The notes beneath the pieces are model-generated. The model searched no databases. It had not been told where the DNA came from and worked only from the letters and a program-made list of their open reading frames with translations. From Panorpa germanica (Eukaryota > Arthropoda > Insecta > Mecoptera > Panorpidae), in assembly GCA_963678705.1 (NCBI GenBank), contig OY783204.1, forward strand, positions 15,696,759-15,760,758: 64,000 nucleotides of DNA. Reading direction: 5' to 3'. The first letter of the stretch is position 1. Every line of letters begins with the position of its first letter. The position numbers and the translations under genes are program-made. Below are positions 1 through 64,000 of this stretch, piece after piece.

Positions 1-594
1 CTAAAGTGTACACCTACTCACAAAGTTTTATACCTCATTTACATTAGCAACTTTATATTCCAGAACACCGGCGCCGGTCAAAAATCAAATTAGTAAGCAA
101 ATTTTAATTTTTTAAATTAAAAACCATACTTGCTCGGTGATGCATGGAATAGGTCCTGCAATATTTTTACCGTCGGTTTTTGGTAGAGACATGAATTATC
201 TTCTTCAAAACAGGGGTACACGACCGAGCAATTTGGCCGCAACTTTTGGGTAAATGGTTTGACAGTATAGCGCAGTATAGCGTAAGATAATGCTGGCTAG
301 TTCCTGATTACTACGAACTGAGTGCTGAAAGTTCATAGAGAAATAAAAGAACATAGCAATATTTGACAACTTTCGATTGTTTTTCAAGCTCATGTTAATT
401 ATAAACGCTTGGATTCTCGAATTGCTTCTGCCACATAATTAAACGCATTACAAAAATAAATAAATAAAATTATTTTAATCAATAATACATTACATTTATC
501 TAGTTTTCTTTGAACCACTGCTTCTAATAATAATTCTACATAATAATTAAAAAAGAGTTATTAAAACGAAACAGAATTATAAGATATATTTTAG
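1..594. other. No gene recognised
   Basis: I see no convincing coding exon, RNA gene or repeat here. A short minus-strand open stretch at 205-393 has no recognisable motif. An in-frame TAG at 592-594 closes the reading frame upstream of the first gene. Confidence 0.5.
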
Positions 595-657
595 AAAACA
601 AAATTCAAAGTGAATTATAACAATCACAATATTTCAATAGAAGTCAGGTTTCAACAA

Positions 658-2163
658 ATGATGAATGCTAAGACTGTAATAATAAAACATCAAAAGTGTC
701 AAACAGATATTACGGACCCTGTCAATAAAAAAAAAGAAATTAGCACCAACACCAGAGCTCCGGTAGTGCCTCCAGTACGTGGCGGCGAGCCGCGTGACGA
801 TATTGTCCGGCGAAGGAAGCGGAGGCCTCGAACCCCAGCTGCACAAGTTCTACAGACCGTCAGTTCAGGTTCTGGTTATTTATCAGGAAATGAAGAGATT
901 GAAATTGTCGATTTGGAGGAGCAGGGAAGAGAAGTTCCGATTAGGAGTGCCAGACCAAAGTCTCGCAATAGAACCGAAGACATAAATTACTTGTTAGACG
1001 AAATGATTTATAAAGACGAACGTAAGAAGGACCCTAGACATGACACTTATTATGAAAAACAAGGAAAGTACCAAAATCCGGAAAAGCAAGAAATGGTAAG
1101 AAAAATAGATCCAAGAAATTATTCTAGTAAACAAAATAGACATGGTAGATACCCTAGTGATGAACGACAAGAAGTAGTGCGGCCAGAAAGGCTAGATCGA
1201 CATGGCAGATACTCAAGTGATGAACGACAAGAAGTAGTGCGAACAGAAAAACTAGATAGACATGGTAGATTCTCTAGTGAAGAACGACAAGAAGTAGTGC
1301 GGCCAGAAAAACTAGATAGACATGCTAGATACTCTAGTGATGAAAGACAAGAAGTAGTGCGGCCAGAAAGGCTAGATAGACATGGTAGATACTCTAGTGA
1401 TGAAAGACAAGAAATAGTGCGGCCAGAAAGGCTAGATAGACATGGTAGATACTCTAGTGATGAACGACAAGAAGTAGTGCGGCCAGAAAAACTAGATAGA
1501 TACGGTAGATACCCTAGTGAAGAACGACAAGAAGTTGTGCGGCTAGAAAAACTGGATAGATACGGTAAATACTCTAGTGATGAACGACAAGAAATAGTCC
1601 GGCCAGAAAAACAAGAGAGATCAAGAGAACCGAGAACTTATGGGTATGTTGCACAACAAAGGATCCAAGACCCTGAAAGGGAAGTAGTGGACAGATCAAC
1701 TAGACAGGAAAGGATTCAGCCAATTGTAGATAGATTGGAAAGACAAGAAAAATCAAGAAAATATGATAAGCCTGAAAGGAAAAACAAGCCACCTATTCAG
1801 CAAGAAAGGTCAGTAAAACCAGAAAAATTTATGAGGCAAGAAAATTATGAAAAATATGAAAAGACTCTGCGTCATGATATTCCTATAAAATATGATAGAC
1901 AAGAAAGACCAAAAAGTAAAGAAAAATTACGAAAACATTATAAACCAGATAGAATAGAGCAAATTTATAAAACGGATAAGTTAATATCTAAGAGAAACAG
2001 AGACGACTCTCGAAATTATTATCGACATAAAGATCCTGAGATTGACCTGTCGACAGAGTCTAGTAGCTACGATTCACGTGACGGAATGGATGCTGGGGAG
2101 AGTAGCAGTAGTTCCTTCGGTCGAGGCCGTCGACCGAGAAGTTACAAACAGAGGTTTACCTAG
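658..2163 (+). CDS. Basic repeat protein with eight 20-residue repeats
   Basis: A single open exon of 501 codons from the first in-frame ATG (658). The frame is open back to 595, so an upstream spliced exon is possible, but no ATG precedes 658. The N-terminus carries a KCQTD motif. Residues about 162-321 are eight 20-aa repeats of the type HGRYSSDERQEVVRPEKLDR. The rest is rich in Arg, Lys, Glu, Gln and Tyr, and the C-terminus is Ser/Arg-rich. There is no signal peptide or membrane segment. I do not recognise the family. The charge pattern suggests an extended or disordered scaffold-like or structural protein, which is inference. A poly(A) signal follows 39 nt after the stop. The 3' end converges with the gene on the minus strand. 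Confidence 0.75.
   Translation: MMNAKTVIIKHQKCQTDITDPVNKKKEISTNTRAPVVPPVRGGEPRDDIVRRRKRRPRTPAAQVLQTVSSGSGYLSGNEEIEIVDLEEQGREVPIRSARPKSRNRTEDINYLLDEMIYKDERKKDPRHDTYYEKQGKYQNPEKQEMVRKIDPRNYSSKQNRHGRYPSDERQEVVRPERLDRHGRYSSDERQEVVRTEKLDRHGRFSSEERQEVVRPEKLDRHARYSSDERQEVVRPERLDRHGRYSSDERQEIVRPERLDRHGRYSSDERQEVVRPEKLDRYGRYPSEERQEVVRLEKLDRYGKYSSDERQEIVRPEKQERSREPRTYGYVAQQRIQDPEREVVDRSTRQERIQPIVDRLERQEKSRKYDKPERKNKPPIQQERSVKPEKFMRQENYEKYEKTLRHDIPIKYDRQERPKSKEKLRKHYKPDRIEQIYKTDKLISKRNRDDSRNYYRHKDPEIDLSTESSSYDSRDGMDAGESSSSSFGRGRRPRSYKQRFT
1141..1620 (+). repeat. Coding tandem repeat, 8 x 60 bp
   Basis: Eight consecutive units of exactly 60 bp (starting at 1141, 1201, 1261, 1321, 1381, 1441, 1501, 1561), each encoding 20 residues. 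Units differ mainly at single bases (for example HGR/HAR/YGR, SDER/SEER, RPERL/RPEKL/RTEKL), and no unit has an insertion or deletion. Confidence 0.95.
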
Positions 2164-2201
2164 TTAGATGTATAGTATAATATTGTTTAAATTACTTGTG
2201 C

Positions 2202-2207
2202 AATAAA
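2202..2207 (+). terminator. Poly(A) signal AATAAA of the repeat-protein gene
   Basis: Canonical AATAAA 39 nt after the stop codon of the plus-strand gene. Confidence 0.7.
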
Positions 2208-2235
2208 TACGTTGTGTTGTGAACAGATTAAACGT

Positions 2236-2241
2236 TTTATT
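2236..2241 (-). terminator. Poly(A) signal of the convergent minus-strand gene
   Basis: TTTATT on the plus strand reads AATAAA on the minus strand, about 110 nt beyond the stop of the 887-aa gene. It lies only 29 nt from the opposing gene's signal, so the two mRNA 3' ends should abut or overlap. Confidence 0.5.
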
Positions 2242-2352
2242 ATGTCAATACACATTATGTAAACAGTAATATCCTAGGCTAACTTCCAATAGTGGTTGGT
2301 TGCAATTTATACATTTAAAATCAAATAAAATATGACGCATTAAGTAATACAA

Positions 2353-5016
2353 TTACGGTACATATTTAGGATTCTGATGACTTTTTCTTTTGTTGTGTTC
2401 TGGTTGCATTGATGATACGTAACTTTCATATGAAATAGCTTCCGTGTCATTTCTTGTTCTCAAATTCATTGAGGGAGTAGACCATCTATAGTCAGGGTCA
2501 CTAAGCACAGGCTCACCCTTCTGAGCTGATTTCCAAGGACAAGTCTTCTTGCCGACCAACTCTTTGTTATGCACCGGATTGCAATAAGGTGATTTATGCT
2601 CCACGTAATAATTTACAGTTCCTACAAAAAATTCTTTCCTGCGTGCCTCAGAAGACTTGTGAACTCTGCGCTTGCTTTGCCTTTGTTGTGCATAAGGTAA
2701 TATAGTCGGATTGTTATGCTTCATGTTACAACAGTTAGTTCGGTGGTTATCACTCTTGCGATAAAATTCTTTCATATCCAAAGCAGTTATTGCAGAAGAT
2801 TTTAGGGAATTCGAAGAGGGTTTTGATTCACAAGCTACTTGATAATGTTTTCGAGCGCCACAAAACACACTTGGTGTGTTCTGAAGATGGTACATTGGAA
2901 CTAGATTACAATTCCTTTTAGTATCCTTCAGTATATTGTAGTTGTAAACTGAATGTCTATTGTCATCCAACGTTTCACTGCCGCAGGTACATGGCCGGTG
3001 GCGCAAATAACACGGTTCATTAATATAGTAATCAGGGTTCTGGCTCTCTAAAATCTTCCCTAAATTAGATTGCTTGCAAACATGTTGATGTGGTCTTGCG
3101 GAGGAGTGATAATGAACTGGTTTTCTCTTCTGCATAATTTCATTTTTAAATTCCAAAATCTCTGGCGTTCTGAGCTTGTTTGGTTTTGGACTTCTAAGTG
3201 CTGTTGTCGTTGGCTTCCGTCGTACATTCATTTGTTGCTTTAAGTAGTTTTCTATAATTGATTCATTAACACCCAATGATGAATTAGGTTCCGTGTCGAT
3301 TATACTTGGCATTAAGTCTGTTGTAATAGAATTTATCACAGGGTCCATGCATATAGCTTTTACTCTATTTTGAAGATCGGACAAAGACCGTTGCAGTGGT
3401 TCAAACACTCTTCTGAAATGTGTTCTAGCTCGCTCAATTGTTTCTATTTCATACCTGGGACGCATATTGTACATACTATCAGAAAACGTATTTCGGTGAT
3501 TGGTTTTTAGATGATGAGAATAATGATCAATTTGATATTCCTTTTTAGTCGCTTCAGACCTTAACGAAAACTTTGACTGATCTTGAATTACTGCCTCATC
3601 TGATATACTTCTATACGAATCATCAACTTTTAGCACGGATTGCTTATAAATGATATCCTTCATTTCAGAATAGCTTGCATTTTTACAATCCGTGTTTTTC
3701 TTTATTTTACTATTTTTCAACTTTAGTGAGCTTGTTTTTTCGATTAAAGTATTACTTATACGAATATCTGTATTTTTTATGTCGTCGTGTAGTATGATTT
3801 TCTTTTCATTTGTTTCTTCAACACTTTTCGATGCTTTTTGAGGAACAAGCATTATTTTAATCGTCATGTCTGATTTAGCAGGAACATCTATGGAATCCTT
3901 CCCTCCCTTGCAATGTTTTGTTTGGGTCATAGCCGTTTGCTTATCTGATAAAGCTGCTTCGGTGTTTTGTGAGGTCTTCTTAAAGCTATTCATTAGAACT
4001 GGTGCATAGAAAGAGCTCTGCGTTCCCACAGTGTTATTTCTGCGATTTGAATTGCCTTCTGTGATAGTGACATTTTGCATGGTTTGACATCCGGCGTCTC
4101 TGATATCTAACGTCGTTTGGCATGATGCATGTATTCTACTTTTGTGTATTGTTATCATATTTGCTGCTATGGCATCCTGATTGTATTGACTTCTAAAGCT
4201 ATCCAGATTACTACCATGTCCCTCCATATTCTGTAGAAGTTGCTTACACTCGCAGTCATTTCCTGTTTTTAGCTGTTTTTCAATCTGTTTCTTCACGGTA
4301 GGAAGTATTATTTCCTGCAATAGTTTCTCCAAATTTACGTTATTTTCATCATCAATATTGGAAATGTAGAAGTCTTCACATCGAATACTATCTATTTCGT
4401 CTAAGTTAAAAATATTGTTGTTCACACCATCTACCGGGATATCTGTGTTGCATTGAATGCCAACGGATGTTGTTTTAGTAAGAACTTCCTTCTTCTCCAT
4501 ACTAACCATATTTTTATGTAAAGTCGTTGCATACCTCAATCGGGGTGCGTTCTTTTCAAACTTTTGAATTTTCTCATTTACTGAAGAAAGGCCAATCTCC
4601 TTCTTACCAACTTTCGAATCTGGTCTTATTGAAGACATAACGTTTAACCCTTCACCTGCTTCCCCTGTGTTAGTGTATCTTTGAGTCGCTTCCGAGAGAG
4701 CGTTAAGCGTTGATCGAACATCCCTGTCAAGGATAACATCCTGCGTTGGCTGGGATTCCAGCCAGGAAATTAGTTCCATTATGTTTTGCCTGCAATCATG
4801 TCGCAACTCGTTGCATTCCCCAGAATGATTATCATCGAAGGGCGAATCTTCGTGCGCTGACTGATTCGTCGTGATACTGTTCTCCGACAACGAGTCGTAC
4901 TCTTGCCTCAAGTTGTTGGCTGGAAAGGATTCCAAACGTTTCATGCTCTTATTTCTATCAAACGAAATTTGACTACAAACCCCACTATCGCTGCCGAAAT
5001 CATTGTTCCGGTCCAT
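2353..5016 (-). CDS. 887-aa uncharacterised, largely disordered protein
   Basis: One uninterrupted minus-strand frame with its ATG at 5016-5014 in a good context (AATAATGG). The protein is hydrophilic, rich in Ser, Asn, Lys and Thr, with no signal peptide, membrane helix or recognisable fold. The region about 185-365 has a run of short Gln-Thr-type motifs (SVGIQCNTD, HASCQTTLD, AGCQTMQ, VGTQSS, SQNTEA, MTQTK) like those bound by dynein light chain LC8. The binding is inference. The C-terminal third is basic and has several Cys/His residues (CYLRHRPCTCGS, CNMKHNN) without a regular zinc-finger spacing. An intronless 2.7-kb gene is unusual beside multi-exon neighbours, but nothing indicates a retrocopy. 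Family not recognised. Confidence 0.7.
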   Translation of the reverse strand: MDRNNDFGSDSGVCSQISFDRNKSMKRLESFPANNLRQEYDSLSENSITTNQSAHEDSPFDDNHSGECNELRHDCRQNIMELISWLESQPTQDVILDRDVRSTLNALSEATQRYTNTGEAGEGLNVMSSIRPDSKVGKKEIGLSSVNEKIQKFEKNAPRLRYATTLHKNMVSMEKKEVLTKTTSVGIQCNTDIPVDGVNNNIFNLDEIDSIRCEDFYISNIDDENNVNLEKLLQEIILPTVKKQIEKQLKTGNDCECKQLLQNMEGHGSNLDSFRSQYNQDAIAANMITIHKSRIHASCQTTLDIRDAGCQTMQNVTITEGNSNRRNNTVGTQSSFYAPVLMNSFKKTSQNTEAALSDKQTAMTQTKHCKGGKDSIDVPAKSDMTIKIMLVPQKASKSVEETNEKKIILHDDIKNTDIRISNTLIEKTSSLKLKNSKIKKNTDCKNASYSEMKDIIYKQSVLKVDDSYRSISDEAVIQDQSKFSLRSEATKKEYQIDHYSHHLKTNHRNTFSDSMYNMRPRYEIETIERARTHFRRVFEPLQRSLSDLQNRVKAICMDPVINSITTDLMPSIIDTEPNSSLGVNESIIENYLKQQMNVRRKPTTTALRSPKPNKLRTPEILEFKNEIMQKRKPVHYHSSARPHQHVCKQSNLGKILESQNPDYYINEPCYLRHRPCTCGSETLDDNRHSVYNYNILKDTKRNCNLVPMYHLQNTPSVFCGARKHYQVACESKPSSNSLKSSAITALDMKEFYRKSDNHRTNCCNMKHNNPTILPYAQQRQSKRRVHKSSEARRKEFFVGTVNYYVEHKSPYCNPVHNKELVGKKTCPWKSAQKGEPVLSDPDYRWSTPSMNLRTRNDTEAISYESYVSSMQPEHNKRKSHQNPKYVP

Positions 5017-5841
5017 TATTGATTTGAATATTTATTTTTAAATTGGTGCTTTATTTAAAGTTTACTATATTAATGAAATCTGACACATTGCTTTCCCAAA
5101 ATATGATCAGAACAATTTGAATCACTTTCCAGAATACTTTAATACTCATTAGCACATCAGACCCAAATTAACGAATAATTTAGACCCTGATTATAACAAC
5201 TATGGTGGTGTTTTGTTTTTATTCTCTGTAACGTTAGCCAACTAAATGCTATTTCAAAATTTTACTGATTTGGTAATATTATTAATTTATTTGAAGAAAT
5301 GAATAAAGGAATGTTTGATATTTTTATTATGGGTGTAATTTCCGTGCTGTATTTCGGCACTCTTATTTTACGCCAGGAACCTGCAGCTTCCACTGTAATC
5401 TCAAACGTACACTTTACTTAGTATTTATGTAGGTAGATTTAAGTAGACGTATATTACATGTAATTGCTATATATAAATTATATCTTTGGTATATTCAAGG
5501 ATCTAATAGAGCATTTACTTTGATTCACTTGCTAAAAACGTCTTTCAAACTTACCTCAATTCACTATTAAACAAAAAAATAACAAAATCATCTATTTCAT
5601 AGTCATCATAGATCTCCATAATAATATTCAAATCAATCAGAATGTTCAAAAAACGAAATGTAAAAAACTAATAAAAAAAATATAAAGCATTATGGTAAAT
5701 TAACGCGTAAGATCATTCCAAACAACCTTCAAAATGTAAGTTTCCTAATCCAGTTATTTTAATGGAAAAGTATTTTACTGGAAAGTCAACGTATGGCGTA
5801 TAAGACCCTGTTCACAATAATGATGCCAACATTAATTTCAG
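5017..5841. promoter_or_regulatory. Divergent intergenic region
   Basis: About 0.8 kb between the minus-strand 887-aa gene and the plus-strand seven-exon gene. It should hold the promoter of the first, and the promoter or untranslated first exon of the second: the coding exon at 5843 is preceded by a good splice acceptor (aatttcag), implying an upstream non-coding exon that I cannot place. No definite TATA or initiator motif can be assigned. Confidence 0.35.
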
Positions 5842-5842
5842 C

Positions 5843-5965
5843 ATGTCAAGTAGTGATACAGATCAACAAAACGGTGTAAAAACTAATCTAGTTGTCAAAC
5901 AGAGACAGGGGGGCTTTGAAACCACCAAGAGTAAAGAGCTGGTCAGAGGAGGATCTCCATTGGAG
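5843..5965 (+). CDS. Coding exon 1 of the seven-exon gene (ATG exon)
   Basis: The acceptor (tttcag) lies one base before cATG, and the exon ends GAG|GTAAGT. It holds 41 codons, phase 0, beginning MSSSDTDQQNG and ending GGSPLE. Confidence 0.6.
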
Positions 5966-8900
5966 GTAAGTTAATATGAATAAAATCTAAAAAAGACGCA
6001 ATCTCTGTGGAGGATTTCTCAGTTGAATAGATAGAGACTTATTCTGTCTGGTCTGGTTTCAATATATTCTGATATGTCGTAAAGTTTGCTAAGGAAGACT
6101 GATATTTTCATAGAGCAGGACCTAATAACGAAAAAAAAAGAGGTGCAGGTGTAACTAAGGGTATATTATGAGGCAGGAGAGGGAAAAGATACGATATATA
6201 CATCATCTACTATTATAATGTTCGTAATGTTCCAATTTAACATGGAAAACTCATAAGAACTCATAGATATTTATATATATACTAGCTTTTACCCCCGTCG
6301 CAAGCGACGTCTGTTTTTTGTGTGTGGCTTGAATTTCATGTCAAAATTTAATTCCATTTTTAAATTGAAATAATAAATAAACTCGCACACATGTAAATTG
6401 ACTAAAAAAATATATTTTTTTTAACAAAATAAAAAATATTTTTAATTTATGCGTTATTTGACCAACTTTTTTTCAAAATTTGGGGATTTTTTTTTCGATT
6501 CGTAAATAAGTTACCAAGGTTAGCCTATATACAAAATTTCAACTTTCTAGCACAATTTTTACTCTCGGCAAATATTGCCCCCCGTGCCCCCAAATAAAAT
6601 TTTGAAATTTTGAATTTTTTTTTTTTAATAATATGCTTAATTATTCTAGAATCCAGAATATGAACTTTCTCCAAAGTTCCCTACCGGGCCACCGAATTTC
6701 TTCAACCACCCCTTTTTCAATTTTTGAATTTCTAATTTTTGAGAAATGGTGGCATTGAATACCTTAATACACATGCAAAATTTCAACTTTCTATCTTTTA
6801 CGAATTAAAAGTAATACAGCAAAAAAGGGTTCCCTTTTTTTCCAGTTTTTCCAAAATTACGGGTTTCCAGGAAATTCAAGGAAAAATCCGGGGACGCTAA
6901 AAGTCTTAGAATTTTTTTCTCTACGAAATAGCAAACTTTCAAAAACATTGACGGAGCCGTTTTCATTCTACCATACGAATTTCAGCAACAAACATATAAA
7001 CATATAAACATATAAACATATAAACATATAAATATACAGTTGGAACATTATAATATAGGATATAGGATATATATATATTTCCGGTAACAAAATCTGTATG
7101 GTATCTTCTAAACGGCGCCTACAAAGTTTTATAAATTTTGATATTATGTAAAGGACAAATTTCTAAGACTTTCTACGTCCCTGAATTTTTCCCTGAATTT
7201 CCCTGGAACAAATTATTCTGGAAAAACTGGAAAATTCGAAAAAATACTTTTGCAAATATCTGACGAACTAGAAAAGATAGAAAACTGAAATTTGGTGTGT
7301 GTATTAAGGTATTCAATGCTGACATTTCTCAAAAATTAGAAATTCAAAAATTGAAAAAGGGGGGGTTAAAGAAATTTGGGGGCCCGTTAGGGAACTTTGG
7401 AGAAAGTTCATATTCTGGATTCTAGAATAATTAAGTATATTAATAATAAAAAAAAATTTAAAATTTTAAAATTTTATTGGGGGGCACGGGGGCAGTATTT
7501 TTCGAGAGTAAAAATTGTGCTAGAAAGTTAAAATTTTGTATATAGGCTAACCTTGGTAACTTATTTACGAATCGAAAAAAAAAATCCCAAATTTTGAAAA
7601 AAAGTTGGTCAAATAACGCATAAATTGAAAATATTTTTTATTTTGATAAAAAAATAATATTTTTTTAGTCAATTTATATGTGTGTATATGTGCGCGAGTT
7701 TATTTATTATTTCAATTTAAAAATAGAACAGTTAAATATGAAATTAATTTACGAATTATTTTATTAAATTCAAATGATACACGCCAAAAAGACGTCGCAT
7801 TGCGACGGGGGTAAACTCAAGTATATTATAATGTCCCAGGTGTATATTTATATCATCTACTATTATAATGTTCGTAATGTTCCAATTTAACATGGAAAAC
7901 TCATAAGAACTCATAGATATTTATATATATATATATATATATATTTCCGGTAACAAAATCTGTATGGTATCTTCTAAACGGCGCCTACAAAGTTTTATAA
8001 ATTTTGATATTATGTAAAGGACAAATTTCTAAGACTTTCTACGTCCCTGAATTTTTCCCTGAATTTCCCTGGAACAAATTATTCTGGAAAAACTGGAAAA
8101 TTCGAAAAAATACTTTTGCAAATATCTGACGAACTAGAAAAGATAGAAAACTGAAATTTGGTGTGTGTATTAAGGTATTCAATGCTGACATTTCTCAAAA
8201 ATTAGAAATTCAAAAATTGAAAAAGGGGGGGTTAAAGAAATTTGGGGGCCCGTTAGGGAACTTTGGAGAAAGTTCATATTCTTGATTCTAGAATAATTAA
8301 GTATATTAATAATAAAAAAAAATTTAAAATTTTAAAATTTTATTGGGGGGCACGGGGGCAGTATTTTTCGAGAGTAAAAATTGTGCTAGAAAGTTAAAAT
8401 TTTGTATATAGGCTAACCTTGGTAACTTATTTACGAATCGAAAAAAAAAATCCCAAATTTTGAAAAAAAGTTGGTCAATTAACGCATAAATTGAAAATAT
8501 TTTTTATTTTGATAAAAAAATAATATTTTTTTAATCAATTTATATGTGTGTATATGTGCGCGAGTTTATTTATTATTTCAATTTAAAAATAGAACAGTTA
8601 AATATGAAATTTAATTACGAATTATTTTATTGGATTTAAATGATACACGCCAAAAAGACATCGCTTTGCGACGGGGGTAAACCTTAGACTTTAAAAGAGA
8701 CTTTAAAGAGAAAAAAATCTAAGACTTCTAGCATCCCCGGATTTTTCCCTGAGTTTCCTGGAAACCCGTAATTTGGGAAAAAATGGAAAAAAGTGAGCCC
8801 TTTTTTGCTGTATTACTTTTAATTCGTAAATTATAGAAAGATGAAATTTTGCATGTGTATTAAGGTATTCAATGCTGACATTTCTCAAAAATTAGAAATT

Positions 8901-11900
8901 AAAAAATTAAAAAAGGGGGGGTTGAAGAAATTCGGGGGCCCGGTAGGAAACGTCAAAGAAAGTTCATATTCTAAATTCTAGAATAATTAAGTATATTATC
9001 AATAATAGAAAATTCAAAATTTTATTTGGGGGCACGGGGGACAATATTTTTCGAATGTAAAAATGGTGCTAGAAAGTTGAAATTTTGTATATAGGCTAAC
9101 CTTGGTAACTTATTTACTAATCAAAAAAAATCCCAAATTTTGAAAAAAAGTTGGTCAAATAACGCATAAATTGAAAATATTTTTTATTTTAATATAAAAA
9201 ATATATTTTTTTGGTCAGTTTATATGAAAAATTAATTGTTATTATATGTAAAATTAATATAGGACGAGTTTATTTATTATTTCAATTTAAAAATGGAATT
9301 AAATTTTGACATGAAATTCAAGCCACACACAAAAAACAGACGTCGCTTGCGACGGGGGTAAAAGCTAGTATATTATAATGTCCCAGGTGTATATTTATAT
9401 TCTTATATGTTTGGTTCAAATTTTGTATGGCATCTCGAAAACGGCTCCAGGGAAGTTTTTAAAAATTTCCTATTTTGTAGAGAAAAAAATTCTAAGACTT
9501 TTGGCGTCCCTGGATTTTCCCCTGAATTTCCTGGAAACCCGTAATTTTGGAAAAACTGGAAAAAAAGTGATCCCTTTTTTGCTGTATTACTTTTAAGTCG
9601 TAAAAGATAGAAAGTTGAAATTTTGCATGTGTATTAAGCTATTTAAGGCCGATATTTCTCAAAAATTAGAAATTCAAAAATTGAAAAAGGGGGGGTTAAA
9701 GAAATTCGGGGGCCCGGTAGGAAACTTTGGAGAAAGTTCATATTCTGAATTCTAGAATAATTAAGTATATTATTAATGAAAAAAAATTCAAAATTTCAAA
9801 ATTTTATTTGGGGGCACGGGGGCAGTATTTTCCGAGAGTAAAAATTGTGCTAGAAAGTTGAAATTTTGTATATAGCCTAACCTTGGTAAGTTATTTACGA
9901 ATCGAAAAAAAAAATTCCAAATTTTGAAAAAAAGTTGGTCAAATAACGCATAAATTGAAAATATTTTTTATTTTGATAAAAAAAATATATATTTTAGTCA
10001 ATTTATATGTGTCAATGTATTTGTGCGAGTTTATTTATTATTTCAATTTAAAAATAGAACAGTGAAATATGAAATTTAATTACGAATTATTTTATTGGAT
10101 TCAAATGATGTACGCCAAAAAGACGTCGCATTGCGACGGGGGTAAACTCAAGTATATTATAATGTCCCAGCTGTATATTTATATTCTTATATGTTTATGT
10201 CTTTATATGTTTGGTTCGAATTTTGTAAGGCATCTCGAAAACGGCTCCAGGGAAGTTTTTAAAAATTTCCTATTTCGTAGAGAAAAAAATTCTAAGACTT
10301 TTGGCGTCCCCGGATTTTTCCCTGAATTTCCTGGAAACCCGTAATTTTGGCAGAACTGGAAAAAAGTGATCCCTTTTTTGCTGTATTACTTTTAATTCGT
10401 ATAAGATATAAAGTTGAAATTTTGCATGTGTATTAAGGTATTCAATGCTGACATTTCTCAAAAATTAGAAATTCAAAAATTGAAAAAGGGGGGGTTAAAG
10501 AAATTCGGGGGCCCGGTAGGGAACTTTGGAGAAAATTCATTTTATGGATTCTAGAATAATTAAGTATATTATAAATAAAAAAAAAATCAAAATTTCAAAA
10601 TTTATTTGGCGGCACGGGGGACATTATTTTTCGAGTGTAAAAATTGTGCTAGAAAGTTGAAATTTTGTATATAGGCTAACCTTGGCAACTTATTTACGAA
10701 TCGAAAAAAAAATCCCAAATTTTGAAAAAAATTAAATTTTGACATGAAATTCATGCCACTCACAAAAAACAAACGTCGCTTGCGACGGGGGTAAAAGCTA
10801 GTATATATATATTGTTACAATTTTGACGTGGTTATACTTTCCTATTCAGCTTCTAACACCAAGGGTTAAGAACTTGTAAGGGCGTAGTTCTCGAACCTTC
10901 TGTGACACCAAATATTACAAATTCTTAGGTGCGAGCGAGGGGAATCTTAAAGGGAGCCAAATTCTCGAACCTTCGATTAGTACCGTACCACGCGCACGCG
11001 ACTTGGATTCTTTTAATTACTGAGCGGAAGTAATTATTTTCACTATACGGTCGTTGTAGGCGTTGTAACTTAATAATTAAGAATAAGCACAATTAAAATA
11101 AGAACAAGTATTTACAATTTTTACAGACTTCATTAAATAACAAGAAAAAACAATTTACAACTACTTTCTAGCACTATTCACTTTTCATTCTTGGTTTTGT
11201 TCTGGCTGGCTTCTTACAACTGACTGACTGTAGTGAACTGACTGCGACACTGTGACCCAGTTTCTTTTATCCCGTCCGGTGACGTACCAGAATATTCCTT
11301 CTCTCGAAATTCTTGACTTTCTGGAAGGAATCAATGTCATGGCTCGTATTAGTTCGCAGTATAATTATTTCCAGAAGAGTGTTTTATTTACAACTTGTTT
11401 ATCTCTTATTTCTAAGAAATCAACGCAATGAAATAAATGCGTCTCAAATAAACAACTTTGTTTATGACGCAGTGGTATATGTCTAAGGTGTACCGTATAA
11501 GTAACCATTTCTGCTAATTACGGATATTTGACAACTATAATTTTTCTATGCTCAGCCGCATATCAAATTCGTAACAATATATAGCAATAACTTCATACTA
11601 TGTTGACAGTTTTTGTGGTGACATGGTCTGATTAATGTAGGCTAAACCTTTGCATAATTAGATTATGATTATGTATGTACATAAACAATTTAATTTAATA
11701 ACAATCAAACACAGAAAATATAACTCTGGTCTGGGGACCAAATGCCCGAGGTCGCAGGCATCAGCGTATAAATATTATGTAAATTTTATATATTATAAAT
11801 ATACTTAATCCATAACCATTATTTTAAAGATAAGCGTCCCATTGTTCGATGGGAAGACCATGTGGGTCCGCGTCGACAACAGCATTGCTGTCGATGATGC

Positions 11901-14900
11901 AAGCCGAGTCGCTGATGGGTTTGATGGAGAGAGTGAAATCAGAGTAGCCGGTGGGGCTGATGAAGAGAATGAGACGAGAGCAGCCGGTGGGGCTTATGAG
12001 GGAAACGAAATCAGAGTTGCGGGTGGGGCTGATGACGACGAAGGAGGGGAAGCGGATCCTAATGCTTGTGATGATGAGCCTAAAAGAGATTGTTCTGACA
12101 TACAACCAAATCCTCTTAAAATGTGTTACTGCACCGCCCAACCGTATCCTAAGCTTGACTTCGTTGCAATAGCCCGAAAAGCCATGGAAGAAGAATTTTT
12201 GCCCATTACAAAAACTTTATCCGAACTTCAAGAGAAGGTATCGTACACTAAGATTTAATTATCTAGATAAGCCCCGGACAAAGAAGGAACACATGCTTTA
12301 TTCTAAATTGGAAAACGCGACGAAACTTCGCAAAAACCATGAAGTTTTTGAAGAGTGTTCTTACCAACTTAATCTATGAATTATATAAACGATAGTCGCA
12401 TTTGTCTCATTTTAACGGAGAATAACATTTCTCATTTCTCTTACCCCGGAATATGAGAATTAACTTAAAATTAGCTTGTGTCAAGCTAGAGCAAGGCAAT
12501 TTCTTCCTGAGTCTTCAGTGTCCATTCAAATATGAATAAAGTGTGGTAATGCGAAGCAATTCAAATACACCCCCCATAGTTGGCTGTCGAACGTAGTTTG
12601 TTCAAGTGTGTTCCAAAAAAAATCAGATTTATGGTAGTGATTTTTCGATATTTTACAAATATCTTCAAAACAGGAACGTTGTTAAAAGAGATACATTTAA
12701 TATTCTGGCTTGTATTGATCCCGTCCATCTCCCCTATAAGTATGACAGGGTACTTATGGGACACTCTGTTCGTATTTATTATACAGGGTGTCCCAGAAGT
12801 CGACGTCAAGCCGGAATTGGGTCATAGGCCAAGTCATAATAGTTATCAGAAAAATATTTAAAAAAATCTAAGTTGAATATTTTAAAAAATATTGGCATTT
12901 AAAAAAAATCGAGAAAATCGTCACCTTGTGATAGTCTTTTCACTTCCGTTGCTACAAATCTTAACTTTTAAAAAAAAAAATTGTTATGTGATCCTGAATA
13001 ATGTTTCTGTAAACTCTTGCCTAAAAAGTAAAGCCAACTGTTTCAGCTTGGAAGAAATTGTCACTTTATGTCTAACCAAATATTAAAAATTAATTCTTCG
13101 CCCAACTTTGAGGGACTGTACTGAAAAAAGGTACTATGCGAGTGTGGTAAGTAACATTAAAAGTTGGCGCATTTAATAGGGATTCCAAAATTCCACTTGC
13201 TAGAATATTTCTTAAATTATTGGCAATTTCTTCTTTTGCAAAGTAACCCAGATATACTCAGATAAAAGTAGACAATATAATAAAATGCAATTTTTGCGTT
13301 CTTTGATAATTAAATTTTGTTGCTCTATTGTTTTCCGCAAGACACTCCCTCAATTTCATCGTATCACCAACGTTAAAATCTGTTCACCTTAATATAGCTC
13401 AAAGTAGTAACCATGAAGAAACAGAGTATGATGTTCAATATAAACTGTTACTATCTGCTTGTATTAGTCACTATTTGACTTTAAGCAGGTCTCTATATTT
13501 GTGTACCGATGTATTCACCTTTCTGTAACTCAGTAATGTCATTAAAATTTTACAACTTTTTTAAGGTTCGTTCAATGAATGTAAATGAAAAGAACAACTG
13601 CATCTGCGGTGTGGCTGTCCCGACATTAATCTATCCCAACAAACCGTGTGTGTGTGCTAAACCTGTCAGACATTCCCACAAAGGTGAGCAAAGACTATTT
13701 CTATTGCTTTTTTTATTTCTTTAAATATCCAAAAGTTGACGAAGATAAGTTATTTTAAATTTTAATTTCTGTTTTGGTACTTATACTTTAGTCATATTTT
13801 AACGTCACAGAATTGGGTTGTAACTTATAACTGAATATATAAAACTACACCGTATATTGATAAAACACGTTATCGGAAACAAATTCACATTATTACTCGT
13901 TTTTGTTCCATTAATAGTTCTCCTTTCCCCCCATTACTATTGCCGTCTCTTTTAAACCAGAGCCTTTATCTCTTTTATCCCGTCCGGTGACGTACCAGAA
14001 TATTCCTTCTCTCGAAATTCTTGACTTTCGAGAAGCCTTTACGGCTTAACATTTACATTTCCTTTACAAATTTTTAACATTTTTCTCTTCTTTCCTTCCA
14101 AAATTCTTGTCCTTGTGATCTTCATCCACTGCTTTCTTCTTTATCCCACCACCTTTCTACTTTTTTATCTTCTCTTGCAATCATTCCCCACGACTCCCTC
14201 GGCTCTCAAACTTTCTTCTTACCTCCGTCATCCATACTCCTCCTTCCCTCTTTCCTTACAATAACCCCTCCAAGCTTCACTTTTCCTAAACACTTTAAAG
14301 TGTTCTAATTTTTCCTCTTCCTTTTCGCATATGCTTCATAATATTTTTTCCACTGTTCCTCAATGCCTCCCTTTTCATTCCCCTACCTGAATCTCGCAAT
14401 CATTTTCACATCCTTATTCCTTTGTTTTCTAGGTACCGTGTCAATCCCTTAGTCCAGAATCTTCTGTATCTTGCATTCAGGCCCGGATTTGAGGGAGGGC
14501 AGGCGGGGCTACTGCCCTGGGGCCTCCACAAGAGAGGGGCTTCCAAAATACAGATAAAAGCAATAAATTTTTGAAAGACTTAATGGAAAAAAAATTTTCA
14601 TTTTATTCGGAAAATAATTAAAGGCCAAATCCGGCCATGCTTGCATTACATCTTCCTTCTTCCATCTTCCTCATCCTCTCCCGTTGTTGGGTCTCCATGT
14701 CTCTTTATTTTATTATTATATACTTATTTGTAAATTAGGTACTAAAGGTAACGTATAAACACAATTCTTTACCCTCTGCAAAAACCGCCACCGTGTCGCA
14801 AATATATTTTTTAATCTTATTTTACACAATTATTACACATCTAAAATTTTAATTTTCTCCAAACTTTCTTCCGGGCCCCCTAATTTTCACAATGACCGTT

Positions 14901-17900
14901 TCGTCAACTTGTGAATTTCTAAATTTCAAAATATGATCGCGTAATACAAATTCAAAATTACAACTTTCTATCTTTTACGAATTTTACAAAAAGTTATACA
15001 GCAAAAAGTGACTATCTTTTCTTCTACTTTTTCCAAAATTTCGGGTTTGTATGGAATATCTAAGGTCGCCAAATGTCTGGAACCTTACAATATATGATGA
15101 TTGTTTAAATGCATTTTTTTTATCAGGTAAAGAGAAAGACCTTAGCTGTGATTGTTCAAAGAAAAAATGTGGTCGTTCAAAGAAACATGATGACCCTAAT
15201 ATTGTGAACGTTGGTTGCATGCCTATCTTAAATAGACGTCAGTCTGATAAAGGAAAAGTAGGTTTTATTTTAATTAGGCCTGTCTCAGTATGGGACCGTA
15301 TTTAAGCGTCGGCGTATTCGGACGTAAATCGGCGGATTGGAGTAGCTACAAAGCAAACCGCCTATGTGTGTCACAATACATGTTTATACTAATTTATTTA
15401 TCTATATTTATGATACAGCATCCTGTTGATGTTTACGTCATAAATCTGGGTAATAAGATAAGGGTATATTATCTTATTATGTTATTGGTTTTTGTTTTGT
15501 TAGCCTGTCAGATAACTAACTTGTGAACTGTAGGGGGTGTATTGGAGTTCTTTAGCACAAATATAATTTATTATGAGAGCAAACTTTATATATATATATC
15601 GAATGATAGTTTGAATTTTTCTGGTTCCACAAACTCTCTCTCTCTTGAATTAAAAGAATTAATTTTTCGGTATCCACGATTCACTGAAATACAAACATAA
15701 ACTAAAGCATGCTGAACATACTCGTTTACAAAGCGATGTCGCTGATAGATCCGAAAAGATCCGGATTGAAGCGAAACAACAAGCGTTCTTAGGTATCCCC
15801 TCCAGTCTGAGGCGGCTGTTTGCATTTACAAAGGTTTGGATAGGATAGCGTTGTAGTAGTGGTAACGCTTAGTTAAAATTCGCTGATATTCGGTTCTAAT
15901 GTGAGATGTAATTGCCGCCCGTATTCGGACTGCTTTGTAGCTTGCAGTGTGAGAGGTCTCATTGCATTTACAAGGTTCGGATAAGTAAAGCGTAGTGCCG
16001 CGTATACGTCCGGCCGAAATTCTTCGAATTACGGTGCCATACTGAGACAGGCCTTAGATTTTAAATGTAAGTTTCAACTTGTGTAATCAAGCGTCAAATG
16101 ATTAATAATAATACATGATCTAAAAATAAATACTAATTGATTATGACTATTTCTTTTTTCCACGGAAACATAACCTTATGTGGGAGTTTTGCTTCGAAAC
16201 CGAAAACGAGACCGAAACCGAAATTCACTTTCCTTTTCGGTTTCGGCCGTAAAAACTAGTTTCGGTTGGACTCTATTTGATAGGTAAAAGGTAGCAAAGG
16301 TGCATAAATTGGTGTAAAAATACGTCATAGTATAAAAGTTGATTTTTTATTACGCGATACTATGTATGACAAATGACGTCCTCTCATTAGCTGGAATGAA
16401 GTTAATTCTTTTGAACAATGTTTGATTCATGTTTTTAATATAAATGAAATAAATCAACACCTCTTTTTTAAAGGGACACAGAAGATCTTCTACCCATACA
16501 AATGTTAGCAGCAGTTATGAATCGAAACCCAAACCTGGTGCACCTTCTGTCAAGAGAGATTTGGGAGCAAGTGCAAGGTCAGCGTTTTATTCGGGCGTTA
16601 TATCACATTACATGGGAAGTAGCGCTCGGCCTCCACATACGATGCCTGTTTGTGGGTGCAGTTCCATTGACAGCCTGGATTCCATGATGACCACCCTGAA
16701 CAACAGGAAGAAACAACAGTGTGCGCTGCAGAAACATCTCTTTCCCATGCGTCCAGGCCAGCCAATGGTAAAACAATTCATTTACATATTAACATCTATG
16801 TTACATGCCGTATAAAATGAGCCTACCGTTCAATTACGCCGAAAGGCAATTATAACTAGATACAATTGATTGCTCGCAGGCAAATTGGGTCACTCATTTT
16901 GTACGGGTAGATTTTTTAATTCTTCATTGAAATATTGGTTAATATATGTATACTAGAGTTTCCCCCTGTCGCAAGCGACGACTGTTCTTTGTATGTTAAT
17001 TGAATTTTATTTCAAATTTTAATTCCATTTTTTAATTGAAATATTTAACTCGTTCTATATTAATTTTACATATAAGTAAGATCAAATAATTTTTCATATA
17101 AACTGACTAAAAAAAATTTTTTTTGCCTACAAAATATAAAATATTTTCAATTTATTCATTATTTGACCAACTTTTTTTCAAAATTCTGATTTTTTTTTCG
17201 TATTTGTAAATTAGGTACCAAAATTAGCCTATATACAAAATTTCAACTTTCTAGCACATTTTTTACTCTCGGCAAAAGCAGCCCCAAATAAAATTTTTTT
17301 TTTTATAAATTTTTTCTTATATGTCAATTTATATGAAAAATTATTTGTTTTTATATGTAAAATTAATATAGAATAGTAAATACATATAAAGTTACACTTG
17401 GAACATTATAATATACTAACAGCAACATAAACGTTCAACCTTTTTTTATTACAAAAAAGGTTAGGTCGTGTATTTACGAAATATAAAATCTGGTAAACAA
17501 ACATCTGTTAAATATTTTATTTTATAATTTTGTCTTTTACAACATTTTGTAGCCGGACGGAAACGAATGTTTTAAGGGAAAATAAATGTGAATATAAATT
17601 ATTTACAATGCAATTGTTTGAAGACATTTTAACATTTAGTTGCCACAAAAATTTCGCTCAGTGTAGGTGTTAGTAGTGTTAACCTGAAAAATTCGAGATT
17701 AGATGAAAGTGATGATGCATTAAGTGAAATTGAACCAGTTGGTCAACTGTGTATAAAAGAAAATCTTCAAAGTTTGCTTAGTGTGTGAAATATTTAGAAT
17801 AAAAAAAATAATTAGCCGAAATAATTTAATGAATTACTTTGTTAACGACTATCTTAGGATTAAGTTCTCACAATAACGAGATGTGACGAGACGAGACGAG

Positions 17901-20900
17901 ACTAAAACGATACCTATTTTTGAAATTCTCGCCTTATCTCGTCTTGTGTGAAGTCCTAGTTCAGCTTACAACTGAATCGAGGGATTGAGGACGCTAAGAA
18001 CGTAACATGTTATTACATGTCAATTTTATTAAAAGGAAGTTGGTTTCAGATGAGCGATCCAGACGATACAAGCGCCGGTCTAATAGATGATGAATTTTCC
18101 ATCAATTTACAAGCAGATCCCTCTCCAAATAATGAAAATATTAAAGTTCGTGTTAAGTTGAAGAAAAAGAAATCGGGGTCTTACAAGGCTTGTGGCAAGT
18201 CGTCAAGAGGATCTTCGGACTCATCTTGTAGTAAATCTAGTAAATGCAAAGGTAAAATCTAAGCTGCGGTGAATGGGCTTGTGTTCTCATTTTTAGTGGT
18301 CGATTTTTCAATTGTTGATTGAACTTGATGTTAATAAATGTGTATTGGCGTGTCTATTTTATTAAATAAGTATATGTTGACGGAGATATAGCAATTAAAA
18401 ATTTGAATTGTAGTTTTAGCGATAGAGATGTTGGCCGTATTTATGACGTGAAAATGTATTACATAGGTCAGTTATTTGTTGATTCCCCGGTGTGCATCTA
18501 TTCAACCACATTACCCATTACAATTTACAATTTCCCATTTCTTCTATTTTCCAGCACATTTTGTTCCTTCCACTCGATAGGAACCTATCGAACATCGAAA
18601 CGCTTCTCATTGTTGTTTCAATATAAATTGAAATATTTAAATATTATGTTTTTTTAATGTTTTTGCCATTGGACACTATATTCTTCTGCCTTAAATCATT
18701 AAGTTACATATCATTGTGCTTAATTATATTTGTGATCTTTATTATATCTAAACATTCTCACTCCTCACAAAGGAAAAAATAAAAATAAAAACGAAACACG
18801 TAAATTTAAACTCCTACTGCTTGACTCTTCCTATTACTCTACCTCCTGTTTCTACTCTGTCATTCCTTCTCTTTCCTCGCTTTCTTCCATTACCATTCCT
18901 TTCAATTTTCATTTTTTCCATTCTTTCCTGTTGTTGTATCTCTGCTCCTTAGCTCCTCTTCCACACTTGTGCCGTCTTCTGTCTTTCTGCCTCCTCTGTC
19001 CAGAGCCATACCATTCGTGAGGTCACATGTCTTGGAATGTTCTACAACGTTTAATCCCTTTAATAAATAATTAAAGAAACAAAATGACGTTTTTAATTGT
19101 TAATATCTCCTAACATATAAAAAATAATTGGACATTTAAGGATCTAGTAACCAACTTTATCAATATATAGTACACTTATATAGAAATTAAGACATGAGAC
19201 ACAAACCCATTTAGGCCCAGCGGCGCCACAATTTGTGGTGCGACAAAATTTTAAATGCGACTTTAATTCAAAATCGAATAACTTTTTCGTAGACTGTGAG
19301 AACAAATTTTTGAGCTTGCTGATAACAACTGATAATGTGGACAACCACATTATTTAGATAGTAAATTATTTAGTAGCATGTCATGTAACTATGTCGTAAG
19401 GATATTTACATGTTTGCATACCTAAGGCCAAATGTCCACGTAGCGTCACTTCAAACGCACAGTTTCGTCATTTACCGCTTGTTGTACGCTTTCTTGTAGC
19501 TTGCATTTAAACAAAGGAGGCTGTGTCCATTGAGCTGCAACGTCACATTTGCTTAGTGGTAAGCAACCGTCGTGCAGCCTGGGCTGCAACATGTTATAGG
19601 TCTAGCGTACTGCACGACGCATATTCGTTTAAAAATGACGGCTCGGCAGTCAATTTTGTTCATACTATTGAACAATAGTCATTCGGTATTCTGATTGAAA
19701 TACTGAATCATCCTCTGATAACTCTCTTGCAGCAACAAGCAATATGCTGTAAATATTCTTTTCGATATATGGATGAAACCAACTACGTCTGATTCGTCGT
19801 CTTCTAGTAAAAACGTATGCTATAATCACATCTTCTTCATCACTTGAAATTTTCGCAATGAAAGAACGTGCTTTCTCAATGCTAAACTTCAGAGAAATTC
19901 TATGACGTTATGTGGACAAAACTGAGATGCAAAATTCGTCTGGTTGCATTTGCAACTTGCATGCAACCTACAAATGAAGTTGTCGTGGACAGTAGTCCTA
20001 AAGCCTGTCGCACTATGCAATCGTATTTAAGCGACGACTAATTCGGACGTAAATCTCGGCTACAACTCTAAAAGCAAGCCGACTCCTATGTTCTTTGCAT
20101 GGAAGGGAACAGAGGTGTATCCTTTATCGGAAATTAAAGTAAAAATTTGTACTCATATAAATTACAAAATTTTATTGCAAAACGACTCCAATACACCCTA
20201 CAATATGAGAGCTACGTAACGCCCGTATTCGGACGGCTTTGTCGCTTGCAGTGTGCGAGGTTCATTACATTTACAGGGTTCGGTCCTTCCAGAATTCATT
20301 TAAATACGCTTGCAGTGTGCGACAGGCCTACCACTGCAGCTTTCCGACTGCTCCTGATAAAGGTTTCGGCGCGGGAACTTTATTATTTTAAAAAATCATA
20401 AAACAAAAATTATACATATCACTTTTATTCTTTTTCCTTTACATAGAAGTACATTTTTTTAAATTACTTCTTGAAAATGATATCTTGAAGGTGGCCTCTA
20501 TTCTGGTCAATACTTTTAGAAAGTCGAAATCGAAAATTTCGGTCCACTTTGCTTGTGTGTATGTTGACAATAGCAGACAAATGTACCACCTCTATGTTAA
20601 GGTGAAACGATACTTGGCCATTTTTGACTCGCGAAGTATAGATGGCGATACTATACAGCAGGTTAAATATTATCAAAAAATACATGTTTTTTATGTTTAA
20701 ATCGTTTTATGTAAGTAACTATAAATGCAAATCAAAATCTGAAGATGCAATTAGTTAGATGAATAACGTATCTATATTTTAAGCTTTCTTCCACTGACTT
20801 TTAATGAGATGGAACCGCAAAAATAAGTTTTGAAAATGAATATTGCTATATTTTCTAGTTAAATTCCAATTTTTAAATGACTGGTAACATTTCTAAGGAT

Positions 20901-21385
20901 TTGTCATAAATTTTATAACCTTTATTATGGTTCTCAAACTTACGCTTAAGACTTAAAAATATATAGAGTATAAAAATTGGAATTTTCAAAACTTCTTTTT
21001 GCGGATCCAACTCATTAAAAGTCAGTGGAAGAAAGCTTAAAATGTAGATACGTTATTCATCTAACTAATTGCAGAATTTAGATTTTGATTCGCGTTTATA
21101 GTTACTTACATAAAACGATTTAATTAAACATAAAAAACATGTTTTTTTTTTATAAGAGTTAACCTGCTGTATAGTATCGCCATTTATATTTCGCGAGTCA
21201 AAAATGGCCAAGTATCGTTTCACCTTAAGGAAAAGAAATAAAAATGATATCTACAATACTTTTGTATTTACAACTGTACTTACAATATTTCTTTAGATTC
21301 ATCTGCTTCAAGTTCTGAATCAAGACACCATAGAAAAGATAAGAAAAGAGGTTGCGGCCACAGAAAGAAAAGAAGGAAATGCTAA
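5843..21385 (+). CDS. Seven-exon gene, 454-aa Cys/Lys-rich protein of unknown function
   Basis: Assembled from coding exons 5843-5965, 11830-12237, 13566-13683, 15127-15257, 16474-16767, 18050-18251 and 21297-21385. Each is bounded by AG/GT, and every junction phase agrees (0,0,1,0,0,1), giving one open frame of 454 aa ending in TAA. The order is: acidic start (MSSSDTDQQNG); an acidic triplicated Gly/Ala repeat; a Cys-rich stretch (CICGVAV, CVCAKP); a Lys/Cys stretch (CDCSKKKCGRSKKH); a Ser/Pro stretch with CGCSS; an acidic then Lys-rich segment (VRVKLKKKKSG); and a basic, Cys-ending tail (HRKKRRKC). There is no membrane segment or known domain. Introns are heavily colonised by transposons, but the exons remain open. 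An upstream 5' UTR exon is implied. Extra exons between those listed cannot be excluded. Function unknown. Confidence 0.65.
6206..7819 (+). mobile_element. Non-autonomous Helitron (A), split by a nested Helitron
   Basis: The 5' end TCTACTATTATAATGTTCG starts at about 6206. The element is interrupted at 6281 inside its (TA)n tract by a minus-strand Helitron, resumes at 7061, and runs to a 3' hairpin (cgtcgcattgcgacg) followed by ggggtaaactcaag. It is nearly identical to the uninterrupted copy at 7856-8690, which proves the nesting. No Rep/helicase coding sequence. Helitrons transpose by rolling-circle replication and leave no target-site duplication. Confidence 0.7.
6282..7060 (-). mobile_element. 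Non-autonomous Helitron (B), nested in A
   Basis: Read on the minus strand it starts TCCTATATTATAATGTTCC (7060) and ends with hairpin CGTCGCTTGCGACG, GGGGTAAAAG, CTAG (6282). These are the three Helitron hallmarks: 5' TC, subterminal 3' hairpin and terminal CTAG. It is 779 bp long with no coding capacity. Confidence 0.75.
7856..8690 (+). mobile_element. Non-autonomous Helitron (C)
   Basis: An uninterrupted copy of element A, from TCTACTATTATAATG through a (TA)n tract, CCGGTAACAAAATC and an internal GC-poor body, to hairpin cgtcgctttgcgacg... plus ggggtaaaccttag near 8690. A few substitutions separate it from A. Confidence 0.65.
8691..9368 (+). mobile_element. Non-autonomous Helitron (D)
   Basis: Same family body (aagtcttaga, ttcctggaaacccgtaat, gcattgaatacc-type modules). 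Ends with hairpin cgtcgcttgcgacg, then ggggtaaaagCTAG at 9365-9368. The 5' end is unclear and may be truncated (starts actttaaaagagac). Confidence 0.6.
9369..10160 (+). mobile_element. Non-autonomous Helitron (E)
   Basis: Follows the CTAG of D directly with TATATTATAATGTCCCAGG and ends in hairpin cgtcgcattgcgacg plus ggggtaaactcaag. The same CTCAAG-type end recurs at 7819 and, inverted, at 45946, so it may be a subfamily 3' end rather than decay. Confidence 0.55.
10161..10801 (+). mobile_element. Non-autonomous Helitron (F)
   Basis: Starts TATATTATAATGTCCC and ends with hairpin cgtcgcttgcgacg plus ggggtaaaagCTAG (10798-10801). It has a shortened 3' part compared with D. Confidence 0.6.
10813..11576. 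mobile_element. Solo LTR of a retrotransposon (fossil)
   Basis: A 764-bp block that begins TGTTAC and ends GTAACA, flanked on both sides by ATAT(AT), a possible short target duplication masked by a TA-rich site. No internal coding region lies beside it, so it is best read as a solo LTR left by LTR-LTR recombination. TGTTAC...GTAACA ends occur in BEL/Pao and some Gypsy elements, so the family is uncertain. A piece nearly identical to its interior recurs at about 13975-14030. Confidence 0.55.
11577..11829. other. Intron 1 tail, nothing recognised
   Basis: AT-rich sequence between the solo LTR and coding exon 2, with no repeat or RNA gene that I can name. Confidence 0.4.
11830..12237 (+). CDS. 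Coding exon 2 (acidic Gly/Ala repeats)
   Basis: 136 codons, phase 0 at both ends, acceptor ttaaag and donor AAG|GTATCG. Encodes three imperfect 12-residue repeats (RVAGGADEENET, RAAGGAYEGNEI, RVAGGADDDEGG), then a stretch ending in LSELQEK. The polypyrimidine tract before the acceptor is weak, making this the least certain splice site. Confidence 0.6.
12238..13565. other. Intron 2 of the seven-exon gene
   Basis: 1.3 kb of non-coding sequence. A tatacagggtgtcccagaag motif at about 12780 resembles end motifs of several insect transposons, but I could not find a partner end. Nothing else is recognised. Confidence 0.35.
13566..13683 (+). CDS. Coding exon 3 (Cys-rich)
   Basis: Starts in phase 0 after ttttaag and ends in phase 1 at AAAG|GTGAGC. 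Encodes CICGVAVPTLIYPNKPCVC, a CxC-x(13)-CxC pattern that could bind a metal (inference). Confidence 0.6.
14035..14720 (-). mobile_element. Decayed LINE fragment, interrupted by a hAT MITE
   Basis: A pyrimidine-rich plus strand matching, in degraded form, the antisense of the LINE 3' coding region (for example ctctcccgttgttgggtctccatgtctcttta against the matching stretch of the full-length copy near 34935). No open frame remains. The 162-bp MITE at 14478-14639 sits inside it. Confidence 0.45.
14478..14639. mobile_element. hAT-type MITE with 8-bp TSD
   Basis: A 162-bp element with imperfect inverted ends (CAGGCCCGGATTTG and, on the other strand, CATGGCCGGATTTG), flanked by an exact 8-bp duplication CTTGCATT (14470-14477 and 14640-14647). 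The 8-bp TSD and CA-start ends are typical of hAT elements. No coding capacity. Confidence 0.75.
14780..15065 (-). mobile_element. Decayed Helitron fragment
   Basis: Contains diverged Helitron body modules in minus orientation (aactttctatcttttacgaa, cagcaaaaagtgactat, ttccaaaatttcgggttt). The ends are lost. It abuts the intron region just upstream of coding exon 4. Confidence 0.5.
15127..15257 (+). CDS. Coding exon 4 (Lys/Cys-rich)
   Basis: Acceptor ttttatcag, donor AAAA|GTAGGT. Its leading GT completes the split Gly codon left by exon 3. Encodes KEKDLSCDCSKKKCGRSKKH. A Harbinger-type MITE begins 20 bp beyond the donor. Confidence 0.6.
15277..16053. mobile_element. PIF/Harbinger-type MITE, 777 bp
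   Basis: Perfect 17-bp terminal inverted repeats GGCCTGTCTCAGTATGG, flanked by TTA duplications (15274-15276 and 16054-16056). TWA target duplications and GGCC-type ends are characteristic of PIF/Harbinger. No transposase. It lies in the intron after coding exon 4, whose donor is only 20 bp away. Confidence 0.75.
16474..16767 (+). CDS. Coding exon 5 (Ser/Pro-rich with CGCSS)
   Basis: 98 codons, phase 0 at both ends, acceptor ttttaaag and donor ATG|GTAAAA. Encodes a Ser-rich start (GHRRSSTHTNVSSSYESKP), then ARPPHTMPVCGCSSIDSLDS and ALQKHLFPMRPGQPM. Confidence 0.6.
16950..17415 (-). mobile_element. Internally deleted Helitron
   Basis: The minus strand ends with hairpin CGTCGCTTGCGAC followed by AGGGGGAAACTCTAG near 16950, and begins near TATATTATAATGTTCCAAGTG at about 17415. 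It is shorter than the 780-bp relatives and lacks the central modules. Confidence 0.55.
18050..18251 (+). CDS. Coding exon 6 (acidic then Lys/Ser-rich)
   Basis: Acceptor ggtttcag, donor AAAG|GTAAAA. Phase 0 in, phase 1 out. Encodes MSDPDDTSAGLIDDEF, then VRVKLKKKKSGSYKACGKSS and SSCSKSSKCK. Confidence 0.6.
18268..19213 (+). mobile_element. GGGCTTGTG-family MITE with an insertion
   Basis: Ends are aatgggcttgtgttctcat on the left and gagacacaaacccatt on the right. It is homologous to the complete copy at 40686-41313. The middle (about 18485-19010) is replaced by LINE-derived sequence. It lies in the last intron of the seven-exon gene. Superfamily not assigned. Confidence 0.55.
18485..19008 (-). 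repeat. LINE-derived inverted repeat, left copy
   Basis: About 520 bp that is the reverse complement of 22540-23073, including non-LINE sequence such as cgaacatcgaaacgcttctc. The pair flanks the last coding exon of the seven-exon gene. The LINE part corresponds to the antisense of the region encoding KEYFERNGMAIEEAER. Confidence 0.65.
19426..19998. mobile_element. MITE with TAA target duplication
   Basis: Imperfect inverted ends (ggccaaatgtccacgtagcg and the complement of cgtggacagtagtcc), with TAA on both sides (19423-19425 and 19999-20001). A TWA duplication suggests PIF/Harbinger. No coding capacity. Confidence 0.5.
20002..20328. mobile_element. Short PIF/Harbinger-type MITE
   Basis: Inverted ends aGCCTGTCGCACTATG / GGCCTGTCGCACACTG. 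Interior stretches (ttcggacgtaaatc, cccgtattcggacggctttg) match the 777-bp MITE at 15277-16053, so it is the same family with a deletion. It abuts the preceding MITE through a shared TAA. Confidence 0.6.
20601..21224. mobile_element. TTAA fold-back MITE with about 240-bp inverted arms
   Basis: Flanked by TTAA (20597-20600 and 21225-21228), with long near-perfect inverted arms starting GGTGAAACGATACTTGGCC. Further matching arm segments include the complement pairs around ataacgtatctatattttaagc and gcttaaaatgtagatacgtt. The TTAA target is typical of piggyBac-related elements. No transposase. It ends 72 bp before the final coding exon. Confidence 0.7.
21297..21385 (+). CDS. Coding exon 7 (basic C-terminus and stop)
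   Basis: Acceptor tttctttag. Its leading AT completes the split Asp codon left by exon 6. Encodes SSASSSESRHHRKDKKRGCG, ends HRKKRRKC, then TAA. It sits between a TTAA fold-back element (ends 21224) and the poly(A) signal at 21510. Confidence 0.6.
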
Positions 21386-21509
21386 AATACTTAAATGTTC
21401 CAAATATTTAAGTGAATCCGCTTGTTTATTCATTTACATGTTACTGTATCAAAATCAATGTGTATCTATATCTACCTTCAAAATGTCACTCTGTTACAAA
21501 TCAGACATA

Positions 21510-21515
21510 AATAAA
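21510..21515 (+). terminator. Poly(A) signal AATAAA
   Basis: Canonical signal 124 nt after the stop of the seven-exon gene, in the AT-rich 3' flank. Confidence 0.5.
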
Positions 21516-21569
21516 ATTACTGTTTTTATTATCATATAAATTTCATATAATAAGTGTCATATAGTTTTC

Positions 21570-21995
21570 TGTAATTTTAGATCAAAACACATTCTTTTTG
21601 GATAGGTATCTGTTATTTTATTATGTAATAACATTTGTTGTTATAGAAGATACATTATAAACAAAATCGTCATCACAGACGTACAACATCCACTGCTAGA
21701 GGGCATGTTCACAACCTTGTTGTCAACCAAGTTGATTGTCTGTGAGCCACATTATAAATGTAATACTATATATATACCATTAAGACACGCGTCTGCATAT
21801 CAGCATGGATGTCGTTACACGCCTCATGTAGCCAACTAATTCAATAACAACTAGCACGTGGTTAGAAGTGTTACAGCAATATTTTGTCAGATCCCCATAC
21901 TTGTGTCAATTTGTGTTGTCTTATACAATTTTTTCTGTTCTCCATAATGATTTCAGCAGAAATCCACCTAACAAATAAGTTTGGAAGAGGAAAAT
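21570..21995. repeat. Segmental repeat X, left copy
   Basis: Shares blocks with 31170-31615: attttagatcaaaacacat, acacgcgtctgcatatcagc-type and ccatacttgtgtcaatttgtgtt-type segments, in the same order. Both copies lie left of an AKR copy, as expected for an old segmental duplication. No coding function is assigned. Confidence 0.5.
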
Positions 21996-22026
21996 ATAGT
22001 GATTTTAAACATAATATTTATTTATT

Positions 22027-22738
22027 CATGGTGTTCCAAAAAGGTGGAGGAAAAAGATTGAAGTGGAAATTTAAAACAGATGACATTGAGGAAGTAGAGA
22101 AATTTAGGTATCTAAATCTAGGGTACACGTTAAAAAAAAAAAACAACGCAGAAAGGAGGTAGTGAAGAAGGCGGATTTAGCAATGAGAAGGGTGCGGATA
22201 TGCAAAGAAGGCTATGAATGTTTGATAGACTAATAACGAGTATGATGATGTATGGAACAGAGAAATAGAGGTGAAAGAAGCAAGAGAAATGAGAAAGAAT
22301 TCAGGAGAAATACATTAAATGGGTACTAGGGCTGGACAGGTGCACGCTGGGATATATGGTAATACACGAGTTAAAAAGGGACAAGATAAGAATAGAAGGA
22401 GAGCAATCAAGTTCGAGGAGAAAATGAGTAACGCTGAAGGCGACATCCTAAAGAAAACTAGGGAGAAGGGTAGAAAGGAGGGTAGGGGAGGAGGCACGAA
22501 AAAGAGAAAGGAGTATTTTGAAAGGAATGGTATGGCGATAGAGGAGGCAGAGAGAAAGGCAGAAGACGGCACAAGTGTGGAAGTGGAACTAAGGAGAAGA
22601 GACAGGGAAATACAACAACAGGAAAGAATGGAAAAAATGAAAATTGAAAGGAATGATAATGGAAGAAAGCGAGGAAAGAGAAGAAATGACAGAGTAGAAG
22701 CAGGAGGTAGAGTAATAGGAAGAGTCAAGCAGTAGGGG
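22027..22738 (+). pseudogene. Broken LINE ORF2 fragment
   Basis: Plus-strand remnant of the LINE family found intact at 34403-38782. Recognisable pieces are VFQKGGGKRLKWKFKTDDIEEVEKF, read around 22030-22110, then a C-terminal stretch with KKRKEYFERNGMAIEEAERK at about 22500-22560. Frameshifts and deletions separate the pieces. The YADD core lies upstream of what remains. Confidence 0.65.
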
Positions 22739-23073
22739 TTTAAATTTACGTGTTTTATTTTTATTTTTCTTTTTTCTTTTGTGAGGAGTGAGAATGTTTA
22801 GATATAATAAAGATCACAAATGTAATTAAGCACAATGATATCTAATTTAATGATTTAAGGCAGAAGAATCTAGTGTCCAATGGCAAAAACATTAAAAAAA
22901 CATAATATTTAAATATTTCAATTTATATTGAAACAACAATGAGAAGCGTTTCGATGTTCGATAGGCTCCTATCGACTGGAAGGGACAAAATGTGCTGGAA
23001 AATAGAAGAAATGGGAAATTGGAAATTGTAATGGGTAATGTGGTTGGATAGATGCACACCGGGGAATATAGCG
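22540..23073 (+). repeat. LINE-derived inverted repeat, right copy
   Basis: Reverse complement of 18485-19008, including flanking non-LINE sequence. The shared end is at the ggggaat motif near 23070. Confidence 0.6.
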
Positions 23074-23610
23074 ATGGAAAAACTGAAAAGGAAAATATTA
23101 AGAATTGAAGTAGGGCAGAGCAGTAAGATTTGAAGAAAAAATTATCAAAAGAGATAGTAAGATTTTGAGGACTACACGCGAAAATAAGGTGGAAAAGGAG
23201 GAAAGGGTACTATGTAAGGAATTGAATGGCGAAGAACAGGCTGACAGAAGAATAAAGAATTGTGTAGAAGGAATTAACAAGAAGGAATAGAGAGATACAA
23301 CAATAAGAAAGAATGGCGAAAATTGACCAAGGAAGTAGAATGAGAGGTACAAAAGTATATGGAAGAAGGTGGTACGTAAGGAGAATTTCCACATTTAGAA
23401 ATAAGGTAATGGGTAGAGAAAGGTAACAGATATTGGGAATGAGTACATAAGAGAGTACTATCAATTTATAATAGACTAAAAAGGCTAAAGGCTAATAAGA
23501 AGATATAGGACCAAATGAGAGGTGGTAGAAAGGAAGGAATACAGGAAAGGGGAGAAGAGCAGACGACAGAACATTGTTAAGGAGAGAAAAAGGGTTTTTT
23601 AGTTTTTAGG
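23050..23610 (+). pseudogene. Second decayed LINE 3' fragment
   Basis: Degraded plus-strand sequence resembling the LINE region that encodes GLDRCTPGYMVMEELKRDK through the Glu/Lys-rich tail (for example tggatagatgcacaccgggg near 23045). No open frame. Confidence 0.45.
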
Positions 23611-23965
23611 CTTAAGAGCTTAATTTATATTCAATTTATGTAATACAAAATAATATCATAAAATCGACAAAGGAACTAAAATTTTGATTTGTTTGTTACT
23701 AATACGCCGTAAAAGGCGTTTAAAAAGATGTGTCAATTACTGGATTCGATACACTACCAAAGTATGGCATGCACAAAGCAATATCATCTCTCCTCTATAT
23801 CAATATCTTCACTTTCTGGTTCAAGTACTGAACGATATGACGACGCACGAGATGGAGTATGTGACATGCTGTAATATCTTATTTATGCTTTGTTTTGAAA
23901 CTACAAACAAAAGCTTTATAGTTAGCGTGCACCGTTCAGCATTACCTAACTCTGCCCTCTAACCT
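23611..23965. other. 3' flank of the AKR gene
   Basis: The last 80 bp match the flank of the second AKR copy (ttatagttagc near 23918 and 42790). The rest shows no feature I can support. Confidence 0.35.
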
Positions 23966-24133
23966 TTACACTGTCAATAAAAATTCTTTATCGACAATAA
24001 CATCATGCACGAAAAACTTAGACAAGCAATGAGCACAATCTTCTAAGGTCTTCATCTCGTTGGGTTTCAATTTAAAACTAAAAATGTCTGTACTTTGTTC
24101 TAAAAAGTCTTTTGATATAGTTCCACTTTCAAC
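23966..24133 (-). CDS. AKR-like exon 5 and stop
   Basis: 55 codons plus TAA, acceptor gttacag. VESGTISKDFLEQSTDIFSF, then KLKPNEMKTLEDC: the AKR C-terminal helix region followed by a short unique tail. Confidence 0.7.
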   Translation of the reverse strand, partial: VESGTISKDFLEQSTDIFSFKLKPNEMKTLEDCAHCLSKFFVHDVIVDKEFLLTV

Positions 24134-26090
24134 CTGTAACAATTATAACACAACTTTATTTTCGGAATACTCGTAAAATCATTCAAGGCATCTAGACACA
24201 AGTCTTACCAAATATCTAGCTATTATCTGTGTGGTGGACTTCTTGTATCTCCTTGCTATGTCAAATATTCTAGGGTCAGTTACTACAGGTTGTGATTTAA
24301 ATTTTTTATGTTGATGTTTTCCAAGGGAATAGTAAGAGGTTAGTACTAAACCACTAGCATTACAAACTTCAATAAGTTCACTTGATATGAGATAGTTATT
24401 AGAGTCTATTCTATTTATAGAACAATAAGGACCCTGATTTACAATCCCTTTTACTTGACCCGCATTAAAATTAGATAATCCAATCATATTTGTTAGCCCA
24501 CACCTCCAATATTCCATAAATGAAAACCAAACATTGTAAATATTATTGTTTACATATAAATCATATGGTTTGGTGCTCAGTTGCGATTTCTTTTTCTTCT
24601 TTTTCTAAAAAAATAAATGTAAATATGATGTCAAGAATATTGTCAAAATATTTGTGGAAGAACTATAATATGCATGTTACTTTTGTTGGTACTGGATTTT
24701 GCAATAGTAGCAAATCAATACATTCTATCCCCTTTTCATAACGAGATTTGGCAAAAAAATTGTTCATGTAGCAAGTTTCTCCACATAATGAAACGCCGAT
24801 GTCGTACTGAGGAAAGTTTTAAAATTAGTTGGTTAAGTACCGTACACATACGTGCGACTTAAACATGCCACATTCAACATATGTTGTAAGAAGTTGTACA
24901 ACACATCCACACTAGTGCGACATGCAACTTAATACGTTGGAAACTTTCATATTTCGAACGAATTCCTTCAACTTGCTTTACAAAACCTCAGTTATTTAAC
25001 AAGGTCTCTGCTAACTCGTGATTACCCTTTTTAAACTCAGTTTGAGAAGATTCTATTGTTCAGGTCTATTTTATTTTGTACATTTAAACACTATTTTCAA
25101 TTATTTTTAACACAATGACCTTTCTCTTTGAGATCACATTCAAACCCCTAATTTCTTTGATGTACCGACATACTTTTTGTTTCATAAAAATATTACCTAG
25201 ATTTTTTTAAAATAGCATAACTACGGGTTTTATTAGTGCCGCATGTTTATGTCGCACTAGTCAGTACGGTAAATGTACAACACATTTAGTACACTCATAT
25301 CTAAATAATGTCAATTTATGAATGAAAATATATAAATGTTGGATGTCGCATGTTTATGTCGCACCAAATTGTATTAAGCATTATACCATTATTATTATAA
25401 CTGGTAATGGCAAGTTGCATTTAAATTCGTTTGCATATTTGCGTATATTTTAGGGAAAATGCATATTTATCTTTTTTTACATACTTTTATTACATATTTC
25501 AATTTATTTGTTTTATATTAGATGTTAAAGATCTGGTTTTTCCGAGACGAGGTTTTTTGTTTGAAAACTTGAGTAACGGAATATTAATAATTATAATTTT
25601 GTAATTTTTTGTCTTTTTACTTGCATATTTCCCAAAAATAATTACCATATTATATGCACATATTTAAGTATTTTTATTGCATATAAATACTTGCCATAAT
25701 TGTAACATATGCATCTTAAAACATTTGTATATAATAAATTACCGTAACAGTTAAAAATATTTCATCCTTTGTAACAAGCCCTTCCGATATACAAGTATTT
25801 ACTACTTCTACAACATCTGTAATTTCTTTCAAATTAAAATTACATTCAAAATGTCTGAACCCTGTTTCAATAGACTTTTTAATACTCTTTCTTTTTTCAT
25901 TTCCCTTGATCTGCAATTACAATAAGTAATAGAAATATATTTGATATGTAAGGTTATGTAAAAATCTTAAAATAATTAAATGTACTTTGCTATGTTAACT
26001 TACCAAATAAGTTTTAAGCCCAATAATAGGCATAGGCTTATTATACTCACTAAGACTAATTCTAACACTGGGATCTTTTACAATCGACAT
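23966..26090 (-). CDS. Aldo-keto reductase-like gene, five exons, catalytic tetrad lost
   Basis: Exons (minus strand) 26090-26004, 25910-25743, 24806-24681, 24604-24209 and 24133-23966. All are phase 0, with GT/AG ends, joining to an open 314-aa frame, the usual length for AKRs. Family landmarks: MPIIGLKTY (start), GFRHFE, IDLLLLQNP, GLTNMIGLSNFN, SSELIEVC, LTSYYSLGK, PVVTDPRIFDIARRYKKST, and FSFKLKPNEMKTLEDC (end). Active AKRs reduce carbonyls with NADPH in the cytosol using Asp/Tyr/Lys/His. Here the matching positions are Glu51, Leu56, Thr85 and Gln121, and the cofactor loop after the Lys of IPKS (ISKD) is about three residues short. Every exon is open, so this looks like a maintained non-catalytic AKR or a very recently silenced gene. 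A partial second copy lies at 42835-43657. Confidence 0.75.
24209..24604 (-). CDS. AKR-like exon 4
   Basis: 132 codons, phase 0, acceptor tttttag and donor TTG|GTAAGA. Carries the strongest family signatures, MIGLSNFN and VTDPRIFDIARRYKKSTTQI. Confidence 0.75.
24681..24806 (-). CDS. AKR-like exon 3
   Basis: 42 codons, phase 0, acceptor cctcag and donor AAA|GTAACA. Contains IDLLLLQNPVP, aligning with the D.Y.IHWP motif with the catalytic His replaced by Gln. Confidence 0.7.
24839..25271. repeat. Intronic inverted-repeat element
   Basis: Ends taccgtacacatacgtgcga and the complement of tcgcactagtcagtacggta form an imperfect inverted repeat of about 33 bp, sharing GTGCGAC and TAAACATGC. A further copy of the right end occurs near 25345. 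It lies in intron 2 of the AKR-like gene. Probably a MITE, superfamily unknown. Confidence 0.4.
25743..25910 (-). CDS. AKR-like exon 2
   Basis: 56 codons, phase 0, acceptor attgcag and donor ACG|GTAATT. Contains GFRHFECNFNL, which aligns with GYRHID.A.VY of active enzymes: the Asp is Glu and the Tyr is Leu. Confidence 0.7.
26004..26090 (-). CDS. AKR-like exon 1
   Basis: 29 codons from the ATG at 26090 to a GTAAGT donor. MSIVKDPSVRISLSEYNK, then PMPIIGLKTYL, the first beta strand of the AKR barrel. Confidence 0.7.
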
Positions 26091-26639
26091 ATTTATGGCA
26101 CTTGTTATGAGAAACAAATTATTTATACTGCTGGATACTACGGATACATGATACACGTATAGTGCACGTATATAAAAAAAATATATTTCGTAATATTAAA
26201 AAATGTTGTGCAATTCAACAGCTATTAATATTAAGTTATTTGAAAACATGTTGTCATACATAACGGGATTTTATAGTATTGTATACGAGGTTTACAATAT
26301 GAAGGAATACAATAGTACATAGCCTAATGCCATACGAGTACATTATGCAGTTATACGAGTATAGCAAGTACGGAGTCGAAAGCAGTCAAAAAATTTATAA
26401 TTGGTATTCTTTAATTTTACTGAAATTACACATAAGGGGTTGTCTATAAAGTAGCTCTATTTTAGCTACATAGATCTTTACATGCCAAAAAAAGTGGTCT
26501 GTCCCTAAAAAATTGTGCAAATAAAATAAGTGACAGAGACTGCTGCGAAGAAGCGCAACTGTACTCACATGAACCCCCCCAGCTTTGCATAACTTTCAAT
26601 AAACTTTATATATATTAACTTTATATTTAACTTTAACAT
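26091..26639. other. Upstream flank of the AKR-like gene
   Basis: AT-rich. No exon or definite promoter motif seen. Confidence 0.35.
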
Positions 26640-27332
26640 TAATGGGCTTGTATACTCCTTTTTTAGGGGTCCATTTTTCAATTGGTGATTGAAATTAATG
26701 TTAATAAATGTGTATTAGCGTTTCTATTTTATTAAATATCTAAAGGCGGTGGTATAGCAATTAAAAATTTGAATTATAGATTTAGCACTAGAGATGTAGC
26801 AATATTTATGACGTGAAAATGCATTGGATGGGTCAGTTATTTGTTGATTAGATCAATGCTGTGGTAATGTTTTGTATCTGTTGGTAGTCGAAATAATAAA
26901 GTCAAGTCAAAGAATAATAAGTTTTTATTTATTTAACCCTGTTACGGCAGACATAATATTTAAACTTTATTGTTCCTTGAAATAGCTGTAAATAATATTT
27001 GATATTTTAATATATAAAAACATATAGCAGAAATTTATGAGCTGTAAGGTTGTTAACCTATAAACTTGTCAGAGTTCTGTCAAGTATCCGTAGGATATAC
27101 TATCTCTTTTACGTTCCGTTGTATAAAGGAGATAGCAACATAGCGGACGTGAAGTTACATGTCTTGAAATGCTCTACAACGTTGAATCCCTTTAATAATT
27201 AAAGAGACAAAATGACTTTTTTAATTGTTAATATCTTTTAACATATAGCAGTTATTAAATAATAATTGGTCATTTGAGGTTCTAGTAAGTCATTTTATCT
27301 ATATATAGTACACTTTGATAGAAATTAAGACA
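26640..27332 (+). mobile_element. GGGCTTGTG-family MITE, decayed right end
   Basis: Begins attaatgggcttgtatactcc and follows the complete copy at 40686-41313 throughout (ttgattgaaattaatgttaa, ttgttccttgaaatagctgt, agacaaaatgactttttaat). The right inverted end is degraded (acataggatcattaaaa). Confidence 0.55.
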
Positions 27333-27824
27333 TAGGATCATTAAAATTTCTCAAAATTAAAATTCTTAAAAAATTATTTACATAGTACCACATAGTACTG
27401 TAAAAGGAAGACTATAATTTATTTCATTTCACTATGGAAGCTAAAAGTAATTACATTAAATACTAATATTATAGTCCAAGATCCCAGAACGATCTGACAT
27501 AACTTATTTTCAAAAGCATAGAACTTTCGGTTCTAAGTAGTCTCTACATGTACTTTTAATACCTGCGTATTTGTGGAGTTTGCTCGGTGACACCTGGGCA
27601 GGTACCAGGTGAGAAAGGTAACTAAAAATCAGAGTAACTTTACTTAAATTTGTATGGCTGATTTTTAAATATATTTTGTAGAATGTTATTTCTAAAGTAA
27701 AATTAAAAGTGTCAGACGCTTTCCATGGGCCAGAACTTTTGTTAGACGCTTTAAAGCTCTGTAAAAAATCTTTAAAGGATTCTTTAAAGGATTTTAAAAT
27801 AAGGATATGAAATCGTTTCGTGTA

Positions 27825-27897
27825 GACCGTTTGGCCTAATGGATAAGGCGTCGGACTTCGGATCCGAAGATTGCAGGTTCGAGTCCTGTCACGGTCG
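27825..27897 (+). tRNA. tRNA-Arg (anticodon UCG)
   Basis: A 73-nt cloverleaf: acceptor GACCGTT/CACGGTC, D arm GGCCTAATGGATAAGGC-type, anticodon stem TCGGA/TCCGA with loop CTTCGGA (anticodon TCG), T arm GCAGG-TTCGAGT-CCTGT, discriminator G. Position 7 is T opposite C66, a mismatch where I recall the insect consensus having G. A run of six T follows within 12 nt as a Pol III terminator. No intron. Confidence 0.9.
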
Positions 27898-28312
27898 AAT
27901 TATTTTTTGCTAGTTTTAATATCATCTACAACATAATATCATCTAGACATTTACTAAATGTTTTGTGATAAATCCCATTTACTTCTCCAAGAAAGAAAGT
28001 TATTTCTTTTTGCTTGTTAAATGACTGTGATATTTAAATTAATTAACTAAAATTATTAAAATTGATATTTTTTTGAAATAAAATAAAAATAATTCTTTTT
28101 AATTTGGTTGTTAGTAATAATAATACAAATAATATTCACACCAAATGTGTTAAATCAACGGTGGACATTAATTTAAATATCACAGTCATTTAACAAGCAA
28201 AAAGAAATAACTTTCTTTCTTGGAGAAGTAAATGGGATTTATCACAAAACATTTAGTAAATGTCTAGATGATATTATGTTGTAGATGATATTAAAACTAG
28301 CAAAAAATAATT

Positions 28313-28385
28313 CGACCGTGACAGGACTCGAACCTGCAATCTTCGGATCCGAAGTCCGACGCCTTATCCATTAGGCCAAACGGTC
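28313..28385 (-). tRNA. tRNA-Arg (anticodon UCG)
   Basis: Identical 73-nt sequence on the opposite strand, in the right arm of unit 1. Shares the T7/C66 mismatch. The Pol III T-run follows on the minus strand. Confidence 0.9.
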
Positions 28386-29094
28386 TACACGAAACGATTT
28401 CATTAGTCCAAGATCCCAGAACGATCTGACATAACTTATTTTCTAAAGGATAGAACTTTCGGTTCTAAGTAGTCTCTACATGTACTTTTAATACCTGCGT
28501 ATTTGTGGAGTTTGCTCGGTGACACCTGGGCAGGTACCAGGTGAGAAAGGTAACTAAAAATCAGAGTAACTTTACTTAAATTTGTATGGCTGATTTTTAA
28601 ATATATTTTGTAGAATGTTATTTCTAAAGTAAAATTAAAAGTGTCAGACGCTTTCCATGGGCCAGAACTTTTGTTAGACGCTTTAAAGCTCTGTAAAAAA
28701 TCTTTAAAGGATTCTTTAAAGGATTTTAAAATAAGGATATGTAGTCCAAGATCCCAGAACGATCTGACATAACTTATTTTCAAAAGCATAGAACTTTCGG
28801 TTCTAAGTAGTCTCTACATGTACTTTTAATACCTGCGTATTTGTGGAGTTTGCTCGGTGACACCTGGGCAGGTACCAGGTGAGAAAGGTAACTAAAAATC
28901 AGAGTAACTTTACTTAAATTTGTATGGCTGATTTTTAAATATATTTTGTAGAATGTTATTTCTAAAGTAAAATTAAAAGTGTCAGACGCTTTCCATGGGC
29001 CAGAACTTTTGTTAGACGCTTTAAAGCTCTGTAAAAAATCTTTAAAGGATTCTTTAAAGGATTTTAAAATAAGGATATGAAATCGTTTCGTGTA

Positions 29095-29167
29095 GACCGT
29101 TTGGCCTAATGGATAAGGCGTCGGACTTCGGATCCGAAGATTGCAGGTTCGAGTCCTGTCACGGTCG
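29095..29167 (+). tRNA. tRNA-Arg (anticodon UCG)
   Basis: Left arm of the complete unit 2. Identical to the first copy, with the same mismatch and T-run. Confidence 0.9.
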
Positions 29168-29582
29168 AATTATTTTTTGCTAGTTTTAATATCATCTACA
29201 ACATAATATCATCTAGACATTTACTAAATGTTTTGTGATAAATCCCATTTACTTCTCCAAGAAAGAAAGTTATTTCTTTTTGCTTGTTAAATGACTGTGA
29301 TATTTAAATTAATTAACTAAAATTATTAAAATTGATATTTTTTTGAAATAAAATAAAAATAATTCTTTTTAATTTGGTTGTTAGTAATAATAATACAAAT
29401 AATATTCACACCAAATGTGTTAAATCAACGGTGGACATTAATTTAAATATCACAGTCATTTAACAAGCAAAAAGAAATAACTTTCTTTCTTGGAGAAGTA
29501 AATGGGATTTATCACAAAACATTTAGTAAATGTCTAGATGATATTATGTTGTAGATGATATTAAAACTAGCAAAAAATAATT

Positions 29583-29655
29583 CGACCGTGACAGGACTCG
29601 CACCTGCAATCTTCGGATCCGAAGTCCGACGCCTTATCCATTAGGCCAAACGGTC
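29583..29655 (-). tRNA. tRNA-Arg (UCG) with altered T-loop
   Basis: Right arm of unit 2. One base differs from its sisters: T54 of the T-loop is G (GTCGAGT-type becomes gGCGAG; the plus strand reads gactcgcacctgc). This hits the invariant TTC of the T-loop and Pol III B box, so it may be a pseudo-tRNA. Confidence 0.75.
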
Positions 29656-30366
29656 TACACGAAACGATTTCATATCCTTATTTTAAAATCCTTTAAAGAA
29701 TCCTTTAAAGATTTTTTACAGAGCTTTAAAGCGTCTAACAAAAGTTCTGGCCCATGGAAAGCGTCTGACACTTTTAATTTTACTTTAGAAATAACATTCT
29801 ACAAAATATATTTAAAAATCAGCCATACAAATTTAAGTAAAGTTACTCTGATTTTTAGTTACCTTTCTCACCTGGTACCTGCCCAGGTGTCACCGAGCAA
29901 ACTCCACAAATACGCAGGTATTAAAAGTACATGTAGAGACTACTTAGAACCGAAAGTTCTATCCTTTAGAAAATAAGTTATGTCAGATCGTTCTGGGATC
30001 TTGGACTATAAATGTTTTGTGATAAATCCCATTTACTTCTCCAAGAAAGAAAGTTATTTCTTTTTGCTTGTTAAATGACTGTGATATTTAAATTAATGTC
30101 CACCGTTGATTTAACACATTTGGTGTGAATATTATTTGTATTATTATTACTAACAACCAAATTAAAAAGAATTATTTTTATTTTATTTCAAAAAAATATC
30201 AATTTTAATAATTTTAGTTAATTAATTTAAATATCACAGTCATTTAACAAGCAAAAAGAAATAACTTTCTTTCTTGGAGAAGTAAATGGGATTTATCACA
30301 AAACATTTAGTAAATGTCTAGATGATATTATGTTGTAGATGATATTAAAACTAGCAAAAAATAATT

Positions 30367-30439
30367 CGACCGTGACAGGACTCGAACCTGCAATCTTCGG
30401 ATCCGAAGTCCGACGCCTTATCCATTAGGCCAAACGGTC
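30367..30439 (-). tRNA. tRNA-Arg (anticodon UCG)
   Basis: In unit 3, with the intact T-loop and the shared T7/C66 mismatch. Unit 3 has lost its partner tRNA. Confidence 0.9.
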
Positions 30440-30863
30440 TACACGAAACGATTTCATATCCTTATTTTAAAATCCTTTAAAGAATCCTTTAAAGATTTTT
30501 TACAGAGCTTTAAAGCGTCTAACAAAAGTTCTGGCCCATGGAAAGCGTCTGACACTTTTAATTTTACTTTAGAAATAACATTCTACAAAATATATTTAAA
30601 AATCAGCCATACAAATTTAAGTAAAGTTACTCTGATTTTTAGTTACCTTTCTCACCTGGTACCTGCCCAGGTGTCACCGAGCAAACTCCACAAATACGCA
30701 GGTATTAAAAGTACATGTAGAGACTACTTAGAACCGAAAGTTCTATGCTTTTGAAAATAAGTTATGTCAGATCGTTCTGGGATCTTGGACTATGTGAAAC
30801 GAATGGTGATAATACTAGAAAAATATATTATATAATATATTTTACTGGTATTAGTATTAGTAG

Positions 30864-30901
30864 TATTTCTGTAAGGTTACCATAGTAACCTTACAGAAAT
30901 A
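30864..30901. repeat. Perfect 17-bp hairpin with 4-base loop
   Basis: TATTTCTGTAAGGTTAC, CATA, then its exact reverse complement. It stands alone, 72 bp beyond the tRNA cluster. It could be a cruciform or a MITE remnant. The GTAAGGTTAC core also appears in the GGGCTTGTG-family MITEs. Confidence 0.7.
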
Positions 30902-31169
30902 ATACTTTAAATAGTAGTTCGTTTTATTTTGTAAAAATATACCTATATTTAATATAATATTTACGTTTTGTGTTCAATAGATATACTATAGTATGCAACA
31001 GCTGCGTAATTAAAATATTTCAAAATTTAATAGGAACTTCAGGTATTAATATTTAATACAAAATGGATAATATTTGTGATTTCGGCATTGGTGAAAAGGA
31101 ACAGTTCTTAGATTAGTATTTAATCATGTTCATATATGTATTATCATATAAACTTGGTGGTAATATTTC

Positions 31170-31615
31170 TATAATTTTAGATCAAAACACATATTTCTTA
31201 AATCTGTTATTTATTATGCCGGCAGTTCCCTCTCGACGAGACATTTGTCGATGTGCCGAGAATGAACATGACTACTGGTCTCAACTCGCGTTTACTTTGA
31301 CTTGTGTCAAAACACCGCTCATCAACCGAGGCAAGTCAACGCGATGCGAGAGCAATCGAGACAGGCCAAAACGAGGTCCTTTTAGATACGCGTCGACATA
31401 TCAGCATGGAAGTCTGTACCACACTGCGCGCATTATATCAAGTAATTCAATGAAATAGGGCGTTATAGAGGTATTATAGCAATGTTATTTCCGATCCGAA
31501 TACTTGTGTCAAGTTGTGTTATGTATTGTTTCTTGCTATATTTTGTTTCTCTATTCCGTAATGACGATTGTACTTCCAGCAAAAATCCAACATTTAAGTA
31601 ATTAATCTGATGCCA
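31170..31615. repeat. Segmental repeat X, right copy
   Basis: Partner of 21570-21995 (ataattttagatcaaaacaca, cgcgtcgacatatcagcatg, tacttgtgtcaagttgtgtt). An open stretch at 31219-31458 has no known domain and is not conserved in the left copy, so I do not call a gene. Confidence 0.5.
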
Positions 31616-31840
31616 TCTGTTATACAAATCATAAACTTTTACGACAGGGTTGGTAATGTAGATTTCTATAATAATGTCGTGAACGTAAATAATTTTTATG
31701 TTATTTTAGTATTTTTTTTAACATTTCTACTTCACTTGACCAGTATTTAGCTAACATTTCTAATATATACAGTAAACAGATTATTATCATAAAATTTGTA
31801 TTATTAATTTATATACTACTATACAGTGCATTTATTATAA

Positions 31841-34800
31841 TGGGTAAGTATTCGATTGACCTACACCTTTTCCTTTTTAATTTATAAAAATACTAGTGCT
31901 TTTTCGTATGTTTTATGGCATTTATTATATACTCAAAACATATATAAATCGCTATGTATTTTTTATTATACCGCTTTAAATTAAAATATAGATAATACTA
32001 ATGGTTAAAATTAACCAATAAATGCGAAATAAGACGCCAACAATGTCTTATTATTACTAACCTCAAATTTGAAATTTCAACTTTAACCCTTAATATTGAC
32101 CATTTCTTAATAAAAAGTGGTAAAATGAATATTACGTAGTGACCATTTCTTAATAAAAAGTCGTAAATATTTGTACATATTGTAAGTATAGCAAAAACGT
32201 CTTAAAACATACGAAAATGCAGCAGTTTTTTTTTTTATATATTTCAAAACATAACGTAAATACATTGAATAATTACCGCACATTTTACAGAATCATTTAC
32301 GTCTGGTAACCTCGATGCAATGGAGCAAATGGAAATTAGTGATGGCAATGAACAAACCCATGTGGAAACTGTAACCATAAGTGAAGTTTCAGGTATATAC
32401 TTTTCTTTTATATATATTTTACCGTAGTTTTTATATACTTGTAATATAAGTTGTTCCTATTTTATAATAATGTTATATTAATATTCATAGCTTCTGCCGA
32501 TCTTGCTCCGGGAGAATTTTTAATAAGTAAGTATAAATATTTACAAGTAATAGTTTTTATTCCTAATTATTTTTTCCAAGCATTATGTTATTGTTTAATT
32601 GTATTTACAGAGACAGACGCAGAGAAAGAGAAATTAAGGAGACAGATACGTCTTACCAAAAACAGACTGAACAAAGCGAAAAAGATAATACAGAAACAAA
32701 CTGTAGATTTAAAACACTTAACGGAGTACATGTTTGATAAAGAAATTGTTAATTTAGAAAAATCATTTTCATATAAAATGTCTGGTAAGTTATTACCTTT
32801 AATCATCCAAAATTCTGATGTAAAGATAACTGACAGGAAGTGGACGATAGATGATCTACTTCTGGCATTAACAATATACAAACAGGTACCGAGATGTTAT
32901 CGTTATTTGTCCACATTACAAGCTATGCCTTCAACGTCGACAATAATGAACTTCTTGGCTAAAATCAGATTGGATCCAGGTATTAATAAAACATTATTAA
33001 GCATTCTAGGTAAAAGAATTGAAGATTTAGATGAAAAACATAAGTGTTGTGTGTTGATGTTTGGTGAAATAAATTTAACCCAAGGGTTAAGTTATTGCCA
33101 TTACACCCAGACACTTCGAGGATACGTTGATTTAGGAGACGATAAGAAGGAAGATGAACTGGCTCACCATGCATTAGTTTTCATGGTGAAAAGTTTATTT
33201 AAAAATTGGAAACAGCCAGTTGCTTATTATTTTACAAAAGCTTCTACTCCGGTAAAAACTATGAAGGAACTTGCTATCAATGTTATAAAAGAAATGCAAG
33301 AGGTAGGCCTTAATGTAATGGCCGTGGTGTCTGATCAAAGTCAGACATCATGGACTGCTATGACGGAGCTCTGTCGTCATCATAAAGAAGACGGAGCTTC
33401 GTTTGAAGTTAATGGCAAAAATATTGTTTATATTCCTGATCCACCACATTTACTAAAAAGTGTTAGAAATAAATTTATAACTCATAACATAATATTTGAA
33501 GAAAACAAAACAGCTAGATGGGAATACCTTTATAGGGCATATAAGTATGACTGTGAAAAAATGTTTAAAAAAATAAATAGATTAAATGACGATCATTTTT
33601 CAAAAATAGAACGTAACTCGAAGATGAAAATGCAAGTAGGAGTTGCTGCGAGGCAGTTAAGTCACACGTTGGCTTGTTGTGTAGAGACAGCCGTAACCCA
33701 TAAGAAGGGTTCTGATAGAAACGTTCTACCAGGGGAAGCTATGGAAACTGCCGAATTTATATCCATAATGGACACATTGTTTGACAGTGTCAACGGTACT
33801 AAATCAGACAGATTTAAAAAGTACCGCGGACCTGTAAAAACCACGTCGGGACATTTGCAATTCTGGACTCAAATGATAGCTCAAATACAAAAATGGGAAT
33901 TTAAAAATAAAATTATTTGCAAAGAATCTGGTGCAAAAGTGTGTGTCTGCACACCATTTTGCCCACTACCACCAGATTCAACAGAATCACATAAACGAGG
34001 GAATATACGGTGCATTGATGGCTGGATTGTTGCATTAAGAGGTATGATTGAAATAGCTGCGAATTTAAAAGTGATGGGCATTCGTCAGTTTAGTCCGCGA
34101 TCTTTTAATCAGGACCCGCTAGAAAATTTCTTTGCACAAATTCGGCAGGTGGGAAGCACCAACATACATCCGACGTGCAGTCAGTTTATTAGTGCATACA
34201 AAGTTTGTATTACAAATTCGCCAACAAACATTAATAGGGGTAACTGCGAAAATGATAATAATGACATATTAATTGATCTAAGAGAAGTTATAAAAGAAAA
34301 AGAAACATGATAATAATCATAAACGATGATAATAGTGTTCATGAAGGTAATATTTTATAGGAACCTCCGGTGGGACTTGAAGATATTCCTGGATTTAGTT
34401 ATTTATATATTAATTGTGTATGCCTTTCGGCTTTACAATCTACAGTATTATATTTCTAATACATTTCATTCCTATATACATTCCAAACTTAAAAACTAAA
34501 CTTAAAATAAACTTAAAATCTTCTCGACTTTTACTACTTCCAAAAGTGCTTTCTGCTTCTTCTTCTTTTGACCCTCTCTATTATCCTCCACCAGATTATT
34601 TATTCTCCTGTTTTTCCTTTTCTTCTTACTATTTCCGCCATCCACCTCTTTCCTTCACTGCCTCCCTTTAATAGCTGTCCAATATTCCTTTCGCTTGCTA
34701 CTTTTTCCTTACACTCAAACTTAATGTGCTCCAGTGTTTCGTCCTCCGCTCCACACATTCTACACTTTCTTTCCTCACTCTTTTCCCAGTATCTGTTTCC

Positions 34801-37800
34801 TTTTTCCTCATTTCCCAATCTAAACCTTGCTGTTCTTCTTATGTGTTTTATGTCCTTTTCTATAAGGTACTGAGGCACATTATTTTCCCATAACCTCTTA
34901 TATCTTTTATTGTAGTTACTTTTTTCTATTTTTCCCATTCTCTCCTGCTGTTGTGTCTCCTTATCCCTTCTCCTTAGCTCCTCTGCCACACTTGCGCCAC
35001 CTTCTCTTCTCCTCTCTGCCTCCTCGATCGCCATTCCATTCCTTTCAAAGTATTCTTTTCTCTTTTTTGGACCTCCTTTCCCCCCATTCTTTATGTAATC
35101 CTCTCTTATTTTCTTTAAGATTTTGCTTTCCGCTCTGTTCAATTTCTCCTCGTATTTTACCGCTCTTTCCCCTGTTTTAATTCGTATCTTGTCCCTCTTT
35201 AGCTCCTCCATCACCATGTATCCTGGCGTGCACCTGTCCAGCCCTAGAACCCATTTCATATATCTTACCTGTATTCTTTCCAACTTTTCTTGTTCCTTCC
35301 ACCCCCAAACCTCTGCTCCATACGACATCATACTGGCTATCAGTCTCTCGTATATCCATATTCTCTTTTGTATGTCCCCCCCAAATACCTTTTCCCCTAG
35401 TCCCCATACCCGTCGCATTGCTTGCTCTGCCTTCTTTGCCACCTCCCTTATATGCGCCTCTTCTCCATTATTCTTTTTAAAAGTGTAGCCCAGATATTTA
35501 AATTCTTCAACTTCCTCAATGTCCTCTGTCTTGTATTTCCACCTTTTAAGTCTCCTTTTTCCACCCCCTTTTTTAAATACCATAATTTTTGTCTTTTCCA
35601 CGTTTAACTCTAGTCCTTTCCTGTCTATATACCTCCCTAGCCGGTGTGCCATCTCCTGCAGCTCTCCTTCCCTTTTTGCCAACAGGACTATATCGTCAGC
35701 GTATGCTAAAGTCCATATCTTGTAGTGCCTTCCTATTAGCACCCCCCCGTCTTGTCCTCTTTCCATTACCCCCTCCAAGTCTGCTGTATATATCGCAAAT
35801 AAAATGGGGCTCAGAGGACAACCTTGCCTCAACCCCTTGTCTGTCCAGAATTCTTCTGATTCTTCACCCCCAACTCTTATTCTCATTCTTGTTTCTTCGT
35901 AAATTTCTTCAATACATTTCATTATGTCCTCATCTATTTTTTTCTTTCTCATGTACTTCCACAATTTCTGTCTGTCGACCATGTCAAACGCCGCTTTAAG
36001 GTCGATGAACATTGCATATATCTGTCCTCCTTTTTCACTTAGCTCTTTTTCAACTACATGGTTCAGTGCGTATATATTGTCTAAAGTCCCTCGTCCCTTT
36101 CTAAAGCCTGCTTGTGTCTCGGGAAGTATCTCTTTTACTTTTACCTCTTCTTCCAGTCTTTCTCTAACAATCCCTGCATAAATCCTGTACCCTGTGTTCA
36201 GTAGTGTGATACCCCTGTAATTTTTGGCTTCATGTCTATTTCCCTTTTTATATATCGGCGTTATTACCCCTTCTCTCCAGCTGTCCGGCAGGTTTCCTCC
36301 TTTCCATATCTTGTTCATCGCTGTCAGTAATCCTTTCTCTATCCTTTCTTGCCCAGCTTTCCACGCCTCGTTCTTTAGTCCATCTCTACCTGGTGCTTTC
36401 TTTTCCTTGAGTTTTTGAATCTGTGTTTTTATTTCACCTACTTTTATATCGTTTACTTTCTCCTTCTCTTTTATCCCCTTCTTTGTTTTCTCGTTTCTTT
36501 TCTTTCCTCCTAGTACTCCCATAAAGTGTTTCGTCCACTCTTCCATTTTTATTTCCTTGCTTGGCTCTTTCCTTCGCTTTTTCTCCCTATTTATGTAATC
36601 CCATGCCTGCCTCTCCGTTGTTATATCTCTAATTTCTTTTTCTATTCCTATTTTGAACTCATTCTTTTTATCTTTTATCCTTTCGTTATACTCCCTTTGC
36701 TTCCTCTTGAAGTCTTCTTTACTTGATTCTCCTTTCTTCCATCTCTTTAGTTCCCTTTTTACCTCTTTTTTCCATTCTTTACATTCTTTATCCCACCATT
36801 TGTTTTCTCCCGTTCTATCAGATATTCTCCACCTTTTACTTTGGGTGGCTTCCTTCATCCTCTCTTCAATTTCCTCCATCTCCTCCGTTTCTCCTTCTTC
36901 CTCGTATCTCCGTTCCAATTCCTCCATAAACTTCTTCCTTCCTTCCTCTGTCCAATCGCTGCCCTCTTTCCATTCGTTTCCTTTTCTTTCACCTCTCCTC
37001 GCTTCCAACTCCACCACTAGCGGTAGGTGATCCGAGTCCACCCTCTCTTCCACTTTCATTCTTTCTACCTTCTGTCCTCCTCCCAGCGTTGTCACCACGT
37101 AGTCGATTACTGTCTCCCCTCTGCTTCCCACATAGGTATATTCTCCTTCTTCATCTCCTTCTTTGTTCCCATTTAGTACTATCCATCCTTGTTCTTCTAG
37201 CATTTCCATTAGTTCTTTTCCCTCGGCGTTTATTGTTTTGTCTTTCGTTGTTCTTTTCTTTTTTCTATTCCCCCATATTTCTTCCACCTCTCCCAACTCC
37301 CCAATTCTCGCGTTGAAATCCCCTCCAATTAATAGGTTTTCCTGTTTCTCATCCTTAATTATTTCTTTTATTTCTTTCATTGTTTCTTTTATATTGCCTT
37401 TACTGTATATTGTTACAATTTCCCATGTCTCTTCTTCCAGTTTTATCGTCCTCCTTACTGCTGTTTCTCTTCTGTCTGGTACCTTCTCCTCTTCTAGCTC
37501 CCTACGTACCCCCATTATAATTCCACCTCTCGCTCTCCCTTTCTTATGCTCCCTAACAGCACCTTGGCACACCCATCTGTAGTTTTTCGGTAGTTTGTCT
37601 TCCCATTCTTCCCAATCTTTGCTTTCCAGCCATGTTTCCACCATCCCAATCACATCCCAACCTTTGATGTATCTCCAGAAATCCTTATCTTTTCTTTTTA
37701 TACCCGCCACGTTCCAGAAACCTATCTTTATCCTCTTTTTTATTTCTCTTCTTTCCTCTCTCCCACTTTTACCCCTCTCTTTACTTTCCCCCAACTCCTT

Positions 37801-39074
37801 CACCATGTTTTCGAAATTCCCCCTTTTCCAGTTCTTTGTTTTTTTCATTCCATATATACTGCGTTCCTTCACACCATACTTTTTTGTACCCGACCTTCAC
37901 ATCCTTTTTCCCCTCCTCTCTTTTCTTTTTTGCCCATTGTCTCAATTGCCACTGCACCTCTCTCTCCTTGTACGTCAAGTCGTCCTCTATGTACACATCC
38001 GTGCCCCTCAGTGTACTTTTTTTTTCCATTATCTTTCTCTTCTTTTCTTCCCCCTCACATCTCGCTATCACTATTCCCTTTTCTTTTCCCACTGTGAACG
38101 CTTTTGTTATTCTTACTTCTTCCTTCAATTCTTTTTGTATCCACTCTTCCACTTCTTTCCTCAGTTCCGCGCCCATTTTGCTTGTCTTTACACCCCTTAT
38201 AACTATGTTCTCCCTCTTCTCGCGCTTCCTGGCCATTTCCTGTTCTTTTTCCAGCTCCTCCACCTTTTCTCTAACTTCTTTCTCTGTTTCTTCCTTTTTC
38301 TTTTCTTCTTCTTTCTTTTCTTCTTTTTCCTCTTCCTTCTCTTTTTCCAACCTCCTCATCAGATCTTCCCTTTCCTTGCGCGATTCTTCGATGAATGTCT
38401 TGAATTCCTCTTCCATCTTTTTTAATCTTTCCCTCATTTCCTTCATTTCTTCTTGCATTTCCTTTTCTGTTTGAATCATCCTTTTAATTTTTTCCTCTGT
38501 TCCGTCCTCCTTCTTCTCATCCTGCTCCCTCCTCGTCTTCATTCCCCCAGGCATTTTTGTTATTTTATGTAAATAACTTTTTATTAAACTATTTCTTTTA
38601 TTTACTAGAGATAACAAATTCCACAACAACAAACTCCTTATTGTCTTATTTCACTTCACTTTAAATTTAAACAATTTATTTTGTTTATAAAATAAACAAC
38701 TAACAATGATTTCTAGCAGTATATCGCTTTACTGGAGTAATCAAAAAAAGATGTTTACCCATCAGTGGTCGGATCGAGACTCTCCTGGATTTAGTTATAT
38801 TGATTTAAATTTCAATATTTTCGAAATAAAATCAACTGCTTATGTCGCAGGTTTTGTTGTAACAGCACTCAAACATCTATTGGAAACATGTAATACTTCT
38901 AAATTATATTTAATTGGCAATGCCTTCCGTAATTCAAATTTAGCAATAAACTTTAAAGGATATTCACACGAGGAGCAGCATTTAATATATCCGAGTAACA
39001 ACTTAATTTCATTTATTGAAGATGCTGCTCCTCATGTTAATAATTATGTAGAGGAAATGCGTAGTAAATTATAA
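31841..39074 (+). CDS. P-element-type transposase gene without THAP domain, split by a LINE
   Basis: Exons 31841-31844 (ATG+G), 32291-32392, 32491-32526 and 32611-34310, with matching phases, join to 613 aa. After a short acidic start comes a leucine-zipper-like helix (EKLRRQIRLTKNRLNKAKKI), then the P-element RNase H-like domain: VLMFGEINL, VVSDQSQTS, DPPHLLKSVRNK, ending QDPLENFFAQIRQVG. P transposases cut and paste P DNA in the nucleus. Asp289 and Glu552 fit the catalytic set, but the first Asp (usually FDEM) is Gly199. No THAP zinc finger is encoded. The frame stops at 34310. A further C-terminal piece (34361-34402, resuming at 38799-39074; EPPVGLEDIPGFSY, then AYVAGFVVTALKHLLETC) follows a ttatag acceptor, but I find no clear donor. 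A full-length LINE separates its two halves. Either a domesticated relative now disrupted, or a decaying transposon. Confidence 0.65.
31893..32224. mobile_element. MITE in intron 1 of the P-type gene
   Basis: Inverted ends tgctttttcgtatgttttat and the complement of ttaaaacatacgaaaatgca, about 330 bp. A related right half lies at 42400-42560. Superfamily not assigned. Confidence 0.45.
34387..34402. repeat. Left target-site duplication of the LINE
   Basis: TCCTGGATTTAGTTAT, within the P-type transposase reading frame (PGFSY). It matches 38783-38798 exactly. Confidence 0.9.
34600..37848 (-). CDS. LINE ORF2: APE endonuclease and reverse transcriptase
   Basis: 1082 aa from the ATG at 37848 (MKKTKNWKRGNF). 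Endonuclease: KIGFWNVAG near residue 40, MVETWL, GGDFNARIGE near 175, SDHLPL near 270. Reverse transcriptase: ITPIYKKGNRHEAKNYRGIT near 530, MFIDLKAAFDMVD near 610, RQGCPLSPILFAIY, and catalytic LAYADDIVLL near 715. C-terminus: CRMCGAEDETLEHIKFEC near 1030, a CCHC-like zinc motif. No RNase H domain is evident. It nicks target DNA and copies the LINE RNA by target-primed reverse transcription. The overlap with ORF1 suggests reinitiation or frameshift translation. Confidence 0.9.
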   Translation of the reverse strand: MKKTKNWKRGNFENMVKELGESKERGKSGREERREIKKRIKIGFWNVAGIKRKDKDFWRYIKGWDVIGMVETWLESKDWEEWEDKLPKNYRWVCQGAVREHKKGRARGGIIMGVRRELEEEKVPDRRETAVRRTIKLEEETWEIVTIYSKGNIKETMKEIKEIIKDEKQENLLIGGDFNARIGELGEVEEIWGNRKKKRTTKDKTINAEGKELMEMLEEQGWIVLNGNKEGDEEGEYTYVGSRGETVIDYVVTTLGGGQKVERMKVEERVDSDHLPLVVELEARRGERKGNEWKEGSDWTEEGRKKFMEELERRYEEEGETEEMEEIEERMKEATQSKRWRISDRTGENKWWDKECKEWKKEVKRELKRWKKGESSKEDFKRKQREYNERIKDKKNEFKIGIEKEIRDITTERQAWDYINREKKRRKEPSKEIKMEEWTKHFMGVLGGKKRNEKTKKGIKEKEKVNDIKVGEIKTQIQKLKEKKAPGRDGLKNEAWKAGQERIEKGLLTAMNKIWKGGNLPDSWREGVITPIYKKGNRHEAKNYRGITLLNTGYRIYAGIVRERLEEEVKVKEILPETQAGFRKGRGTLDNIYALNHVVEKELSEKGGQIYAMFIDLKAAFDMVDRQKLWKYMRKKKIDEDIMKCIEEIYEETRMRIRVGGEESEEFWTDKGLRQGCPLSPILFAIYTADLEGVMERGQDGGVLIGRHYKIWTLAYADDIVLLAKREGELQEMAHRLGRYIDRKGLELNVEKTKIMVFKKGGGKRRLKRWKYKTEDIEEVEEFKYLGYTFKKNNGEEAHIREVAKKAEQAMRRVWGLGEKVFGGDIQKRIWIYERLIASMMSYGAEVWGWKEQEKLERIQVRYMKWVLGLDRCTPGYMVMEELKRDKIRIKTGERAVKYEEKLNRAESKILKKIREDYIKNGGKGGPKKRKEYFERNGMAIEEAERRREGGASVAEELRRRDKETQQQERMGKIEKSNYNKRYKRLWENNVPQYLIEKDIKHIRRTARFRLGNEEKGNRYWEKSEERKCRMCGAEDETLEHIKFECKEKVASERNIGQLLKGGSEGKRWMAEIVRRKGKTGE
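37781..38554 (-). CDS. LINE ORF1 protein
   Basis: 257 aa from the ATG at 38554 (MPGGMKTRREQ; the frame runs further up without a better start). Residues about 20-115 are a Glu/Lys/Arg heptad-rich coiled coil. A segment starting RENIVIRGVKT resembles the RRM-like core of L1-type ORF1 proteins, followed by a basic C-terminal domain (RKIMEKKSTLRGTDVYIEDD). The expected role is RNA binding and trimerisation in the retrotransposition RNP. It overlaps the ORF2 start by 68 bp. Confidence 0.75.
   Translation of the reverse strand: MPGGMKTRREQDEKKEDGTEEKIKRMIQTEKEMQEEMKEMRERLKKMEEEFKTFIEESRKEREDLMRRLEKEKEEEKEEKKEEEKKKEETEKEVREKVEELEKEQEMARKREKRENIVIRGVKTSKMGAELRKEVEEWIQKELKEEVRITKAFTVGKEKGIVIARCEGEEKKRKIMEKKSTLRGTDVYIEDDLTYKEREVQWQLRQWAKKKREEGKKDVKVGYKKVWCEGTQYIWNEKNKELEKGEFRKHGEGVGGK
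38783..38798. repeat. Right target-site duplication of the LINE
   Basis: TCCTGGATTTAGTTAT. The transposase frame continues directly from here. Confidence 0.9.
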
Positions 39075-40309
39075 TTTATTGCAGCTCTCACAAGTACCAT
39101 GTTTCTAGTGTTTAAATTAAATGGACTGTAATGGTTGTAGTCCACAAGTACTGTAAAGACCATAAACCAGTGAGAAGCATGTCCACGACAAGATAAAACT
39201 TACAAAGTTTATTTATTTATTACTTGTATATTATTAGGGCTTACAAGTATTACATTTATTTCAATATTTTTATACTGCGACATAATCTGGTATATTAGAA
39301 TTAATATAATTGAATCCGGGAAAGTATTCAGACTTCAAATATTGCTAATGAGTACTATTATTATTGGGCAAGTGTCATTTTACAATATAAACATATTTTA
39401 GTTTAATTATTCACTGTTATTATTATCTTGAGCCGTTACAACTTTGTTTTTGCGGATTTATATTACAGGTTTGTGTCACTGTTAACTGATAGCATTTGGA
39501 TTTCCTTGAAACCGTTTCTCCCATCTGTTTTGTTTGTGAAATTTAATTGTTTCAAGCGGGTTATAATTACTAGATCATTACTAAATTATTCATAGCTATT
39601 TCAATTATTACCTATAATAGGATCCAATTATTTTTGTATTTGTTTTTTCTATTTATCCGTTTTTCTCAAATAATTTTAATTTTTAATTCCTTGTTTTCTA
39701 TTTTTCTATATTTATTTTTCTATTTATGTTCTTCTATTTTAATTCCTTTCCAATAATTTTACCTTTTAATTTTAGTATAAATTCGGCAATATATATATAT
39801 TCCCCGATTGAAAAATATTTCGTTTCTATCTATATATTTTTTTAAACGTTCGTTTTGTTTTCTTTCAAATTTGTATATGAGTTATATTTAATATTATGTT
39901 TCGTACACATTTTTAAGTAAATGGTTGGGTTTCTAATATAAACAATCTTGTCCTGAGTATTTTCTTTTAGTCATTAATAGCAATATTCCGGTTAATAATA
40001 ATAAGTAACTGGCAATTTCATTTTTAATTATATACTTTACTTGAACCTCTTCCTTCTGTGTCTTTTTCTGAACTTATCGTATTTTTGAAAATTAGGCTGC
40101 AAACATCATACACAATAATTATGTTGATCTTTAGATTTTAATTATACTTATGAGTGCAAAATATTGTTTTATCAATACCTGGTGGTAGATCTTTCATTTT
40201 AAAAATATTATCCTATGTTATAATGTTCATAGTATATAATGATTAGTCAATAATGAAATATGATATTAAAAAAAAAAAATTCAATTCGTAATTTACACGT
40301 ACGGTACGT
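39075..40309. other. AT-rich region, nothing recognised
   Basis: Very AT-rich sequence with many short homopolymers. I find no exon, RNA gene or transposon end. Confidence 0.4.
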
Positions 40310-40535
40310 AATTTACAAATCTAAAAAAAAATCCCAAATTTTGAAAAAAGCTGGTAAAATAACAAATAAATTGAAAATATTTTATATTTTGTTGAAAAAA
40401 AAATATTTTTTTAGTTGGTTTTGTACAAAAAATTATTTTATTATTGAACGCGTTAAATATTTCAATTTGAAAATAGAATTAAAATTTAAAATGAAATTAC
40501 GAATGACTGGGATAAATTCTAGTTATATTATACAA
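40310..40535 (+). mobile_element. Decayed Helitron 3' fragment
   Basis: Matches the 3' part of the 780-bp Helitrons (atcccaaattttgaaaaaag, taaattgaaaatatttt, atttcaatttgaaaatagaa), ending gggataaattCTAG near 40523. The hairpin is destroyed. Confidence 0.5.
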
Positions 40536-40685
40536 TTCAATTAATGTTAATACATATTATATTATATGAGTCAATTAATTTTAATAAATATTATAAATTA
40601 ATTTATGATTTTTAATGTTCCCATCCTCTCCTGCTACCCACAAACGCACATGTCTATACTATACACACTTGTACATACATATACG

Positions 40686-41313
40686 GCTTGTGTCCTCATT
40701 TTTTAGTGGTCGATTTTTCAATTGCTGATTGAAATTGATGTTAATAAATGTGTATTGGCGTGTCTATTTTATTAAATATCTAAATATTGACGGAGATATA
40801 GCAATTAAAAATTTGAATTGTAGTTTTAGCGCTAGAAATGGTCGGCCATATTTGTATGACATGAAATGCATTTTAACGTCAGTTATTTCTTGAGTAGGTC
40901 AGTGTTGTGGTAATGTTTTGTAGCTGTTGGTACTCAAACAATCCAGTCAAGTCAAAGAATAATAAGTTTTTACTTTATTTAACCCTGTTAAGGCAGACAT
41001 AATATTGAAATTTTATTGTTCCTTGAAATAACTGTAAATAATATTTGATATTTTGATATATAAATACATATAGCAGAGATTTATGATCTGTAAGGTAGGT
41101 AACCTTACACAAGGATTGTGATGTCACATGCATTTGGAGTTTGTACAACGTTGAATCCCTTTAATAATTAAAGAAACAAAATGACTTTTTTAATTGTTAA
41201 TATCTCCTAACATATAAGGAGTTATTAAAAAATAATTGAACATTTGAGGTTCTAGTAACCCACTTTATCAATATATAGTACATTTTTATAGAAATTAAGA
41301 CATAGGACACAAG
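40686..41313 (+). mobile_element. GGGCTTGTG-family MITE, complete copy
   Basis: About 628 bp with inverted ends ggcttgtgtcctcat and the complement (ataggacacaagcc). Non-coding. It is the reference copy for 18268-19213 and 26640-27332. Superfamily not assigned. Confidence 0.6.
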
Positions 41314-41823
41314 CCCATTAAAAAAGTCATTTTGTCTCTTTAATTATTAAAGGGATTCATCGTTGTACATATTCCAAATGCATGTGACATCACAATCCTT
41401 GTGTAAGGTTACCAACCTTACAGCTCATAAATCTCTGCTATATGTATTTATATATCAAATATTATTTACAGCTACTTCAAGGAACACTCAAATTCCCATA
41501 TTATGTCTGCCTTAGCAGGGTTAAATAAAATAAAAACTTATTATTCTGTAACTTGACTTGATTATTTGACTACTAACAGCTACGAAACATTACCACAGCA
41601 TTGACCTACTCAACAAATAACTGACGTTAAAATGCATTTCACGTCATACAAATATGGCCGACCAGTTCTAGCGCTAAAACTACAATTCAAACTTTTAATT
41701 ACTATATCTCCGTCAATATTTAGATATTTAATAAAATAGACACGCCAATACACATTTATTAACATCAATTTCAATTAACAATTGAAAAATCGACCACTAA
41801 AAAATGAGGACACAAGCCCATTT
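41314..41823 (-). mobile_element. GGGCTTGTG-family MITE, inverted partial copy
   Basis: Directly adjoins the complete copy in opposite orientation, so 40686-41823 forms a large imperfect palindrome. It lacks the outer 3' terminal portion and ends gaggacacaagcccattta. Differences scattered along the arm argue for two insertions rather than a recent fold-back. Confidence 0.55.
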
Positions 41824-42129
41824 ATTTAACTCATTTATGCAAACACTTAGTATAGCCTGTGGCATACTCATGCATATACCAACATGTACACTCACATATA
41901 GAAAAGTTGAAGGACCACTCTGAAGTTAGTAACATGTATTACCGCAAACATCTCGCTATGCCTTATTTATTATTTCTGCTCATATTATCTCTTTGCTACT
42001 CAGGTACTGATTTATCTCTGGTACTGATATATTATAGATATTTTCAAGATATTTTGTTTATGCATATGTCAGGCAAAGACAGGTGAATTAGTGAAATATA
42101 TTATTATTATAGTCAAAATCACGATAGAT

Positions 42130-42290
42130 CGGCGGTGACTTATACTTAAAAGAAGCTATAAGAATTATATAATGAATTTTGTCTTATTCATTTCTATATA
42201 CATTATAGAAAAATAAGTGAGTCAGTGCTTTTTAGTTATATCAGCAGTTTATACCCCACAACTTGTTTTTAAATATGAGTCACCGCCGAA
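42130..42290. repeat. Short inverted-repeat element
   Basis: GGCGGTGACTTAT near 42132 and ATGAGTCACCGCC near 42280 are inverted ends about 150 bp apart. Likely a small MITE. No target duplication recognised. Confidence 0.35.
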
Positions 42291-42399
42291 CTCTCGTAAC
42301 TTCAACCATATTAAGTTGACATTATATTTTACTGTTGCAGATAATGATCGGGTAATTGTATCGTTTAGCCGCACATTTTGTCTTTGAAGTCAAAAAACC

Positions 42400-42560
42400 T
42401 GTCACTAATGTTGTGATCTAACCTCACATTTGAAATTTTAACTTTAACCATTATTATTGTCCATCAAATAAAAAGTAATATAATGAATATTACCTAGTGA
42501 TTCGTGTATGCTTTCAGTATAAAAGAAACGCCATAAAACATACGAAAATGCAGTACTTTT
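42400..42560. mobile_element. Right half of a MITE related to 31893-32224
   Basis: Shares taacctcacatttgaaattt, aatgaatattacctagtga and the end ccataaaacatacgaaaatg with the copy in the P-type gene intron. Confidence 0.4.
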
Positions 42561-42834
42561 TCAAAGTAAAAGTTTGAAAACAAAAGGTGTAGCTGAACTG
42601 ATTAAATGACTTTGTCGAAACATTGACAAGTATTTGCCACCTATAAACTAACTGGTTCACAGTTTTTAGTGTAATTTTTCATCAGACGCAGTTTCGTCTT
42701 TCGTTTTTGTATACAATTTTAATTGAAATTAGATAATGATATCACAGTTAGTTACAGATATTATAATTATACAGATTTATATCTCACTTATAGTTAGCAT
42801 CCACAGTTTAGCACTGAACTGTGTCTGCTAACCT

Positions 42835-43657
42835 TTACCCTGCTTCTTTATCGACAACAACGTCATGCACGAAAAACTTAGACAAGCAATAAGCACAATC
42901 TTCTAACGTCTTCATCTCGTTGGGTTTCAATTTAAAACTAAAAATGTCTGTACTTTGTTCTAAAAAGTCTTTTGATATAGTTCCACTTTCTACCTGTAAC
43001 ATTTATAAAACAACTTTATTTTCGGAATACTCATCTTTCAAGACATCTCAACACAAGTCTTACCAAATATCTAGCTATTATCTGTGTGGTGGACTTTTTG
43101 TATCTCCTTGCAATGTCAAATATTCTAGGGTCAGTTACTACAGGTTGTGATATAAATTTTTTATGTTCTTGATGTTTTCCAAGGGAATAATAAGAGGTTA
43201 GTACTATACGATTAGCTTTACAAACTTCAATAAGTTCATTTGGTATGAGATAGTTATTAGAGTCTATTCTATTTATAGAACAATAACCATGATTTGCAAC
43301 TCTTTTTAGTTGATCTGCATTAAAATTAGATAATCCAATCATACACGTTAGCCCACACCTCCAATATTCCATAAATGAAACCCAACCATTGTAAATATTA
43401 TTGTTTACATATAAATTATTTGGCTTGGTGCTCAGTTGTGATTTCCTTTTCTCCTTTCTCTAAACAAATGTAAATATTATGTGAAAAATATTGTCAACAT
43501 ATTTGTAGCAGAAATATATTATGTATGTTACTTTTGTTGGTACTGGATTATGCAATAGCAGCAAATCAAGACATTGCATTCCATTTGCTTTACGAGATTT
43601 ATCAAAAAAACTGTACATGTAACCGGAATCTGCATATAACGCAGCGCCAAGGTCGCA
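42835..43657 (-). pseudogene. Partial second AKR-like copy (exons 3-5 only)
   Basis: Exons 43657-43532, 43459-43064 and 42993-42835 are collinear with exons 3-5 of the gene at 23966-26090. They keep the splice sites and phases and are open (42, 132 and 52 codons plus TAA). It reads IDLLLLHNP-type with His (CLDLLLLHNP) where the first copy has Gln, so the His loss is specific to the first copy. Exons 1 and 2 are absent: 36 bp beyond exon 3 a Helitron begins (43694), and Helitron DNA continues to the window end. The missing exons could lie beyond the window if the Helitrons are an insertion. The open exons suggest recent truncation or a gene split by a giant intron. Confidence 0.7.
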
Positions 43658-43693
43658 CTGAAGAAAGTTTTAAAATGGTGGTTATACTATTTA

Positions 43694-44368
43694 CTAGCTT
43701 TTACCCCCGTCGCAAGCGACGTCTGTTTTTGTGTGTGGCTTGAATTTCATGTCAAAATTTAATTCTATTTTTAAATATTTTAATTCTACATATAATAACA
43801 ATTAATTTTTCATACAAACTGACTAAGAAAATATATTTTTTATATCAAAATAAAAAATATCTTCAATTTATGCGTTATTTGACCAGATTTTTTTAAAATT
43901 TTGAATTTTTTCTTTCGATTAGTAAATAAGTTATCAAGGTTAGCCTATATACAAAATTTCAACTTTCTAGCACAATTTTTACACTCGAAAAATATTGTCC
44001 CCCGTGCCGCCAAATAAATTTTTGAAATTTTGAATTTTTTTTTATTAATAATATAATAATTATTCTTGAATCCCGAATATGAACTTTCTCCAAAGTTCCC
44101 TACCGGGCCCCCAAATTTCTTCAACCCCCCCTTTTTTAATTTTTGAATTTCTAATTTTTGAGAAATGTCAGCATTGAATACCTTAATACACATGCAAAAT
44201 TTCATTTTTCTATCTTTTACGAATTAAAAGTAATACAGCAAAAAAGGCTCACTTTTTTTTTAGTTTTTCCAAATGAACTTGTTTCCAGGAAATTCAGTGG
44301 AAAATCTGGGGACGCTAGAAGTCTTAAAATTTTTTTCTCTTTAAAGTCTTTAAAGTCTTCTTTAAAGT
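43694..44368 (-). mobile_element. Non-autonomous Helitron (G)
   Basis: 3' end (minus strand) CGTCGCTTGCGACG, GGGGTAAAAG, CTAG at 43694. The body matches the 780-bp family. The 5' part is shortened at a tctttaaagtctttaaag repeat. Confidence 0.6.
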
Positions 44369-45132
44369 CTAGAGTTTACCCCCGTCGCAAAGTGACGTCT
44401 TTTTGGCGTGTATGATTTGAATCCAATAAAATAATTCGTAATTACATTTTATATTTAACTGTTCTATTTTTAAATTGAAATAATAAATAAACTCGCACAT
44501 ATGCATTGACACATATAAATTGACTAAAAAAATATATTTTTTTTATCAAAATAAAAAATATTTTCAATTTATGCGTTATTTGACCAACTTCTTTTCAAAA
44601 TATGGGATTTTTTTTTTCGATTCGTAAATAAGTTACCAAGGTTAGCATATATACAAAATTTCAACTTTGTAGCACAATTTTTACTCTTGGAGAATACTGC
44701 CCCCGTGCCCCCAAATAAAATTTTGAAATTTTGAATTTTTTTTTATTAATAATATACTTAATTATTTTGGAATCCAGAATATGAACTTTCTCCAAAGTTC
44801 CCTACCGGGCCCCCGAATTTCTTTAACCCCCCCTTTTTCAATTTTTGAATTTCTAATTTTTGAGAAATGTCAGCATTGAATACTTTAATACACATGCAAA
44901 ATTTCAACTTTCTATCTTATACGAATTAAAAGTAATACAGCAAAGAAGGGATCACTATTTTTCCAGTTTTTCCAAAATTACGGGTTTCCAGGAAATTCAG
45001 GGAAAAATCCGGGGACGCCAAAAGTCTTAGAATTTTTTTCTCTACGAAATAGGAAGTTTTTAAAAACTTCCCTGGAGCCGTTTTCGAGATGCCATACAAA
45101 ATTCGAACCAAACATATAAGAATATAAGAATA
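44369..45132 (-). mobile_element. Non-autonomous Helitron (H)
   Basis: 3' end CGTCACTTTGCGACGGGGGTAAACTCTAG at about 44369 (given in parts: hairpin, then GGGGTAAACT, CTAG). The body is as in its relatives. It abuts the CTAG of element I. Confidence 0.55.
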
Positions 45133-45945
45133 CTAGCTTTTACCCCCGTCGCAAGCGACGTTTGTTTTTTGTGAGTGGCTTGAATTTCAAGTCAAAATTT
45201 AATTCCATTTTTAAATTGAAATAATAAATAAACTCGTCCTATATTGATTTAACATTTAATAACAATTATTTTTTCATACAAACTGACTAAGAAAATACAT
45301 TTTTTATATCAAAATAAAAAATATTTTGAATTTATGCGATATTTGAACAACTTTTTTGCAAAATTTGGGATTTTTTTTTCGATTCGTAAATAAGTTGGCA
45401 AGGTTAGCCTATATACAAAATTTCAACTTTCTAGCACAATTTTTACTCTCGGCAAATACTGCCCCAGTGCCCCCCAATAAAATTTTAAAATTTTGAATTT
45501 TTTTTAATTAATAATATACTTAATTATTCTAGAATCCAGAAAATGAATTTTCTCCAAAGTTCCCTACCGGGCCCCCGAATTTCTTTAACCACCCCTTTTT
45601 AAATTTTTGAATTTCTAATTTTTGAGAAATGTCAGCATTGAATACCTTAATACACATGCAAAATTTCAACTTTCTATCTTTTACGACTTAAAAGTAATAC
45701 AGCAAAAAAGGGATCACTTTTTTTCCAGTTTTTCTAAAATTACGGGTTTCCAGGAAATTCAGGGAAAAATCCAGGGACGCCAAAAGTCTTAGAATTTTTT
45801 TCTCTACGAAATAGGAAATTTTTAAAATCTTCCCTGGAGCCGTTTTCGCGCTGCCATACAAAATTCAGTACCAAACATATAAGAATAGATTCAAACACCT
45901 GGGACATTATAATATAAGAAGACACTTGGGACATTATAATATACT
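45133..45945 (-). mobile_element. Non-autonomous Helitron (I)
   Basis: 3' CTAG at about 45133 with hairpin CGTCGCTTGCGACG. The 5' side reads TATATTATAATGTCCCAAGTG and a second TATATTATAATGTCCCAGGTG, a doubled 5' terminus suggesting insertion next to, or tandem joining with, another copy. Confidence 0.55.
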
Positions 45946-46722
45946 TGAGTTTACCCCCGTCGCAATGCGACGTCTTTTTGGCGTGTATCATTTGAATCCA
46001 ATAAAATAATTCGTAATTAAATTTCATATTTCACTGTTCTATTTTTAAATTGAAATAATAAATAAACTCGCACATATACATTCACACATATAAATTGACT
46101 AAAAAAATATATTTTTTTAATGAAAATAAAAGATATTTTTAATTTATGTGTTATTTGACCAATTTTTTTTCAAAATTTGGGATTTTTTTTTTCGATTCGT
46201 AAATAAGTTACCAAGATTAGCCTATATACAAAATTTCAACTTTCTAGCACAATTTTTACTCTCGGCAAATACTGCCCCCGTGCCCCCCAATAAAATTTTG
46301 AAATTTTGAATTTTTTTTTATTAATAATATACTTAATTATTCTAGAATCCAGAATATGAACTTTCTCCAAAGTTCCCTACCGAGCCATCGAATTTCTTCA
46401 ACCCCCCCTTTTTCAATTTTTGAATTTCTAATTTTTGAGAAATGTCAGCATTAAGTACCTTAATACACATGCAAAATTTCAACTTTCTATCTTTTACGAC
46501 TTAAAAGTAATGCAGCAAAAAAGGGATCACTTTTTTTCCAGTTTTTCCAAAATTACGGGTTTCCAGGAAATTCAGGGAAAAATCCGGGGACGCCAAAGGT
46601 CTTACAATTTTTTTCTCAACGAAAGAGCAAACATTGACGGAGCCGTTTTCATTCTACCATACGAATTTCAGCAACAAACATATAAACATATAAATATACA
46701 GTTGGAACATTATAATATAGGA
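45946..46722 (-). mobile_element. Non-autonomous Helitron (J)
   Basis: About 777 bp. The minus strand begins TCCTATATTATAATGTTCC at 46722 and ends with hairpin CGTCGCATTGCGACG plus GGGGTAAACTCAAG near 45946. Its TC directly follows the CTAG of array unit 1, an exact head-to-tail joint between two different Helitron subfamilies. Confidence 0.65.
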
Positions 46723-49700
46723 CTAGCGCTTCGCCCCGTCGCAAAGCGACGTGTATTTAATATTTGTGAATAAATAAAAGTTATTTGATAAATAGAAAAT
46801 AATCCTGAAATATTGTTTATTGTTCGCCTTTCGGCTTTACAATCTACATTCTTAATACATTTCATATACTTCAACTTACAATTAAATTTACATTATTCTC
46901 CACCAACTTATTTATTCTTCTGTTTTTCCTTTCCTTCTTACTATTTCCGCCATCCACCTCTTTCCTTCACTGCCTCCCTTTAATAGCTGGCCAATATTCC
47001 TTTCGCTAGCTACTTTTTCCTTACCCTCAAACTTAATGTGCTCCAGTGTTTCGTCCTTCGCTCCGCACACTCTACACTTTCTTTCCTCACTCTTTTCCCA
47101 GTATCTGTTTCCTTTTTCCTCATTTCCCAATCTAAACCTTGCTATTCTTCTTATGTGTTTTATGTCTTTTTCTATAAGGTACTGAGGCACAGTATTTTCT
47201 TATAACCTTTTATATTTTTTATTGTAGTTCCTTTTTTTCTATTTTTCCCATTCTCTTCTGCTGTTGTATCTCCTTATCCCTTCTCCTTAGCTCCTCTTCC
47301 ACCTCCTTCTCTTCTCCTCTCTGCCTCCTTGATCGCCATTCCATTCCTTTCAAAGTACTATTTTCTCTTTTTTGTACCTCCTCCTTTCCCCATTCTTTAT
47401 GCTATCCTCTCTTATTTTCTTTAAAATTTTGCTTTCCGCTCTGTGGAATTTCTCCTCGTATTTTACTGCTTTTTTTCCTGTTTTAATTCGTATCTTATCC
47501 CTTTTTAGCTCCTCCATAGCCATGTATCCTGGCGTGCACCTGTCCAGCCATAGTAACCATTTAATATATCTCACCTGTATTCTTGCCAACTTTTCTTGCT
47601 CCTTCCACCCCCAAACCTCTGCTCCATACAACATCATACTGGCTATCAGTCTATCAAACATCCATATTCTCTTTTGTATGTCCCCCCCAAATACCTTTTC
47701 ACTTAGTCACCATACCCGTCGCATTGCTAGCTCCGCCTTCTTTGCTACCTCCCTTATCTGAGCCTCTTCTCCATTGTTCTTTTTAAAAGTGTAGCCCAGA
47801 TATTTGAATTCTTCTACTTCCTCAATGTCCTCTGTCTTGTATTTCCACCTTTTATGTCTTCTTTTTCCACCCCCTTTTTTAAATACCATAATTTTTGTCT
47901 TTTCCACATTTAACTCTAGTCCTTTCCTGTCTATATATCTCCCTAGCCGGTGAGCCATCTCCTGCAGCTCTCCTTCCCTTTTTGCCAACAGGACTATATC
48001 GTCAGCGTATGCTAAAGTCCATATCTTGTAGTGTCTTCCTATTAGCACCCCCCATCTTGTTCTCTTTCCATTACCCCCTCCAAGTCTGCTGTATATATCG
48101 CAAATAAAATGCAAAATATTATTTTGTTATAATTCCTTTATTTACAGTAATAAAGCACTGTATTGACCAGTCTCCAGTGCCCCCGCCCATAAGCCCCAAT
48201 CGTCACCTCTTGGCTCCATGCTCTCTTACGTTTCCGAACTTTTAATTTGATTCCTCTAAACTTCTGCCATGAAGCGCCTCCTACTTTTAGCACTCTGCAT
48301 CGCTTCTTCCCTGAGCATCATCGGTCCTTAGAGTACTTTCACAGCGCCCCCGCTGCGTAATATTATCATTTACCATAATGAAGCACAGTATTGAACAATG
48401 TCCACTGCCCCGCCCCTAAACATCAAGCACCTCTTGGCTCCATGCTCTGTATCGTTCTCGAACTTTTAAATGTAATCATCTGCACCTTTGCCATAATGCG
48501 CCCACTTGCAACACTACAGCTTAACTGAACATCATCGCTTATTAGGGCACTTTCCTATACCCCCCGTTTAGCGCAATCATTAAATAATTCTGCGCTTCCA
48601 CCCCCTGCGTACTAATCTCTTAACAATTAGTTTTCCAAATTAATACTTTACTGGCAACCTGCATACTAAATTTCATCCTTAGAAGTACATTATTTTTTAA
48701 TAATTATTCGATAAGATAAATCTTTGATAAAATTTTCACTAATTTCAATGTAAACCTACTAATTACATCAATTCATTTATGTTTTTAAGAAAGCCTAGCA
48801 GTTCGCTCCTAATAATCTCATCTCTAGGCCTTTTCCTTACCGTTATTGCACTTTCGATTCAATCCCCATACCCCGCCACCTTCACTTTCAGCACCAAAGC
48901 ACATATTCTGCAATACGGTTACCTCCCAGAGCCATTATAATCTATCGCCACTACTTGTAACACCACTGTTACTTAGAACTGAACCCCAGCGCCACACTCT
49001 TCTCCAATCAGACACTACCAATTCGCTATTACAGCAATTCATTTACATGAATAAAACTGTACTGTAATCTTACACTCTATATTTCGTATTTATATTTACG
49101 TTATAATATTAGTCTCCCCATTAATCCCCGCTCCTGAAATAAAATTGTCAAATTTTAGGCATAGCAATCTATTTTGCTCGTAACAACTCTCACTACCTTT
49201 ATCTACCCCTACTTTTATAAATGATCGAAATTTCAAAATTGAGTTCTTTGGCAAAGCGTTTTCCCGCCCCCACTTCCCCAATTTCACGCCGCTACTAAAG
49301 TTAAATTTATTTTCGCAAATATGCACGTGCATAGTTTCTATTTTTTCACTTTTTCTATTTTTTGATATTTGGGGCTGTTAACTATTTCCCCCCTATACCT
49401 CTCACTCCTGTTCGATTTCACAGCACAATAAACGCACCAAAAATCAATCCAATTCTACTACTGAATGTAATTTGAATATCTGACTTATAGAGAACTATTT
49501 AGCTTCTATTTAATATTCTACATGCAAAATATCATCGTTGTACCTCTATATTGTTCTTATATTCGGTTTATCACCCGAACTGTTGCACTTAAGAAAATAT
49601 AGTTTTTTTATATTTTCGTAATAATAATGTCAATCTATATCTGCATACTAAATTTCAGTTTTGTATATATATTTTAGCATTAGTACCCCCCACAAACCTC

Positions 49701-50583
49701 CGCTACTGAACAAGTTTGTTAAATTTTAGCACGAGGATCTATTTTATTTGTATCTAAGAATATATATTCTAAACTATAGCCTTTCATCTCCATATATTTC
49801 AAATATCTGGTTTTTGGCCCGCAGCGCCCGCCGCCTCTGGAAAGTTGCAAATTTCTATAGTGTGTCTTTAATGATACTCTATATATGGCCCCCGTTCCAA
49901 ATTTTAACGTTCTAGCTCTGTTGCGACATTGCCCCCAAAAAATCACGCCGCTACTGAATTAAAATTTTGGTAATCTAATTATTGGCAAACATGCGCAATT
50001 AGTGTCTCCATACATACCCTAAGTTATAATACTACATTTTTAATATTTCTGGCTTTTACTGTCTCAACTCCCGCCGCCACTGGAAATTTGGGGCTGTTTA
50101 TTTTTTTTCATTAATAACTGTCTACAGCGAGCCTACATATTAAATTTCAACGTCCTAACTCTATTCTAACATTGCCCCCGGAAATTCGCGCCGCTACTGA
50201 ACTTAAATTTCCAATTTCCAACTATTGGCAAATGTGCACAATTATGATCTCAATACACACACCAAATTTCAGTTTTCTATCTTTTCTAGTTCGTCAGATA
50301 TTAGCAAAAGTATTTTTTCGAATTTTCCAGTTTTTCCAGTATAAGTTTTTCCACGGAAATTCAGGGAAAAATTCAGGAACGTAGAAAGTCTTAGAAATTC
50401 GTCCTTTACATCATACCAAAATTTGAAGAACTTTGTAGGCGCCGTTTAGAAGATACCATATACGATTTTGTTACCGGATATATAAATATCGCTATATATA
50501 TATATATATATATATAAATATCTATGAGTTCTTATGGGTTTTCCATGTTAAATTGGAACATTACGAACATTATAATAAGTAGA
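46723..50583 (-). mobile_element. Helitron array unit 1 (3861 bp)
   Basis: On the minus strand: 5' TCTACTTATTATAATGTTCG, a (TA)n tract, CCGGTAACAAAATCG, a 2-kb body of diverged repeats with GCCCCC...CGCCGCTACTGAA motifs, a LINE fragment, then hairpin CGTCGCTTTGCGACG, GGGCGAAGCG, CTAG. It encodes no Rep/helicase, so it must be mobilised in trans. The unit body is nearly identical to units 2, 3 and 5. Confidence 0.8.
46822..48111 (-). pseudogene. 5'-truncated LINE fragment in array unit 1
   Basis: Corresponds to about 34425-35810 of the full-length LINE: the end of the reverse transcriptase (LAYADDIVLLAK), the Glu/Lys-rich region, CRVCGAKDETLEHIKFE with the last Cys changed to Gly, and the 3' UTR. 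The frame is broken into three parts. The 5' truncation is typical of a LINE insertion, here into a Helitron ancestor. Confidence 0.8.
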
Positions 50584-53500
50584 CTAGCGCTTCGCCCCGT
50601 CGCAAAGCGACGTGTATTTAATATTTGTGAATAAATAAAAGTTATTTGATAAATAGAAAATAATCCTGAAATATTGTTTATTGTTCGCCTTTCGGCTTTA
50701 CAATCTACATTCTTAATACATTTCATATACTTCAACTTACAATTAAATTTACATTATTCTCCACCAACTTATTTATTCTTCTGTTTTTCCTTTCCTTCTT
50801 ACTATTTCCGCCATCCACCTCTTTCCTTCACTGCCTCCCTTTAATAGCTGGCCAATATTCCTTTCGCTAGCTACTTTTTCCTTACCCTCAAACTTAATGT
50901 GCTCCAGTGTTTCGTCCTTCGCTCCGCACACTCTACACTTTCTTTCCTCACTCTTTTCCCAGTATCTGTTTCTTTTTTCCTCATTTCCCAATCTAAACCT
51001 TGCTATTCTTCTTATGTGTTTTATGTCTTTTTCTATAAGGTACTGAGGCACAGTATTTTCTTATAACCTTTTATATCTTTTATTGTAGTTACTTTTTTCT
51101 ATTTTTCCCATTTTCTCCTGCTGTTGTATTTCCTTATCCCTTCTCCTTAGCTGCTCTTCCACCTTCTTCTCTTCTCCTCTCTGCCTCCTTGATCGCCATT
51201 CCATTCCTTTCAAAGTACTATTTTCTCTTTTTTGTACCTCCTCCTTTCCCCATTCTTTATGCTATCCTCTCTTATTTACTTTAAAATTGTTCTTTCCGCT
51301 CTGTGGAATTTCTCCTCGTATTTTACTGCTCTTTCCCCTGTTTTAATTCGTATCTTATCCCTTTTTAGCTTCTCCATAGCCATTTATCCTGGCGTGCACC
51401 TGTCCAGCCATAGTACCCATTTAATATATCTTACCTGTATTCTTGGCATCCTTTCTTGCTCCTTCCACCCCCAAACCTCTGCTCCATACAACATCATACT
51501 GGCTATCAGTCTATCAAACATCCATATTCTCTTTTGTATGTCCCCCCCAAATACCTTTCCCTTAGTCCCCATACCCGTCGCATTGCTAGCTCCGCCTTCT
51601 TTGCTACCTCCCTTATCTGAGCCTCTTCTCCATTGTTCTTTTTAAAAGTGTAGCCCAGATATTTGAATTCTTCTACTTCCTCAATGTCCTCTGTCTTGTA
51701 TTTCCACCTTTTATGTCTTCTTTTTCCACCCCCTTTTTTAAATACCATAATTTTTGTCTTTTCCACATTTAACTCTAGTCCTTTCCTGTCTATATATCTC
51801 CCTAGCCGGTGAGCCATCTCCTGCAGCTCTCCTTCCCTTTTTGCCAACAGGACTATATCGTCAGCGTATGCTAAAGTCCATATCTTGTAGTGTCTTCCTA
51901 TTAGCACCCCCCATCTTGTTCTCTTTCCATTACCCCCTCCAAGTCTGCTGTATATATCGCAAATAAAATGCAAAATATTATTTTGTTATAATTCCTTTAT
52001 TTACAGTAATAAAGCACTGTATTGACCAGTCTCCAGTGCCCCCGCCCATAAGCCCCAATCGTCACCTCTTGGCTCCATGCTCTCTTACGTTTCCGAACTT
52101 TTAATTTGATTCCTCTAAACTTCTGCCATGAAGCGCCTCCTACTTTTAGCACTCTGCATCGCTTTTTCCCTGAGCATCATCGGTCCTTAGAGTACTTTCA
52201 CAGCGCCCCCGCTGCGTAATATTATCATTTACCATAATGAAGCACAGTATTGAACAATGTCCACTGCCCCGCCCCTAAACATCAAGCACCTCTTGGCTCC
52301 ATGCTCTGTATCGTTCTCGAACTTTTAAATGTAATCATCTGCACCTTTGCCATAATGCGCCCACTTGCAACACTACAGCTTAACTGAACATCATCGCTTA
52401 TTAGGGCACTTTCCTATACCCCCCGTTTAGCGCAATCATTAAATAATTCTGCGCTTCCACCCCCTGCGTACTAATCTCTTAACAATTAGTTTTCCAAATT
52501 AATACTTTACTGGCAACCTGCATACTAAATTTCATCCTTAGAAGTACATTATTTTTTAATAATTATTCGATAAGATAAATCTTTGATAAAATTTTCACTA
52601 ATTTCAATGTAAACCTACTAATTACATCAATTCATTTATGTTTTTAAGAAAGCCTAGCAGTTCGCTCCTAATAATCTCATCTCTAGGCCTTTTCCTTACC
52701 GTTATTGCACTTTCGATTCAATCCCCATACCCCGCCACCTTCACTTTCAGCACCAAAGCACATATTCTGCAATACGGTTACCTCCCAGAGCCATTATAAT
52801 CTATCGCCACTACTTGTAACACCACTGTTACTTAGAACTGAACCCCAGCGCCACACTCTTCTCCAATCAGACACTACCAATTCGCTATTACAGCAATTCA
52901 TTTACATGAATAAAACTGTACTGTAATCTTACACTCTATATTTCGTATTTATATTTACGTTATAATATTAGTCTCCCCATTAATCCCCGCTCCTGAAATA
53001 AAATTGTCAAATTTTAGGCATAGCAATCTATTTTGCTCGTAACAACTCTCACTACCTTTATCTACCCCTACTTTTATAAATGATCGAAATTTCAAAATTG
53101 AGTTCTTTGGCAAAGCGTTTTCCCGCCCCCACTTCCCCAATTTCACGCCGCTACTAAGGTTAAATTTATTTTCGCAAATATGCACGTGCATAGTTTCTAT
53201 TTTTTCACTTTTTCTATTTTTTGATATTTGGGGCTGTTAACTATTTCCCCCCTATACCTCTCACTCCTGTTCGATTTCACAGCACAATAAACGCACCAAA
53301 AATCAATCCAATTCTACTACTGAATGTAATTTGAATATCTGACTTATAGAGAACTATTTAGCTTCTATTTAATATTCTACATGCAAAATATCATCGTTGT
53401 ACCTCTATATTGTTCTTATATTCGGTTTATCACCCGAACTGTTGCACTTAAGAAAATGTAGTTTTTTTATATTTTCGTAATAATAATGTCAATCTATATC

Positions 53501-54438
53501 TGCATACTAAATTTCAGTTTTGTATATATATTTTAGCATTAGTACCCCCCACAAACCTCCGCTACTGAACAAGTTTGTTAAATTTTAGCACGAGGATCTA
53601 TTTTATTTGTATCTAAGAATATATATTCTAAACTATAGCCTTTCATCTCCATATATTTCAAATATCTGGTTTTTGGCCCGCAGCGCCCGCCGCCTCTGGA
53701 AAGTTGCAAATTTCTATAGTGTGTCTTTAATGATACTCTATATATGGCCCCCGTTCCAAATTTTAACGTTCTAGCTCTGTTGCGACATTGCCCCCAAAAA
53801 ATCACGCCGCTACTGAATTAAAATTTTGGTAATCTAATTATTGGCAAACATGCGCAATTAGTGTCTCCATACATACCCTAAGTTATAATACTACATTTTT
53901 AATATTTCTGGCTTTTACTGTCTCAACTCCCGCCGCCACTGGAAATTTGGGGCTGTTTATTTTTTTTCATTAATAACTGTCTACAGCGAGCCTAAATATT
54001 AAATTTCAACGTCCTAACTCTATTCTAACATTGCCCCCGGAAATTCGCGCCGCTACTGAACTTAAATTTCCAATTTCCAACTATTGGCAAATGTGCACAA
54101 TTATGATCTCAATACACACACCAAATTTCAGTTTTCTATCTTTTCTAGTTCGTCAGATATTAGCAAAAGTATTTTTTCGAATTTTCCAGTTTTTCCAGTA
54201 TAAGTTTTTCCACGGAAATTCAGGGAAAAATTCAGGAACGTAGAAAGTCTTAGAAATTCGTCCTTTACATCATACCAAAATTTGAAGAACTTTGTAGGCG
54301 CCGTTTAGAAGATACCATATACGATTTTGTTACCGGATATATAAATATCGCTATATATATATATATATATAAATATCTATGAGTTCTTATGGGTTTTCCA
54401 TGTTAAATTGGAACATTACGAACATTATAATAAGTAGA
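50584..54438 (-). mobile_element. Helitron array unit 2 (3855 bp)
   Basis: Same layout as unit 1, joined at an exact CTAG|TC junction. It differs by scattered point changes and by the (TA)n length near its 5' end. Confidence 0.8.
50682..51970 (-). pseudogene. LINE fragment in array unit 2
   Basis: Same fragment with the same ends and most of the same frame breaks as unit 1, so the LINE was captured once, before the units multiplied. Confidence 0.8.
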
Positions 54439-57400
54439 CTAGCGCTTCGCCCCGTCGCAAAGCGACGTGTATTTAATATTTGTGAATAAATAAAAGTTAT
54501 TTGATAAATAGAAAATAATCCTGAAATATTGTTTATTGTTCGCCTTTCGGCTTTACAATCTACATTCTTAATACATTTCATATACTTCAACTTACAATTA
54601 AATTTACATTATTCTCCACCAACTTATTTATTCTTCTGTTTTTCCTTTCCTTCTTACTATTTCCGCCATCCACCTCTTTCCTTCACTGCCTCCCTTTAAT
54701 AGCTGGCCAATATTCCTTTCGCTAGCTACTTTTTCCTTACCCTCAAACTTAATGTGCTCCAGTGTTTCGTCCTTCGCTCCGCACACTCTACACTTTCTTT
54801 CCTCACTCTTTTCCCAGTATCTGTTTCCTTTTTCCTCATTTCCCAATCTAAACCTTGCTATTCTTCTTATGTGTTTTATGTCTTTTTCTATAAGGTACTG
54901 AGGCACAGTATTTTCTTATAACCTTTTATATCTTTTATTGTAGTTACTTTTTTCTATTTTTCCCATTTCCTCCTGCTGTTGTATCTCCTTATCCCTTCTC
55001 CTTAGCTCCTCTTCCACCTTCTTCTCTTCTCCTTTCTGCCTCCTTGATCGCCATTCCATTCCTTTCAAAGTACTATTTTCTCTTTTTTGTACCTCCTCCT
55101 TTCCCCATTCTTTATGCTATCCTCTCTTATTTACTTTAAAATTGTTCTTTCCGCTCTGTGGAATTTCTCCTCGTATTTTACTGCTCTTTCCCCTGTTTTA
55201 ATTCGTATCTTATCCCTTTTTAGCTCCTCCATAGCCATTTATCCTGGCGTGCACCTGTCCAGCCATAGTACCCATTTAATATATCTCACCTGTATTCTTG
55301 CCAACTTTTCTTGCTCCTTCCACCCCCAAACCTCTGCTCCATACAACATCATACTGGCTATCAGTCTATCAAACATCCATATTCTCTTTTGTATGTCCCC
55401 CCCAAATACCTTTCCCTTAGTCCCCATACCCATCGCATTGCTAGCTCCGCCTTCTTTGCTACCTCCCTTATCTGAGCCTCTTCTCCATTGTTCTTTTTAA
55501 AAGTGTAGCCCAGATATTTGAATTCTTCTACTTCCTCAATGTCCTCTGTCTTGTATTTCCACCTTTTATGTCTTCTTTTTCCACCCCCTTTTTTAAATAC
55601 CATAATTTTTGTCTTTTCCACATTTAACTCTAGTCCTTTCCTGTCTATATATCTCCCTAGCCGGTGAGCCATCTCCTGCAGCTCTCCTTCCCTTTTTGCC
55701 AACAGGACTATATCGTCAGCGTATGCTAAAGTCCATATCTTGTAGTGTCTTCCTATTAGCACCCCCCATCATGTTCTCTTTCCATTACCCCCTCCAAGTC
55801 TGCTGTATATATCGCAAATAAAATGCAAAATATTATTTTGTTATAATTCCTTTATTTACAGTAATAAAGCACTGTATTGACCAGTCTTCAGTGCCCCCGC
55901 CCATAAGCCCCAATCGTCACCTCTTGGCTCTCTCACGTTTCCGAACTTTTAATTTGATTCCTCTAAACTTCTGCCATAAAGCGCCTCCTACTTTTAGCAC
56001 TCTGCATCGCTTCTTCCCTGAGCATCGTCGGTCCTTAGAGTACTTTCACAGCGCCCCCGCTGCGTAATATTATCATTTACCATAATAAAGCACAGTATTG
56101 AACAATGTCCACTGCCCCGCCCCTAAACATCAAGCACCTCTTGGCTCCATGCTCTGTATTGTTCTCGCACTTTTAAATGTAATCATCTGCACCTTTGCCA
56201 TAATGCGCCCACTTGCAACACTACAGCTTAACTGAACATTATCGCTTATTAGGGCACTTTCCTATACCCCCCGTTTAGCGCAATCATTAAATAATTCTGC
56301 GCTTCCACCCCCTGCGTACTAATCTCTTAACAATTAGTTTTCCAAATAAATACTTTACTGGCAACCTGCATACTAAATTTCATCCTTAGAAGTACATTAT
56401 TTTTTAATAATTATTCGATAAGATAAATCTTTGATAAAATTTTCACTAATTTCAATGTAAACCTACTAATTACATCAATTCATTTATGTTTTTAAGAAAG
56501 CCTAGCAGTTCGCTCCTAATAATCTCATCTCTAGGCCTTTTCCTTACCGTTATTGCACTTTCGATTCAATCCCCATACCCCGCCACCCTCACTTTCAGCA
56601 CCAAAGCACATATTCTGCAATACGGTTACCTCCCAGAGCCATTATAATCTATCGCCACTACTTGTAACATCACTGTTACTTAGAACTGAACCCCAGCGCC
56701 ACACTCTTCTCCAATCAGACACTACCAATTCGCTATTACAGCAATTCATTTACATGATTAAAACTGTACTGTAATCTTACACTCTATATTTCGTATTTAT
56801 ATTTACGTTATAATATTAGTCTCCCCATTAATCCCCGCTGCTGAAATAAAATTGTCAAATTTTAGGCATAGCAATCTATTTTGCTCGTAACAACTCTCAC
56901 TACCTTTATCTACCCCTACTTTTATAAATGATCGAAATTTCAAAATTGAGTTCTTTGGCAAAGCGTTTTCCCGCCCCCACTTCCCCAATTTAACGCCGCT
57001 ACTAAGGTTAAATTTATTTTCGCAAATATGCACGTGCATAGTTTCTATTTTTTCACTTTTTCTTTTTTTTGATATTTGGGGCTGTTAACTATTTCCCCCC
57101 TATACCTCTCACTCCTGTTCGATTTCACAGCACAACAAACGCACCAAAAATCAATCCAATTCTACTACTGAATGTAATTTGAATATCTGACTTATAGAGA
57201 ACTATTTAGCTTCTATTTAATATTCTACATGCAAAATATCATCGTTGTACCTCTATATTGTTCTTATATTCGGTTTATCACCCGCCACTCTAATGTTGCA
57301 CTTAAGAAAATGTAGTTTTTTTTATATTTTCGTAATAATAATGTCAATCTATATCTGCATACTAAATTTCAGTTTTGTATATATATTTTAGCATTAGTAC

Positions 57401-58291
57401 CCCCCACAAACCTCCGCTACTGAACAAGTTTGTTAAATTTTAGCACGAGGATCTGTTTTATTTGTATCAAAGAATATATATTCTAAACTATAGCCTTTCA
57501 TCTCCATATATTTCAAATATCTGGTTTTTGGCCCGCAGCGCCCGCCGCCTCTGGAAAGTTGCAAATTTCTATAGTGTGTCTTTAATGATACTCTATATAT
57601 GGCCCCCGTTCCAAATTTTAACGTTCTAGCTCTGTTGCGACATTGCCCCCAAAAAATCACGCCGCTACTGAATTAAAATTTTGGTAATCTAATTATTGGC
57701 AAACATGCGCAATTAGTGTCTCCATACATACCCTAAGTTATAATACTACATTTTTAATATTTCTGGCTTTTACTGTCTCAACTCCCGCCGCCACTGGAAA
57801 TTTGGGGCTGTTTATTTTTTTTCATTAATAACTGTCTACAGCGAGCCTACATATTAAATTTCAACGTCCTAACTCTATTCTAACATTGCCCCCGGAAATT
57901 CGCGCCGCTACTGAACTTAAATTTCCAATTTCCAACTATTGGCAAATGTGCACAATTATGATCTCAATACACACACCAAATTTCAGTTTTCTATCTTTTC
58001 TAGTTCGTCAGATATTAGCAAAAGTATTTTTTCGAATTTTCCAGTTTTTCCAGTATAAGTTTTTCCACGGAAATTCAGGGAAAAATTCAGGAACGTAGAA
58101 AGTCTTAGAAATTCGTCCTTTACATCATACCAAAATTTGAAGAACTTTGTAGGCGCCGTTTAGAAGATACCATATACGATTTTGTTACCGGATATATAAA
58201 TATCGCTATATATATATATATATAAATATCTATGAGTTCTTATGGGTTTTCCATGTTAAATTGGAACATAACGAACATTATAATAAGTAGA
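54439..58291 (-). mobile_element. Helitron array unit 3 (3853 bp)
   Basis: Same layout. Carries a few private differences, such as loss of the tccatgc segment near 55930 and an accactctaat-type change near 57285. Confidence 0.8.
54539..55825 (-). pseudogene. LINE fragment in array unit 3
   Basis: Same ends and shared breaks as in units 1 and 2. Differs at scattered single bases. Confidence 0.8.
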
Positions 58292-58391
58292 CTAGCGCTT
58301 CGCCCCGTCGCAAAGCGACGTGTATTTAATATTTGTGAATAAATAAAAGTTATTTGATAAATAGAAAATAATCCTGAAATATTGTTTGTTG

Positions 58392-59310
58392 TTCGCCTTT
58401 CGGCTTTACAATCTACATTTTTAATACATTTCAAATACTTCAACTTACAATTAAATTTACATTATTCTCCACCAACTTATTTATTCTTCTATTTTTCCTT
58501 TCCTTCTTACTATTTCCGCCATCCACCTCTTTCCTTCACTGCCTCTCTTTAATAGCTGGCCAAGATTCCTTTCGCTAGCTACTTACACTCAAACTTTATG
58601 TGCTCCAGTGTTTCGTCCTCCGCTCCGCACACTCTACACTTTCTTTCCTCACTGTTTTCCCAGTATCTGTTTCCTTTTTCCTCATTTCCCAATCTAAACC
58701 TTGCTGTTCTTCTTATGTGTTTTATGTCTTTTTCTATAAGGTACTGAGGCACAGTATTTTCTTATAACCTTTTATATCTTTTATTGTAGTTACTTTTTTC
58801 TATTTTTCCCATTCTCTCCTGCTGTTGTATCTTCTTATCCGTTCTCCTTAGCTCCTCTTCCACACTTGCGCCTCCTTCTCTTCTCCTCTCTGCCTCCTCG
58901 ATCGCCATTCCATTCCTTTTAAAGTACTATGTTGCCTTCTTTGCTACCTCCCTTATCTGAGCCTCTTCTCCATTGTTCTTTTTAAAAGTGTAGCCCAGAT
59001 ATTTAAATTCTTCTACTTCCTCAATGTCCTCTGTCTTGTATTTCCACCTTTTATGTCTTCTTTTTCCACCCCCTTTTTTAAATACCATAATTTTTGTCTT
59101 TTCCACATTTAACTCTAGTCCTTTCCTGTCTATATATCTCCCTAGCCGGCGAGCCATCTCCTGCAGCTCTCCTTCCCTTTTTGCCAACAGGACTATATCG
59201 TCAGCGTATGCTAAAGGCCATATCTTGTAGTGTCTTCCTATTAGCACCTCCCCATCTTGACCTCTTTCCATTACCCCCTCCAAGTCTGCTGTATATATCG
59301 CAAATAAAAT
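58392..59310 (-). pseudogene. LINE fragment in array unit 4, internally deleted
   Basis: Keeps the 3' UTR and zinc-motif end (58392-58925) and the YADD region (58930-59310), but has lost the part between. Confidence 0.75.
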
Positions 59311-60672
59311 TAAAAATATTATTTTGTTATAATTCCTTTATTTACAGTATGACCAGTTGTACTGGTTTATACAGTTTTTACTGTATTGGCCAGTCTCCAG
59401 TGCCCCCGCCCATAAGCCCCAAACTTCACCTCGTGGCTCCATGCTCTCTTACGTTTCCGAACTTCTAATTCGATTCCTCTAAATTTCCGCCATGGAGCGC
59501 CTCCTACTTTTAGCACTCTGCATCGCTTCTTCCCTGAGCATCGTCGGTCCTTAGAGTACTTTCACAGCGCCCCCCCTGCGTAAAATTATCATTTACCATA
59601 ATGAAGCACAGTATTGAGCAATGTCCACTGCTTTGCCCCTAAATACCAATCACCTCTTGGCTCCATGCTCTGTATCGTTCTCGCACTTTTAATTGTATTC
59701 ATCTGCACCTTTGCCACAATGCGCCCACTTGCAACACTACAGCCCACCTAAACATCATCGCTCACTAGGGCACTTTCCTATCCCCCCGTTTAGCGCAATT
59801 ATTAAATAATCCTGCGCTTCCACCCCCTGCGTACTAATCTCCTAACAATTAGTTTTCAAAATTAATACTTTACTGGCAACCTGCATACTAAATTTCATCC
59901 TTAGAAGTACATTATTTTTTAATAATTATTCGATAAGATAAATCTTTAATAAATTTTATACTAATTTGAATGTAAACCTACTAATTACATCAATTCATTT
60001 ATGTTTTTAAGAAAGCCTAGCAGTTCGCTTCTAATAATCTCATCTCTAGGCCTTTTCCTTCCCGTTATTGCACTTTCGATTTAATTCTCATGCCCCGCCA
60101 CCCACACTTTCAACACCAAAGCATATATTCTGCAACACGGTTACCTCTCAGAGCCATTAAAATCTATCGCCACTACTTGTAACACCACCGTTACTTAGTA
60201 CTGAACCCCAGCGCCACACTCTCCTCCAATCAGGCACTACCAATTCGATATTACAGCACTTCATAATAACTGTCTACAGCGAGCCTACATATTAAATTTC
60301 AACGTCCTAACTCTATTCTAACATTGCCCCCGGAAATTCGCGCCGCTACTGAACTTAAATTTCCAATTTCCAACTATTGGCAAATGTGCACAATTATGAT
60401 CTCAATACACACACCAAATTTCAGTTTTCTATCTTTTCTAGTTCGTCAGATATTAGCAAAAGTATTTTTTCGAATTTTCCAGTTTTTCCAGTATAAGTTT
60501 TTCCACGGAAATTCAGGGAAAAATTCAGGAACGTAGAAAGTCTTAGAAATTCGTCCTTTACATCATACCAAAATTTGAAGAACTTTGTAGGCGCCGTTTA
60601 GAAGATACCATATACGATTTTGTTACCGGATATATAAATATCGCTATATATATATATATATATATAAATATC

Positions 60673-60943
60673 GACGACACAGTGGGCGAGAGCATTGATG
60701 CTTGACGCCGACTGCTGTGTCTTCGGGTTCGATCCCCGGACCAGATATATATTTTCTGGGTTTGGTTATTATGAACTTATATTGATTATGGTCATACATA
60801 ATCATACAGTTATTAGGCAGTGGTGTAGCCCACATATATGAGGCCACGACACCATAAATACTGCCAACATTGAAGGAGGTCGTCGGTGATAGGACTCAGC
60901 ATCGGAAATAGGCCGACGTTAAATAAAAAAAAAAAAAAAAAAA
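60673..60943 (+). mobile_element. tRNA-derived SINE
   Basis: About 270 bp with a Pol III B-box (GGTTCGATCCC), a plausible A-box (gtgggcgagagc), a unique body and an A-rich tail of about 20 A. It is flanked by the 13-bp duplication ATATATAAATATC (60660-60672 and 60944-60956). Present only in unit 4, so it inserted after the array formed. Confidence 0.75.
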
Positions 60944-61017
60944 ATATATAAATATCTATGAGTTCTTATGGGTTTTCCATGTTAAATTGGAACATTACGA
61001 ACATTATAATAAGTAGA

Positions 61018-64000
61018 CTAGCGCTTCGCCCCGTCGCAAAGCGACGTGTATTTAATATTTGTGAATAAATAAAAGTTATTTGATAAATAGAAAATAATCC
61101 TGAAATATTGTTTATTGTTCGCCTTTCGGCTTTACAATCTACATTCTTAATACATTTCATATACTTCAACTTACAATTAAATTTACATTATTCTCCACCA
61201 ACTTATTTATTCTTCTGTTTTTCCTTTCCTTCTTACTATTTCCGCCATCCACCTCTTTCCTTCACTGCCTCCCTTTAATAGCTGGCCAATATTCCTTTCG
61301 CTAGCTACTTTTTCCTTACCCTCAAACTTAATGTGCTCCAGTGTTTCGTCCTTCGCTCCGCACACTCTACACTTTCTTTCCTCACTCTTTTCCCAGTATC
61401 TGTTTCTTTTTTCCTCATTTCCCAATCTAAACCTTGCTATTCTTCTTATGTGTTTTATGTCTTTTTCTATAAGGTACTGAGGCACAGTATTTTCTTATAA
61501 CCTTTTATATCTTTTATTGTAGTTACTTTTTTCTATTTTTCCCATTTTCTCCTGCTGTTGTATCTCCTTATCCCTTCTCCTTAGCTGCTCTTCCACCTTC
61601 TTCTCTTCTCCTCTCTGCCTCCTTGATCGCCATTCCATTCCTTTCAAAGTACTATTTTCTCTTTTTTGTACCTCCTCCTTTCCCCATTCTTTATGCTATC
61701 CTCTCTTATTTACTTTAAAATTGTTCTTTCCGCTCTGTGGAATTTCTCCTCGTATTTTACTGCTCTTTCCCCTGTTTTAATTCGTATCTTATCCCTTTTT
61801 AGCTTCTCCATAGCCATTTATCCTGGCGTGCACCTGTCCAGCCATAGTACCCATTTAATATATCTTACCTGTATTCTTGCCAACCTTTCTTGCTCCTTCC
61901 ACCCCCAAACCTCTGCTCCATACAACATCATACTGGCTATCAGTCTATCAAACATCCATATTCTCTTTTGTATGTCCCCCCCAAATACCTTTCCCTTAGT
62001 CCCATACCCGTCGCATTGCTAGCTCCGCCTTCTTTGCTACCTCCCTTATCTGAGCCTCTTCTCCATTGTTCTTTTTAAAAGTGTAGCCCAGATATTTGAA
62101 TTCTTCTACTTCCTCAATGTCCTCTGTCTTGTATTTCCACCTTTTATGTCTTCTTTTTCCACCCCCTTTTTTAAATACCATAATTTTTGTCTTTTCCACA
62201 TTTAACTCTAGTCCTTTCCTGTCTATATATCTCCCTAGCCGGTGAGCCATCTCCTGCAGCTCTCCTTCCCTTTTTGCCAACAGGACTATATCGTCAGCGT
62301 ATGCTAAAGTCCATATCTTGTAGTGTCTTCCTATTAGCACCCCCCATCTTGTTCTCTTTCCATTACCCCCTCCAAGTCTGCTGTATATATCGCAAATAAA
62401 ATGCAAAATATTATTTTGTTATAATTCCTTTATTTACAGTAATAAAGCACTGTATTGACCAGTCTCCAGTGCCCCCGCCCATAAGCCCCAATCGTCACCT
62501 CTTGGCTCCATGCTCTCTTAAGTTTCCGAACTTTTAATTTGATTCCTCTAAACTTCTGCCATGAAGCGCCTCCTACTTTTAGCACTCTGCATCGCTTCTT
62601 CCCTGAGCATCATCGGTCCTTAGAGTACTTTCACAGCGCCCCCGCTGCGTAATATTATCATTTACCATAATGAAGCACAGTATTGAACAATGTCCACTGC
62701 CCCGCCCCTAAACATCAAGCACCTCTTGGCTCCATGCTCTGTATCGTTCTCGAACTTTTAAATGTAATCATCTGCACCTTTGCCATAATGCGCCCACTTG
62801 CAACACTACAGCTTAACTGAACATCATCGCTTATTAGGGCACTTTCCTATACCCCCCGTTTAGCGCAATCATTAAATAATTCTGCGCTTCCACCCCCTGC
62901 GTACTAATCTCTTAACAATTAGTTTTCCAAATTAATACTTTACTGGCAACCTGCATACTAAATTTCATCCTTAGAAGTACATTATTTTTTAATAATTATT
63001 CGATAAGATAAATCTTTGATAAAATTTTCACTAATTTCAATGTAAACCTACTAATTACATCAATTCATTTATGTTTTTAAGAAAGCCTAGCAGTTCGCTC
63101 CTAATAATCTCATCTCTAGGCCTTTTCCTTACCGTTATTGCACTTTCGATTCAATCCCCATACCCCGCCACCTTCACTTTCAGCACTAAAGCACATATTC
63201 TGCAATACGGTTACCTCCCAGAGCCATTATAATCTATCGCCACTACTTGTAACACCACTGTTACTTAGAACTGAACCCCAGCGCCACACTCTTCTCCAAT
63301 CAGACACTACCAATTCGCTATTACAGCAATTCATTTACATGAATAAAACTGTACTGTAATCTTACACTCTATATTTCGTATTTATATTTACGTTATAATA
63401 TTAGTCTCCCCATTAATCCCCGCTCCTGAAATAAAATTGTCAAATTTTAGGCATAGCAATCTATTTTGCTCGTAACAACTCTCACTACCTTTATCTACCC
63501 CTACTTTTATAAATGATCGAAATTTCAAAATTGAGTTCTTTGGCAAAGCGTTTTCCCGCCCCCACTTCCCCAATTTCACGCCGCTACTAAGGTTAAATTT
63601 ATTTTCGCAAATATGCACGTGCATAGTTTCTATTTTTTCACTTTTTCTATTTTTTGATATTTGGGGCTGTTAACTATTTCCCCCTATACCTCTCACTCCT
63701 GTTCGATTTCACAGCACAATAAACGCACCAAAAATCAATCCAATTCTACTACTGAATGTAATTTGAATATCTGACTTATAGAGAACTATTTAGCTTCTAT
63801 TTAATATTCTACATGCAAAATATCATCGTTGTACCTCTATATTGTTCTTATATTCGGTTTATCACCCGAACTGTTGCACTTAAGAAAATGTAGTTTTTTT
63901 ATATTTTCGTAATAATAATGTCAATCTATATCTGCATACTAAATTTCAGTTTTGTATATATATTTTAGCATTAGTACCCCCCACAAACCTCCGCTACTGA
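61018..64000 (-). mobile_element. Helitron array unit 5, cut by the window end
   Basis: Starts at the CTAG|TC junction and matches unit 2 almost exactly (including RNRYWEKSE instead of GNRYWEKSE in the LINE part) up to 64000. Its 5' end lies outside the window. Confidence 0.8.
61119..62403 (-). pseudogene. LINE fragment in array unit 5
   Basis: Nearly identical to the fragment in unit 2. Confidence 0.8.

Follow-up and report, generated by a model that had tools for sequence, protein, structure and literature searches.

Among DNA transposons, the known systems that come close are the gene-capturing, non-autonomous elements of the Pack-MULE type and the MITEs. Drosophila fold-back (FB) elements share a palindromic architecture, with long inverted tandem-repeat arms that are structurally unstable and prone to rearrangement, and they generate target-site duplications (TSDs) of about 9 bp. 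For two superfamilies considered here, PHIS (PIF/Harbinger-like) and Zator, TSD lengths are given as 0–4 bp and 3 bp, respectively (PMC10045372). Transposon-borne tRNA is described for Helenus (TRIM/TRIMp3; Kojima 2024, PMC10886601), a non-autonomous element of the LTR type that carries tRNA in both terminal repeats; the account of Puccinia triticina given there places 481 of 492 tRNA-Thr-AGT genes within Helenus, which inflates predicted tRNA gene counts.

A preliminary description of the DNA studied here held that no named family of tRNA-spreading fold-back elements is known. In a search of open-licence literature on tRNA genes and transposons, covering titles and the start of abstracts, we found no DNA transposon with tRNA genes in inverted repeats. 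The 9-letter end motif occurs in 135 papers, and the 10 of them that were listed include no title on such an element, and a word search of PMC9858662, on tRNA copy number, returned no transposon terms. The closest published case is Helenus, an analogous family of the LTR type whose terminal repeats hold tRNA (PMC10886601).

Results

A rearranged three-unit array of tRNA-bearing inverted repeats

The window, a 64,000-nucleotide stretch of Panorpa germanica DNA, contains palindromic tRNA-Arg units of a mobile element at 27472–30792, confirmed by their inverted repeats, defined ends and genome-wide copies. The host genome has 150 matches to the PF00379 cuticle domain, which marks it as that of an arthropod; 0 matches to the lepidopteran-type PF03260 carry no weight for the taxon. 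The inverted repeats, up to 785 nt long and 100% complementary, hold five genes that ARAGORN identifies as tRNA-Arg(TCG), with Rfam scores, in order along the window, of 62.8, 62.8, 62.8, 59.2 and 62.8 bits. The region consists of three abutting units, A, B and C (Table 1), with ends TAGTCCAAG/CTTGGACTA. Unit alignment bears out the earlier reading of the locus as a complete 1267-bp unit (B), a unit with one arm flipped (A) and a reversed, truncated unit (C). Once its terminal 338-bp piece is turned, unit A is 99.7% identical to unit B, with one substitution and three gap positions between them, while unit C, once reverse-complemented, matches unit B at 100% identity over the initial 784 bp of the latter. 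The left and right arms of unit B show three differences in their first 572 sites, at 41, 46 and 408. The array is flanked by TTA on the left and TGT on the right, without a matching target duplication. Because these 3 bp differ, we interpret it as a rearranged copy, an atypical array of three abutting units.

Table 1. Positions of units, arm segments, captured host DNA and tRNA genes in the window.
Feature	Position	Strand	Description
Unit A	27472..28741	+	1270 bp; tRNA-bearing, MITE-like; right terminal 338 bp (28404-28741) inverted
Unit B	28742..30008	+	1267 bp; canonical short form: arm, 123-bp spacer, inverted arm; ends TAGTCC...GGACTA
Unit C	30009..30792	-	784 bp; truncated, reverse orientation
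Outer 298 bp of arm	27472..27769	+	Unit A; common to tRNA-less MITE subfamily
Outer 298 bp of arm	28404..28701	+	Inverted terminal piece, unit A
Outer 298 bp of arm	28742..29039	+	Left arm, unit B
Outer 298 bp of arm	29711..30008	-	Right arm, unit B
Outer 298 bp of arm	30495..30792	-	Unit C
Putative captured host DNA	29051..29313	+	Unit B, left arm; tRNA-Arg gene and flanking DNA; 89% to C7:17.723 Mb native locus
Putative captured host DNA	29378..29699	-	Unit B, right arm; 90% to C7:17.723 Mb native locus
tRNA-Arg(UCG)	27825..27897	+	Commonest element sequence (U7.C66)
tRNA-Arg(UCG)	28313..28385	-	Commonest element sequence
tRNA-Arg(UCG)	29095..29167	+	Commonest element sequence
tRNA-Arg(UCG)	29583..29655	-	T-arm/B-box substitution: GGTGCGAG in place of GGTTCGAG
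tRNA-Arg(UCG)	30367..30439	-	Commonest element sequence

Dispersed copies, target duplications and empty sites

A pattern search of the 464-Mb host genome returned 49 occurrences of the exact GAACG-type end, 47 of them in 23 tRNA-bearing loci, and 0 matches to the reversed control pattern. The genome-wide copies and the empty control together exclude chance as an explanation for the element. Dispersed copies with the same ends, which the preliminary description had proposed to look for, are thereby present at these 23 loci. The arm from the window matches at least 42 genomic places at 98–100% identity (40 of 171 candidates scored). Eight copies are full units of 2125–2126 bp with one tRNA per arm, seven of them 99.77–99.91% identical to the eighth (L016). 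Three copies on C2 are 99.94–100% identical over ~1,584 bp; no match at E 1e-20 extends past the element, and two carry different matching duplications, TAC and TTA. At one locus (L022), an extra arm is attached to the right end.

The TA at the outer edges, previously taken for a target duplication, proved to be part of the element; the target duplication is formed by the 3 bp beyond the TA. We observed a 3-bp duplication in 22 of 24 two-ended copies, a set from which the one-ended copies L010, L013 and L059 and the window array were left out (cross-match rate 0.149, binomial tail ~1e-16), compared with 1 of 22 matching in an offset control. The copies L075 and L070 have no matching duplication, as is also the case for the window array. 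The 3-bp targets are mostly AT-only, with TTA or TAA (TWA-like) in 11 of the 22. When flanks were joined across the insertion, two of 16 matched uninterrupted repeat copies elsewhere (35 and 5 copies), and the remaining 14 gave no empty-site match among the matches listed (40 of 1279 candidates scored). At the 22 loci whose flanks were compared, the sequence in common amounts to AT-dinucleotide runs and a single 130-bp match, between L021 and L028, and none of it continues from the insertion point. The target duplications and empty sites uphold the earlier proposal of a dispersed, mobile palindrome with a tRNA-Arg gene in each arm.

A tRNA-less sister subfamily and a native donor locus

The genome also contains a sister subfamily that lacks the tRNA and has 98 exact GAGCG ends, so that terminal inverted repeats (TIRs) with conserved ends are represented by 147 exact ends over the two subfamilies. 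The outer ~298 bp of the arm is common to both, and in five tRNA-less copies the outer repeat is ~97–98% identical where aligned. The element tRNA and its flanks, in turn, match a native tRNA-Arg(UCG) locus at C7:17.723 Mb, which aligns with element positions 310–631 (300/333) and 1080–1508 (364/430) in conserved order. This match suggests that a host tRNA was captured and then doubled into both arms. Since the outer ends are found again in MITEs of the tRNA-less subfamily and the native locus matches the interior, the tRNA-bearing palindrome appears not to be the basic form of the family, and its tRNA to be captured cargo. Counted as ungapped matches with up to three mismatches, copies of this tRNA in the genome total 44, of which 8 are of the native type and 36 of the element type; the element has multiplied tRNA-Arg(UCG) gene number about five-fold. 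The native G7-C66 pair is missing from every one of the 36, which have U7.C66 or C7.C66 instead.

Candidate transposases

Harbinger-type transposases are abundant in the genome, with at least 151 matches to PF13359 (150 of 381 candidates scored). For the partner search, we took the 147 exact ends out of the 169 related ends with up to three mismatches. Within 10 kb of these ends lie none of the 150 PF13359 matches listed and none of 47 PF13837 (Myb) matches, the nearest match to either profile, among those listed, being 26 kb away. Facing pairs of these ends 2.2–20 kb apart comprise only the window array and one pair on C4, which spans another element, and no autonomous element or transposase with matching ends was found around them. 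One sampled Harbinger copy was rejected as a partner, its ends, GGCCCGGTTTTATGG, being unrelated. The PF07592 profile, chosen from the stated ISAzo13 link as Zator-like, gave 0 matches, its control matches being likewise absent.

Discussion

We consider it likely that this family arose when a non-autonomous DNA transposon of MITE-like type took up a host tRNA-Arg(UCG) gene, and that it is moved by a transposase, its tRNAs most likely being decaying hitchhikers. We infer the following order of capture. The starting point would be an older tRNA-less MITE of about 0.7 kb, with ~298-bp TIRs and 3-bp target duplications. This MITE would have gained two pieces of the native C7:17.723 Mb locus, one comprising the gene with its flanks and the other lying 1.24 kb beyond. 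Inverted duplication may then have carried the terminal repeat further into the element, to a length of about 650 bp, an extension that would place one tRNA gene in each arm. The composite was probably mobilised in trans, presumably by a transposase acting through the unchanged outer ends, and in part very recently, each hop adding as many as two tRNA genes that face opposite ways. The tRNAs would thus be passengers that decay after amplification rather than the cause of the spread.

Several other origins for the copies can be weighed against capture by a MITE-like transposon. That a host tRNA cluster was dispersed through segmental duplications or unequal recombination might be suspected from the abutting, rearranged units of the window, which lack a target duplication, and from the extra arm joined to L022. 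The flanks of the 22 loci, however, share little beyond AT-dinucleotide runs and the single 130-bp match, with nothing continuing from the ends, and the 3-bp duplications and empty sites argue further against this route. It is largely refuted for the dispersed family, where we regard it as highly improbable, and possible for the local array. A retrotransposed, SINE-like or TRIM-like tRNA element is less probable still, to the point of being nearly discounted. The repeat does enclose a tRNA gene, whose pol III promoter is internal, and Helenus TRIMs are described as doing likewise in other genomes (PMC10886601), but the ends are long inverted repeats rather than the long terminal direct repeats of Helenus/TRIMp3, the tRNA copies are inverted in both arms, the duplications are 3 bp, sister copies have the same ends and no tRNA, and the 10–25 nt beyond the ends hold no A-rich tail. 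A SINE, with its 5' tRNA head, 3' tail and variable, long TSD, was rejected on the inverted position of the tRNA within the TIRs and the 3-bp TSD. As for the array itself, palindromic units that are almost identical pose difficulties for assembly, and both the missing target duplication and the inverted terminal piece would suit an assembly artefact within a real dispersed family. The units are not exact copies, however, given the three differences between the arms of unit B and those between units A and B, and we think an artefact improbable.

The preliminary description also suggested that such an element would couple transposition to tRNA dosage. In the form weighed here, functional, transcribed tRNA-Arg(UCG) genes would boost CGA/CGG decoding and partly drive the spread. 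Consistent with this idea are the 36 ungapped element-type copies against 8 of the native type, the preserved 3' T-run, which reads TTTTTT in the window and TTTTT both at the donor locus and in L016, internal promoter boxes that appear by eye to be preserved in most copies, and the nine scored copies that exceed the Rfam cut-off. ARAGORN still assigns tRNA-Arg to most copies, and 12 of the 36 element-type copies retain the commonest sequence, so that function of the element tRNA is possible. Against it, that commonest form has the U7.C66 mismatch in its acceptor stem, the other 24 are one base off it, and several of these changes fall in the T-arm, the acceptor stem or the loop of the anticodon. 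Rfam scores for the nine element copies (62.8, 61.3, 59.2, 57.2 and 51.1) are below those of seven native genes (71.6–73.5). Nor is there a sign of constraint: with 9 of 73 tRNA sites variable versus 29 of 567 other sites, the tRNA varies no less than the rest. This is a weak test on non-independent copies, with p = 0.029 when all other sites serve as the reference and 0.063 when the outer 298 bp alone do; it used arms that reach 85% identity in the block concerned and dropped 1, 1, 3, 13, 15 and 20 of 44. As a weak further argument, the predicted minimum fold departs from the cloverleaf-like fold of the native gene. The acceptor-stem mismatch, the lower Rfam scores and the lack of any sign of tRNA constraint weaken the coupling idea, and on balance the sequences speak against it; we view a dosage device as unlikely. 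Slightly more doubtful is a version in which working pol III genes serve as TIRs, at least 36 element-borne U7 tRNA-Arg(UCG) genes feeding the tRNA pool or yielding tRNA fragments, bursts of transposition shifting how CGA/CGG codons are decoded, and the element's mobilisation being favoured where its tRNA genes lie in open chromatin or are transcribed by pol III.

A DNA transposon can inflate tRNA gene counts, which often serve as a proxy for tRNA supply, about five-fold. Comparable inflation by retrotransposition is described in rust fungi for Helenus (PMC10886601). Jumps in tRNA gene family number between species often lack explanation. In this case a single genome displays the donor gene, a sister transposon without the tRNA, the marks left by insertion and, at position 7, a diagnostic base, which makes the use of transposon-borne tRNA genes testable.

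Set beside known systems, the element resembles several in part. Its 3-bp TSD fits PIF/Harbinger (PHIS), but its TA...TA termini are unlike those of the one Harbinger copy read (GGCCCGGTTTTATGG) and its TSDs are TWA-like in just half of the cases; with Zator it shares TSD length. Long inverted arms and their rearrangement recall FB elements, whereas here the arms consist largely of unique sequence, with a TSD of 3 bp. We rejected an FB assignment, the arms having only a 12-bp x 2.1 repeat and the one 338-bp row being the doubled terminal piece. Like MITEs and Pack-MULEs, the element is short, shows no coding region that we noticed, has TIRs common to its copies and a fixed TSD length, and contains apparently captured host DNA; it differs in that the cargo is a whole tRNA gene, doubled into the TIR and present in both arms. 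Helenus, as described, is likewise non-autonomous, with tRNA sequence in each terminal repeat and inflated tRNA gene counts. It is, however, a retrotransposon of the LTR type that has its repeats in direct orientation, PBS/PPT and 4–5-bp duplications, in contrast to the inverted repeats and 3-bp duplications of this TIR element, whose tRNA, unlike that of Helenus as it is described, appears to have arrived with flanks from an identified host gene.

A dispersed element with defined ends

The preliminary description took the palindromic tRNA-Arg array of the window to be a mobile unit, and this is borne out by dispersed copies with defined ends, 3-bp target duplications and two empty sites. The genome searched comprises 464 Mb in 249 contigs, and its 150 cuticle-protein domains indicate an arthropod. 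In it, the arm at 27472-27815 gave 42 matches at 98-100%, many in opposed pairs (best 40 of 171 candidates scored). The exact 25-base GAACG end, typical of the tRNA-bearing subfamily, occurs 49 times in the genome and its reversed control pattern not once; with up to three mismatches the count is 169, about 100 of them listed. Combining the arm, end and tRNA searches, we counted 23 tRNA-bearing loci on 12 large contigs and C226, all of which were read (the window and 22 further stretches). They account for 47 of the 49 exact ends, with the remaining two at L075, a chimeric, tRNA-less copy, and at C3:3048829, where the arm is found over about 290 bp only. At least one full-length tRNA is present in 22 of the 23 loci, the one at C16:12268498 having a truncated tRNA only. 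Two-ended tRNA-type copies measure 1007-2126 bp, and each of the eight at 2125-2126 bp carries two ARAGORN tRNA genes.

The preliminary account of the window array was likewise accurate in its five alternating tRNA-Arg genes, its long inverted repeats, which we find to reach 785 nt at 100%, and its complete, flipped-arm and truncated units, which abut one another. Flanked by TTA on the left and TGT on the right, the array as a whole shows no target duplication.

Coordinates of the array, of individual copies and of neighbouring features
Feature	Position	Strand	Description
Five tRNA-Arg genes	window 27825-30439	alternating	anticodon TCG (ARAGORN, Rfam)
Unit A	window 27472-28741		right terminal 338 bp inverted (end reading)
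Unit B	window 28742-30008		canonical form, 1267 bp (end reading)
Unit C	window 30009-30792		reverse complement of first 784 bp of B (end reading)
Open frame, 619 aa	window 32451-34310	+	P-element-like transposase domains PF21787, PF21788, PF21789; 1.7 kb from array
LINE open frame	window 34600-37872	-	RVT_1, endonuclease
Copies of related sequence	window 46600-64000		about five, head to tail, spacing about 2.4-3.9 kb; strong strand skew; apparently a tandem LINE array
Two clusters of one repeat family	window 6471-10731 and 43890-46678	largely opposite	some 35 kb apart; copies 0.7-0.9 kb apart, 84-95% complementary
Tandem repeats	window 1129-1620		about eight of 60 bp within a 517-aa open frame that has no Pfam match
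Arm-duplicated copy	L022 790-2164 (C4:4.708 Mb)		
Chimeric copy	L075 (C5:1667417-1668525)		
LINE-like insert	L059 1657-4522 (C1:5.597 Mb copy)		
Harbinger-type element	L077 (C9:12595200-12599200)		

Target duplications, empty sites and recent movement

Identical 3-bp sequences lie directly outside TAGTCC...GGACTA in 22 of the 24 two-ended copies read. This set consists of 17 tRNA-type copies, five without a tRNA, L070 and L071; three copies with a single end (L010, L013, L059) and the array of the window are not counted in it. Flanks paired across different copies match in 14.9%, which gives a binomial tail near 1e-16, and for 3-mers sampled 10 bp farther from the element the two sides agree in 1 of 22. 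The duplicated sequences are TTA (7), TAA (4), ATA (3), TAT (3), TAC (2), TGA, TCA and AAT; L070 and L075 are the two copies with no matching duplication. The chimera L075 joins a GAGCG left end to a GAACG right end, and its flanks are inverted copies of CAATATTAA.

The two flanks of each of 16 tRNA-type insertions were joined and compared with the genome. Those of L012 matched 35 uninterrupted repeat copies (96-98%) and those of L022 matched five (98%), which represent empty sites; the other 14 had none among the matches listed (best 40 of 1279 candidates scored). L022 carries an extra arm at its right end with TAT duplications flanking the whole, which, together with its five empty sites, suggests that arm-duplicated forms may transpose as units. 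Three copies on contig C2 are 99.94-100% identical over about 1,584 bp, and at the threshold used none of their matches continues past the element; seven further full-size copies are 99.77-99.91% identical to the copy L016. Part of the transposition must therefore have been recent. Otherwise, the flanks of 22 loci have in common runs of AT dinucleotides and a single 130-bp stretch located apart from the ends.

Candidate transposases

None of 150 listed matches to PF13359 (Harbinger-type), and none of 47 to PF13837, is closer than 10 kb to any of the 147 exact ends (49 GAACG and 98 GAGCG), among which there is also no unexplained facing pair 2.2-20 kb apart. One multi-copy Harbinger was read over its whole length, and its ends are GGCCCGGTTTTATGG. 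PHIS and Zator have stated target duplications of 0-4 bp and 3 bp, respectively, compatible with the 3 bp of the element (PMC10045372).

The Harbinger-type element L077, with TTA outside its GGCCCGGTTTTATGG ends, has a transposase score of 116.4 bits that is repeated at at least 23 loci, and its family has probably been active recently in this host.

Origin of the tRNA-bearing arms

The GAGCG-end sister subfamily has 98 exact ends in the genome and was sampled at five places, including L075 with its GAACG right end. These copies (318-1109 bp) gave no tRNA match, and their outer repeat is about 97-98% identical to the tRNA-type where aligned, up to 298 bp; one of them, L076, has an arm reduced to 57 bp. 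In its inner portion, the tRNA-bearing arm aligns with a native tRNA-Arg locus (C7:17.723 Mb) at element positions 310-631 (300/333 identities) and 1080-1508 (364/430); the second match begins immediately within an internal fragment of the end repeat. Both matches are collinear with the element and are separated by 1.24 kb in the C7 locus. In blocks picked for almost no gaps, element and donor differ at 0/36 positions just upstream of the tRNA, 1/73 within it and 1/34 just downstream, and at 10/143, 12/166 and 5/157 in more distant blocks. The right arm mirrors the left across about 650 bp.

In the simplest history, whose order of steps we infer, a tRNA-less MITE would have captured host DNA, an inverted duplication would have brought the tRNA into both arms, the two-tRNA form would have been amplified, and internal deletions would have given rise to the smaller variants, among them the type seen in the window.

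State of the element-borne tRNAs

Allowing up to three mismatches without gaps, we found 44 genome copies of this tRNA, eight of native type (GACCGTG; seven fetched, with C6:10832100 assigned only by its sequence) and 36 of element type (35 GACCGTT and one GACCGTC). The acceptor pair G7-C66 is absent from all 36. Their commonest sequence, taken as the founder, is found in 12, and the other 24 are one base off it, with changes such as C68G and others in the anticodon loop and T arm. Seven native genes score 71.6-73.5 bits in Rfam, against 62.8 (five copies), 61.3, 59.2, 57.2 and 51.1 bits for the nine element copies scored. Unlike the native gene, the founder has a predicted minimum fold that is no longer cloverleaf-like, though this carries little weight, as in silico folds of tRNAs are often poor.

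Across 44 element arms (36 ungapped, five with an indel, three truncated), variation is present at 9 of 73 tRNA sites (41 arms) and at 29 of 567 sites outside it, in five blocks covered by 24-43 arms each. Fisher's test gives p = 0.029 for this difference, and p = 0.063 when the outer 298 bp serve as the only reference. By this comparison, the tRNA appears no better preserved than its surroundings. The T-run is still present, as are the promoter boxes in most copies by eye, so that transcription would be possible. We consider it unlikely that the element acts on tRNA dosage, a reading that is directly testable since the base at tRNA position 7 is diagnostic.

In one copy (L059), a 2866-bp LINE-like insert (RVT_1, E 1.2e-36) interrupts the tRNA, and 14 bp of the tRNA 3' end (TCCTGTCACGGTCG) are duplicated on either side of it; the insert may be a retrotransposon that targets tRNAs.

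Comparison with known systems

In searches of open-licence literature, assessed from titles and the opening lines of abstracts, we found no report of a TIR transposon whose inverted repeats contain a tRNA gene. The nearest published case is Helenus, a group of LTR-type TRIMs whose direct repeats each contain a tRNA sequence and which raise tRNA counts in rust fungi; its author considers a functional tRNA unlikely, and the term 'DNA transposon' is absent from the main text (PMC10886601). The Panorpa element is real, recently active and MITE-like, and each of its arms holds a captured tRNA-Arg gene. It is a variant of the cargo-bearing MITEs, themselves known, and the DNA-transposon counterpart of Helenus with its direct LTR repeats.
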